DNA from: Utricularia gibba
Lineage: Eukaryota > Streptophyta > Magnoliopsida > Lamiales > Lentibulariaceae
DNA: 64,000 bases
NCBI GenBank assembly: GCA_002189035.1
Contig: CM007992.1
Location: 2,480,001-2,544,000 of the forward strand
Direction of reading: 5' to 3'
The translations under genes and the position numbers were made by a program. Positions 1 through 64,000 of the stretch are shown here, one piece after another. Below the pieces are notes generated by a model. It saw nothing but the letters and a program-made list of their open reading frames with translations, was not told where the DNA came from and did not search any database. Each line of letters opens with the position of its first letter. The first letter of the stretch is position 1.

Positions 1-970
1 TCCCAAGGAGCCGAATATGAACAGTGTGGTGGCAGAGAAGGTGACAGAAGTCAGAAAAAGAGTACACACAAAGTCCACGAAGGTGAAAAAGGGAGATTTT
101 GGACAAAAAGGGAGAAAAGGTGGAGAGAGAAGGTAGATCTCCCCTTGGAGACTCACGAACAACTTTCTGGAGAAGGTTTTATGGGGAGGAAGACGAACAG
201 GAACTAAGCTCATGCTTGAAGATTGTTTTCTGTTTTCCAAGGATTATTACTCCTAGCTAGATTAGCTAGCGACGTTTTCTAACTTTATGTCGAACATTTC
301 AGTTTCCTGCTTGTTTATCTTCTAGTAGTCGACTGAGACATAAGTGCATTGTGGATGATGTTTTCTTTTCTATTTTTGTTTGTCTCAAGTATGAGTGGCT
401 AAGTAATTAGGGGGTGCCTTGGGGTGAAAGGGGAGAAACATGTTAATCAATTTTTAGATCTAAACAGCCATAAGTCACGCCACTTCCTTAACAAAGCAGG
501 ATAGAACAACCCTAATTAGAGGGTAGTAGTGAAACCCAACTTAACAACCCTAATTAGAGGTAGAACAAAGATAAGGGGGAAAAACAAGAGTTCGGGTAGA
601 CCTAGACCTTGTGAGTTAGTTGTATGATTTGTGGTTCGTATGAGCTTGTTTGGTGATAAGCATACATCCCCTAGGAGTCTCAAGGCATCACCCATTTCAT
701 TTCAGAAACAACCGAACTCCAGAACGTATTACTTTTCTTTACTGTATTTCGTTTCAGTTCTGCCTTAGTCCTAGCTAAGACCAATTTTACCAGCGTGACA
801 TTAATTTCATGCATTAACTTTCACATAGCAAGCACCTACTCTTTGTGTTCGACCCTAATCACTATGCTCATAATTGTTTTATGCTTGAAGGTGTATTAGG
901 TTATAAATTTATTTGATAGGAAGATTTACATTTACAAAGTGTAAATTTTTCGTTTATCACTCATTTTAGT
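1..970 (+). repeat. Dispersed leader-like repeat, copy A
   Basis: This non-coding stretch is copy A of a family seen again near 4490-5620, 8560-9720, 48560-48990 and, inverted, near 44704-48060. Shared landmarks in order are a purine-rich start, a segment like AACCCTAATTAGAGGTAG, a block like GTGATAAGCATACATCC followed by 'TAGGAGTC..AAGGCA', TTGTGTTCGACCCTAATCA, and 'TATAAATTTATTTGATAGGAA' ending in TTCGTTTATCA. This order resembles the untranslated leader between the 5' LTR and gag of plant LTR retrotransposons. No ORF is supported. Copy A is cut by the left window edge. Confidence 0.6.
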
Positions 971-1015
971 AGCCTTTCAGAAGCTGATTATCCTCAGCCG
1001 ATTTATACCCCATCA
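968..1015 (-). repeat. Truncated LTR end, minus strand
   Basis: Read on the minus strand from 1015, the sequence begins TGATGGGGTATAAATCGG and continues GATAATCAGCTTCTGAAAGGCT. That matches the first ~45 bases of the solo LTR at 23150-23674, and more loosely the one at 1279-1811. Only the LTR start is present; it abuts the end of leader repeat copy A directly. It is a broken LTR fragment facing the solo LTR at 1279. Confidence 0.6.
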
Positions 1016-1278
1016 ATATTTGTACATAAACGTAGACTAAATCACTGATTCAATTCATCTTATGTTTTCTGATATTTACTTAATTGTTAGCAACGATGTC
1101 ATGGAACAAATCAACCTTAAAAAATATACACAACGTCATTGAGTCATGATAAACAAGCAGGGGAGACAATGGAATATTTAGCCACCGACAATCTCTAGCT
1201 TCAAGGGACAATGGATGCTTTGCAAAAGTGAAAGAAATGAGAATAGAGGATGGATATTTTTTTCTGGACAATCAACAC

Positions 1279-1811
1279 TGATAGGGTATAAACCGGTCGG
1301 ATATAATCGGTTCCTAAAAGGCTGCCAAATGAGATCCCGAGGGGATAACGCCAAACGACAGATCGACATCTGTCAGAAATCTGACAGGTATGGCCATATG
1401 ACACAGTCTGAAAAGCGGCCGAATTACGGCATGACAGGCGGCCGATATCTGAAAAGTGAGATCATATAGTAGGAGCAGAAAGCAACCGATATTTGCAGAC
1501 ACCAGAATTTGGTCAGAGTGAGCTCTCCTATAAATAGGAGGAATTATGATGAAAAGGGGGTTTTTTGGACTCAAAAAGATTTCTTCAAGTTGTATTCTCC
1601 TTTTCGTGACCTCCATCTAGTGAAACTTTTTTCCGGCGAGCTCCGGCAGCTTCGTGGTTTTTCCGCTCTCCGGCAGTTTCCACGCAAAAAATCCTTGCTC
1701 ACTCTTATTCTAATCGCACCAACCGTGAAGAACGTGACTAGGCGCGGCATTCCCGACCGCGCCTATCACCTGAAATCGGCCTCCCACCAGATACCGATTT
1801 CACCCATAACA
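1279..1811 (+). mobile_element. Solo LTR, family X, with 5-bp target duplication
   Basis: The segment starts TGATAGGGTATAAACC and ends CCCATAACA. It is flanked on both sides by AACAC (1274-1278 and 1812-1816), a perfect 5-bp target-site duplication. It contains a TATA box (TATAAATA, 1529-1536) inside CCTATAAATAGG, as expected of an LTR promoter. The inverse complement of 23150-23674 aligns along the whole length (shared CTGTCAGAAATCTGACA-like block, TATA box, TTTCCACG-AAAAAATCC block). No internal retrotransposon sequence is attached, so it is best read as a solo LTR left by unequal recombination. Lineage (Copia or Gypsy) is not determined. Confidence 0.8.
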
Positions 1812-1816
1812 AACAC

Positions 1817-2638
1817 AATATAGAGAACTTAGATGAGGGGGAAGGAGAAGAAAATTTGAGAAGAACTTTACTTGAAACATTAACTAATGAAGAATAGAAC
1901 TTGAACTCTATTTTATTTTGACTTTCAAACATTTACTATTATTAACTCTATTTTTGAACATGAATATTAATCTATATTTAGTTTTAGTTCACTAAATTGT
2001 GATTTATTCTTTCAATATGTGTTGCTATGTTATATAAATATTTTAAGATTTGCGAAGGTAGGATGGTAGCTTTAATTCTTATTTTTTGTTTATATTTTTG
2101 CATGTTTTACTATCTTACTATACCTCAGATGGATTTAAGGGATTGTAGAATTATAAACACAAGAAACCAATTGGAGGAATCAGAATAGTGTTTTTTAGAA
2201 TCAGAGTTAGTGGCATGTCTAGCCGCAAAGACCACTCTTACAAGATGTGCTAAGCCAATTTATCGAGTAGCAGACCAAGTTACATAAGAAATGGCTAAAG
2301 AGCGAAAAATCCTTGTAGATGTAGCTAAGATAGGTGATATCAAAACAAGTCAAAATAATAAACAAGTGACCTTAACCCTTACTCCTTACACATAGTAGAC
2401 AAATTCAATTGAAATGTGTCTAAAAAAATGTTTTCAAATGGATTATATATAGAGATTTTATTAAATCAAAAAAATTGGATTGGTTAATTGGAGTGGATGT
2501 TATGTTACCATCAATTGAAGAAATAGTAATATATATATTATTTATTTATGTATTTTTGAACTATCCATTTTAGAATTAGTAATTCACATTTCAACGAACT
2601 TGGCAAGTGCAATAGAAGGACAAAAGCACCGGCGGATC
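1817..2638. other. Intergenic, 3' side of LHCB1
   Basis: No gene is supported. Part of it (about 1850-2150) resembles 24530-24815 in the same orientation (shared TATTATTAACTCTATTT and AAATTGTGATTT blocks), so it is probably another old retrotransposon fragment. The 3' untranslated region of the minus-strand LHCB1 gene must lie just left of 2639. Confidence 0.5.
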
Positions 2639-3435
2639 TCACTTTCCGGGGACGAAGTTAGTGGCATAAGCCCAGGCATTGTTGTTAACAGGGTCAGCGA
2701 GGTGGTCCGACAGATTCTCCAACGGCCCTTTTCCGGTGACAATCGCCTGTACGAAGAACCCGAACACTGAAAACATCGCCAATCTTCCGTTCTTGATCTC
2801 CTTCACCTTCAACTCCGCAAACGCCTCCGGGTCATCCGCAAGACCCAACGGGTCGAAGCTCCCTCCCGGATAAAGCGGATCTGTGACCTCCCCGAGCGGC
2901 CCTCCCGCGACCCGGTAAGCTTCGACCGCGCCCATTAAGATCACCTGCGTAGCCCAGATGGCCAAAATGCTCTGCGCGTGAATCAAGCTTGGGTTGCCCA
3001 GGTAATCGAGCCCGCCTTCGCTGAAGATCTGAGAGCCGGCCTTGAACCACACGGCCTCGCCGAATTTGACCCCGTTTTTGGCTAGTAGTTCAGGGAAAAC
3101 GATTCCAAGTGCCCCGAGCATGGCCCATCTGGCGTGAATCACTTCGAGCTCACGGTTTTTGGCGAAGGTTTCGGGGTCGGCGGAGAGGCCGGCGGTGTCC
3201 CAGCCGTAATCTCCGGGAACTCGCCGGTGAGGTAGCTTGGGGCCTCGCCGGAGAAGGGACCCAAGTATTTGACACGGTCGGGGCCGTACCAGGGGCTGCC
3301 GGAGGAGACGGATTTGGAAGTGGCTTTTCTCATGGAGATTCTTCCTTTGCCGGTGATCTCAGGGGAGATCTGCTTCAATGCCTGGCCAGCGAAGGAGGGG
3401 GAGGAGAGAGCGGCCATTGTTGAAGTTGCAGCCAT
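2639..3435 (-). CDS. LHCB1: Light-harvesting chlorophyll a/b-binding protein of LHCII type I (frameshifted by one base)
   Basis: The product binds chlorophyll a, chlorophyll b and carotenoids in the thylakoid membrane as the main trimeric antenna of photosystem II. Translation from 3435 gives a Ser/Ala-rich transit peptide, then [20 protein letters not shown]. The second part (ORF from 3142) carries [14 protein letters not shown]-type helix [17 protein letters not shown], the helix A motif [11 protein letters not shown] and the C-terminus [15 protein letters not shown]. The gene is intronless, as usual for LHCB1 and unlike LHCB2. The frame breaks near 3213-3216, where GAG TTC CCC GGA GAT is expected but one C is missing. 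The 797-nt span is one base short of 266 codons, the normal family length of about 265 residues. All pigment-helix segments are intact on either side, so it is either a very young pseudogene or, more likely, a sequencing error. Confidence 0.93.
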
Positions 3436-3510
3436 TGGAGAAGATGGAATTCAGGTGAAGCTTTTTCTTGTTTTTCTTCCTTTCCGGTAACGTTGAGTGG
3501 GAGATTGTTG

Positions 3511-3577
3511 CTTTAAATGGAGGAAGAAGACGAGTAGATGCCTTATCCGTTGTCATCTTTATCTCGAATTTCATTGG
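3511..3577 (-). promoter_or_regulatory. LHCB1 promoter: CCAAT box, GATA/I-box motifs, TATA-like box
   Basis: Upstream of the LHCB1 start on the minus strand there is a CCAAT box (complement of 3573-3577), then GATAAAGATGA (3553-3563), GATAAGG (3541-3547) and a TTTAAA TATA-like box near 3511-3518. GATA motifs between the CCAAT and TATA boxes are the known light-responsive layout of type I LHCII (Cab) promoters. The gene is therefore probably under normal phytochrome and circadian Cab control. The match is by eye. Confidence 0.65.
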
Positions 3578-3719
3578 TTCCCTTGATCCACCGCTGTCCA
3601 AGTGGCGGTACCTCTCTATCTCTCTGCAATTTCTTGGAATTTTATTGTTTGGGCGACGTGTCTCGCTTTCACCCACAGTTCAACTAAAGCCATGGTACCA
3701 TTCGAATCATGTGTGACTC

Positions 3720-4489
3720 GGGGACACGAGGGATTGGACACTTTGTTCTTTTTGTGAAACAAAGGTTAGAATGAGCAACATCTAAATTCTGAGAATTCGG
3801 TTTATAACAGCTTTGAGTTGTGTTAACGGGAGCAGAGGTGAGTGTAGAGGCGTTAGTTCCAAGGTCATAGAGAAGGTGTTCTCTTTTCCACAGAGTGTGA
3901 ATGTATGATTAAGTATATCTTTCTTCATTTTTGAAAATAAGTAAGACCACATCAGATAATTTAAAAAAAAAAATCAATAAATAACTTTCAACGTTTCTTT
4001 ATATCTATTCCCAAAAAAACTAAATGTAATTATAAATATTAATTAAATTAAAAAAATTTAATTAAAAGTACTAAAAACTTGAAATATTATATATAACATA
4101 AATTGAAATAATTAAAAATAACCAACATAAAAAATGTTAATTAAACTTTGTCCAAATATGTTCAATCTCATCTTTTTTCAGACAGTACTAAATATTGACA
4201 TCATATAAATTAATTACTTTATCCAAATAATTTTACATATTCAATCCAATATTTCTATAAATTTTTTGCAATTGAACTATTGAAAATTTATCATATTCAT
4301 GTGCAATTTTTCTTTTATGAATAACATAACCTTTATCTTTCATAATCATATTATGCAAAATGATGTATATAAGTATTGCAAATTGACATTGTAAAATTCT
4401 GAAAGTACACTCTGTATTTTTTTGAGCTCTCTCCCGAAATTTAGCAAAAGCCGAGGTTTTCGAGCTTATAGAAGAGTAATAGACTTGAT
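3720..4489. other. AT-rich intergenic
   Basis: The upstream flank of LHCB1 grades into AT-rich DNA with homopolymer A/T runs. I see no gene and no clear repeat boundary. Confidence 0.4.
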
Positions 4490-5620
4490 AATATATAGTT
4501 TTAAGTGCTTTAGGATAAGAAAATGAATTAATACTCTACTACAAAACTCAGATTTTATTATGTATTTCTGTATTTTATAATTAGTTATATTGTTTGCATC
4601 TTTTCTTCCTAATTAGGACTAAAACTAAATTCAATCCCAATCTTAGTTTTAATCATTTTTTTAAGCAATACAGCATATTTCAATAATGAAAATCCTAATG
4701 AAATGCACAATAGAGTCTACATGAAAAAGAGACAAAAAAGAAGAAATAGAAGTACCAAATCTCAAAATGATCCAAAAGAAATATTTTGGACATAATGAAG
4801 AAAAAGAAGAGGAACTACACTTTTAACAACATGCAACACATAATTCTGGAGAAGATTAAGAAGAAAAATAGCAAGAATCAGAAAGACAAGAGAGATGACC
4901 TAGAAATGAAGAATATTCATCCTAGAGGGGAGTAATTTTAGAATTTTCGTACAAACTATTTACGATTTCAATTACTGTTTATGTTTTTTTATTACTGTTA
5001 AGTTGCAAAATGAATATGATGTTCATGCTATATTATGAAAATGTTTTATTTTCTGTTAATATGAGTAGTAAAACATTTAATGGTACCATAAATCATGTGC
5101 TAATTGTTCTTTTGGTCTTGTTAGCCATAAATTATATTATTTTCTTGAGAAATCAGAATAGATGTAGAAGGGAGAAGTAATGACACTTATCTTAAACAAC
5201 TCTAATTAGATGTAAATCAAAAATTATAGGAAAATAAGGATTTAGTAGACCTAAACTTTTACTTGTTGAATGAATAATTTATAGTTTAGGTAAAACTATT
5301 TTAGTGATGAGCATGGATTCCTTGTAAGTCCCAGGGCACCACTTGGTAAATATCTGGTTTTAATTGTTTACTACCTTTATGTATATTATTGTGAAATTAC
5401 TAGTTTTAGCTCAAACTAAAATTTTCAACCGTGATATTTACTTAATACATTAATTCTCACATAATAAATACTAACTTCTTGTGTTCGACCCTAATGAAAA
5501 TACTCATAGTTATATCATTATTGAGTGTGCACTAGACTTATAAATTTTATTTGATTGTAAAATTTACAATTTATAACGACTTGCTATCATTTATCAATAT
5601 TTCATAAAAAAGTCTAATTT
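4490..5620 (+). repeat. Dispersed leader-like repeat, copy B
   Basis: It aligns with copy C (8560-9720) over its full length, beginning with a 'TTGCATCTTTTCTTCCTAAT' block, passing a 'AAGTACC..ATTTTGGA' purine block that also appears in copy A near 50-130, and ending with TTGTGTTCGACCCTAAT and the 'TATAAATTTTATTTGAT' block. It is much more decayed than copy A and AT-shifted. No ORF survives. Confidence 0.6.
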
Positions 5621-8559
5621 GAATAAATACCATCGACTAAATAATATCTCATTTCATAAAAATTTCCATTATCAATAGATTGCATTTATGAACCAACATC
5701 ATGATGCAACTTGTTTAATAAAGTAGAATGTTATAATAAATTTAAATCATTATGTGTAACTACTATTTTAAAAAAATATAAGTAAAATCTATGTATCAGT
5801 AGAATCCAATATTAATATGAGTGAAGGTTTAAAATGATCTCTATGTTATATTAATCTTGCAATACAATAGGAAAATTTTTTCACTTCCAATGCATGCAAT
5901 CAATGCTTCCAAGTATTCCAAAAATGCTTTAAGTCACTCTCTATGCAAGCAAACATTTTAAATCTTCTATTTTAGGGGATCTGAAATATTATTCTAAAAA
6001 ACAAGAGTGAATAGTGATAATAAAATGATGAATACATTTCATGGAGATTGTCTACTCAATTCACATCCATAAGCTAACATTTGAATAGTAGCAATGCACT
6101 TTTGCAAAGCGTTCAAGCCTAAACAACTAATGAAATCTATTTTATCTTGAAAATATGGATCTACAAATTTGACAAATTTATTCTATTGTGTAAGTCGGAT
6201 AATGCTAAAAATAATCAACTACTAACCTTTCATAACCTAATTCATGATTATGCTCAATATATTATAATGGACTTTTGAAAATTTTTCATCCTGCGCATCA
6301 ATGTAATCAATTCTTTAAATAATTGTTCATAATCTATGTTATCCTCATAAAAATAATAGGGCAAGTAGTTGAAAATTTTGAATCTATGATATATTTTATG
6401 CAAAGATATTATTAGTCACCTGTAAATAAATCAAAATCAATTTGCATATCAATAAAATTTGGTACAATTAGAATTTACATTTACATTATTATATATATAT
6501 ATATATATATATCTGTCATACTTATTTTTATTTATTATATTTAATATCTTTTATCATATTTATTGATTTTCATAATTTTGTATATATGTATCACATTTAT
6601 ATTTTTCTATTACATCAATAATTTCCTATTAAATTTATTTAGATGTATTATATTGATAACATTTTATTACATTAATTTTTTACTATTAATAGTTACATTG
6701 ATTAACATTTTATTTGGATTTACAATTTTCATTTTTAATAGTTACATATATAATCATCATACTCGTTTGTAATTAACACATTAATTGTATATGAGTAAAA
6801 ATTAAAAACCTTAATATCATCATTCGTGGTACAAATTCATTTAATTCAATTCAATAAATGTGCACCCTTTAAACAAAAACATAAATATAAAAATGTTACA
6901 TCTAAAATCAAAGTCACAACTAAACATCACATTGAATAATTTTTTATAATACATAAGTATTAAACATTTAAAAAAGTGATACATACTCAAAGCATGATAA
7001 TATAAAAAGTGCACAACATTTTCATCTAACTCATCGAAATTAACACATTTATTTTCTTCCTCATTTCTAAAATTACTTTGATCAACATTTTCTAACATGT
7101 AATTGCAATGACATAATAAGCTATATCATAAATTGCTTTTTGTACCAAAATAAATTTGTTATAACCATTGCCTCTTGTTGACATTATCCTATTTATACAA
7201 CCTACAAGTATACTAATATCAGAGCTCAAAATTTTTTATTTTCTTCTTATTGTTTCTATACTATAAGGAACTAATAGTGAAAGGCATCATCAAAGCATAT
7301 TTAAAGATTTATGAATCATTTACAAATCAATAAAAATAGGTGATCAGATCTACGTAACTATCAAAGATCTATGAATCATTTATGAATGAAGTGTTTTCAT
7401 AAATCTGAAACAATAATTTCAAAAGTAACTGTCAAATTTCAACTGCTAATTTGAAATATTAAAATGATTCTTAAATAGTAAAAAAATTAGTCACAATGAA
7501 ATATACCATCAACTATTTCAAAGATATAGCAATTTGTGAAATATATTGGAAAAATTTAAAGCATTTAGAAATGGAATTGTTTCATAAATCTAAAACAGCA
7601 ACTAAAAAATCACTAAATACATTTGAAAATATATGAAAAAAATGAAAAGAAATAGCAATTGGTCAAAAAAAATTTGTTCACATTTTGTACATAATCTTAA
7701 ACAAATGTGAAGAACTTAAGAGAAATTTACATGTTGCACGTGTAACTTAGAAAAAGCAAACATGAATAAATTAGAAATGAAAAAAGAACCTGCACTTGAT
7801 ATTATTGAGTTTCCAAAAAGAAATTCAGTTTCCGTGAACGAGTTTTGGGAAAATTCTAAACCATGTCTTTATTGATATTTGAAAGGTAATATTTAAAAAT
7901 GTACAATCATATAGTTATTTCTGAAAATGAATAAAATTATACTACTAAGAGGAGGCAAAAAAATTCACTTGTTAAATTCTTCTATTTTAAAAAAAAACAT
8001 CAAGTGAATATGTTTATATATAGGTGTAATAAAATATTTTCAAAAATGAATATTTGTAAATTAACTTATTTTCAAAATATAATTAAGAAATTTTAGATAT
8101 ATGGATTCTTACACTCATATTCATTGTTTATATATAGTATTTAATAGTAAATCATTAATATATATGATGATTTATTTGACAAATATTGATTCATTAATTT
8201 CAAGAGAAACAAATATTAGGTGTCTTATTTTATATTGATATATTGTTTTTTTTTAATTGTATGATTTTATTCTTGGTTGTTAGTAACTATAAATGCATCC
8301 TAGCAGTATCATTGTTTTCTAATTTTGTAGACTAATGTTCAAATTTCTCATCAAAGACTCATGATGCATCAATTCTTATCCTTTGTCTTCATGTTCTTAT
8401 AATTAAGTGTATATAATTTTTATTCTTTTAAGAATCCCACACTAACACAAATTGACTCTCTAATAGTTGTAAATTGTGATTTAGCTTGCAAGCATCTCAT
8501 ACTTTTGATTGTTACCGATGCTTGAATATATTATTATTATTAACAAATCTTTGAGTGTT
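5621..8559. other. AT-rich intergenic between repeat copies B and C
   Basis: No gene is supported in these 2.9 kb. Short ORFs here are AT-rich chance frames. Because copies B and C are in the same orientation about 4.06 kb apart, this interval could be the remains of one element's interior or two independent insertions; no coding domain decides it. Confidence 0.35.
6488..6512. repeat. (AT)n microsatellite
   Basis: An uninterrupted run of about twelve AT dinucleotides inside AT-rich intergenic DNA. Confidence 0.9.
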
Positions 8560-9720
8560 TAAAAATAAAAAAATGATTAATATTTTGCTACGAAATATAA
8601 ACTTTATTGTGTATTTATACGTTTTTGTGACTAACACCACTACTTGCATCTTTTATTCTTAATTGGGATTAAATTATGGATTTAGTTTTAATTTTAGTTA
8701 TAATCATTCTCTTGAGAAATGTAACATATTTTAGTAGCCCAAATCTCATAACACCGAAAGAGAATAATGAAGTTGTTGAAGATGTAAACAAAAGTTGAAT
8801 GAAGTACACCAAATCAAGGTGAAGAAAAAAAAGGATTTTTGGAATGATGAGAAAGAAAAAATACATATATAATTGGAAGAATGTGCCATAGACTTCTAGG
8901 AGGGAGAAGATTAGAAAAAAATTGCAAAAATTAGGAAGAAGAACGAATAAGAAAAACTAGGAATCAAGTCTTCTTTTGAAGATTTATTTTGTTTATGAAA
9001 AACATTACTCCTAGTTTAGAATAATTTTAGTTTTTTGTGCAATCATTTACGATTCCAGTTACCACTTATTTTGTTGTTTCTTTTTTTTTTCTGTTGAGTT
9101 GTAAAATGAGAATAGTTTTAATGTTATGTTATGAAAGTGTTTTATTTTACTTAGTATGAATGGCTAACACTTAGAGGGTACGTTGGGATCGTAAGAAGAT
9201 AGTGTGCGAATTATTCTTTTGATTTTCTTAGTCATAAATCACATCACTTTATTAATCAATCAGGATAGATCCAAAAGAAAGAGATGGTGATAATTATGTT
9301 AAACAACTCTAATTAGAGTTAAACCAAAAATTAGAGAAAAACAAATATTTGGATAGATCTAAATTTTTGCTTATTAAATGTATGGCTTATGGTTTAGGTG
9401 AGATTATTTTAACAATAAGCATGCAATCTATTGAAATCCAAAGGCATTAACTTGATTAATTTTAGATAAAATTTGCTTTTAAGTTTTACTGTCTTTCTAT
9501 ATATTATTGTCAGATTGTTAATTTTCGGTTAGACTAAATCTATTAAATATAAAAAAAACAATTGTATTGACTTTTACATAAGTAATTCCTTATGTTCGAC
9601 CCTAATTCATTATGTTCATATTTTTTCTATAATTAGTTGTGAATTAGATGTATAAATTTATTTGATACGTGAATGCAATTTTAACGACTTGCGTAAATTT
9701 TCATTTAACAATGATATAAC
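8560..9720 (+). repeat. Dispersed leader-like repeat, copy C
   Basis: It carries the same ordered landmarks as copies A and B: 'ACTTGCATCTTTTATTCTTAA', 'AAGTACACCAAATCAAGGTGAAG' (matching copy A near 50-80), CTCTAATTAGAGTTAAACC, and TTATGTTCGACCCTAATTCA, then ATTTATTTGATA. It is strongly decayed, with no surviving coding sequence. Confidence 0.6.
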
Positions 9721-11979
9721 TAATCCTAATTAAAAACATTAATAAAAATATGAAATCAATACAAAAAAATATTATTATTGTTTCGTTTTTTAATATTTAA
9801 CAAATTAAAAATGTATATAGGCATTTGAATCCTCACATATGTTAATAAAATTAATTTATCAATCTCTAGATATTTGTATAAGGATTCATTCAAAATTAGT
9901 TTGTCGATCTCGAGACAATTATCTTAAATATAGTAAGGTATTAATTTTTTATTTGGATAATATTGTGAATTGATTTGTTTAACAACTCTTGACCGTTTCA
10001 CAATACCAAACAATTCATCAATACTAAAGGGGAATTGGTTATAGTGTCATAACTTTACAAATGCAATAATGTTTTTTATGCAAATTAGTTAAAAAAAGAT
10101 AAATGCATATAAATTGAATAAAAAACAATCTCAATGAATAGATGAATAAATAATCTCAAATCACATCTAAAATAATTTTTGTCTATTGCAAAAGCACTAG
10201 ATCCACATTATTTTGGAGATAATATTGATTATATTTTAAAATTTATTAATCTTGTTTATGACATGATTCATTTATTTGACATCGATACACCAAATTTTCA
10301 TTTATTATATTTATTATGATTAAATACAATATTAAAGGTAAAAATAATTATCTATCCTCAAGAAAAGAATGCCTCATTTGGAAACTTACATTCTACTAAA
10401 TTTAATTATATTCTATTATAATTGATTCAACCTTTCAAATATGTACTTTATTCTATGCTATTTGAATTGATTTTTGAGAATCAATTCAATTCTTAGAGAA
10501 ACGTGAATATATAGCTTTTCATACAAAATTGTTTTTTTAGAATTGATTTTAAGAAATAAATTTACTAGTATACTCATCTTTAATATATAATTACAAGCAA
10601 TACTATTTTTTAATAATAAATACTAATATTTAAAAGAAATTAATTCTATTTATATGGGATATAATTTTACAAATTTTCACTCAATGACACAAGAATCATT
10701 GATTTAAAAAATTGTTAATATGTTTGATGAATATTGATGTTATATAATATTGATGTGATAAATATGATGATTAGTAAATATAGATAAATATGTAATTTGC
10801 TTATGAATATCACTTCTTATTTTTCCCCACTCCAAACATTAATCAATTTAATAATTATTATTTTCAAATAATACTCCTAAACATATATCAATTTTCATTT
10901 TATTAAAATTTTCAATTCTATTAAAATCAATTCTGAAGTGATTTTTCCAAATATGATGATAATGATTCTACCTTTTGGGATGATGTCTCTAATGTATTAG
11001 ATAGAAGAAGATTGCAATGTATAACGTTATTACATTTTTTCTCATTCGTTAAATCCATAATAATTTTTTAGAATATTATGTTAATATTGTATTATTGTTG
11101 TGCATCATATTTTTCATCTTCAATGTTTTTTTTTTTTGTTTTTAGTTGTGCAATTGGACAATGTAAAAATGTATATGTTTATATTCCTGCACCCCAATCT
11201 GACCTTGAAGTATAGAAGAGACGTACTTAAACGATTCTTTCTTAATGACCAACTAAGAGCTAAGGAGACCAATGAGTTTGCAATATTTTTAGAAGTTTAA
11301 TACCACTTCTAAATTAAAAATCATTTATCATTTACGTGTCAACGTTTCCAACTTTTAGGTCATGTAACGTTAAAAGGATGGGAATGAAATGATTTAGTTT
11401 ATTAAGGATAATGTGCAGCTTTAATTGAAATAAAATATTTTTACCCACTTTTCAGTGGAATTAATTTTTTTCCCTTATTCAAAGTAATTCTCATATTTTT
11501 ATTTTTTCATAGGTTTAATTCAAAATATAATCTTTACCCATTCAAACATCGCCAAACTAATCAACCAAAGATGGTCTTATGGTTCAACATCCCGCTTCCC
11601 ATTACCCGAATAACATAGACAGATGCCAACCCTGAAGCTCCTAAAGATTCCTACAGGAGATGTGTTCTTCAGTCAAACCACGTTAAGATCTATTTTTCCA
11701 AGCCATCCCGCATTCTACCTAGTTTTCATAGATCATGCGCGCACATGGAACACTCAAAACTAAAATCTACCCAACGAAAGGTCTAAGAGACCCGAGTGAA
11801 ATACTAGTTCTGATTGTTCAGAACAGCAACCAGGGACAGGGGCTGGAGTTCTGATTGAAATACTAGTTACGGAACAACTAGGGATTAGACTCTTTATTCC
11901 TGGAGTCTGGGGCTGGAGTTCTAACCATACCACAAGCTACAGATTCAGGCAGCAGCATAAGGACCTTTCAGAATGTGAA
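9721..11979. other. AT-rich intergenic downstream of UreG
   Basis: No gene is supported. A short open frame at 11100-11300 has no recognisable domain. The part from about 11570 to 11979 has more balanced base composition and may include the 3' untranslated region of the minus-strand UreG gene. Confidence 0.4.
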
Positions 11980-13818
11980 TCACTTAACTTTCTTCCCCGT
12001 TGCTGTCTCCCAAGCCTTCAGAACATGGTCCACTATTTCCTGCACACCCACCCCATGCTTCACCTGCAAAGTTTCTGATCATGCTAAGAACATATTTGGA
12101 GAAGAGTAAGATAGAAAGAAGATTGATTAAGTTTCAGAGCCTTGATACCTGGGCGAAAACAAGTGGGCCACCATCTCTCATCCGTAGAGCATCGCGTTCC
12201 ATGACCCCTAAATCAGCTCCAACTGCAGCTGCAATGTCTGTTTTGTTTATAACCTACAGCCAACATGAGCTCATATTGATAAAATAAAATGCATTCTTGT
12301 GATGAACTTGAACGGTTTAACAATTTCGTACAAGGAGATCCGCTTGAGTGATGCCAGGGCCTCCTTTCCGAGGGATTTTGTCACCACCGGAGACATCTAT
12401 GATGTAGATTATGTAATCTGCCAGTTCCCTGCTGAAGTTGGCAGCTAGATTGTCTGCAAAGAAATGCAAAGACAACGCTGAAGGACTTCTTCCGAATAAA
12501 AATAAATGCTTTCTAGTAGAGTTTAAATGCAGCAAAATCACGGCCTCCATTAACTGCTGCTTCGACTTGAACTTCACATATACGCTGACTCAAAATGCAT
12601 CAGCTTATTGCAAAACAGAATCAAGATTTGGTTGGCCAGATTAGCACGAGCAACTTGATGCTTACCTCCCCCAGATTCACAAAGAAGTATATCTGCTTTA
12701 TACAAGTTAGACAATTCCTCGAGGGGACCGAGATTTATGCTGATATCTTCCCTTATAGCTGCGTGTGGGCAGCCGCCAGTTTCGACAGCACGAATTCTTT
12801 CTTCAGGAAGTGCTCCATGCTTTATCAGAAATTCACCATCCTCTTTTGTGAAAATGTCATTTGTCACCTACAAGGGGTACCATGAAGTTCAAAAAACAGA
12901 ATAATTTGTCATCCAGTTCTATGTTGGACTAAGGTGCTGTCACAAACACTCCCGTTTACAAAATCTGGTATCAAAATTTCTAACGAAGGACCCCTCAACC
13001 ATCTAAGATCTAAAGGGTACTTGTCACACTTTCTAAACATCTACAAGAATACATTAAAGCATTCCTTTTCATTTTTCTTGTTTCTTCCCCATCAACATTT
13101 TTACCTTTGACTCACTCCAAGAGCCAGAAGAATTCCACAAAGAACAAAAGCCCGTGCTTCAAGTTCTTCAACATTCAGTTATTTTTTCGTATACAGGAAG
13201 TATTTCTAATCTTCATGCTTCATTCATTTTTTAACCACTGCAAACATCAGGAACAGAGAAACTTACAGCTGCAAGACTATACTTATCCCTCAAATGTTCA
13301 CACAAAGCTAGCATCAGAGCTGTCTTTCTACAGAAAAATGAAGACATCATTAGCAGGAACTACAAATCAATTCACAGGGCAATGGTCAGCCCAAAACTTG
13401 AAAAAAAATAATCTAGAGTGTAAATAATATAAAAGAACGGCGAAAAGGACGAATCTTGAGATACCCAGTTCCCACAGGACCACCAATGCCGATGGTAAAA
13501 GCTCGCTCACTAAAATCGCGATTGAGCAGAGGCGGCGCTCTTCTACTGAAGTATCCGGGTGAGTAAATTGGCTCATGGGTGTGCGGCCGAAGCCCATCGT
13601 GACTGTGGTAAAGTTTTCCATCTTCTCCAATCCAAGATTCCCTGACGCAATTTCACATAGTTCCATCAGAAAAATAAAAAAGAACCGGAAAGTCAAAGAG
13701 GAAAAACGTGCTCATTGGAATGATGGCCGTGCGCATGGTGATGATCATGGTCATGGGCATGGTGGTCGTGGTCAGCAAGGTGGTCGTGGTCAGCATGATG
13801 ATGGTCAGCAGACGCCAT
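11980..13818 (-). CDS. UREG: Urease accessory protein UreG (nickel-delivery GTPase), seven exons
   Basis: UreG is a SIMIBI-class GTPase that with UreD and UreF loads nickel into urease in the cytosol. Exons on the minus strand are about 13708-13818, 13465-13641, 13267-13327, 12666-12867, 12332-12453, 12149-12253 and 11980-12063 (stop TGA 11980-11982). Exon 1 encodes a His/Asp-rich nickel-binding N-terminus; exon 2 has [20 protein letters not shown] and the P-loop GPVGTG-KT is completed in exon 3. Later exons carry [29 protein letters not shown], the ESGGDNLA switch, [16 protein letters not shown] and the NKTD guanine-specificity motif. Introns 2 to 6 all fit GT-AG with matching phase. Exon 1 does not: the GTTTTT donor after codon 37 is phase 0 but the exon 2 acceptor needs phase 2. 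A GC-AG splice with exon 1 ending at 13712 restores the frame (285 residues); a one-base error is the alternative. Confidence 0.92.
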
Positions 13819-14084
13819 TGTCGCTGTGAGCTCTGAGGTTAGAAGAAGCGAAAATCAAGGGTGGAGCAGGCAGGCTCCATACTCGGGCTTCTTAGAGACC
13901 GTGGAGTGGGTGACGGTACAATTATTGTAGATTAAAAAACATCCATTTTATCCACAATTGACTCTTATTCAAGAATTATTCACCAATTATGTAAATTTGC
14001 AGTTTTATATTATTTTTCCTAAAATTTATTAAATAACATTAAAATTCATATAATATTAAAATTAAAATTGAAACTAACAATGAG

Positions 14085-14285
14085 GTTGTTTTGCATCACT
14101 TATAATTCATTATAAGTTACTTATAATTTATACAAATGCTTTGTTTATTACATATAAATGATTTTAAATAATATTTAATGCTACTTATAAGTTAAGTTTA
14201 AAAGTACAAAAACGCAAACTTATTTTTTTCTTATAAATTAAGTTACTTATGAATTAAATTTATCAAATTAAACATTAAGTAGGAT
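14085..14285. mobile_element. Probable MITE related to Harbinger-1
   Basis: Both ends carry inverted copies of ACTTATAA-type motifs, and the left end (GAGGTTGTTTTGCATCACTT) resembles the left terminus of the Harbinger element at 39495 (GGGGGTGTTTTATACAACTT). The right end, reversed, gives a looser match. There is no coding capacity and I could not confirm a target duplication. Confidence 0.4.
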
Positions 14286-14287
14286 TT

Positions 14288-14931
14288 TGATAAGTGATTT
14301 TGTATCGTTCTAAAATATGTTCTTCCATTACTTTTGAGTGTTATTTTTACTTATCTTAGACTTCATTTTCTCATTATTTTCAATTGATTTTGTATCTTTC
14401 ACACTATTTTGATCTTTTTGGAGAAAAAGTGTATTTTGTTGATTTTTATGGTACTTTTGGCAATTTGAGGAGAAATCAAGACCCACCAAATTATAGACTT
14501 GATGGGCTACCAATCTCAGCCCAAGATTCGGTCAAGCGATGAAGATTTGGTCCAAGATCCGTGGATAAGATAAAGATGTTAAGAAGATCTTTGAAGATTT
14601 GAATAAAAGATTTGGATAGAAGTTTTCATCCAAGCTCATCGAATAAGCTCAATACAAAGACTTGGATCTACTCTTCTGTAAATACCCCACCCTCTCAACA
14701 ATTAGAGACGTCTTTGACCACTGTTCCTTTGTATTTTTCTTATTTTCGTGTCTATTTTCATGTTAGAGTCAAGTCTGCGCGTGTAGGCGCTTGCGGCTGA
14801 GGATTTACAGTGAAGCCTTGCTTGCGCAAGTTCTACGTGTGTGACTGTCTTACTATGTTTTTCAACATTTAAATTGAGGTCTGATTCTGTTTTTTGCAAC
14901 GTTTTCTTTACCAACGTGATCTTTAATACCA
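14288..14931 (+). repeat. Left long direct repeat (LTR-like) of a non-autonomous element
   Basis: It begins TGATAAGTGATTTTG and ends TAATACCA. It aligns over its whole length with 15570-16141: start TGATA(A/G)GTGA, the block 'AAGATTTGAA.AAA', the block 'CTCTCAA.CATT', 'GTATTTT' then 'GATTTACAGTG / GCTTGC' and 'TTTTCTTT..CAACG'. The copy is less decayed than its partner. Terminal TG..CA is LTR-like. No ORF is supported. Confidence 0.55.
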
Positions 14932-15569
14932 TATAGGCCTAAGAGAGTATGGGAGAATCAAAGGTTGGCCTCAAGCACCTAAGGAGAAGGGCTCAATCGG
15001 ACATCGTTGGTAAGTCACATTATGTCTAATCTGTTTGCGAGGTGTGAGGTATAGGGGTTAGATTTGAGTGCGGGGAAAACATGGGTTATTACAAGAGGTG
15101 AAATGGCTCTGGTGGCGTGGTTGATTTCATAATCCCACAAAACATGGGACGGTGCTATAACAGTCACCGAGTAGCACTACTTTAAAATAACACCCCCAAA
15201 ACTTGCGCAAGCAGGTTAGTTTTCAAGGTTTATACACACGCAAGGATGAGTTTTAAGTAAGGTGGATCTTAGATCTAATGCCACTTTTCTTATTGTTTTT
15301 AAATCCAAATCTTTCTTTTGTTTTCAGTCTTTTTGAGTCTTTGTTTGAAAAGAAAATTCCAATAACAATTCACTATGGATAGAATATTATTTTATTACTT
15401 TGATAATTTCTGTGCACTTGCAGAATCACCATCAGATTTATAAATTCAAAAATAAAAAGTCAATAATAATAAAAGTAATGTAAAACACTCAAGTTTGTTT
15501 GACCGAAATATAGGATAAAGAGAAATTAATTTTATTAGAGATTATTATGGATTCAAATTGATGTGATTG
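14932..15569 (+). other. Interior between the two LTR-like repeats
   Basis: About 640 bp with no coding domain. I see neither a standard initiator-Met primer binding site after 14931 nor a convincing polypurine tract before 15570. If the flanking repeats are LTRs this is a non-autonomous element without gag or pol. Confidence 0.4.
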
Positions 15570-16141
15570 TGATAGGTGACTTTACATTGTTGTAAAACAC
15601 GTTTTTGTATAACTATTTTATACCTAATGTGTGCCTCAATTTCTCATTAATTTGTTTTTATTGATTTTACATATTTTGCATTAGATTGATCATTTTGAAG
15701 AATAATATATTTTATAAATTTTTGGTACATTTGTAAATTAATATAATAACAAATTAAAACCTAATAATTTATGTATCTAAAAATATTGGATCCATGAGGA
15801 GGCTCAAGAATAAATTTTTGATTCAAGATTTAAATTTTAGATAAATTTTGAAAGATTTGAAAAAAAAAATGAGTAAAAGATATATAGAAATTTTGATCAA
15901 AACATGTAAATCAAACCTAGTAGAAAATTTAGGTCTTTCTGTTCTATGAATACTTATTCCTCTCAATCATTAAAATTGTATTTTGATCACTTTTTTTTTT
16001 GTGCGTTTCATGTATTGTGGCTAAGGATATTTGATGAATACATGCTTGCACAAATCCTTGCACACGATTGATTTACTATGTTATTTTAAATTTCATTTTA
16101 TTTTATATAATATTTTCTTTGTCAACGATTTTTAATCACCA
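15570..16141 (+). repeat. Right long direct repeat (LTR-like)
   Basis: It begins TGATAGGTGACTTTAC and ends TAATCACCA, and is the diverged partner of 14288-14931. The many substitutions and indels between the two copies imply an old event if they were identical at insertion. The 5-bp flanks of the pair do not match, so a tandem duplication is still possible. Confidence 0.55.
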
Positions 16142-16606
16142 CCAAACCTTAATGCAGCATTTAGTTACTGGTTTTACATAGATTTAGAGGTGAAACCCAA
16201 CTCTAAACCCTCATTTAGTTAATGGTTCATAAGTTGCACGCGGATTTAAATAAACCCAATTGTTGGCTATACATACGGAAACTTGTTGAGGTAGATTTAC
16301 GTAAATCACAACTTTTAAAATCTTGTAGCCATTACTGAAGTAGTTCTCTATCATGAAATTTAGAAAATAATTATTACTTATCCACAATTGACAGAAATCC
16401 TATGAATTTTTGTTGAACAATAAAAGGAAAAAACGTGAAGAAACGAATTTAATCCATTTGACAAAAAAAAAAATATATAATATATTTTTTATGAAGAAAA
16501 TTCTGATTATCAAAATAACACTTATTTATTTTGAAAAAAAATGTATGAAATATGTACTTTGTTTATATAGACTCGAACACTAAAAAACTAAAAAAATATA
16601 TACTAA
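16142..16606. other. Intergenic
   Basis: No gene. A short imperfect repeat 'CATTTAGTTA(C/A)TGGTT' occurs twice near 16158 and 16212. Confidence 0.35.
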
Positions 16607-17461
16607 GACCACATTTGGTTGTACATTTTAAATAGATTTTTGTATGGGTTTATTTATAAACCCATGTTTGGTACATGGGTTTTAGCAAGTAAAAATATAT
16701 TTGTCTGCTAACAATACCCGATGGTAACCCATCGACATGGGTTTACTTAGATCAAAAGGGCATGTAGGTTTAAGTAAACAAGGACTACAGCTTCCAATGT
16801 TACCCTCACTTTATTACAAATTTGAATGCTGATCTATGAGAATCGACTTGCAAATATTACGAACGCATATGTACTTGTCAATTTTTTTGAAAGTCAGAAT
16901 TATTACATATCTGTTCAGATCTGTAGCAAAACTGTTCAAGTATATTCAAGAGGAAGAGAAAGAATAAAAAGAAAAGAAAAAGAGAAGACAAATAAGAAGA
17001 TGATTAAGACAAAGATAAAAATAAAGATAAAGATAAAGATAAAAACAAAGATAAGAATACGAATACCGCGTAGTGGGTTTTCGTTTTTATTGTTAAAATG
17101 TGAGTTTTCATTTTGAAGACAAGCACAACATATATTACATGGTGATGTTACACATTATAATTTCAATTAAACATTGTGATTTATGTTGTATAATATTTAA
17201 GTAAACTTATAAAATGATAAAGAAAAATAAAATATGTGATAATTAATTTTAATTAACTAAATGATATATTAATAATTTGTATATAAATTTATCATATAAT
17301 TAATTTTATATGCAAATATCAAACGTATTTTTATTTTAAATCCAAATAAATTAAATCCATCCATAAAACACAAATAATTTTTTAAATCCATAAAATCTAT
17401 TTATCTAAATTCAAATAAACTACACTAGGATTTAAACGTTATCCAACAACTAAACGTAACC
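16607..17461. mobile_element. Tourist-like MITE with TAA target duplication
   Basis: The left end GACCACATTTGGTTGTACAT and the inverted right end GGTTACGTTTAGTTGTTGGA form diverged terminal inverted repeats of about 30 bp. TAA lies on both sides (16604-16606 and 17462-17464), the 3-bp target duplication typical of PIF/Harbinger and Tourist elements. The 855-bp interior is AT-rich, includes an AAAGAT-type microsatellite and has no transposase. It ends about 200 bp upstream of the prefoldin gene. Confidence 0.6.
17008..17057. repeat. (AAAGAT)n-like microsatellite
   Basis: Imperfect repeats of AAAGATA/AAAATA inside the MITE. A 96-codon Lys/Ile-rich open frame over it is a product of the repeat and not a gene. 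Confidence 0.8.
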
Positions 17462-17668
17462 TAAAATAATTAGGGTTATCAAAGAAGAGGTAAAGATGGT
17501 AAATTAGTTAGTCATAGTGCGAATTTGGGCTTCAGTGGATGAGAAAGAGGCCCATTCTGTTATGAGCTAACTATACCTTGTACTCTACGGGCCTAGCCCG
17601 GCCCTTGTTCTATATTGGGCATGATTTGGTCTACCAGCTTCAAGGTTTGAGAGTCGCCGGGAAGAGCG

Positions 17669-19079
17669 ATGGGATCTCTGAAAGAGCTACAGCGCGATTT
17701 GGAGAACAAAGCCAACGATCTCAGCAGACTTCAGAAAGGTTGTGAATACTAACCCATTTTCTTCTAGCTTGAAACCCTAACTTGGAATGGCCCTGATTTT
17801 CATTTGTTGCTCATGAGTCAGTTGATTGGGTATGTTGCTGCAGATATTGCGAAGAATCATCAAGTTCGAAAGAAATATACTATTCAACTTGGTGAAAACG
17901 AGCTTGTTTTAAAGGTGATCAACTTTTCTCCAATTCCCTTGTGACTTGATTTCCTTCACCATGTATTTGATGACGATAGATTGTCGGATTTTGTTTTTCT
18001 TACGTGTAAAGGAATTAGATTTGCTGAATGACGATGCTAATGTGTACAAGTTGATTGGGCCAGTGCTAGTGAAGCAGGACCTGGCTGAGGCAAACGCGAA
18101 CGTTCGCAAGAGGATTGATTACATTTCTGCGGAACTGTACGCTTTCCTCCGTTTGTGTGCTTTTTAATTTCAGAAATAAAATGGTGTTCCTATTCATGTC
18201 TATTCTGTTTTGGTGCTTTTCATGTTAAATAGTACTAAAATACCTGTATTTTATCAAGTAATGCGAGTAGTAATCTCTGTGCTTTAACCAAACTCTTTAA
18301 CCGTAAGCAAAATATCCTTATCCTGATGTCTTGCTTGTGCACCTAGAGGCTTACAGGCCCCCTCAGCCCCCTGTGTGTTGCATGGATACGTGTTCAGCAT
18401 CTTTTGCTTGCTCTAAGCCAATGGATGCCGAGGGAATATCTATACTTATCTTTTGCTTGCTCTGTGTGCCAAACTTATGCATGTTGCAGTCCATATGTAT
18501 TAACCAACCTGTCTTAAAACTTAGTTTTATGCTTCCATTTATTAGGTTGTAAAGTTCCTATGGTTTTGAGTATTCGGTATATGTCTACAGGAAGCGAGTT
18601 GACGGTATTCTCCAAGATTTAGAGGGAAAACAGAACAGCAAGAAAGAAGCGGTTTGTATCTTTCTACTTTCCTATGCATATAACTTGAACATACATCTCT
18701 TATTCTGTCCATGACAATGATATTGCAATGCTTGTGTTTGCTTTACATAACATATTGCACTTGTATGTGGTTCTGCGCACATTCACTGTCATCTTGCTAT
18801 GTTGGTCTTGAAACTGCAAGGATTCTGAATAGCACCATGAAACCATTGCTTAGGCAGGCCAGTCTTAGAATGTCTGTCCTTTCTTCTGAAAGTTTCAAAA
18901 TTTCCAAGTTCCGTCTAAGGTTTTCCCTTCAAGGGTGCATTAAATTTCATGCCAGCTACACGATTGTATTGAGTTAAGTTCCAAGTTCCGTCTAATGCTG
19001 CCTTGCAATATTGTTGTTTCAGATACTAAAGGTACAACAGAGAATCCAATCGCTGCAGGCTGGGAAGGGCAAGGCATGA
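17669..19079 (+). CDS. PFD6: Prefoldin subunit 6 (beta-type), five exons
   Basis: Prefoldin is a hexameric cytosolic co-chaperone that hands unfolded actin and tubulin to the TRiC/CCT chaperonin. Exons are 17669-17738, 17844-17914, 18012-18136, 18591-18651 and 19023-19079, all joined by GT-AG introns in matching phase, giving 127 residues, close to the usual 125-130. The N-terminal coiled coil starts MGSLKELQRDLENKANDL; the conserved hairpin core reads KLIGPVLVKQDLAEANANV followed by KRIDYISAELKRVDGIL; the second coiled coil ends KVQQRIQSLQAGKGKA. The KLxGPVLVKQ motif is diagnostic of subunit 6 (KE2 family). The gene is collinear with the maturase gene 443 bp downstream. I see no defect. Confidence 0.95.
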
Positions 19080-19522
19080 TGCGTGCACGGCACGAGTCAC
19101 TTCACTGTTATCAGCCGGGTGCTTTCAAGACGGTCGAGTTGTGTGTTGTAGAGCAGCAACTTTGTGTGGTTTGCATTGACGGCAGGTTCCCCATTCCAAG
19201 TTCTGCACCTCAAACCCCTAGTCTTGTTTCGCCACGAAGGCAGACACATTTGGGTCATTACTTGGGTAGCAAATTTTAGTAGTGAAGGGACAACTGGTTG
19301 CAATGAACGCAATATTCATCCACAAGGCATTGCCCATGGAATCAAAAACCCAATGAACTTTTTGACGGTTCAGAAGCTTGAAGGACAAACCTTCGTTCAG
19401 TTGCCCAAAAATTGTTGGCGACATGAATTTGAAGCACGATAATCTGGGAACTTTCAGAAAAGCGAGATTTTTGTAGGTTTTCCTGATTTCGGTCACCAAT
19501 TTCCAGTGGTTCCTACTTTGTT
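19080..19522. other. Spacer between PFD6 and the maturase gene
   Basis: 443 bp that must hold the PFD6 3' untranslated region and the maturase promoter. No separate gene is supported. Confidence 0.6.
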
Positions 19523-21583
19523 ATGTCGTTGAGGACAAAATTCACACACTTTGCAGGAGCTTACGGCAAACCCTCCCGGCGCGCCGCCACCCGTTACGAG
19601 TATCGCCGTCCACTTCCACCGCCACCGTCGCAGGATCCTTACTCCCTTATCAAGGAAGATCCCGTCGAAGCCCTTTCCAACATTTGGGTCAAGTCATTCT
19701 GCCAATCCCAGAAGCCATTCCAGAACCTTACAGGCTTCCTCGCGAAATTCGACCTATGGATTCTCGCCTACCAGAGAGCTTGCGCTCATTCAACGGGTTC
19801 TTTCCCTCCAAAAAATGCCATCCCGTATCATATTCTCTCCAATCTCGTTTCTCTCAGAGATGCTGTCGTTCACAGCCGATTCCAATGGAATTCCCAGGTT
19901 CAGCAGTTCGTACGCAGCCCCAACGAGAAACCCATTCCAGAGTTTCTCTCTAGAACCAAGGTAGAAGCGCTTTTAAGGTCAACAGTAACGCCGTTTCAAG
20001 ACCGGGTTGTTCAGGAAGTGCTGCTGATGGTCCTTGAACCAATTTTTGAGGCACGGTTTTCTGGGAGATCTCATGGCTTCAGGCCTGGTAGGAATCCCCA
20101 CACTGTTATTAGAACAATCAGGAGCAACTTTGCAGGCTACCTGTGGTTCATCAAGGGCGATTTGAGCGAGCTGTTGGACAAAGTTGATCCGAATATTGTA
20201 CTGAATCTGGTTGCAAAATCGATCAAGGACCGGAAAGTTTTGAACTTGATCGAATCCGGTTTGTGGAAGCAGGTCAAGGATGAGTCTGCGTTGAAGGACA
20301 AGGATGAAAAGGTGAGCCTAAGGAAGAAAAAGAAAGCGCAGACAAGGAAGAAAATATTGAAGGACGACGAACCTAAGCCTGATCCTTACTGGCTGAGAAC
20401 CTTCTTTGAATTTGCTCCTGATGAAGCCGTAAAAGTTCCTGATTACGGTTGCTGTGGGATTCTAAGTCCCTTGCTTTCAAATGTTTGCCTTTCAGAACTG
20501 GATTACCAGATGGAGGAAAAGATCGTCAAGTTTTTCCGGCCTTGCCAAGGCGATTCGATATGGAAGCATTCAATAAATGACGGCTGCCATAACCCCTCTT
20601 GGCCCGAGTTCGTCCCCTCATCTGGGAAGGAGAAAACCAGAAGAATGGATTACATAAGATACGCAGGACATTTTCTCATTGGCATCAGGGGACCAAGAGA
20701 GGAGGCTGTGAGAATCCGGAAGGAGATCATCGAGTATTGCGAAGCAGAATTCGGTGTTCATTTGGATAATTCGAAGCTTGAGATCGAGCACATTAGCAGG
20801 GGAATTCAGTTCCTGGATCATATCATCTGCAGAAGAGTCATCTACCCTACTCTTCGTTTCACATCCAGTGGCGGAAGTATCGTGAGTGAGAAAGGCGTAG
20901 GCACCCTGCTTTCAGTCACAGCAAGCTTGCAGCAATGCATACGTCGCTTCAGGAAGCTTGCGCTGCTCAAGGGGGACAAAGACCCTGAGCCCTTGCCCTG
21001 CACCCCGATGCTGTACTCCGGTCAGGCACACACCAATTCTCAGATGAACAAGCTGCTAGAGACCATGGCTGATTGGTATAAGTACGCTGATAACCGCAAG
21101 AAAGTCGTCGGATTTTGTGCGTACGTGATTCGAAGCTCTCTGGCTAAGCTGTATGCTGCGAGGTACCGGTTGAAATCTCGTGCCAAGGTGTATAAGATTG
21201 CGTCGAGGAGCCTCAGCCGGCCTCTCAAGGATAGCAGCAACAACTCTGCGCCGGAGTATTCTGATCTCCTGAGGATGGGGCTTGTGGATGTCATTGAAGG
21301 TGTTCAGTTTTCGAGGATGTCGATGGTTCCCTCATGCGACTACACTCCCTTTCCAAGGAACTGGGTGCCCGATCATGAGAAGTTGTTGGGGGAATACATT
21401 AGATTGCAAGATGTTAAGTTCTTCTGCGAGCTGAACAAGTCTGTTAAACAAGATGGGCTGTGCTTGCCTCAAGAAGAGATATCCAAGATCGTGTGGGAGT
21501 ACAAAATCCTTGGCATTTGGAGTAGAAGAAACCATGGAAACACCAATCCCACCACGTCATCAAACAAACAGCAAGGTGATTGA
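19523..21583 (+). CDS. NMAT1: Nuclear-encoded group II intron maturase, mitochondrial (nMAT1/nMAT2 type)
   Basis: Intronless 686-residue protein of the plant nuclear maturase family, which splices group II introns in mitochondrial transcripts. The N-terminus is rich in Arg and Ser with few acids, as in mitochondrial presequences. The reverse-transcriptase-like domain follows: RFSGRSHGFRPGRNPHTVIR, FIKGDLSELLDKVD, and LSPLLSNVCLSELD near residues 313-327. The catalytic YxDD box is degenerate: residues 380-383 are YAGH in MDYIRYAGHFLIGIRGP, so reverse transcription is not expected. A Lys-rich insert sits near residues 263-292. The maturase domain X lies in the C-terminal part (NRKKVVGFCAYVIRSSLAKL, KYRLKSRAKVY-type motif). 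There is no endonuclease domain, which places it with nMAT1/nMAT2 rather than nMAT3/nMAT4. I choose nMAT1 from its neighbours (PFD6 and CacyBP lie near nMAT1 in Arabidopsis); nMAT2 is the alternative. Confidence 0.88.
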   Translation: MSLRTKFTHFAGAYGKPSRRAATRYEYRRPLPPPPSQDPYSLIKEDPVEALSNIWVKSFCQSQKPFQNLTGFLAKFDLWILAYQRACAHSTGSFPPKNAIPYHILSNLVSLRDAVVHSRFQWNSQVQQFVRSPNEKPIPEFLSRTKVEALLRSTVTPFQDRVVQEVLLMVLEPIFEARFSGRSHGFRPGRNPHTVIRTIRSNFAGYLWFIKGDLSELLDKVDPNIVLNLVAKSIKDRKVLNLIESGLWKQVKDESALKDKDEKVSLRKKKKAQTRKKILKDDEPKPDPYWLRTFFEFAPDEAVKVPDYGCCGILSPLLSNVCLSELDYQMEEKIVKFFRPCQGDSIWKHSINDGCHNPSWPEFVPSSGKEKTRRMDYIRYAGHFLIGIRGPREEAVRIRKEIIEYCEAEFGVHLDNSKLEIEHISRGIQFLDHIICRRVIYPTLRFTSSGGSIVSEKGVGTLLSVTASLQQCIRRFRKLALLKGDKDPEPLPCTPMLYSGQAHTNSQMNKLLETMADWYKYADNRKKVVGFCAYVIRSSLAKLYAARYRLKSRAKVYKIASRSLSRPLKDSSNNSAPEYSDLLRMGLVDVIEGVQFSRMSMVPSCDYTPFPRNWVPDHEKLLGEYIRLQDVKFFCELNKSVKQDGLCLPQEEISKIVWEYKILGIWSRRNHGNTNPTTSSNKQQGD

Positions 21584-21595
21584 GACAAGCAGCAT

Positions 21596-22794
21596 TCACT
21601 TGTAACTATTCAATGGGTCAGCAGCTTTTCCTGATCTTGCATCCGTCCATGCTTTGGCTATTGTTTTCTTCATCTCGTCATCACCTTCCTCGTACATGTT
21701 CTGTGGATGGAATATTTGTGAGTGCTTTGAAAAACAGCAGCATTAGCGAACATGGGATTCAGCGTCATACCTTCATCAAGTCCATTATTCCAGCCATGGG
21801 ATCTCTATCTTTGTCCAAGTTCGGCTTCAGCTGCAGCAGCAACAGCGCAAGCCAATATGGGGAGTCAGTTGTCATGGATGAGTAGTAAGTTTTGTAATGT
21901 GATGACATTCTTTACCTTCTCTTCCTTGAAGTGCAAGTCCAGCCAGTTTCCTTTAGAAGCTTTGGCCAAGGTGATAACCACCCTCTTCGGCTTCACAACC
22001 AACTTACATTTCTCCGGCACGATCTCTTTATTCAACTTTGTCACAGCACACCGGTAGTTCTTCCCTTGAACATCATGGAATTTAACATCGAAAGACATCG
22101 GCTTAAACTCGGTTACAATCTTCTCTTTATCAACACCCTCCAGAGAAACATAAATCTGCAACCAAAATGTTAGACCCCCCATGATAGCTAGATAGATGCT
22201 GGAGGCATCTCTAGTTTACAAACACGCTCACTCACCTTTAACTGATCATGATCCTGATCCAGCTGAAGCTTCCAAGAGGGACATAACTCACTGACAGATT
22301 AGACACTACAGGGGCCGGCGCCGGTGTCGAATGTGTTTTTGAGTCTTCCTTGGCCACCAGCTTGAACAACAAAACGGCAAACTCATTAAAAAGTGGCCTG
22401 GAGCTAAATACTTTGAGCACAAACAAACATAAGGACTTCAACACCAACACTGGTTTCCGAACAGAAACACAACTGTTGTCAATGTCTATGTAGCGGACTT
22501 CAAGGGTCATGAAGTTTCACATTCCTCTATCGATGTAAATCGTTAAAAAACACCGCTTCCGAATTTTCAAAATCTATTGCCCATCGCAAGGATAACAAAG
22601 TCCAACTCAGTGGGTGAAATGAAGGGAACAAAAAAAGAAACACATCGAAGTCAGCAAGTTTCGGCGGGCGGGTGTACCTTCTCCAAATTGCCAATCTCGG
22701 ACGAGATGAGCGATACAACTCGAGGCCTCTTCGCGATGCTCTGAAGATGCTTCAATTCCGCCAGGTCCAGCGCCAAAGACTCGCCGCTCGCCAT
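21596..22794 (-). CDS. CacyBP/SIP-like protein (CS and SGS domains), five exons, one-base deletion in exon 2
   Basis: Related to calcyclin-binding protein/Siah-interacting protein, an adaptor in ubiquitin-ligase complexes; the plant role is poorly defined. Exons on the minus strand: 22678-22794, 22236-22360, 21916-22155, 21771-21830 and 21596-21700 (stop TGA 21596-21598). The N-terminal helical region reads LAELKHLQSIAKRPRVVSLI; the CS domain has IYVSLEGVDKEKI, EFKPMSFDVKFHDVQGKNYR and KASKGNWLDLHFKEEK; the SGS-type tail has LDKDRDPMAGIMDLMKNMY and KKTIAKAWTDARSG. Exon 2 is 125 nt where 126 is needed: at 22255-22263 TTC AGC TGG GAT is expected for the FSWDQ start of the CS domain, but one G is missing. 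With that base the protein would be 215 residues. All other junctions are in phase, so a sequencing error is plausible. Its stop lies 12 bp from the maturase stop. Confidence 0.9.
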
Positions 22795-23149
22795 TCTCGT
22801 GCCTTCGCTCTCGAGAGTTTTCGACACCCAAGGTGCGAGATTTATGACCCCTCGGCTACACACACAGCCAGACGCCAGTATTCTCGAATCTTCTCCCTTC
22901 AGGAGAAGCTTCTAGACTTGCACACCCAGCAACGGAAATTAATGGGCCATTACGAACTTGCCATTATGGGCCGACTCTTTCACCGGCGCCGGCCCACACC
23001 CTTTGCAAACGTGTTGTTTAAAAGGAGTATAATCCAAAGAATCAATTTATATTGCTCAGTTTCGTGTAAAGAGATTTACGATACAGAGGGGTTACACATT
23101 AAAAAGAATTTGAGAAATTCAATTAATATAGAAAATACAATTTCAAACT
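22795..23149. other. CacyBP 5' flank
   Basis: About 350 bp upstream of the CacyBP start, containing its promoter and 5' untranslated region. The solo LTR begins at its far edge. A plus-strand frame through this stretch is not supported as a gene. Confidence 0.5.
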
Positions 23150-23674
23150 TGTTGAGGGCGAAAATCGGTATACTGGATTGGGTCGATTTTCGGGTTGTGG
23201 GTGGCATCGGAGGTATCGTTCCTTTCCGTGGTCAGTTCGGTTTGACCGTATAAAATGAAAATAGACGGGGATTTTTTACGTGGAAACCACCGTGAGACGG
23301 AAAAATCACGGAGCTATCAAAGCTTGCCAGAGAAAGTTTTTACTAGATAGAGGTGGTGCAGAAAGGTACAGGTTGAGAGCCTTAGGGTTCAACGCTCTTT
23401 CCGTTATGATTTCTTCTATTTATAGGGGAGGGCGGTCCGACCGAATCATGAGCTTCGCAGGTGTCGGCTACCTTTCTATACTTGTGTTGTGATCTTGCTT
23501 TTCAGGCAATCGCCGCCCATTCTGCCGTGTCTCGGTTACTCTTCAGACTGAGCCATACCGCTCTTGTCAGATTTTCTGACACGTATCGGTCTATCAACTA
23601 GTTTTATCCTGTCAGAACTCTTTTTGGCAGTCTTACAGAAGCTGATTATCCTTGGTCAATTCATACCCCATCAA
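23150..23674 (-). mobile_element. Solo LTR, family X, minus strand
   Basis: Read on the minus strand it starts TGATGGGGTATGAATTG and ends CCCTCAACA, and aligns along its whole length with the solo LTR at 1279-1811. It has a TATA box (complement of 23417-23424) in CCCTATAAATAG. AAACT lies on both sides (23145-23149 and 23675-23679), with a one-base ambiguity at the right edge, giving a likely target duplication. It sits about 360 bp upstream of the CacyBP start, in the same orientation as that gene. Confidence 0.75.
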
Positions 23675-23679
23675 AACTG

Positions 23680-25059
23680 TTAATTCAAATTAATGAATTT
23701 TAGGTTCACACTTCAATTTTTGTTTCTAAAATTCGTACTAATTAACCGATTAACTAATAAACTAAATAAATCAAGTTCATTTGAAAGATTTTTTTACAAA
23801 AAATTACAAAACAAACAATAGTACCCATTATCACCAGATTTTAATTAATTATATATTTAAATTATTAGTGTTTAAATTAATGTATATTATATATATTTAA
23901 AATTAAAGTTTCTTAGATACATAAATCTAACACATATCTTTGTTAATAATAGTATTATGCTTATGTTCACAATAAATGGTTTGTAGTAATTAATATTGAA
24001 AATTAGATTTCATGATTACAGTGATATTTAATTCATAAATTTTAACAGCTCTCTCCTTCAAAAATTTTTGTTTAGCATCAATTACTACAAATTGGTATTT
24101 ATATCAAATTTTACCTCATGATATATTTTTGGTGAGGGATGGTTGTTGATAACATAAAAATTCTTAGTGATTTTGTATTATTATTAAAGTGTTTTGTAAA
24201 TTAATTATGTAATATTTTGATAATTTTAATTTAATTTGTATTTTTATATGAAAATGTACACTAAATCAATAATTTAGTTCATATTAAAGCATAGAAGTAT
24301 GGTACAATTATATGGATAGTATGCATAAAATCATGGGGCACGAATTACAAAGAAGAGACATGATAAATTAATTTAGTCACCTGCGATCTCTCTGTTCATA
24401 TTAAAAATAGTACGGATGTCATTGATAAATTTTGAAGAATAAATAGAAAAAAACTAAAAGGAAAAAGATATTTTTCGAACAATAACATAAAATATGCAAA
24501 ACCTCATCTAGCAGGATGAGAACGTAATTTTAAAAGAGAACCTTCTTGAAACTTGTCCATCATTATACCGAGTTTCATTGCTATTGTTTCATATCAAGAA
24601 TAATAGCAAGCGGATAATACAATTTTGAATCGTATTTTCTTATTCTTTTTGAATATGCAATATTATTAACTCTATTTGCAAATATGAATATAACTCTATC
24701 TTTATTAATTTGTGAAATTGTGATTTCTTCTTTTAACATGTGGTTAAGTTGTAGAGATATCTTAGAATTATTGTGATATTATGTCTCTAGTAGATCTGAG
24801 GGATAGATTATAATATTTTTGATTAAAAATTGATAGAATCAGATTAGCATAATTTTATTTATTTTATGAGTTAATAGACCTAAGTGTGAAATATATAAGA
24901 ATACTTGAATATATCATAGTTGAAAAGCTATAAAATGACTCGAATAAATCTACGTTATTTTGAAGTTGTGAAATTATAAAAATGTGGATTACATTAATGA
25001 ATTGTTTATTTGTATGGAATCCAAATTTACAGCTGCATTAAATTATGCGCAATTGTTGA
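23680..25059. other. AT-rich intergenic with an old repeat fragment
   Basis: No gene. The part at about 24530-24815 resembles 1850-2150 (see there). The rest is AT-rich without recognisable structure. Confidence 0.4.
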
Positions 25060-25980
25060 TCCCCACAAAGAGCGAATGTAGATGGTTTGGAATGGGTATT
25101 CAAAATCAAAACCAACCTAGTTGAAAGTCTTCAAAAGTACAAGACAAGACTCGTAGCCAAGTGATATGCTCAAGAATATGGGGTGGACTATTATGACACA
25201 CCTATGCACATATGGTGAGGATTGAAAGGTGCATCAAATGCATATGAACTCTAAGTTTCATAATGAGAAAATCTATTTTGTGCAACCTGAAGCTTTGCTG
25301 CTAACTCTCACTTGGTGCTGCTTCTCTCAAAAGTTTGTTATGGGGTGAAACAAGCAGCTGGGACATGTTATTCCAAACCCGGAGCAGCTCTTTTGGCTTC
25401 TAACTTGGACAAAAGCAGTAATGAGGCAGTGCTCTTGTTAAGCATATAGGTTGCAGCACTCGGATTGTAGTCATTTGTGTTGATGGCATACTGATTACCG
25501 AGGCAAATGAACACTTGATAGCAGAGTTCAAGGCCTTTAAGAGCTCTTAGTTCCAAATGACTGTTCTTGACATCATGCATCATTTTCTAGGGATTTAAAT
25601 TTCCTCACTAACCTCTTGTATCTCCATTACTCAACAGAAGTATGCGAACAATATACTCAAGCATTTTGACCTTCTAGTATGTTCTGCTGTCAAAACGCTA
25701 CAGCTACCTAGAACAAAAGCCCAAGAGCTCATAAAACAGCCCAACCTTGGGATTCATCAGTCACTGATCAGATCTGTGATTGGTTGCCTGTTTTTTAACG
25801 AACACCAGACCAGATATCGCACAAGGTATTGGACTTGTGTCAAGGTATATGCATGAAACTAATGCAAATCTCATAACATGTGTTAAGTTTATACTGCAAT
25901 ATGTGGCTGGAACAACAAAGTATCATCTATTCTACAAAAGAAATGTTGCAATATAGCTTTCTGGTCTATCTATTTATCAA
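25060..25980 (+). pseudogene. Decayed Copia reverse transcriptase/RNase H fragment
   Basis: Translation across frames gives NGLEWVFKIKTN then KYKTRLVAK-stop-YAQEYGVDYYDT, the start of a Ty1/Copia reverse transcriptase (KARLVAKGYTQ type), and near 25640-25960 a KYANNILKHFDL segment followed by RSVIGCLFF..TPDQISH and the RNase H linker. It has several stops and frame changes and no LTRs could be assigned. It is a dead fragment; the short ORFs inside it have no independent meaning. Confidence 0.8.
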
Positions 25981-26037
25981 AAGAGCTGTATGAAATAAAA
26001 TGTAATCTGATTTTATCTTATCGATGTGGAATACAAG

Positions 26038-26065
<28 letters not shown>
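26038..26065. repeat. (AT)n microsatellite
   Basis: About fourteen AT dinucleotides just downstream of the Copia fragment. Confidence 0.9.
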
Positions 26066-26068
<3 letters not shown>

Positions 26069-26079
26069 TACATTTTCAA

Positions 26080-27114
26080 GAAATTAGTATATAACTAATA
26101 GCCATTTTATTGATAAAAAAATATTTTTTATTAATAGCCAAAGAATAAGACATAATAAATCAATAGAAGAACGTATTTTTTATAATATATTGTAAATAGG
26201 TCATAACTAAAATGTAAGATTACATTAATAGCAATAATTAATTTTTTTTATTTATTATTTTTGTTATTAATAACTATAACAATTATCTTGGTGAACTTAC
26301 ATACATTTCTATAGTTTTTTTAAAAATTATACATATTATATTTTAATAAAAATATAGAAGAAATATAAATAATTATTAATTAATATCTAAACATAATTTT
26401 TAAAATAAAAATAAGATGATTAGTTTTCTAACTAATGTGAGATAGTAGGTAGTCTTCAAAATTTAAAAAATTGCAATAGGTAATTTTCTAAAAAACCCCA
26501 GAATTTGCTTGAAGAACCCCCCGCTGGCGCCTCTTCAACGCCCGGCGGCGGTAGACTCCGAACGTTATGTGCGTTTGCTCGGTTATTACTTTTGAATACA
26601 GCTTCCCGATTTTTCTTACGACCAAAAACACGCAAATTTATGGACTGAAAAATGCTTCAAACGGATGAGCTGGGTGCATTCCGCGACTGAAATGTGTGAG
26701 AAATAATTTTACCGTTTGTTCTGGTTTCTTTCATTAACTACTGCTGCATTTACACTTCTTCTCATACACCAGAAAAACTTATCCTTGCCCGTCGGTTAGT
26801 CCCCGTTCTGTCCTCAATCCAGCATCAATCAGAGTATCTTTCTTATCCATTGAAACAGGCGTGTCTCACACTGAATCCCAATCCAACAACACAATTCACT
26901 GAGTGCATTCCGCAACCAACAAGTTGCTAATATCGACACATGTCATAGTGCAGCGGGAGGTGTACGGCATCTGCTATATTTTTTTTGAATGTACACGTTC
27001 TATTTCTTGTTGCGCTTTGCTGTGGATGGAGGACAGCTCTAGACGGTGATTTGTTCGATTTCGCATGTGGGATGCTTTTGAGATTAGGTTAGGATTTAGT
27101 TTATAGCAAAAACA
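26080..27114. other. Intergenic; GC-balanced part from 26500
   Basis: The first 400 bp are AT-rich. From about 26500 the composition is more gene-like, which could be the 5' flank of the small ORF at 27115, but I see no homologous exon. Confidence 0.35.
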
Positions 27115-27429
27115 ATGAAGCCCGAAAACCAAAAGATACGGCATACTTTTTCATTTCTGGTTCAAAAGATTAATACATACACTGGATGGACGACCACCGA
27201 CTATTCATTTCATCTATGTGCAGGTTTAGAACATCAGAAAGATAAGAAGCCCATATGGAAAAGCAGAGTCAAAGAACTTGCGCAGACCTTCCAACAAAAG
27301 CTTTGTTCCCTAGTGCGGTTTATCGAGTGGAAGCAGGAGGCCCTGCCAACAGGTGATGCGGAAGCATTGGCACAAAGATTGAGGGTGCAAAAGACGACAG
27401 TCACACTCCAAAAAGATTACGAGTCATAA
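27115..27429 (+). CDS. Hypothetical small protein or gene fragment
   Basis: An ATG-to-stop frame of 104 codons with balanced codon use unlike the surrounding AT-rich DNA. The C-terminal two thirds are charged and likely helical (KKPIWKSRVKELAQTFQQKL, then a segment ending KTTVTLQKDYES). A good 3' splice site (TGTGCAG at about 27220-27226) lies before the charged part, so the real structure could be an exon of a split gene beginning GLEHQKDKK. I do not recognise a family. It could also be a captured host-gene fragment inside transposon debris. Confidence 0.35.
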   Translation: MKPENQKIRHTFSFLVQKINTYTGWTTTDYSFHLCAGLEHQKDKKPIWKSRVKELAQTFQQKLCSLVRFIEWKQEALPTGDAEALAQRLRVQKTTVTLQKDYES

Positions 27430-28130
27430 AAATCAAACCCGTGTGTTCTTCCAAGCATTGGAAAGCAACGAATATTGTGTGGTTTATGTAATATAGGGTT
27501 ACACTTGGGTGGCGGCGTCTCAAAAGCATATTTAGGTGTTTAAATATGTAAATCTTGATAATATGTATTTGGTAAATATGTTTGACATGCAAAACAATCA
27601 TAAGAACTTGAATAAAACATTCTAAAGTAAGTTTTGCGAATCAAAACAATTTTTTTTTTCATATTTTCCATTCATTTTCGTTTTTAATTTTTACAGATTT
27701 TATAAAATTCTTGACAAATATATCTTTTAGATAAACAAAATAAAAACACATATATAAAAAATATACTCATAGATGATATTATACTAATGATACACAAAAA
27801 TTTATACACCATTGTGAAAATATAATTTTGGTATCAAATAAAATTTATAACACATAATTCAAAAAAGTATGTATAATAAATTTGGGTTCAAATAAGAACA
27901 CCTTATACTTATAATGTACTTATACAATACAATTTTTTCCCTCCTCCACGGCTTGTTTACAATGGAGGAGACCTTTAGAGACATTCATTGGTTCCTTCTC
28001 ATGAATAGCAAGATTAGCATATTTGTAAATATCATACAATACAAGAGTTTTGCAAGGAGGAGACTCAATTGATGATGAGGAAGTTGCAGGAGATGAGGGT
28101 GAGTGGTGGTCTATGATGAAGGATCAATGG
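27430..28130. other. AT-rich intergenic
   Basis: No gene is supported. Confidence 0.4.
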
Positions 28131-28139
28131 ACTCATTCT

Positions 28140-29940
28140 CTACATTATCCCATGATGCAGCTTTTGGAAGTTATAGATATGTTTTTTCTTTTATATCCTT
28201 ATGTATCCAAGGATACAATGAATTGAGATCAAAAGTCAATGTTAGGAGCAGTTAGTGTAGTTGCTAATAAACCTAGGAGTTTGGAGAACTAGCTATCTAG
28301 TTCCAGAAGTCAGATTCATGAAATTTGACACTCTTGGAAATAAGCAATTTTTTCGTCACAAGATTGAATCATGTATCATTTTGTCACTTCTGAGTAGCAT
28401 AGAAAAATTCCTAATATTCTTTTATCATCAAATTTACTTATGTTATGAGGAGCTGTTTGATAATAAACCCTAATAACCAAATACCTTGAAATGGCCACAT
28501 GTTGAGAAAGCTCTCTTCCATTTAGCATATGGAGTGTCTCCTTCTATGCTTCAATTGTGTAAACTATTCTAAAGATACATAGCATTATCTATTGCTGCTG
28601 CTCAAAGAAGGTTGGCCTTATCAAAAAAATTTGTTCTAATAACTCTAAAGATTAGTTTTCCATCTCAATCATAGATCAAGAAGGAGGAGTTTTCAAAGCT
28701 TTCTTTGGATCCTTTCTTACTCAACTAGATAACTTTCAACAAATTCATTTCAAGTTGTAGTACTCACAAGACTTCATCAACATATCTCATAGCAAAAAAA
28801 GTCTGAATCTACACTTTTCCTTTTTCTTAAGCCCCAATGATAAAGAGTCATTTCCTACTTTTACACTTATGGAGAAAGATGTCTCAAGTGTATGAGAACC
28901 CAATCTTACTTGCTAACAAGAAGTCTGAATTCTTGCTTTCTTACTCCGAGAACTATCAACTAGTTCATAAACTTGGACACTCTATCTACATGTTGCTTGA
29001 CAATCTTATTGGTCGTCATCCATAGTCCATCAAATTCTTGCTCTAAGTTTTTGATGGATTGCTCCTTGATGAAGAACTTAGATGCTGCAAAGTGAATTCT
29101 TGGCATGGGCATTATGAGAAATTATCCAATTGGATGCTTGTGTTTGAACCAAACTCAGTATATTTAGCAAGTCGTCAAGAAATTAGGAATGTTAAACTAC
29201 AAAGTAGTAGTCATGCCTGTGAATCCCTCCAATAAATTATCATTCAAGTCTTTTCCTCAAACATATGATGATATGGATGAAATGAGTTTAGTTCTATATG
29301 CATACTTGGTTAGGTTAGTTATGTATGTGATGGTTAGAACTTGAGTAGACATAGCCTACACTGAGTTGCAATAGTAAATTTACAAGAAATCCTGAGCAAG
29401 CCCACTAGGATGTTGTAAAGTGATTGCTATGATATTTAAAGAGTTTCGTTGAATTTGGGTTATAATTTGGCTCAACACAATGTCAATCATGTATGTATGT
29501 TGAATCAGATCTTGCATGTGACATAGATACAAAATAGTCCACCAATTGTCTAATCACCATAATGGGTGGAGTTGGAGCTTCATGGACATCTACTTTACAA
29601 AAGAGTGTTGCTGTATACTTTAACGAAGCATACTATATGGCCCTTGCTAGAATTATTAAAGAGGCTTTGCGGCTGGAAAAGTTTCTCAAAGAGCTTGGTT
29701 TTTGTTCGTAAGATCAGAAATTGTAGGTGTTAAGTGATAATCATGGTGCCTTACACTAAGTAAACATGCTATACATCTTTCTAGGACGAAAGCACATTGA
29801 CATTCACTATCATTGGCTGTAGGATTTGGCAAAGGAAAGAAGACTTGATTTGGTGAAGGTAAAGTCAAAGTATAATGTTGTTGATTTAATGACTAAGTTC
29901 TATCCTCATCTAGACATAGTATGTGTTGAAGACACTAGTG
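28140..29940 (+). pseudogene. Decayed Copia pol (reverse transcriptase to RNase H)
   Basis: Fragments in changing frames read as Ty1/Copia pol: near 29320-29460 a MYVMVRT.VDIAYTELQ segment (the 'MYAMVCTRPDIAYAV' region), near 29580-29700 SWTSTLQKSVAVYFNEAYYM and ARIIKEALRLEKFLKELGF (RNase H, the 'STAEAEYMA' region), and near 29730-29900 GRKHIDIHYHWL then DLVKVKSKYNVVDLMTKF (the C-terminal 'KHIDVRYHFIRE ... NPADMLTK' region). There are many stops. An LTR-like region follows directly. Confidence 0.8.
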
Positions 29941-30430
29941 ATGTATCTAGCAAGCTGGAAATTACACACGTGAAAGGTTGTTGCTAGTCAATAAAGGCTA
30001 CATCACTCTAATGGGGATGCTTGCGTGAAGGACTGAAAGTTGTAGGTGAGCAAGTTAGCTGCACATTAATGAGTACAGTTTATAAGATACAAGTGACGTG
30101 TGACTATAAAAGGCCATCTCTAGTACCCTTCAAGAGGTGTGGTGTGTTGTGAGCATGAAGAAGAGATGGTGAAATTCTACCTTAGAGCATGAAGGAGAGG
30201 ATCTGCTACTATATAGAAGCTCTATTAGTAGCTTCATGTTATAGATCATTAATCTGTTTAACACTTGGAGTGTTGTACTTTTGCTGAAAACTCATAATGA
30301 ATTTCATTGTTTAAAGTTTTCAAGTTCAGAAGGTTTCACAGTTTCTAGGTTTTACCTGATAAATATTGCTCTTGTTTTTCCTTTTTAATTTCCATATTTC
30401 CAATACTGTGTTAGTAAGAAAGGGTAGGAC
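29941..30430 (+). repeat. Probable 3' LTR of the decayed Copia element
   Basis: Immediately after the pol end there is non-coding DNA with a TATA box (TATAAA at 30105-30110 in ACTATAAAAGGCC) and a downstream T-rich and polyadenylation-like region, as in Copia LTRs. No partner LTR or target duplication was found, so the limits are approximate. Confidence 0.45.
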
Positions 30431-32582
30431 TAATGCTGCAAAGTTAAGAGCAGCATCAATTTTAGCCTAGGGGGAGCAATTATTAAATAAGCATGTTTAT
30501 TCAGCATAGAAGTGTGGTAGTTTCTCCCATGTTCTGCAACGATTGAGTGTAGGAAGTGCTATATAGCAACATCGTGCTGTAGGTGAAATGATGGAAAAAA
30601 GAGAGAGGGAGAGTTGAGTGTAGGGGGCAAGATTTGTCTGCTTTTAAGAGGATAATTGTGCTGATATGGTTGCTAGGTATAGCTAAAGGATCAATTGAAA
30701 TAGGGTGTTGTATTTGTTTTTCTTGTTGCCTTGTTTCATTGTTTTGTGTACTAAGAGCATAGTGATCAACCTCGTTCTCAATGTTAGTAGGTTTCCCACG
30801 TTGGGTTTTATCTAGTTAACTATTGTTGTTTTCATTCTTGTTTTTGTCCATCACCTAATTGATAGTAAAATCACTTAGCAATCTATCATTATAGTTCCTA
30901 GAGTCTGAAACAGATCTCTAAAAGTGAGCTAAAAAGTTTCTACTAGATGCACCATCGGGTTGCGCCAACATGGAGAGAAGATAACTATGAGCACCTATTT
31001 GTAAGTCCAAGATAATTTATCTTCCTACATATGAGTGATCTCCATGGCTTTATACAAAATAATAACTTGTATTAAAAAAATAAAAAAAATTCTCGAGCTT
31101 GAACTCTGGAGGAGGATTCGAAACGTGGCAAAAGATGATGGGGCGAGTTTGTCGAGAAGGCGACAAATGATGGGCACGAGCAACCAGGTTTTGTTTAAAT
31201 AAAATATTAAAGCGGCAGACGTGTCATCATACAAAAAAAAAGTTGCCTCTACAAAACATGTGAGCAGAGGCTTTCGAGGCGTCCTTTATTTTAATTTACC
31301 AGCGCCTCATCCATGGGGATGAGTTTCAACAGTCTCCACCGTATTGTACATTGGTTTTTATTTTTATTTTTATTTTTTTGAGGACCCTCATATAATCCAT
31401 TAATAAAATCTAAAAAAAACTTGAATAAAACATTGGAAAAAGTGATTATTGCATAGCAGATTTGAAAATAATTTACACGTGTGAGTTGTAAGAATGATTG
31501 ATCTTGGTAGAACATGGATCATATTAGAGAAAGAGGTGAAAGAAATTAAAAACAATGAAGAAATTTTTGTTGAAATGTAAATTTTGTTCGATTCTACTTT
31601 TTGAAAAAGAGATGGAGTATTTAGTTCCCAAAAAAAAAAAAAAAATAATGTGATGCTTTTAATGGACATGTCCATTTATATTAGAAAGTTGGCTATCTTA
31701 AAATATGAATATGATAAAACTGATCATTTTTAATATCAATTTTGATCAAAAGTAAAAATGTCCATATAAGAGATATCAAATTGGATTTAGAGAAATACAA
31801 GAGATGAGAGGATTTTCAGGTGAGTTCGATTTAACAATCCCATATTTATCTATACCAGCCACCAAACATACTAAGCCCGCGGTTAGTACGTGTATTTGTT
31901 TGGATTTTCAGGTGAGTTCGATAGTAAACTCACATTTAGTATTTGTGTTGCAGGCGGTTAAACGTAAACAAACGTAAACTCGTCTACTGCTCACAAACAC
32001 TGAAACTCGCATTAGCTTGTTTACTTGTCCTAAATAATTTTTTTGATGTAGTTTTTACATCAATTTCCATGCTAGAGACATGCAATAAAAACCCCATCAA
32101 CACAATGTTTGTGTGGATTGATGATTCAGGTGGAGATGGGTGGAAGGAAGAGGTGACCCAAATATGGACTGGCCCTTGAATCATGCGAAATCTCCCATTT
32201 TTGGATTGGAGTGATTTGTTCTTGATAAACCCACTGTCGTTTCCCTGCATCGATATACTCCATTCGTCAACAAGCATTAGGAAACCAAAAGCTGCAACTT
32301 CACCAGCAACCCACGTTGCAAAAGAACCATCTCCAATGTCTCCTTCAGCTTTTACAATACGGCATACTTGTTTTCTTCAAGAGAAAACCGCCTTAAAATT
32401 TTTTGGAGGAATAAATGTATCTGTCTCGGACGACTTGCTTCTTTTTTTTTTTTTTTCAGTGATTTGGGATAAATGTTTATTGTACCGATAGCATGTGAGT
32501 GGATGATAGAGCACGAAGGCTTCATTAGTGCGTGTCCAGAAAAGGTACTAAGGAGAACAAGATGATGGCATGGAGACACAAT
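30431..32582. other. Intergenic downstream of FT-like gene 1
   Basis: No gene is supported. The stretch includes homopolymer A and T runs near 31361-31380, 31629-31645 and 32440-32457, and a twice-occurring GGATTTTCAGGTGAGTTCGAT at about 31810 and 31902. It is probably transposon debris plus the 3' flank of the FT-like gene. Confidence 0.35.
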
Positions 32583-33420
32583 TCATTTTCCAGGAGTCAA
32601 GAAGCGGCGGCCACCGCAGCCGTTCTTGCCCTCGCCGTTGTAGAACATGGCGGCGACCGGGAGACCTAGGCCGTACACGTCAGCGAAATCTCTGGTGTTG
32701 AACTTCTTCCGTTTTCCGAAGAAAGTCACGGTGTCCCACCCCGCCGGTTGCCGGAACAGCACCAGGATCAGACGGTGGATGCCCGTCGCAATCTCCGGCT
32801 TCTCGTAACTCACTTGCTCCTTCCCTGCACACTACTCCCCTTATCACTGTCGTCCAGTGCTAGAAAAAAACAAAAGAACATTGAAGAATGGAATATTTCA
32901 AACCAAATACAGCGCCCGTGGTTCCTGGTATGTCCGTCACCATCCTAAGCAACAAAAAAAAAAAAAAAAACGGAAGAGTTTCAGTTCTTCCCGTTCGTCC
33001 CTGTTTGGTAGCGCGTGACGTGTCATTAAGGGGAATGTAAAGACTGTTGAGGGAGAAAGAGAGAACCAGTGCAAGTACTCCTTGAGATATGGATTGCTAG
33101 GACTTGGATAATCAGCATCAACCATAACCTGCATGTTTACCCGAAAAGTTCCGTAAGAGCATTTTGAGAATGCCTTCTTGTTCTTACTTTGTAATGCTAT
33201 GTTTTCTTACGAGTGTATAGAAGTCTCGAAAGCCATTGCCCCCGATATCAACCTTGGGACGGGAAGCGAGCTGCGAAGGTCTCAAGCTACTGCCGTTACA
33301 CGGGAAGCGTCCATCAATGCAGACACGGAGATCAACCACAGGGACGAAGGGATCCAACACATCTCCGACGATACGGCTCACCACGAGAGGGCTCCGGTCT
33401 ACACTCTTAAACCGGTTCAT
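32583..33420 (-). CDS. FT-like: FT-like phosphatidylethanolamine-binding protein, divergent segment B (copy 1)
   Basis: Member of the FT/TFL1 family of small mobile proteins that act with bZIP FD and 14-3-3 proteins to control flowering or dormancy. Exons on the minus strand are 33211-33420, 33067-33128, 32904-32944 and 32583-32824 (210, 62, 41, 242 nt); the 62- and 41-nt middle exons are the family hallmark. The 184-residue product has [95 protein letters not shown] and a GCGGRR tail. Tyr in EYLHW (FT Tyr85) and Glu in SYEKP (FT Glu109) are FT-type, not TFL1-type. Segment B (PAGWDTVTFFGKRKK) is one residue longer than FT and has Thr for Tyr134, Lys for Trp138 and Lys for Gln140; Gly replaces Asn152. 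DPD of the ligand pocket is DAD. All splices are in phase, and no stop is present. Activator or antagonist function cannot be read from this. Confidence 0.92.
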
Positions 33421-35280
33421 GGCCTTGCACGCTTTCCCACAAAGAAGGGTTGTTGCGGAATGGGGTTTTTGTGTGTGTGTGTTTTCCAGCAGCGGTATTT
33501 ATAGCGATAGGTTTAGGAGGCATTTTGCTGTCTTGGTGGAAGAGAAGCTACAGTCATGTGACGAGGGAGCAAGTGAATGAACGAATGGTTGATAGTTGTT
33601 TTCACCATCCTCTCTTTTTCTTACAACGCCATTGTGACATGACTTGTCATTGCTATTACATTCCAAATTTTTTTGTCGCTTGGAATTCCCACCAAACATT
33701 TCTAGGTCAAATCTGGAAGCTAGTCTACATGGACATCTACCTTCTATTAGCACGCACATCTTCTGTCTCTTCTAAATCACATCATTTTGACTTGTAGGCT
33801 GCGGAGTTAGCCACTTTACATCATCATAACAAAGTTATGTGATCAATAATATAGGGAAAATTAGTAAAGTATCCTAACATGCTCAAATTCATTGTCAAAG
33901 TACCTAAGATTTTAAAAACATTGATGATATACCTGTACTTTCATTTAATCATTTCCAAAATACCTCAATTTTCAGTATTATTACAAATTAATATTAATAT
34001 AGTTAATATTTTTAATAAACATATTAATATACATTTGTATTTATAAAAAATAATCATTTAAATGTTAATAAAAATATATTATAATTATAAATAACTTAGA
34101 ATATACTTCACTTTTAATTTTCGAAACCTGTAATATGATTAATTATGTTTTTTTTGTCAAAATAATAGTTATAAATATATATGAAAAAAATATTATATTT
34201 TAAAATTTGTAATATGAATAAATGCTTAACCAATTGAGTTCAATCTTTCTTGTATTTTATAATAAAAATAATGAGTTTTAGTAAAATAAATATTCACAAA
34301 AAAATAAAATCAATCAACTAAGATTTTAATTTTTTCATTAAATACCAATCAATAGATATGATTTTTATACTTTGTACATTTAAAATAGATATAAAATTTT
34401 AGAAAAAAACACTGTAATTCTATAAATAACGTATATAATTTATACTTAATTATTAATATCATAAAACATCATAATTAACATTTATTTATAAGATATAATT
34501 AAAATAATCAATTTTAGAAAAAAATAGATATATATTTTTTGAAATTTAAGATTGAAATATTTTAATTAAAATCATAAATTATTTTTATTGAAATTAAGGT
34601 ATATTACAAATATGCATATAAATTTGAGGTAGATCATAAATATGTTCACAAAATAAGATATTTTACAAATGTCATACTTCTGACATAGGTAAATCCCTAA
34701 TTCAGTCATATGATATATGTATGAAATCATGTTTGTGTGGAACACATGCATGAGTTGACTTTACATACTTGGTAGCATGTAGATCATCACCTCTCTCTAA
34801 ACGTTTGTCGAATTGAAATCCTTGTCTTTGTACGACACCCCATTTGATAGATCTTGATCTACTCTCCTAAGTCCATTCCTCTAAGCATTTGTTCTGGTTC
34901 TCTCCTTAACATTCCATAACTCTTTTAGGGTGCATCAGTCCAAGTAGATTATGCTGTTTTATCTTTGGTATAGGAAGCAAGAAGGGGCTCACTTATTCTG
35001 CTTGTGACCAGGCAGCTGTGCTCTTAGGTACAAGACCGAGTGCATGGTGTTAACTGTTTTTCTTTGTGGTCATGACACAAGGTATTAGCCACAATTTGAC
35101 AACCACTAGCCATGTTATTGAACACTACCACTACAAGATATATGTGACTAAATCTACCAAAAACAAGGAACTCTAATTTGTTTGCTAGCACCAAACAAGC
35201 TAGACAAGCATTTGATTATTGAAGGAGGTGACAAGTTTGCAATGCTTCCCATATTAATTTGTCTGGCACATTTCATGATC
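33421..35280. other. Intergenic upstream of FT-like gene 1
   Basis: The first ~350 bp are the promoter side of FT-like gene 1. From 33840 to 34700 the DNA is extremely AT-rich, opening TAGGGAAAATTAG and closing AAATCCCTAA, which hints at an old inverted-repeat element, but the match is short. Beyond that is unrecognised debris. No gene. Confidence 0.35.
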
Positions 35281-35282
35281 TT

Positions 35283-36945
35283 TCTTTCTTGCTTCATCAA
35301 TCCAGAATAGGGACTCTATTCACAAGGCTTCAAGTTTCGAGATCTGCTTTAGTACACGTTTCTATCAACATCGTTGCTATCCTATTTTGGACAGTTTTGT
35401 TTACATAAGCGTGATTCTAATAGAAACCAAAAGCTCGATTTCTAGATTCATTTTAAGCTTGAGGACCTTCACTGAATGGCAGACCCATGTGAATTTATTC
35501 CATACACGTTGTAATTGGTCCAATCATTAATTTATTCAGGCCCCATTATCGACCTAAATCATTCATCATTGAATCTCCCAAAGGTGTTGTACCTCTATTC
35601 ATTCACACCACAATGCCAATAAAGAACCCATTGTCCAACATGTATGGGACAAATAGAAAACGTAAGGTAAAAGATGAATGAGAGAGACAACCATTTAAGT
35701 GCTCAACCACTAGCAAATAAAGACAATTCATTAGTCCAATGCACCACCATGTCACTACTTAATCATTGATGAAGCATGATGGAACTTTCAAAAAATCACC
35801 CCCAAAATTTCACTACCAAATAGATCTTAATGGACAATCCAACTATTCAAAAGTCCAAAGGGAAAAGTTTCCTGTTTCCAAACAAAATTTCATCTCAAAC
35901 CAATCATGTTTGAGTTATGATCTATTTTGAATTTTAGAGAAGGGAGAAAATTAATTCTCGTCATAGAATTTTCTTGCATACATATTTTCGCTTAATGGAC
36001 AATCCAACTATTCAATAGTCCAAAGGGAAAAGTTTCCTGTTTCCAAACAAAATTTCATCTCAAACCAATCATGTTTGAATTGTGATCTATTTTGAATTTT
36101 AGAGAAGGGAAAAAAATTAATTTTCGTCATAGAATTTCCTTGCATACATATTTTCGTTTATATATAAAACATTCCATCCATCAGAGCTATATAAAACGAT
36201 GATATTTATATAATATTTTATGATACTTAGCCTCAAATGGAGCATATATATCACATATGCTCAATTTGCTCAACAAATAGTGATGTTGCATTCCCAAACC
36301 TTTAATCACAATTTATATTGATTGTTCTTGAGTCGATATATAATCCACCAATATTGCTTCTTCATCTTCCTTTTCTTGAATATAGTGTCAATCGATACCA
36401 AAATGATAACTTCTCTCATGTATAGTGGAGTTCTTGAGTAATTGAATGATTTACTTATCATCACACCATAGGCATATGGCTTCTTTGCTTTAAGTTCCAA
36501 AGCTCTTAAAAAAAAATATATATTAATTTTACAAACCATCATAGACATCACTCAATGTTCACCCTCCATTTAACTCTTTTTTACATTGTCCTATTGTTTT
36601 CATTTTCAACTATTCACTACTTCTCATATAAATATAGAAGTTATATATTGATCTTCTAGTGTTGACATATCATGTCCAAAAGCTGTTAGAATTGACCTTT
36701 AATTTTGTTTTTGAGTGAGCTAGAAAGAAGAGACATTTTCCTAAACTCTCCTTGAGATATTGCAAAAGTCTCATTGCATATTTGAGTACAATTCTCTTAG
36801 CTTGTCCATATGTTGAGCTAGGATCCAAACACAATAAGTGATATTTTCTTGTAAAGATTGAGTAAATGAGCTTACTCAAGAGCTTTCTATGCTTTGTAAC
36901 ATCTTCAAGTAGAGGGGAAACCTCATCATCCATTTTGTCCCTATG
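35283..36945 (-). repeat. Tandem duplication of Copia debris, unit 1
   Basis: Unit 1 starts at TTCTTGCTTCATCAATCCAGAA and is repeated as unit 2 from about 36966, same orientation, with about 1.69 kb period. Near its right end the minus strand reads VLKYAMRLLQYLKESLGKC then LFFLAHSKTKLKVNSNSFWT, the Copia reverse-transcriptase end ('ILRYLKGTPGKGLFF' region). Inside it, about 165 bp (35830-35995) is itself duplicated at 35996-36160 with few differences. No working gene. Confidence 0.7.
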
Positions 36946-36965
36946 CTATCCAATCTAATTCATTT

Positions 36966-38400
36966 TATCAACTTTTTTTCTTGCTTCGTCATTCCAGAAT
37001 ATGGACTCCACTCTCAAGGATATGTGATGTATCTTCAAGTCTTGAGCTCTACTTTAGTTCACGTTTCTATCAATGCTACTACTATCCTATTTTGGATGTT
37101 TTTGCTTACATATAGGCGATTCTAATAGCAACCAAAAGCTTGATTTCTGGATTCATTTTAAGCTTGAATGGCAGGCCCATATGAATTTATTCCATTTACG
37201 TTGTAATTGGTCCATTAATTTATTCAAGCCCTATTATCGGCACAAATCATTCATCATTGAATCACCTCAAAGGTGTTATACCTCTATGCATTCATAGTAC
37301 AATGCCAATCAAGAAACCATTGTCTAACTTATATAAGACAAATTGCAAAAGTAAAGTGAAAGCTGAGTGAGAGAGACAGCCATTTACGTACTCAACCACT
37401 AGAAAATAAAGAGAATTCATTAGTCCAATGCACAATCAATATCAAACAACAAACACTACTACTTCATTACCGATGAAGCATGATGGAACTCTCAAGAAAT
37501 CACCAATAGAACCCCAAAACTTTACTACCAAATAGATCTTAATGGACAATCCAACTATTCAAACCCCAAAGGGACTAGTTTCCTGATTCCATACAAAATT
37601 TCAATCCAAAACAATCACATTTGACTTATGATTTATTTGAATTTTAGAAAGAGGAGAAAATAAATTATTATCATAGAATTTCCATATATACATATTTTTT
37701 TCTTATATATACAACATTAGATTGATCATGAGCTATATAAGATGATAATATATCTATGCTATCTTCTGACACTTAGCTTCAAATGGAGCATGTATACACA
37801 CATGCTCAATTTGCTCAACGAATAATGATGTTGCATTTCCAAACCTTTGGTCATAACATCTATTGTTTATTCTTGAGACACTATATCGTCTATTAGTATT
37901 TCTTCTTCATCTTCCTTTTATTGAATATAATGTCAAGATGTCAAATTGTTTGTTTTTCTTATGCAAGATGGAGTTATTAATTAAATGGCTTACTTATTAT
38001 CACAACATAGACATGTGCTCCTTTGTCTTTAAGTCTAAAAGCTGTTAAAAAATTACATATCCATTATTTACTAAACATTGCTCGATGTTCGGCCTCCATG
38101 GAGCTCTTTCCTACATTGTTTTGTCGTTTTCATTTCCAATTATTCATTACTTTTCATATATGTACAAATGTTACAAATTGATTTTCTAGTATTGACATAT
38201 TGTGTCCAAAAGCTGTTACAATAGATCCTTAATTTTGATTGTGAATGAGGTAGAAAGAAGAGACCTTTACCTAAACTCTCTTGAGATATTGTAAAAGTAT
38301 CGTTGCATACTTTGAATGCAATTCTCTTAGCTTGTCCATATGCTGTGTTAGAATTTTGCACACAATGAACAATATTTGGTCTTATAAAGGTTGAGTAAAT
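36966..38400 (-). repeat. Tandem duplication of Copia debris, unit 2
   Basis: It aligns with unit 1 in order: the ATGGACTCCACTCTCAAGG start, AAATTTATTCCATTTACGTTG-type block, the 'TCATTAGTCCAATGCAC' block, 'CATGCTCAATTTGCTCAACGA', and 'GTGTCCAAAAGCTGTTA'. The minus strand again contains QESLGKGLFFLPHSQSKL. The copies are visibly diverged, and unit 2 has only one copy of the inner 165-bp repeat. Homology fades near 38400. Confidence 0.7.
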
Positions 38401-39491
38401 GAGCTTCCTTGTTCCTCAACAATTTTTGATCTCTGTCTCATACTTTGAAGCTATAGAAATAGGGTTCTTTGATAATTATAGGGAAGAAACTCAGCATGAA
38501 AGTGTTTCTTCATCTTCTCCCAAGAGTTAAACCTTGGCTTACTCATATGATTTCTGATCGCTTTTGTATAATGCTGCTAGGTAGACACATGATCAGGAAA
38601 TCTTGTAGCTATCAAACTCACCCAATTGTTTTCATGCCCTCTATTCATTTCATCGTAATAATTAGTTGATGGTAGTGACTCAAACTTACTGCAAGTTGGG
38701 GTCCATTGTGCAATAGGATTCTATTGAAATAGTAAGTGCTTGCTAAGTGTCATTTTCTCATACCTTTTAGGTCGTTTTTATGTCTAAATATGATTTAAGT
38801 TGTTTAGTTAGGAATTTATAATATAATATTTAGGTTTTTATCTAGATTAGGGTAATTATCCTAAATCTTATTTTATTTAATATTTTGCTAGTTTTGTTTA
38901 AGTTTTTCTAGAGATGAACATGTGGCAGGAAATGAGAGAAAGAAGGCAGCAGATGGCGACAAAATGGATCTTCCCAAACTCACATTTCCTTAATTTCCGG
39001 AAGATTGTAGACGTCTAATGATGAGCCTTGACGTGTATTACATAGGAGACTCTAACAGATGAAATCATTAGTGTACCAATTTCAGAACAGAAGCTTCCTT
39101 GCAAGTCACTACAATTCACAGCAAGATTAAAGGAACACGAAAACTCAGATAAAGTAGTTGAATTTAGTTTAGTTCAGACATTTAGAATTCAATTTCCAAT
39201 TTTAGTTGCACTTTCAGTTTATCTCTCTAGAGGATTTTCTTCTAGCTTCTCTCTAGAACCTTGTTTTCATTTTCGTTGCTTTGTATGGCCGTTCACAGCT
39301 AGCAACTTTCGTTGTTGGATTGAGATACTCCTAGATCTATGTTTCATTAGTTGATCTTCATTTCTTCTTTGAATATGATCGGGTTCTGTATGTCTTTGCG
39401 CGACTATGTTGCAGTCTTTTTACTACCTACAAGTTTTGAAGAGGAGCAAGTTGGAAAGCATTAACTCATGCCCTTTTGACAAGAGGGAGAC
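38401..39491. other. LTR-like or transposon flank interrupted by Harbinger-1
   Basis: No coding domain. The stretch 38720-39470 has the look of an LTR (mixed composition, T-rich end with CTCTCTAGAACCTTG), but no partner was found. Its right flank continues after the Harbinger insertion at 43156, where GGTTTGACTCTGG follows. Confidence 0.35.
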
Positions 39492-39494
39492 AAT

Positions 39495-39518
39495 GGGGGT
39501 GTTTTATACAACTTATAA
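39495..39518 (+). repeat. Harbinger-1 left terminal inverted repeat
   Basis: GGGGGTGTTTTATACAACTT; pairs with the inverted sequence at 43132-43155. Confidence 0.8.
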
Positions 39519-40104
39519 ATAACTTAACTAAATTATAAGTAGTAACTTATTAGATGTGTGTTTTTTTAACTTATAGGTTATAATTTATAAGTTGTTTATA
39601 AGTTGTATTTTAAAAGTAGGTATATAGTTACTTAATTGTAACTTAAATAAAAAAAATAATGTGAAATTACTTATATGCCCTTATATTAAAATATAAAATG
39701 ATAAAAAATTTACTTCTCACCTTAATCTGCGTGTATTGGGTTGGGTGTGCTTTCTCGATTTTTGATTCAAGACCTTGCGGATGGAATTCCCCAAATCCAG
39801 CTCCTCCGAAGTTCCAGATTTGTTGCTCTCCACCCCATTTTCTCGTTTCCAAGATTTTATTTTTTTGTTGCCTTTTGTTTTTTCGTTTTTCTTCAGTCAC
39901 ACTAGACTGTGTCGCTTCCTGTTCTGCGAAGGGAAGCAGAAAGCACTTTTTAGATTTTATGGGATTCTAGCAAAATTTCTTTACAGTTTGCTTCTGCAGT
40001 TAGATAGATTTGGCTTGAGGCATAGCTTTACAATCCCTTAGTATTTATTTTTTTTTTAATTTTGCTGCTGCAATTTAGTGTTTTGTTGCTTCTACAGGGA
40101 ACAC

Positions 40105-41220
40105 ATGGATAAACAAGTACCATCTTCGCCTACTTCTAGTGCTACTTGGGACGAAAATGCTACTCACATATTTTTGGAAGCTGGTGCACATCAAGTTTAT
40201 GCAAATAATATGCTTGGAACATGTTTTAATTCTTAGGGGTGGCATGGGATTTTGAAAGAGTTTAATGAAAGGACGGGGCGTCGTTATGTGATGAAACAGT
40301 TGAAAAATAAATTCAACTCAATGAAAAAAGATTGGTCCATATGGATTAGGCTTCAAAAGACAACTGGAAGTGGATGGGATGACAACTTGGGAGTCATAAC
40401 CGGAACAGATGAATGGTGGTCAAGAATGATTAAGGTGATTTTTTTTTGTATTTGTACTTATATATAAATGATAAATACATTATGACTCAATTATTTTGTA
40501 TTTTCTAGGAGATGCCAGGATGCAAAAAATTCAAGACCACTCCACCTATTTATTCTGAATTGCAAAATGTTATCTTCACACCAGTGACAGCAACAGCTGA
40601 TTCGGCATGGAATACAGGAAATGGCAAGGTCCCTCCACGAGCGCCTTATCGTATGTCGACAGGGGTTGATAGCTCTACTAATGATGGTGATGCATCTGTT
40701 GACTTAGATAGCATAAACATCCAAGATGATGACTTTTTCAATAATATTGATATTGGAATGAATGAACAACCATCATTTTATGATAGTCCACAACAGGTAT
40801 GTTACTATCTAAATTATTTTACTATTATATAAATTTACTATTATATGAATTTACTTCTAATCTGTTAATGTTTAGGGAAGTGTGGAAGTTGGTGCGAGCA
40901 GTGCTAATGTGGGAAACAAACGTCAAAGAAGAACTATTAAAGAAACAGGAGAAAAGTTGGCTGAGTCAATTGTTGCTTTAACAAATTAGTTAAAGAGTGG
41001 ATCTTATTCATCTGTGCCTCAAAGACAAAAGGTACCCTCGATTGCAGAGTGCTTAGATATAGTGAGGGGAATTCCAGAAGCACGAGAGGATCCAAGTGTG
41101 TTTGGAGCTGCTGCATTGGTGTTCGGCAAGACTATTTATCGTGAAGCTTTTATGAGTATGACAAGTAATGAAGAGAGGTTGTCATTTATCAGAGCATATA
41201 AGAGTGCTAATCTAAAGTAG
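40105..41220 (+). pseudogene. Harbinger-1 ORF1: Myb/SANT-like DNA-binding protein with two nonsense codons
   Basis: This is the second protein of PIF/Harbinger elements, which binds DNA and helps bring the transposase to the termini. Three exons, 40105-40434, 40509-40796 and 40876-41220, join through in-phase GT-AG introns. The first exon encodes the trihelix-type domain: SSATWDENATHIFLEAGAHQ, GILKEFNERTGRRYVMKQLK, KKDWSIWIRLQKTTGSGWD. The last exon carries the conserved tail SIAECLDIVRGIPEAREDP and NEERLSFIRAYKS. Two in-frame TAG codons break it: 40236-40238, just before GWHGILKEF inside the DNA-binding domain, and 40987-40989. Otherwise the frame is open, so the damage is recent. This copy is not expected to make a working ORF1 protein. 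Confidence 0.85.
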
Positions 41221-41473
41221 TTTTCTTTAATATTAGTAGGTGAATTTGAAATGTAGTAAGAACATTGCTTTCTTTAAAGTTGAACCATTTCATGTGGATG
41301 TCTGACTGAATGTGATTTTACGTAACAATTCCATGTGTTTTCTGAATCAATTCCATATACTTTATTAGCTGTATTTGCTTTTCAACGACAATTGCATGTG
41401 ATTTCTTACTAAGATTCCACCTTTTTCATCTATAAAATCAAGGCTATGTATCATTTTCAAACACAATGCATCC

Positions 41474-42694
41474 ATGTCTTCTTCCAGCAACTCTTCCCCA
41501 CGTACCGATAATTCTCAAGATGAAGGTGAAACTCCAAATGCTGAAATAGTCTCTGTTATAGCGACACTAGCGCAATCCATTCTTGAATTTTACCAATGTG
41601 CTTTTGTAAGAATGCCTTGTCGAGATAGAGAGTTATCTGGAGTTGCATGGTTAAAGGGTATACTGGAAGGCCATTGGATTCGTTCATATCAACTACTTCG
41701 AATGGAACGAGAAACATTTCATAGGTTATGTAGTGTTCTATATGAACGCTATGGTTTAATAGCCACACGCACAGTCTTTGTTGAGGAACAAGTGGCAACG
41801 TTTCTCTTGGCAATGGGTCTGAAATGTAGTAACCGTTTGCTTCAAGAATGGTTCCAACGTTCTGGATATACTGTAAGTCAAAGTTTTCGTGCAGTTCTTG
41901 ATGCTTGTGCAAATATGGCTTCTGAATTTATAGTTCCAACGAGTGATATGTCGACTCCCCCTGCAAAAATAAGAAATGATTCTCGATTTTGGCCTCATTT
42001 TCAAGATGCGGTTGGTGCCATTGATGGTACTCATATTCCTGCGAGAATTAGAAAAGAAGATAGACGTCCTTTTTTTGGTCGATACCGTGAAGCCACACAG
42101 AATATTTTGGCAGTATGCGACTTCAATATGCTGTTCATGTTTGTAGCTTCAGGATATGAAGGACAAATGCATGATAGTTCAATATTATCACGGGTTATGC
42201 ATTCACCCGAAAATAATTTTCCATTGCCACCACCAGGTAAGTATTACCTTGCTGATTCTGGATATATGAATACTACATTTTTTTTGACACCATATAGAGG
42301 TCAAAGGTACCACTTGGAAGAGTTTCGTGCTAATCCATGGATTAGAAATCCTACAGAGATGTATAATTATCGACACTCTTCGCTACGTTCTGTAATTGAA
42401 CGATGTTTTGGAGTATGGAAGGCAAAATTTGTCATGGTTAATAGACTTACTTGGGGATTTTCATGGCAAGATCTAGTACTTATTGTACCAGCAACTATGG
42501 CAATTTGCAATTTTATCAAGAGAGTTGATGCAAATGATCCGGATTTCTTACGTTTTGAAGTTGATAATTGGACTCCACCATATAATCCTCAAACAGCTCT
42601 ACCAGCAGCAGAAGCTTTTGCATCATCAACTCAAGATGGATATATGACTGCTTTACGTGATGCAATATGTGCATCAATGAGTAGAATAAATTAA
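41474..42694 (+). CDS. PIF/Harbinger transposase (DDE nuclease), intact
   Basis: Single-exon 406-residue protein that cuts and joins transposon DNA, acting in the nucleus. It has an N-terminal acidic/Ser-rich stretch, a helical region (LLRMERETFHRLCSVLYERY; VATFLLAMGLKCSNRLLQEW) like the helix-turn-helix part of HARBI1 relatives, then the DDE_Tnp_4 catalytic core. The catalytic triad is visible: Asp184 in GAIDGTHIPARI, Asp261 in YYLADSGYMNTTFF and Glu309 in SVIERCFGVWKAKF, with 47 residues between Asp261 and Glu309, the spacing typical of the family. No stop or frameshift is present. It follows the broken ORF1 on the same strand, as in other PIF elements. It may still be active if an intact ORF1 protein is supplied from another copy. 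Confidence 0.95.
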   Translation: MSSSSNSSPRTDNSQDEGETPNAEIVSVIATLAQSILEFYQCAFVRMPCRDRELSGVAWLKGILEGHWIRSYQLLRMERETFHRLCSVLYERYGLIATRTVFVEEQVATFLLAMGLKCSNRLLQEWFQRSGYTVSQSFRAVLDACANMASEFIVPTSDMSTPPAKIRNDSRFWPHFQDAVGAIDGTHIPARIRKEDRRPFFGRYREATQNILAVCDFNMLFMFVASGYEGQMHDSSILSRVMHSPENNFPLPPPGKYYLADSGYMNTTFFLTPYRGQRYHLEEFRANPWIRNPTEMYNYRHSSLRSVIERCFGVWKAKFVMVNRLTWGFSWQDLVLIVPATMAICNFIKRVDANDPDFLRFEVDNWTPPYNPQTALPAAEAFASSTQDGYMTALRDAICASMSRIN

Positions 42695-43131
42695 AAATGT
42701 CTCATAATATCAAGTCTAGTTTATCTATTGTTGTTTTCAGAGTTTATATAACTCAATCTATCGTTTATTATGCATGTTATTACGATTGAATGAGATTTGT
42801 GTTAATATTATTTTATTACATATTACAATTCATATAACTATACAAATATTAATAAATACATTAAAATATGAAAAAAATTAATTATTAATTTGTTACATAA
42901 CTTTAAAACATTGATTTATAATTATACGAAAATAATAAATATAAATTATATTATTAAAAACATTTAAATGAATATATGGGTATTTTAGACTTTTGTTTAC
43001 AAATTCTGAAAGTTATATCAAACACTATTAACTTTTACTTATGACTTTTATAAATAAGTTAAAACAAACAACTTCTACTTATTTTTTACTTTAAATTAAC
43101 TTCTACTTACTCTTACTTATAAGTTAATTTA

Positions 43132-43155
43132 TCATAAGTAATGTAAAACACCTTC
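43132..43155 (-). repeat. Harbinger-1 right terminal inverted repeat
   Basis: Inverted, it reads GAAGGTGTTTTACATTACTT, matching the left end. Confidence 0.8.
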
Positions 43156-43158
43156 AAT

Positions 43159-44254
43159 GGTTTGACTCTGGCCGTATGTCAAGATCAGTGGACAAATAGT
43201 GACCTCGTATCTGGACTCATTAGGCCATTGGCAGCACTCAGGCATTTTGACCGTGAGGATATGATGGTAGAACCACTTATCTTTACATTCGTCTTAGGAG
43301 GAGCAACATCGGCTATTCCCATGACTTCTTGCAAGAGAGTGTAAGGGAGGGTAGTCAATTCCTTACTCCTATAACTGAGCACTCAAGAAAATTAGAGAAT
43401 AGTGAAAACACGACAAATGTAACTGGGCAGGATTCCAATTCTAGGAACAATCTCTTTATTTAAGGTTTATTGTTTATGTTTATTTCTGTTGTTTGTTTAC
43501 AACCCCTTACTTCCTCACTCAAGTTTCATCATTTATGTTTCTTGCACCTTTTACTTCCAAACCCATTTACAAATCGTAACAGTTGTATTTAGTGTAACTT
43601 CACCTTTCTCTAAAAAACAACTTTCTGTGTTCGACACTCATACTATGCATTTATTTTTTACGAGTTTTAAAAATATTAAAATTTTTTTGTGGAAACGACG
43701 CGCATCAACGCTTCATTCCTAACATGAGTTGCTTCATTCGATGCTCCATGGAAAGGAAATTTCGGTTCCTCAATTGCATTGGGTGTGCAAAGCCCCGTAC
43801 TCATCCTACCATTGACAACCTGCCCTCCTTGTAGTGCAAAGCTGGTGTAATTCCAGGGCATAAAATTTAAAACAAGCTTTCCAAAGTTCGTTATAAACTT
43901 GAAACTAGTCAAGATTCCAACTATAGCAAAGAACAATGTATCACTCCAAAGAGATGATATCTTAGAAGTCACAATCTCTAGTTCTCAGAAAAAGAAATAG
44001 AAAGCCAACAAGAGGTCACAGCCTCACAAATCTCAACTAATAAGAATATTAAGCCAACTAGAAGTCACAACGTCACAAGTCACTATTAATAAGAAACTTC
44101 AAAAAAATTAAGAAAATAAAAAGATAAACACTCCAGCAATCCCTATTCATCTCAACTCGCTAGCATTCCTAAAACAAGACTCGTGGTAAGAGCATTCCTT
44201 AGAATCCCACCACTAGAGCTCTTGGAAAAAAGAATTACCTCCAACCCTAATTCT
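43159..44254. other. Transposon debris right of Harbinger-1
   Basis: No gene. At 43440-43700 a short leader-like segment (CTGTGTTCGACACTCATACTA then an AT block) resembles the end of the dispersed leader repeats. The rest is unrecognised. Confidence 0.4.
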
Positions 44255-44705
44255 TGTTGAAATGTTTGTGTTGAGCTGCCAAGAGAATTGGGCTTATTTT
44301 GCCCAATTCCTCCTACATCACATCTCTCAAGACCTGATCCTTATGATAGTATATATTGATGATATTTTAGTAACAAGTGCCTCATTGGAAGTTATACAAA
44401 ATCTTAAATATTCTTTGCATCAGAAATTTACAATAAAGTATCTTAGTGCTGCAAGTTATTTTTTGGGGGTATAAATTCAACAAACTAATCAAGGTATTTT
44501 TCCTTTTGAATAGACATAGTTAGACAGTATCTTTAGGTAGTTTGATCCTTCTGCTACATTGAAAATTGTGGATACTCTAATACCTAGAAATTTTCAATTT
44601 CTTGTCATTGGTTCCAAACCATTTCATGATATCGATCAGTATAGAAGCTTAGTTGGGAAACTTCTTTATCGTGGTTTTACCCAACCGACATTGCATATTG
44701 TGTGC
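44255..44705 (+). pseudogene. Decayed Copia reverse transcriptase fragment
   Basis: The plus-strand frame reads IVYIDDILVTSASLEVIQNL, containing the YxDD catalytic box as YIDD, then HQKFTIKYLSAASYFLGV-stop; further on SKPFHDIDQYRSLVGKLLY matches the downstream Copia region ('YRSLVGALQYLT'). Stops and frame changes follow. It ends near 44705 where an inverted leader-like repeat begins. Confidence 0.85.
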
Positions 44706-44907
44706 AATAATGATAAATGAAAATGTTTAAATATCGTTGTAATAAAATTAATTTTTCATATCAAATAAATTTATAAGCTCTAATTTTCACAAAATACAAA
44801 TTAAACACAAAATAGGCAGTGGAATTCGGGGTTGATCACAAGGAGTTGGTACTTGCAAAGTGTTTTAGCAGATGTAGAATTCAGAATAAATATTGTTCTT
44901 AGTCTAA

Positions 44908-47170
44908 GGATGTAGTCTGCATTAATTATTTTTTCACTTATAACTTAAAGTATAAGTTAAAAAATTTGATTTACATACTACTTCAACTTCTACTTTTTTT
45001 AACTTTTACTTTTACTTTTACTTCTTAACTACTTATTCAATTTTACACTACAATCAACTTATTTTTTGACTTATTTCATAAGTCACCAAAATGTTACTTA
45101 TTTTCATAAGCAACTACTTCTAAACAAATTTCCATCTCTACCCTTTGTAGAGTAAAACACATCATTATTCATAATAAATTAACCCTCTTGAATTGGCTTG
45201 GATGTGATATCATCACTAACCCAGCCCACTAGGGCTAAAGATGCAGAAGATTGCGCCGAAGCAAGGAGGGGTCATTTTTTTATTTTTGGCATTCCTATTG
45301 ATTGGCGACGAAGGCTCCGTAGGACTACTCAATCTTCCCCAATTCCAGGGTTATTTTGCAGCAGAAAACGGTCCCATGGAAATATTTTGGCTGTTATTTC
45401 AATTATTGCTTGCTTTTGAGCCTCCATTACCTTCGTTGTGTTATCATTCTTGTTGTTATAGAGTTTTGCGAAAATTCTATGTTTTGGATGTTTTTAACCC
45501 TTTAGATCTTCATTGAATCTATATTGATAGTGCACAATGCTATATTAGTTTTTTACATATGCGTTATTGAGTTATATATGTTTTCATAATTTTTTGTATC
45601 ATATACGGAAATTTTTTTATGTCTATGTGTTCAAGTAAACCCATTAGCAATTTAAGCTGCAGACAACCTTATAATGCTTTCTTTTTGTGTCATATGAGGA
45701 AATTTTCTGATGCAAATCATACTAATTTATCTTGCATTTGTGTTATTTATGTTGCATTTGTGTTATTTCACAGATGGAAAATAACGGGGGCAAAGTTCCA
45801 GTTAAAAGAAAGGCTATAAAAGCCAAGTAGGATACCAATAGAATTTATGTTATTTTGGAAGCAATGATTAATGAGATTGCCAAAGGTAACCGACCAACAA
45901 CAACATTTAGGCTTGTTGGTTGGGAGAATATAAAGAACGCCGTCAACCAAAAATGTCAAACTGACTACGACATGAAGTGCATCAAGAATCGCCACTATGA
46001 GCTTCGCACTAAATGGACACTTTGGAAAAAATTGGTTGATAGGTCTGGTATTGGATTTCATCCAAATGAGACTATAAATATGGATATACAATGGTGGGCT
46101 GATCATATTTATGTAAGTTTTCTTTACTTGAAATGAATTTTTATGATGCAATGTTATTTTTAGTTTTTCGATATCAAACTGGTCTTTTGTGTTTATTTTC
46201 AGAAAAATCCAGCATTCAAAACGTTTGAAGATAAAACACTACATCAAGAGTTATTAGCTCAAGTATTTGATCCAATTATACATTATGGTGTGAAGCGCTA
46301 TGTTTGTGACATTGATATGCGATTCACGTATATTATGGCTGGTTATAAAGGCATAAGTCATGATAGTAGAATTCTGAGAGATTGTCCAAGCGACCCAAAC
46401 CTCAACTTCCCAACCATCCCTACTGGTAAGTATTATGTTGTCGATGCATGCTTTGTGAATACAACAGGTTTTATGGCACCATATTGACGTGAGAGATATC
46501 ATCTACCAGACTTACGTCGACGTACTCAAGGAGGTTACAAGAATAATCGTGAATGGTTTAACCATCGACATTCTAGTCTTCGATGTGTTATTGAAATGTG
46601 TTTCGGTGTCTGGAAGAAAAGATTTCATATGGTGAATGATGTTCCAACAAATATAAAATTTAAGCATCAAGTAAGAATTGTTGAAGCCACAATGGCCATT
46701 CATAATTGGTTGCGTCATGTTAATGCGGATGATGATGGTTCTCAATTGTCGAACTTACAAGATGGAGAGCATGGTGAAGAAGAGGATGTTGACCTTGAAG
46801 AAGAAAATGAGGATAAGGGTATGGACCAACCCATGGATATTCTACGAGAATCTATTGCGGATGATTTATGGGCAGCTTATAATAGAAGAAAGGTGTAATG
46901 TAATGAATTCTTGCAAGTTATGTTTCTCATTTCAATGCATTATCTTTAACATAATTAAACATATGCTATTTGATATGTAAGATAAGGATATAAAAATAAT
47001 TTACAATCTACTTATACTTATTTATAGTCTACTTCCAACTATTTAAAAATAACTTTTACTTAAACAATAAACATCGCACACTACTGCTACTTATTTGTCA
47101 TTTACTTATCTAATAACTTCTACTTACGAATTAAGTAGAAGTTATGAAAAAAGTCACACAGACTATACCC
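44908..47170 (+). mobile_element. Degenerate PIF/Harbinger transposon (Harbinger-2)
   Basis: The left end GGATGTAGTCTG and the inverted right end GGGTATAGTCTG form terminal inverted repeats, each flanked by TAA (44905-44907 and 47171-47173), the canonical target duplication. Subterminal ACTTATAA-type motifs are dense at both ends. The 2263-bp element encodes one broken frame in which the ORF1 DNA-binding domain is joined to the C-terminal half of a transposase. It is inserted in an inverted leader-like repeat. Confidence 0.85.
45774..46898 (+). pseudogene. Harbinger-2 fused remnant: DNA-binding domain plus transposase C-terminal half
   Basis: Exon 45774-46112 encodes a Myb/SANT-like domain (YVILEAMINEIAKGNRPTTT, then WENIKNAVNQKC and NRHYELRTKWTLWKKLVDRS), with TAG at 45828-45830 where Trp is usual. 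After an intron (donor GTAAGT, acceptor TTTTCAG) the frame runs on from 46203 straight into the transposase core: MRFTYIMAGYKGISHDSRIL, GKYYVVDACFVNTTGFMAPY, a TGA at 46485-46487, then CVIEMCFGVWKKRFHMVNDV and an acidic tail ending at TAA 46898. The region with the first catalytic Asp (AIDGTH) and the transposase N-terminus are missing. An internal deletion therefore fused ORF1 and ORF2; the product cannot be catalytic. Confidence 0.85.
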
Positions 47171-47949
47171 TAAGCTTAAACTAATCGTGGTAAGCAAGTT
47201 CAATGCGTGAAATCAAATCTCAATGTGAAAGTTAACAAATACTGGTTTTAGTACAAAGTAATACTAAAAAACCTAAGTGTATGTAGGTGATGTGGTGCTA
47301 AGATGTCTAATTTAATTTACCATGTTCCTATATACCTTGGTCATTCATCATGTTTTCGACCAAGATAGTCCCTAATATGATCACTAACTTTGTAATTAGG
47401 TCTAACTGCATGCAAAATATATAGAATTAGGTCTATCCAATTATATTGGTTCTATCCTAGACTAATATCTATTGTCCTCGCCTTGATTTGTTGGTCCACT
47501 TTTAAATCAGAAATTTGAATTATGAAACTACTTGTTTCCCCCCTTAGGTTTACCTAAGAAATGATAGAAACAAATGCTAAGAAACAATGACCAATTATAT
47601 TATAAACCCTAGCCCCACATCATCATTCTACACCATAAGGCATTCCCAAGGTTTAGCTACTCATGTATAGAAAATAAAGCAAGATTTCATAGTTATAAAC
47701 TGAAGAAAATATCCCCCAACATTGTCAAATAAATAGCCCATTAAAGTAAAGTTTTTCAGCAAACTAAGTAAATAAAATGTTCTCTTTCCATCTACTACTG
47801 TTCACAGTGTGGAACAATAGCGCTGAATTGATCTTGGTAGTGTTCTTGAGGATGAGAGTCTTCTTCACGAGAATCTCTTTCTTCTCCTTTTCTGTTCAGT
47901 GTTCGTGTTCTTGGAGGAGCCCTTGTGTGTGTGCTCCTTTTTACACGAG

Positions 47950-47964
47950 CCCCCCCCCCCCCCC
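47950..47964. repeat. C15 homopolymer in a C/T-rich tract
   Basis: Fifteen consecutive C bases followed by CCCT repeats to about 47980. Length is likely to vary between reads. Confidence 0.9.
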
Positions 47965-48559
47965 TCCCCTCCCTCCCTCCAATTCTCTCACTCCTATAAA
48001 AATATCTCCTTTACTTTACTCCAATGCACTATTCCTGATACCAATACTGTTCTTGGCCTGAACTTATAGACTACAGGCAGCAAAACAATACTCTTTGCTT
48101 TGGATATTGTGCCTCCTATGACTTGATTCACACATCTTTCAGTCCGATTTTGCTACTAATCCTCCTACTAAACTTAATTAAATATTAATAACAAAAGGTG
48201 GATTAAATCAAAGAATTTAGTCCACTTTTCAATATAAATACGAAATTAACATAAATAATACACAAAATATTAAAACCACACAAACCTAACCTAAACTACA
48301 ATAAAACATCATAATGTTGCATTATAAAATATTAAGAAAATATGTGGCATCAAACAACTATCTCAATTTATGCATGATTCCTATGACATTCATTGGAATA
48401 TCAACAAACATTTAGTAGCTTATACGAAAGTCACTCCTCATTATGATTTATATTATAATGCTGCTACTACTAGTAGCTTACTAGAAATTATGTAACGCTT
48501 TTTTCCCCTCTTATGTGTCGCTAGCCTCCCATATATTTATATCCATCCCCAAGGGTTGG

Positions 48560-48990
48560 TTCAATATAATTGATCTAGGAGGGGGAAGTAGTGAAACTCA
48601 CCTTAACAATCCTAATTAGAGGTAGATCAAGACTTTGTTTATTAGATGTTTGATTTATGGTTTGTATGAGCATGTTTAATGATAAGCTTACATCCATTAG
48701 GAGTCCCAAGTCACCACTCATCTCATCTTAGGTACAACCGAGTTCAAAATTTTATTGCTTTCCTTTATTGCATTTTATCGTAAGTCTGGCTTAATTCTAG
48801 TTAAGACTAAATCTATCAACGTGACACTGATTGCATGCATTGACAATCACATTACAAGAACATGCTCTTCGTTTTTGAAATACTATGCTCATAATTATAT
48901 TATTTTTGAATATGTATTAGGTTTATAAATTTTATTTGATAGGAAAATTTGCAACTTAACGATATTGCAATATTTTTCGTTTATCACTCG
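48560..48990 (+). repeat. Dispersed leader-like repeat, copy D
   Basis: It is the copy closest to A: AGTAGTGAAACTCACCTTAA, 'CAATCCTAATTAGAGGTAGA', 'TGATAAGCTTACATCCATTAGGAGTC', 'CTAGTTAAGACTAAATCTATCAACG' and the end TTTTTCGTTTATCACTCG, which copy A ends with too (TTTCGTTTATCACTC at 947-962). Confidence 0.65.
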
Positions 48991-49432
48991 TCGTGCCAAC
49001 ACACCAACCATGCCATGCCAAAACTCCATGACCATTCGTGGATAACCTCTATGTTTGGGGTCTTGTCCCTAGCGCCTAGCGCTGGTCACCCGAAGATTGA
49101 GGCCAACGTTCACACTTGCACTCAGTGCTATCCATGCCTCCAACTGTTGCCGGAAAGGGGCACACGAACATAACCCACCACATTCTATCACAATGGAACC
49201 ATGAAAATCAAACTCCTTACCTTCCTCTAGACTTCTCGAGTCCGAATCTCAATCACCCACCACAAACCATGTAGCACTACTCTCGCCTGTGCGATCCTCA
49301 GTTATTGTATATTTTATGGCTCTCACCTCATCTCTTGGAAACCAAGAAGCAGAACACCATCTCTAAATCATTTAAAAGGCTGAATATCATGTCATGAGCA
49401 TCATAACTGCTGATCTTTAATGGTTATCCTAT
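48991..49432. other. Unrecognised, downstream of repeat copy D
   Basis: Mixed-composition DNA without a recognisable domain; probably retrotransposon interior. No gene. Confidence 0.35.
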
Positions 49433-49690
49433 TTGTTGGATGATTTCGAACAAGAACTCACTAAACTGATTTCGCTATGGTGTGATAACACCTCTGCTGT
49501 TTCCATTGCTTCAAACCCAATCTTTCATAAATGCACTAATCACATTGAGGTAGATTGTCACAATGTTCGTAATTTATATAAATCAAATTTATTACATTCT
49601 CACCAAGACTCTCTAATCAAATATACATCAAACTTTTTTTTGCGAACTTGGCCTTCTGCCTCAGGTAACCGCCAAGTGTGAGGGAGGTTT
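49433..49690 (+). pseudogene. Copia RNase H C-terminal fragment
   Basis: The frame LISLWCDNTSAVSIASNPIF followed by HKCTNHIEVDCHNVRN matches the C-terminal end of Copia RNase H ('[24 protein letters not shown]'). It then loses the usual 'QLADIFTK' end by frameshift. It may belong to the same original element as the fragment at 44255-44705, with which it shares strand and order. Confidence 0.8.
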
Positions 49691-50239
49691 GTTGGTGAAT
49701 CAAATGATGCTACTTGAACATGAAATAGAAGATGATGCTATTGATCATGAAGCTATTGGTTTAGTATTCTATCCACCGTAGATGGAACAATGCTATTGGG
49801 TTTGATTGGTCAGTGGGCCAGTTTTACCTTTGTTTCCTTTATATCCATTCCTATAGCAACCCATATCTTTTGTGTGAGTCACGCAATATAAAACTTGACT
49901 TTTTCCCTTTGCTAGATTTTCTCTTGCAGATTCGTATGAATCTTATTCTGGGTTCTTTGTTGCTCATCTTATAAAGAAGTCTCACACTCTATGCTCTGTT
50001 TGTACCTAAGGGGAGTTGACTCAAATACCATATCCACTACTTATACAGAGCCCCAACTAAACATGTCCTTATTCATGCATACCCATTGGGCTAATGAAAG
50101 TATATTCATTTGAAGAAGTGTTTCATAACATTACTAATGATTCACTTTGCTATTCTTAGATACATTTCCTTAAATCAACAGAAAAACATTTAAGAAATTC
50201 CCTATCACATAGAAGAAGGTCTTTGTAGACTAACCATAC
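49691..50239. other. Non-coding, possible LTR after the RNase H fragment
   Basis: It follows the RNase H end and may contain LTR sequence (ATATAAAACTTGAC near 49890 is TATA-like). No boundary could be fixed. Confidence 0.35.
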
Positions 50240-50790
50240 AGTGTCTAAGATCTAATGCCAGTTGGGGAGTTTTGCTCTTCTATGCTTGAAACCTATCTTC
50301 AAAAACATGGAATCATATACCATAAAAAAATAGCTCATTCACAAAAGCAAAATGACATAGTAGAGAGGAAAACCAAAAGCATCATAGGTATAGTTAGATG
50401 TTATCTTCTTACCAAATTTCCTTTGGGTTGAAGCAGTTTCCACCACCATTTATTTATAGAATATATTATCACATTGTGTTCTAGATGAAAATACTGCATA
50501 TGGCAAATTGAAAGGGTTTCTACCATCTTACAATCAAATAAAAATATTGGACGTACATTGTTTGTTATCTGAGTTACCTCCACAAATAACAAAACTTAAG
50601 GATAGAGGAGCAACATAAATCTTTTTTAGATACTCAAAAGTAACCAAAGGGTATATTATTTATGATCTTGGACTCAAAAAGTTACTTGTGGGAAAAAGTG
50701 TGAAGTTTGATGAAATATATCATTGGAATTGGAATTTCGATTGTTTTCCAAATTCGCTTGCTCCATTATCCTAATTGTGTGAAGAAAGAA
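50240..50790 (+). pseudogene. Copia integrase C-terminal fragment
   Basis: In shifting frames: HSQKQNDIVERKTKSIIGIV (the integrase 'QQNGVVERKNR' motif with the catalytic Glu), RCYLLTKFPLG, TKLKDRGAT then FRYSKVTKGYIIYDL (the 'KLDDRGVKCIFLGYS...KGYRLYD' region), and VKFDEIYHWNWNF (the 'VVFDEESSWDW' region). Several stops. It is a separate dead Copia copy. Confidence 0.82.
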
Positions 50791-50939
50791 CAAGTGAGAC
50801 CACTGTCATATTTTTGTGATCTCATGAAAAAAAAAATACAAGGAGAATAGGGTTCTAGTGCTTGAGTATTGACTGCTATCAAGGCTAAATTTCCTTTGAG
50901 TTGCAAAAGTGAAGAAGGCCAAAGTAAGGAGACTACTAT

Positions 50940-51150
50940 AAGATCTAGAGATGAGATACAATATGAAATTTATTTTAGGAGAGATAATAAATCAGCTTGA
51001 ATATCATGTGAGAAGTTTAGAGAGAGAAGAAAATGAATTCTTATCATAGCATTTCTATGTGTACACATTTCACTTATATAGATAACATGAAAATGATCAT
51101 AAGCTATAGAAAACGATCATATTTCCATATTAGCTTTTGAAATGATTGCT
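50940..51150. repeat. Copia-debris fragment shared with the 35-38 kb tandem units
   Basis: 'AGAGAGAGAAGAAAATGAATT', 'ATCATAGCATTTC', then 'ACACATTTCACTTATATAGA' match 36085-36220 and 37630-37750 (TTAGAGAAGGGAAAA..ATTTTCGTCATAGAATTTCC). It is a further copy of the same non-coding retrotransposon segment. Confidence 0.5.
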
Positions 51151-52374
51151 TACAGAAGATGTCAAAATGTAGAGATTTCAAAGTTATGTATGATTTCAAA
51201 GCCCTAAGCCCAAATATAGCAGCCATAAGTTGAATAGATATCCAAAAGGATTGTGTATGCTGAATCTAGCTCATCTAGTCAACCAAAACTATGTCAATAA
51301 CATGTTGATTCGACTCATCATGGGCCCTTTTATTTAATAGGGCTTAGTTGATAGGTATCAAAACGAGGTGTAAGAAAAATCAATACTTTTAAAATATCTA
51401 ATTTGGTTGATTTTTTATTAAAATAAAAATCATATCTTTTTTGTAAAGAACATTTTTACTTTATTTAAATTACATGATTTTTAATAAAATTATTTATAAA
51501 AATACATATTTTGGCTATCTTAGATTTTTATTAATCACAAATCTAATATCATCTTTCAGTATCCAAGCTATCAACACAAGCGCTTGGAAGCTGTCAAAAG
51601 TTGGTCTCGTGTTCAAATGGCATTCGCCCACGACAAGAAATCCGCGACTTGGAAAAATTGTGGATGTGATAGACCAAACAAAAGTATCTAAACGTGGATG
51701 TAAGAAGCAAAGGTATCCTGTGAGTGGCGGATGAGGTGAACATTCAGATATTCACGATTCCCGCAAGTTGCTCACAAATCAAAAAAAAATTCTCTCATTC
51801 ATTAACCATCTTGAACATTTGAAACCGCGAAAGAAATTTTGTCAATTCTCATTACAAAACAAGTGTTAAAAGTTATTATTTCGACTACAGCGCAGGCGGC
51901 CACAGACCTCGAGTCACTAGCTTTATGTTCCTTCCTGTCCATGCCATCAACTAAGCGCTACCGGGAAAGAAAGCACTTCAAAAGGCATTTGATATTCCAA
52001 CACGAGTGCTAACAATAATATTCTTGAGGATTGGATCTCCCTTCATCGTCCATGCACAGGGAAGTCAAAAGCGTAGGTGCCAATTGTATCATAGAATTCA
52101 GCATCTTGAAAATCGACTTTGCAGATCTTTTAATTGTAAATCTAATCCAACACACACTTCTTCATAGAAAAAGGGGAGAAAATGCATTGAATCATTTTGC
52201 CTTTTTTCTTTCTGTGGGTTTGTAATGTTTTCCCTAATAATTGTTCAAGGACGAATAAAGTGGCATACTTTCCATGGATCACTAGCAGGCTAGTTGATGG
52301 TAGGTCATTGCTATGCCTTTAAATTTTCCCGACCTTCCCCGGAGACAACATGCAAGTTGAAGGCTGTTTAGAGA
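51151..52374. other. Intergenic upstream of FT-like gene 2
   Basis: No gene is supported. The last few hundred bases must contain the promoter of FT-like gene 2. An 'AGGACTTGGATC'-like motif is not enough for a call. Confidence 0.4.
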
Positions 52375-53196
52375 ATGAATCCCTCTAGAGAAAGGAACCC
52401 GATGGTGGTGACTCGCATTGTCGGGGAAATCCTGAACCCCTTCACTCCTTCCCTGGATCTTCGTGTCTCTGTTAATGGGAAACTCTTGGTGAATGGAGGA
52501 AACTTGAAGCCTTCACAGCTTGCTGACTCCCCGAAGGTAGAAATCGGAGGCGATGATTTCCGAAAGTTCTACACACTGGTAAGCATCCATCTCCATTTCT
52601 GAAACAAAGGTATTCATGTATTGATACCTAAGCTCGAGGCCTGTTTACATTATTGTTTCAATTTAGCATTATGTATGTCTTCGGTAAGTGGAATGAGTTG
52701 ATGCAGGTTATGGTGGATGCTGATTCCCCAAGCCCGAGCAATCCTCACCTCCGGGAATACTTGCATTGGTGGCAGCTAAACTCCCTTTGCTTTTCGTATC
52801 AGCAGGTTAAAAATAAGCCATTTTTTTGTATTGATGTTGTAACTTTACTCGTTTAGGCTAGTGACCGACATTCCGGGAACCACTGGGGCTGCATTCGGTA
52901 TGTTGCAATATATTTTTCTTTCACCAAAAACTTCGCAGTATTACTGCATGATGCACAGTTAACACAATGCAGGAAAAGAAGTAGTGAGCTACGAGAAACC
53001 GCAGCTAGCAGCGGGGATCCATCGCCTTGTTCTGGTGCTGTTCCAACAACCCGGATTCGACACGGTGAATTTCTTTGGGAAGAGGGCCAACTTCAACACC
53101 AGAGACTATGCTGAAATCTACGGGCTTGGATCGCCAGTCGCAGCCATGTTCTTCCACGGACAAGGCGAAAAGGGCTGCGGCGGCCGCCGATTCTAA
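52375..53196 (+). CDS. FT-like: FT-like phosphatidylethanolamine-binding protein, divergent segment B (copy 2)
   Basis: Four exons, 52375-52578, 52707-52768, 52857-52897 and 52973-53196 (204, 62, 41, 224 nt), with the family's 62- and 41-nt middle exons and in-phase GT-AG introns. The 176-residue product is almost the length of FT (175). Motifs: [58 protein letters not shown]-type core, [54 protein letters not shown] and a GCGGRRF end. Tyr85 and Glu109 (FT numbering) are kept. Segment B reads [14 protein letters not shown]: Tyr134 is Asn, Trp138 is Lys, Gln140 is Ala, and Arg130 is Phe; Gly replaces Asn152, and FRQ is FQQ. It shares DAD for DPD, FFGKR and [12 protein letters not shown] with copy 1, so the two arose from a common divergent ancestor. 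The young Copia element starts 236 bp after its stop. Confidence 0.92.
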
Positions 53197-53432
53197 ACAC
53201 TCCCAGTGCTAATCTCCGGGGACTAGTTCTATTACTACAACTATGTGTGTCTGTCATTTTTGCATCTTCACATCGATGTTCTCGGCTTCATCGTCAAGAA
53301 CGACGAATAAATGAGAATAAGTTACTACATTGCGTATTAGCGTCGTCCCCATGAGAGAGTGCTAACATGAGTAATCCCAAAGTTACCAAGTGTTGTTGTA
53401 TAACCAGAATTTTCACATTCTAATGTGTTTTC

Positions 53433-53914
53433 TGATAGATATTGCATGATATGGGTGTAGGAAATATGACAGTGAAGATATGAGAGTTTTGGAGTGGATG
53501 AATCTTTCTGAAGCTCAAGATATTGTATAGAATGTCAAGAGGAAGCACACACTTTTACAAATCCTGATACCCTTTATATAGAAGGCGAAAAAACTAGCCG
53601 TTGCCTCCTTGACCGTTGGATGTATTTGTATGGTTCATAGCTACTTAGTCGTCGGATATGCTTCTCCAGAGCATGTGAGGGACAGTGGGCCGTGAAGTGT
53701 TGCCTTTGGACTGGACTTGCCTCATCTAATGGGCTGTAGCCCTTTGAGATGAGTAGGGCCCAGCATAATCAAGCTTACCCCTGCAGTGCGTTGCTTCTCC
53801 TTCAGCGGGATTTCCTCCTCACACAGAACTTCTCCAGATCGCCGGACTTGTTCTTCCTCTCTTGTTGATCCTTGATATCCGCTGAAGTCTCAATTTCATC
53901 CTCATGCTCTAACA
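53433..53914 (-). repeat. Copia 3' LTR
   Basis: It is 482 bp. Differences from the 5' LTR: A at about 53480 (G in the partner), one missing G at about 53820, and T at about 53904 (C in the partner). The TATA-like TTTATATAG lies within it in both copies. The gag-pol frame continues into this LTR. Confidence 0.95.
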
Positions 53915-56900
53915 TTCCTCCTTGAGGTTGCAATTGAGACTTCGACAAAGCTTCAAGAGGGTGCAGTCTTAACCCTAGCAGGTCTCGGATTCTTCGGAAA
54001 TCTTTTGGAAACAAGCATTTGGTAAGTATATCAGCTGCCTGATCTTCAGAGGGTATGTATTCCAATGCTATTGACCCTTCCTTCACATATTCACGAAGAA
54101 TGTGACACTTGACTTTAATATGTTTGGTTTTTCCAAACATAATGGGGTTTTGGGCAATGCTAATTGCCGATTTGTTGTCGATTCTCAGGACTATTGGCCT
54201 TTGGATGGGAATTCTTAAGTCTTCACAAATCTTGATTAACCACTGGGCGTGGTTGGCGGCAGAGGCACCTGCGATGTATTCGGCTTCTGCCGAAGACTGT
54301 GCCGTGACACTTTGTTTGCGACTATTCCAGGCAAAGGCTCCTGATCCAAGATTGAACAAGTATCCGGTGGTGGATTTACACTCAATCTCATCCCCTGCGA
54401 AGTCTGCGTCAACAAAGCCTTGAAGTATTGGGTTAGTATTTTTCTTGTAATATAAGCCTAGATTCAATGTAGACTTAAGATATTTGAGAATACGTTTGGC
54501 AATATTCATGTGATGTGTGTGCGGTGATTGAGTGAACCTGGATAGGTAGGAGACTGGAAACGTGACATCTGGCCTGGTAGCTGTTAGGTAGTGCAAAGCT
54601 CCTATTAGCTGTTGAAATGTCAGCTTGTCGCATTCTGATTTTTCTCCGGTGTGTAGCTTTTGTCTATCATCAGGAGGGAAGGGGGCATTGGTGGGTTTAG
54701 CAACTTCCAGATGATACCTCCTGATTAGATCTTCTGTATATTTCTTTTGGTTTAGAAATATGCCTTCTTCTAGTTGGTGAATCTCTATTCCAAGAAAATA
54801 TCTCATCAGTCCTAAGTCTACCAAATCGAATCTGTTTTGCAGTAGTTTTTTCTGCTCCTTGATGAGATCTTCATTGCTTCCTATTAGGAGTATGTCATCT
54901 ACATATAACGAAATAATTACCCTGCCGCCTGGTCTGTCTAATAGGTATAGGGTTGTGTCGTTCTTGCTTCTTGAATATCCTTGTTCGATAAAAAACGAGT
55001 CAATAGTGGAGTACCATTCTTTGGGGGCTTGTTTGAGACCATAGAGGGCCTTCTTTAACTTCAATACTTTATTCTGTCCATAGGAGATTTCAAAACCAGG
55101 AGGGGTCTCTACATAGACATCATCATGCAATTCTCCATTAAGAAATGCCGTTTTGATGTCCAGATGGTAAACGTTCCAGCAGTAACTAGCAGCCATAGCA
55201 AGCAGCAATTTGATTGTGTCAAGACGGGCAACCGGTGCGAAAGTCTCATGGTAGTTGACTCCAAATCTCTGTAGTTACCCCTTAACCACCAATCTAGATT
55301 TCTTTTTGTTTTCAGTGCCGTCAGGATTTAATTTGATCTTGTGTATCCATTTGAGACCTAGTGGCTTTACATGGTCTGGCTTATCTACTGCTTCCCATAC
55401 GTCGTGATCTTGTATAGACTGTAGTTCCTCTTGCATGGATTTAAACCAAAGTGGGGAGTCCATGGCTTCTTTTAGATTCCTCGGCTCTGTAGTTGTGAGG
55501 CACCTATCATAGATATTAGAGAGGCTGTCATATTTCCGGTTGCGTGGAATATCTGCACTGGTGTGCATGTCTTCGTTATCGCATGGATCAGTGCTCATGA
55601 AGTGAGGCTGATATAATTCCTTGATGGTAGACTGCTGGTTTATTTCTTTCTCAAGGTCTTCGGGAATGTCTAGGTGCTTTCTGGTTTTGATCACCGGAGG
55701 AGGTTGGGGTGAGCCATCACTGTCAAATGTATTCTCCAAGTTTTCATTGTTAAATGTATTTGAATCTGATCCCACAGGTGTAGTCAGTGGAGAGGAGGGG
55801 TCATTGTCAATTTGGATGTATTCATCAGGCTGTTCCATAGTCTCAGTATGTGATTCAGAGAGCATCTCAAGGTGTTGATCCATACTACTCAGCTCACGGT
55901 ATTTTGTGAAGTCTACATTACCTTGTTCCGATCGAGCTTGACCTTTTTCCATGGTCTTAGGTACAGGAGGTTCAGCAAGATTTGGTGGAGAGGTCGTCCT
56001 ATGGAGATTGATGTTATCTTGATCAGCTTCAATATGTGTCAGTTGTTCTAGGTGGCTGTCAGGAGGTAAGAATTCCTCCTCAACGTGTGACATAGCTCCT
56101 TTCCTTGGTTCTATTTCCGGTTGATCTCTTGAGGTTTTTAAGGGAGTGGTTTCCAATCTATGGTCAGGAAATAAATGTAAGATATTTGAGACTTTGGATC
56201 CGGCAGTTAATAAGTTCGATTCTGATTCCCAATTCCAGCTCTTGGTTTCATCAACTAGGACATCTCGGCTGACTTGAACCTTGTCTGTGCTGAGGTTAAG
56301 TACCCGATAAGCCTTGCTGGTCGCACAGTACCCAAGGAATACCCCCAGGTCAGATTTGTCATCAAGTTTCGAGCGCTTTTCTTTGGGTATGAGAATGTAG
56401 CAGAGTGAACCAAAGACTTTGAGATGGTCTAATGCAGGCGGTTTTCCAAACCAGAGTTCATATGGTGAACGTCCGAGGGCACCTTTAGAAGGAAGTCTGT
56501 TGAGGAGATAAACCGCAGTGTTGACTGCCTCTCCCCAAAAACATAGAGACATGTTTTTTTCTTTTAGTAAACACCGTGCCATATTCATGATGGTTCTATT
56601 TTTCCTTTCGCATATCCCATTTTGCTCTGGAGTGTAGGGGGCTGAGTATTGATGAACAATTCCATGCATTTCGCAGAGACGTTTTAGCTCTGTGGACGTA
56701 TATTCTCCGCCGTGTTCTGACCTTAAGGTAAGTATTCGCCTTCCACTTTGAGCTTCAGCAACGGCTTTGAATATAGAGAAGTAATGGAGAACTTCTGATT
56801 TTTCTTTCAAGATATACACCCAAGTGTACTTTGAATACTCGTCCATGAAGATTACATAGTATTTGTTCCCAGATCTTGTAGATATCTGCATGGGTCCACA

Positions 56901-58568
56901 TACGTCACTGGTGACTACATCAAGCTTGTTTTCAGAGTGTATGCTGACTTTCGGAAAGGGGCGTCTGATCAGCTTGCATTGTTGACAGATTCTGCACACT
57001 TCCCCTTTGTTGGATAAATCAGGTATATTGTGTGCTAGTCCTTTCCGGTGTAGAGAAGTTATAGTGTTGAGGTGATGATGCCCCAATCTCTGATGCCATA
57101 GTCTGGACTGTTCTGAGGTAGATAGGCAGAGTCCTGAGTAGGTAGAGAAATCCATAGGGAAGACACGGTTAGACATAGCAACAGAGAGTATGATATTTGA
57201 ATTTGAATCTTTTATCTTGCAGGTATTTTCTTCTAGCAGTAGTTGAAATCCCCTTTCGAGTAGCTGTCCTGCACTAAGTAAATTGTGGGAGGCCTCAGGT
57301 ACATAGTACACGTCGTTTATTTTCACAAGCCTTTTGTCTGTCTCTATGCAAACTGTCCCAAAACCTTTTATCTGAATAAGCTTTCCATCGGCCACTGCTA
57401 TAGTTCTTCCTGTCAATGAGCTATAGGTTGAGAAGATGCTAAGATCGTTAGTGAGGTGGTGAGAACACCCACTGTCCAGCAGCCATACACTTTGCTTCCG
57501 TAAGTCAGTGAATGTAGTGATGAGGGAGTTGTGACATAAAGTGTAGAGCTCAATTTTCATCTTATTTGAATCTACGCGGGAAGGTACATCATTTGGGTTG
57601 CTGTTTAACTTGGCATCCATGGCTTTTCCTCCCAGAGCATGGAATCTTTTTAGGGGACACACCCGCTCGATGTGACCCTTGAGACTGTAGTATGTGCAAG
57701 AGGAGTCCGGGTGCCAGAAGCATGCGGTTGATAGATGGTTGTTCTTTTTGCAGTAGGGGCATGCGGCTTGATTGTTCACCCGATCTGTTTTGGCCATCTT
57801 GAGCACAGGTTCCTTGTGAAGGTTCAATGATGTCTGACCTCTGCTAGAGTTGCTAGAGGGTATGTGATGTTGAGCTGTATTCGCCATGCCATTAAACGCA
57901 ACTTCCAGGGTGGTGCCTTGACTCATCTCCTCTTTTGATTCCCCTAGGCGCTCTAGCAATTTCTTGGAGGATATGGAGTGCATCCCGGTGACACGAAGCG
58001 CCGTGACAACAGGCCCATATGTGCGAGGTAGGGAGCTAAGGATCTTGGATTTGACTCTACGGTCGTCCACAGCTTCTCCCAAAGTCTGTAACTCGGTAAC
58101 AACCTTGGTGAGTGTATCAGAGAATTGTAAGATGCTCATACCTGGTGCAAATTTTAAATTGTCAAAGAGTTCCCATTGACGTTGAATGCGAGCCTCTCAT
58201 GCTTCTGTGTCTTCCCCATATAGTTCCTCCAGCTTCGACCAGATTTCTTTAGGGGTCTTTAGGTGCATGACACGGGTGAATACTTCCTCGGATAGAGACT
58301 GGTCTAAGGCATACTTGGCCTTCTTGATTTGGATATCATTGATCTTAGCTAGATCTGATGATTCTGTGACAGGTGGAGAGGGACCAGCGGGATCTACAAT
58401 TGGCCAGACGTCATTCATTTGTAAGTAGCTCTCCATCCTAACTGCACAAGAGGCATATCGCTGACCATTAAATATGGGTGGAGACTGTTGTAGCGTAGTC
58501 ATGCTTCCCAATATGCACAGGATTTGCTGGAGCAAGGAGGTGTGGGGTGCGTAGTCAGAGAACGTCAC
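53802..58568 (-). pseudogene. Copia gag-pol polyprotein with two nonsense codons
   Basis: One reading frame of about 1,589 codons, interrupted only by TGA at 58197-58199 (gag) and TAA at 55275-55277 (start of reverse transcriptase, in RLVVKG-stop). Domains: UBN2-type gag; two zinc knuckles, the first a perfect CCHC (CPYCKKNNHLSTAC), the second with its second Cys changed to Tyr; protease WLLDSGCSHHL; GAG-pre-integrase LWHQRLGHHHLN; integrase with Asp in SDVCGPMQIS, Glu where the second catalytic Asp is expected (LRSEHGGEY), and Glu 35 residues later in GICERKNRT; reverse transcriptase with ISLYVDDILLIGS; RNase H ending KTKHIKVKCHILREY and QAADILTKCL. The C-terminal ~37 residues are encoded by the LTR. 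The copy cannot make a full polyprotein but is otherwise well preserved. Confidence 0.95.
53915..53923 (-). other. Polypurine tract of the Copia element
   Basis: AAGGAGGAA on the minus strand directly precedes the 3' LTR start TGTTAGAG; primes plus-strand DNA synthesis. Confidence 0.75.
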
Positions 58569-58594
58569 GCAAGAAGGAATGTGAAGGTAGTGTT

Positions 58595-58610
58595 CACGTC
58601 GGGTTCACCA
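58595..58610 (-). other. Primer binding site of the Copia element
   Basis: TGGTGAACCCGACGTG directly follows the 5' LTR on the minus strand. TGG pairs with the CCA end of a tRNA. It is not the initiator-Met site (TGGTATCAGAGC) common in plant elements; I could not identify the tRNA. Confidence 0.65.
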
Positions 58611-59093
58611 TGATAGATATTGCATGATATGGGTGTAGGAAATATGACAGTGAAGATGTGAGAGTTTTGGAGTGGATGAATCTTTCTGAAGCTCAAGATA
58701 TTGTATAGAATGTCAAGAGGAAGCACACACTTTTACAAATCCTGATACCCTTTATATAGAAGGCGAAAAAACTAGCCGTTGCCTCCTTGACCGTTGGATG
58801 TATTTGTATGGTTCATAGCTACTTAGTCGTCGGATATGCTTCTCCAGAGCATGTGAGGGACAGTGGGCCGTGAAGTGTTGCCTTTGGACTGGACTTGCCT
58901 CATCTAATGGGCTGTAGCCCTTTGAGATGAGTAGGGCCCAGCATAATCAAGCTTACCCCTGCAGTGCGTTGCTTCTCCTTCAGCGGGATTTCCTCCTCAC
59001 GACAGAACTTCTCCAGATCGCCGGACTTGTTCTTCCTCTCTTGTTGATCCTTGATATCCGCTGAAGTCTCAATTTCATCCTCACGCTCTAACA
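58611..59093 (-). repeat. Copia 5' LTR
   Basis: It is 483 bp and about 99.4% identical to the 3' LTR by eye. The short ORF inside it is the LTR-encoded pol tail in another copy and not a gene. Confidence 0.95.
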
Positions 59094-59360
59094 TTTTCCG
59101 GCTAAATTCTATGCATGACGCATACCTTTTCAGAATCTTGGCATTTTCTCATTACAATTTTCACTTTTCTGAGGCTCCTCGCCTCTGATTAGTTGTAGTA
59201 GCTCCTCGCATGCGAATTTGATTTAAGCCAAAGTCCATAGTTAAGGAAAAGCTGCTGGAGGTGATCGCACCAATGAAATTCAATAACAAGCGAATGCACT
59301 TCGTCCGTCTGTGGATGCAAAAGCAGGACAGCAGGAATGGAAGCTGGGACTAGAAACTAA

Positions 59361-59725
59361 AGTATAGAATTTGCACGACTTATTTTATAATTTTTATTTA
59401 ATTTATAAGTATAAGTTATTAGAATTAGAACTTAAAAAATAGTTGTGGTTTACGTAGTTTATTATTTATCTACGAAAAAACAAATGTGTTTCGCTCTTGT
59501 AAAGGTGATAGTATTTATTGAATAACTTGGTGATTTATCCTGATAAGTATGATAAACATAATTTATAAAATAAATAAGTTTTAAGTAAAAATATAGTTAA
59601 ATTTAAAATAAATAGAAGTTACGTAAAAATTTGAATAGAAATTATAAATAAGTAAAAATCGAGATAGTTTGTAATAAGTAACTTTAATTTTACTTTAATT
59701 CATAAAAGTTGTACACACTATATAC
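59361..59725. mobile_element. Tourist-like MITE with TAA target duplication
   Basis: The left end AGTATAGAATTTGCACGACT and the inverted right end GTATATAGTGTGTACAACTT form diverged inverted repeats. TAA flanks both sides (59358-59360 and 59726-59728). The interior has ACTTATAA-type motifs like the two Harbinger elements here. It is 365 bp, with no coding capacity. Confidence 0.65.
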
Positions 59726-62700
59726 TAAAACCCTTCGAAAAGAAAAAAAGAAGCAAAAAAGCAAGGAATCCAAAGTCCAATTCGAAGTGAATAATGAAGA
59801 GAAGATTCGAGATATTTAAGATTCCCAGAAGTGGCTCCAGAATCTGGATGCATCAGCATCGCCCTGTCCTCCTAATTATACAATAAATACATTACCCAAA
59901 AACATATAATTTATTGACAATTGGATATGGGAATTCACGTGTGTTACTGGTGGTCTTGACGTCCACGTGGCGCATTCTACTTTTTTTAATGAATTTTGCA
60001 CGTTCTAGAAAGGGATTAATATTCTTCTTCACGAGTGGCTCTCATTTCTCCCCTCAGCTACTTGCCCTGCAACAAAGAATCGAACCTCAACTTGTGGTCC
60101 GCAGCGGACCTTCTAATTTTAAAAAACTATTGTTTCAGAATCTGGTTCTAAAACCCATTGGATTTCAATTTTTTTCTCAAACCAGTTGAAATTTTTCAAT
60201 GTACGCATGATTTTTGAATTTTTTATTAATTGATTGAACAGATCACACTCTAAATACTGATTGATCTGTTTAACTCATGGATTAATCGATCGATTTTAAA
60301 ACATAGGTATCATCAAGTAATTGAACTTCTATGAAGTTAAAATCTCTAAACATTCCTATTTGATAGATGTATTCTTTAGTAGATGTATAATTTTTTTAAA
60401 TATTTTATAACTTCTTCAACTATGTTTATCAAAACTATTCTTTTATGTGATTTTTTTAATCAAAGGAGTTTTAATTCGGTTTTTTAATTATTCTAAAGAA
60501 ATTTGTTATGCATAATAATATTCTAGAATATATAGGTGTGAGTGTATAGATTCGTAGAATCATGGATTCAGGTGCGTCGATTTGTGATTTGAAAAATTAT
60601 GAATGCATTGAAAATTTTTAATTTATAATATTTAAATTATATTAAAATATTTATAAAAATATTAAATAAAATAATTTTTAATCAAAAATTGAACATTTAC
60701 AAAATATAAATGAAAATTAAAACGATAACCAATGAACGATGATCATCGAACATTGAATGACATATGATAGCAACAATCAAGGAGTCATGATCGAACACTC
60801 AAGATAAAGTATGAAAATATGAAAAAATCAATAATTAAAATCTATTAATAATTAAACTATTTTATAAGCAAGCTCATTGCAAATATGATATATTTTATTT
60901 GTTATTGTGAACTTCTCCCTGCACCCGTTGAAGGATCACTAGTGTCATCCAAGGATTACCACATGGTCCATAGGATTGGGCAACGCTTGAGTAGTCCAAA
61001 TGAGGCCCATACTAACTTTGGGGGTGTAGACAACACTCTATGTTGTCTATTCTCATAATCATACAATTTTTCTGCTTTCACATCTAAAATGAAGCTCGAT
61101 GTTCTCAATTTTCCTTTTGATCTATTCATGTGTTGCGCTGATGAACACATAATGCTTATACGGAATCAAATCATCATATGGGCCACAACACATCAATCAA
61201 TAATTTTAACAGGTCATACATAACATGTTTACTATTAAGGGGTTTTGAATAGCGGATGCTAGAAGGATGACACCGCCCGTGTAACTAACGAAACATTCCT
61301 ATCTACAGTAATTAAGCACTCCATACCACTTCACTTGATCATCTTCCATGGCACCAGGTCAGGTGTACTTTCCAATAGTACATGGGTAAGAGGGAAATGA
61401 TGGGTAATTATTAGAGAAAAAGGTAGCATGTGGGAGAAGGTATATTGATGAGGGGGAAAGAAGGCAAGTGGGAGGATTACACAAAGAGATCAAGTGCAAT
61501 GAGTGTAAATATTGAGTGAGGGAACCATTAAAAAATAGAATGAGACAGTAAATTAGGGGAAGCAAAAAGAATGAAGGGTAGTGGTTAGGCTTCTATTAAC
61601 AAAGATGTATGAGATAACCAGCAAGGGATTGATTTTGAGAGGTTAGGAAGGTTTGGAGCTGGAATTCAGGATAAACATTATGCTTGAGTGGATAAGGTAA
61701 GAATTACTAACTAGGGACATAAACAAGATGACGATAATGATCCAATTTGAAACTCTATCTTACTTGCAATATGACTTAGGTTCTTAAGTGGTTGCAGTTA
61801 GATATGGTGTCCTCATATTTGTGATCAGGTTGCAATCACGATCTTCGAGAAACCAACCTCAATCACATTGGGTTGAGCCCTAGTCTCAAGGGGACCAACA
61901 TAGAGTGCAAGATGCAATGTATAGAGACCATGTGAGGGGCACACAAATGGAATTGGGTAGAGGTAAGACATTGGGGTAGGGTGTCAATAAAGCCTCAAGA
62001 TAAGGGTGTGCGGGTAGAGGTAGAACTTTGTAGGAGGCGCAATAATAGGATCGAGTTGAGGGAGAGACTAACTCCTTGTTCCATAGGTGCTGAATTGAGT
62101 CACATTACAGACATGCAAGAGAGTGATAACAAGTGATGTGGGGATACCTTTGGGAAAGTGAATGTGTCTAGTTGTGATTGATTAAGAAATGTGTGCTCTT
62201 GAGATGGTGACCACCCCTTTTTGGGAACTAATGTGCATATAAAGGTATATAGGCACTTGAACCTCAATACATGTATATCCAATTATTAAATGCCATGTCT
62301 AACACTCTAACTTAATTACCCATGAACTTGGTTTCATATTCACTTCCCTCATTGCTACAATCCTTTCTCTTTAACAAACAAAAAGTCATAAAGATTCTAA
62401 TTTTTGCAATGACCCAAGAAGGGGGCCTAGCCGCCATGGTCATTACCCTACTCAGAAACATTATCGATCTCTTGGGTGGCTTTGATTCTAATCTATTTAT
62501 CCCACATGGGCACAAGATTTCCGAGGAATATCTTATTCATAACTTGAAGAAAACATTCACATAGTAGTTTGAACAAAACATTGAGAAATCAACGAAAAAA
62601 TAAACAAGTTCGCAACTTTCTATTCCCCAGTTGCCTTGGCCCTCCAGGATCACTCTGCCACCACCTCCGCCATTCTGCCTATGCTCTCATGACCAAAACC

Positions 62701-63349
62701 TTCACCTACAAGCTACACACAAGTTCGTAAGATGGTTAACTTCTACACAGATCATACTACCAGCCATAAATATAACATCATAAGCATAATATCATAACGT
62801 AGTATCATAAAAATGTAAAATTACAAATCATAATGACTCGTCGATCACATAGAGCATGTGATGCACTACCAATGAGGGGTTAACAGCAAACATGAATGAC
62901 AGGAAACAAATGATAGGTTTTGCTTCACAAACACTGGCAAATCACAGCCACAAGATTGTTTTAGCAAATGGCTCATAGGCCTGAGTTCAATTCACATGAA
63001 AGAAGAGTAGCCAGCTCAATAATTAGTAGGAATACATAATGAGAACTAAGCAAAATAGACTAACACTAGTTGACATTAGATTTTGATTTAACATAAACCA
63101 AGTCACATCCTATGCATGAATGAAAATGAACAAAATATTCCAAAAAATAGGGTCAGTGAATAGAAAAGATTTGCTAGCAGTGGGTTCCTCATGATGAATC
63201 TTAATCCCCACAAACTAGTAGCATATTCCAACCCGCAAAACTCAGTAAATCAGGTTGAACAGCAACCTAAGCCCCAAGCATACATCAATGGAGTATGGGG
63301 TTAGACAAACCTCAATAGTTCAAAAGTGTGGAATGCGCCAAAAGCCTTG
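59726..63349. other. Intergenic, no gene recognised
   Basis: The part 59730-60900 is AT-rich with no structure I can name. From 60900 to 63350 the composition is more even and probably consists of Gypsy LTR and internal debris on the minus strand (for example TMAARPPSWVIAKI on the minus strand near 62390-62440), but no domain is clear. Short ORFs here are not supported as genes. Confidence 0.4.
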
Positions 63350-63379
63350 GGTTAATATCACAGCTGTTCGGGCCTGCCT

Positions 63380-64000
63380 GCCATGCATCATCCCCTCTAG
63401 GTGAGCTAGAACTTGCCTTACAATTCAAAGAAGGATAAAACAGGACAATATGTATGATATTGAATATATCATAGGTGTTAAGGTGAGCTTGTGATACTCA
63501 TGCGTCAGGTATCGAGCTCTAGTCAAGATCACCCACATGAGATTGCCCACTTGAATTCTACATGTTGTCGAGATTGATCGACATGAGCCTTATATTTCGC
63601 ATTCGCGGTAGTTATTTGATAATGAACTAGTTGGTGGGTTTTTTGGATAGCCTAAACAAAGTATGCTGTCTTCCCGTGTAAATGAGAGGTGTCAGCAAGG
63701 TGTATCAATTATGTAGGTCCACGAGACACGACTGAGTAGACCACTTGAAATGGGCTAAAGCTACTACTTCGATTGCTAGCATGGTTATGAGCAAATTCTG
63801 CCCTATTAAGAACCAAATCCAAAGACTTCTATTCTACATTAACCAAACATTTGAGGAGGTTACCTAATGAATGATTGACCACCTCAATTTGTCTATCCGT
63901 TTCAGGGTAGTAGACAGAGCTAAATTGTAGCTACATGCTAGTTAGCTTCCACAAACTTCCCCAAAAATGCCCTACAAAAGAAGTATCCAAATCTGACAGA
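63380..64000 (-). pseudogene. Decayed Ty3/Gypsy integrase fragment, runs off the window
   Basis: Minus-strand frames read FVGHFWGSLWKLTSM, then QFSSVYYPETDRQIEVVNHS and LGNLLKCLV, then LVLNRAEFAHNHASN: the Gypsy integrase 'HPQTDGQTEVVNRTLGNLLR' and 'AEFAYNRS' motifs, including the catalytic Glu in QIEVVN. A further segment NAKYKAHVDQSRQHVEF is the region that follows the core. The frame changes and has stops. It belongs to an element extending beyond position 64000. Confidence 0.85.

Follow-up and report, generated by a model that had tools for sequence, protein, structure and literature searches.

FLOWERING LOCUS T (FT) is conserved and low-copy in most eudicots. Lineages that have multiplied the gene and remodelled its loop are known chiefly from the grasses and a few crops; divergent FT paralogues of this kind have been described in beet, tomato, onion and grasses. 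According to previous work, the contrasting functions of FT and TFL1 depend critically on E109, W138, Q140 and N152 (PMC9865765; AtFT numbering is used throughout), Y134 and W138 are reported to be essential for the inductive function of the beet FTs (PMC7816854), and changes of W138 and Y134 mark the repressor FTs (PMC9865765; PMC7816854), in which the LYN triad is also variable (PMC7816854). The sugar beet floral repressor BvFT1 carries Y134N, G137Q and W138Q (PMC9865765). R130 is one of the five residues reported to be critical for the binding of FT to 14-3-3 and is kept even in the repressor HvFT4 (PMC7816854). Competition for 14-3-3/FD is the presumed mode of action of the repressor paralogues described so far (PMC7816854, PMC10920429), and BrrFT4 competes in such a way that the FT-FD interaction is blocked (PMC10920429). 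In potato and onion, FT paralogues have non-flowering roles, and the core-eudicot FTs were recovered as one clade in which no major duplication was seen (PMC8408984). No paper on the FT genes of Utricularia gibba was found in a literature search of the main texts of open-access articles.

In the window analysed here, a stretch of 64,000 nucleotides of U. gibba DNA, two complete four-exon PEBP genes were predicted, oriented head to head and separated by 19 kb. The gene models were built by hand from the DNA sequence, their only source, and were then checked by script. Copy 1 lies on the reverse strand at 33420-32583 (exons 33420-33211, 33128-33067, 32944-32904 and 32824-32583) and encodes 184 aa; copy 2 lies on the forward strand at 52375-53196 (exons 52375-52578, 52707-52768, 52857-52897 and 52973-53196) and encodes 176 aa. 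The whole feature is bounded by the stop codons of copy 1 (32583) and copy 2 (53196). Both models are splice-consistent and devoid of internal stops, and their introns are all GT-AG and short (about 75-130 nt). Exons 2 and 3 measure 62 and 41 nt in both copies, as is typical of the family and expected for the FT clade, and the same lengths are present in the other PEBPs of the genome wherever both exons could be modelled. The predicted proteins matched Pfam PF01161 with 32.1 bits (copy 2) and 28.2 bits (copy 1) for a cut-off of 24, and the closest solved structure was AtFT (1wkp) for copy 1 (E 8e-62) as well as for copy 2 (E 2e-65). The motif TATAAATA (33496..33503, reverse strand), about 80 nt before the start codon of copy 1, was noticed by eye as a candidate TATA box, an assignment that is suggestive only.

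To place the pair in the PEBP family, a maximum-likelihood tree was computed from 21 proteins, twelve of them references. Four of these references, AtFT, Hd3a, TFL1 and CEN, were verified against PDB chains; the only differences, at most three each, lie at Cys residues that the crystallised proteins replace by Ser or Leu. In this tree the two copies were monophyletic (100/100) and stood on the FT side, split from TFL1/BFT/MFT with 99.2/100 support, and a position as sister to TFL1/BFT was rejected (AU p = 0.011), in agreement with the FT-like identity proposed for both genes in the earlier note. When only the four PDB-checked references were kept, the FT side was recovered with 97.8/97 and the AU test against TFL1 sisterhood was weaker (p = 0.11). 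The PDB similarities point in the same direction, with 223 and 212 bits to AtFT versus 175 and 176 bits to TFL1. The pair is accordingly grouped with FT, and several attachment points inside FT are compatible with the tests: attachment within core FT or with the PPEWRH-type genes described below costs 0.2 log units, a sister relationship to the canonical FTs of the same genome gave AU values of 0.31 (21 proteins) and 0.051 (four-reference set), and grouping with tomato SP5G costs 11 log units (AU p = 0.19). The stem branch of the pair is about 0.46 substitutions per site.

The residues are compatible with this placement. Both copies are 59-60% identical to AtFT and possess the Tyr85 and the GxHR motif of the FT clade; the TFL1-clade traits, namely His85, a TFL1-side position and an RR C-terminus without GGRR, are absent, Tyr85 and GCGGRR being retained. 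E109 is also kept, a residue that is not diagnostic of FT and occurs in TFL1, CEN and BFT. On the other hand, nine FT-type florigens share 93 positions without any variation, and at 14 of them both copies of the pair differ. In the alignment, segment B (approximate limits 32695..32748, reverse strand, in copy 1, where QPAGWDTVTFFGKRKKF replaces QLGRQTVYAPGWRQNF; 53044..53098, forward strand, 16 residues, in copy 2) contains 6 such changes among its 11 FT-invariant positions, and the concentration of shared changes in this segment exceeds chance (hypergeometric p = 0.0012). Given in the order copy 1/copy 2, Y134 is T/N, W138 is K/K, Q140 is K/A and N152 is G/G, exactly as the earlier note had read them, including the combination in copy 2 of the BvFT1-type Asn134 with a changed W138; the two FT-like genes with shared segment B alterations that it described were likewise found, and are intact. 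Both copies, as FT-clade proteins substituted at 134 and 138, show the sequence mark of BvFT1-like repressors.

The alterations are not restricted to the activator loop. Beyond the residues listed in the earlier note, P72A, P113I/L, L128P, R130W/F, A135F, P136F, C164G and R166G are found in both copies, G137 is unchanged, and P72 and P113 are invariant across all 19 other aligned PEBPs. The DPDxP anion-site motif conserved in activators reads DADYP in copy 1 (exon 2, 33067..33128, reverse strand) and DADSP in copy 2 (exon 2, 52707..52768, forward strand), and P72A may alter the anion pocket. The LYN-type triad at 150-152 has become VYG and IYG, and the C-terminal QRE is altered in both proteins. 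Of the five critical 14-3-3 contacts, R62, T66, P94 and F101 are retained in both copies and R130 is replaced by an aromatic residue. Copy 1 has in addition lost D60. R119, G171 and GIHR are retained as well. What makes the pair unusual is that DPDxP and R130 are lost together, and the combination of changes observed here was not found in the literature searched.

Compared with described systems, the pair resembles BvFT1 in its FT-clade position, in the conservation of Y85 and in the change of W138, with Asn134 as in copy 2. BvFT1 differs by G137Q and W138Q (PMC9865765), where the pair keeps G137 and has Lys at 138; R130W/F, DADxP, A135F/P136F, Q140K/A and N152G go beyond BvFT1. The likeness is one of residues. 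HvFT3, HvFT4 and other grass FT paralogues share with the pair an altered P-loop, changes at 134 and 138 and a variable LYN triad. However, HvFT4, which delays flowering, keeps R130 and the remaining 14-3-3 residues (PMC7816854), and the grass FT clades radiated within the monocots only (PMC8408984, PMC9847362); the pair, by contrast, belongs to a core eudicot. Tomato SP5G, a floral repressor, is like the pair an asterid FT paralogue with a rebuilt segment B, but its loop is a different one, with a three-residue insertion, and its DPDxP is kept; SP5G presumably has Cys at 130 and would also be without R130. Canonical FT and Hd3a share with the pair the exon structure, Y85, GIHR, R62, T66, P94 and F101, and differ from it in segment B, the LYN triad, R130, DPDxP and the C-terminal QRE.

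The assembly (100.09 Mb in 516 contigs) was searched for other PEBP genes with copy 2, AtFT and Pfam PF01161 as queries, together with gene models. Seven further plant PEBPs were found. Two are canonical FTs, one intact with an unchanged APGWRQN loop (C317:478k) and one with an MPGWRQH loop and a single-base frameshift in exon 2 (C451:2652k). Two, at C304:460k and C451:4262k, represent a second divergent FT type whose loop reads PPEWRH, in which G137E and Q140H are found and Y134 and W138 are retained; exon 1 of the C451:4262k copy is interrupted by an in-frame TGA. The others are two TFL1-like genes (C505:2705k and C414:3187k) and one MFT with frameshifts (C414:802k). The frameshifts at C451:2652k and C414:802k are probably indels of the long-read assembly.

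A membership of monocot clade II/III was considered in view of the tree shape and the GC-rich exons. The AP3 orthologue of the genome ends in SDLTTFPLLE, which is the euAP3 motif of core eudicots. The mitochondrial COX1 (C515:185171-185896) has Cys-Cys in place of Leu-Ser, a change present in every examined Utricularia (PMC9590445). These two characters rule out the monocot assignment, and the monocot and basal-angiosperm framing of the earlier note does not apply, the host being the core eudicot Utricularia. At several further sites the same COX1 has Ser or Pro where Phe or Leu is expected, which resembles RNA-editing sites in their unedited state. Plastid rps19, used as another taxonomic marker, yielded no plastid hit. 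The published U. gibba genome has 101 Mb, four chromosome-level sequences and 518 WGS records (PMC6982007); TTTAGGG telomere repeats were found at the extreme start of contigs C1-C3, and contig C4 is probably U. gibba chromosome 4.

The two copies are 70.5% identical at the protein level. Synonymous divergence between them is close to saturation (dS 1.47), dN is 0.21, and omega is 0.14 (95% bootstrap 0.05-0.23). Constraint is strongest in exon 4, where segment B lies (omega 0.10). Neither copy carries a stop or a frameshift, defects that affect three of the seven further PEBP genes in the assembly. The pair is therefore a single lineage, duplicated long ago and held under purifying selection, and the simplest view is that the shared changes are older than the duplication products' divergence. 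The idea of relict or unexpressed genes heading to decay, with changes due to relaxed constraint, could call upon the long stem branch and upon the transposable elements around the pair, which are of the copia and PIF/Harbinger types. It is nevertheless improbable, since an omega whose upper bound is 0.23 and open frames maintained across a dS of about 1.5, where several paralogues are broken, are not those of decaying genes, and since the changes are concentrated in segment B, within the most constrained exon, and not spread over the protein. A pseudogene or an artefact is ruled out by the intact frames and the omega value.

We infer, with good support, that the pair has lost florigen-activator function, because Y134, W138, Q140 and N152 are critical residues (PMC9865765, PMC7816854) and the LYN triad is variable in repressors. 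The pair probably blocks or replaces the normal flowering signal instead of carrying it. The direction of the new function is less supported than the loss of the activator, and antagonism cannot be read from residues alone. A pair of subfunctionalised activators, both still promoting flowering and specialised by tissue or season, would be in line with the retention of Y85, GIHR and overall similarity to FT, yet this reading appears hardly probable in view of the simultaneous change of Y134, W138, Q140, N152 and R130, the first two being those reported as essential for induction in beet (PMC7816854). From the proposal of the earlier note, an FT antagonist or a subfunctionalised lineage, what stands is a diverged and retained pair changed at repressor-linked positions; antagonism is only a possible role, and "neofunctionalised" fits better than "subfunctionalised", because the shared changes most simply preceded the split and unmodified FT genes are present elsewhere in the genome.

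The reading ranked first, to which we give about even chances, is an attenuation of FT signalling by a non-activating FT mimic. At least one intact canonical FT, with the APGWRQN loop at C317:478k, is available as a target, and the competition exerted by BrrFT4 offers a precedent by analogy. The inverted pair would be an FT lineage neofunctionalised in U. gibba, in which the shared changes (segment B, DPDxP, R130, LYN triad and QRE) would have come first, followed by divergence of the copies and then by purifying selection. Neither copy would be able to act as a normal florigen activator. The two proteins would occupy FT partners, FD-type bZIPs, possibly through the remaining 14-3-3 contacts R62, T66, P94 and F101, and the bound pair would not present the segment B surface required for activation; the signal of the canonical FT genes would in consequence be dampened or redirected. 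A simple competition of the BvFT1 style is weakened by the loss of R130 and the broken DPDxP in both copies, and a BvFT1-like antagonist is only one option since DPDxP, R130 and QRE are all altered. With an aromatic residue at 130 in both copies and no D60 in copy 1, competition through 14-3-3 may be impaired; these losses may even abolish 14-3-3 binding, and with it competition.

A serious rival, ranked second, is a neofunction outside the florigen activation complex, in which the pair would bind neither 14-3-3 nor FD and would act with other partners, for example in shoot or stolon development, trap development or stress. R130W/F, P72A, R166G and P113I/L, all at activator-conserved sites (R130 being conserved also in HvFT4), in proteins that are still constrained, are compatible with such a role, and the potato and onion paralogues are examples of non-flowering functions (PMC8408984). 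We consider it less likely than the mimic; against it, four of the five critical 14-3-3 residues are kept together with Y85 and GIHR. A more specific form, an FT-lineage pair independent of both 14-3-3 and the DPDxP anion pocket, long selected and tied to the way Utricularia cycles through growth or to its unusual body without roots, is slightly more doubtful still; if true, independence from 14-3-3 would amount to a new PEBP pathway separate from it. A constrained eudicot FT lineage in which the activator loop, DPDxP and a 14-3-3 contact are changed together constitutes a natural test that separates the sites needed for antagonism from those needed for any PEBP signalling, and the pair is a candidate regulator in a plant with a highly unusual vegetative and reproductive architecture.

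Concerning the surroundings of the pair, exons 2 and 4 were the only parts in which a repeat scan of 30-56 kb showed similarity between the two loci, recorded as inverted repeats I1 and I2. Synteny through the window neighbours (maturase, LHC and CS-domain genes) revealed no paralogue of a neighbour near any other FT locus. PIF/Harbinger-type DDE_Tnp_4 transposase ORFs or remnants lie between the copies at 41402-42691 and 46164-46895 (+), and a Copia-type LTR retrotransposon coding region (53805-58604, reverse strand) begins about 600 bp beyond the copy 2 stop. Upstream of copy 1, 35328-38409 is a diverged direct duplication with blocks about 81-90% identical at an offset of 1.5-1.7 kb, and it holds a nested 165-bp tandem repeat. 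Further away, a single-exon maturase-like gene at 19487-21580 (forward strand; type II intron maturase domain, open frame of 698 aa) has a 55% identical paralogue at C328:1284536-1286407. The interval 4001-12000 is very AT-rich, with 23.5-25.5% GC versus 31-44% in the remaining window. An LHC gene is present at 2642-3358; at least six LHC genes that are 86-91% identical to it stand in tandem at C3:3490604-3502550.
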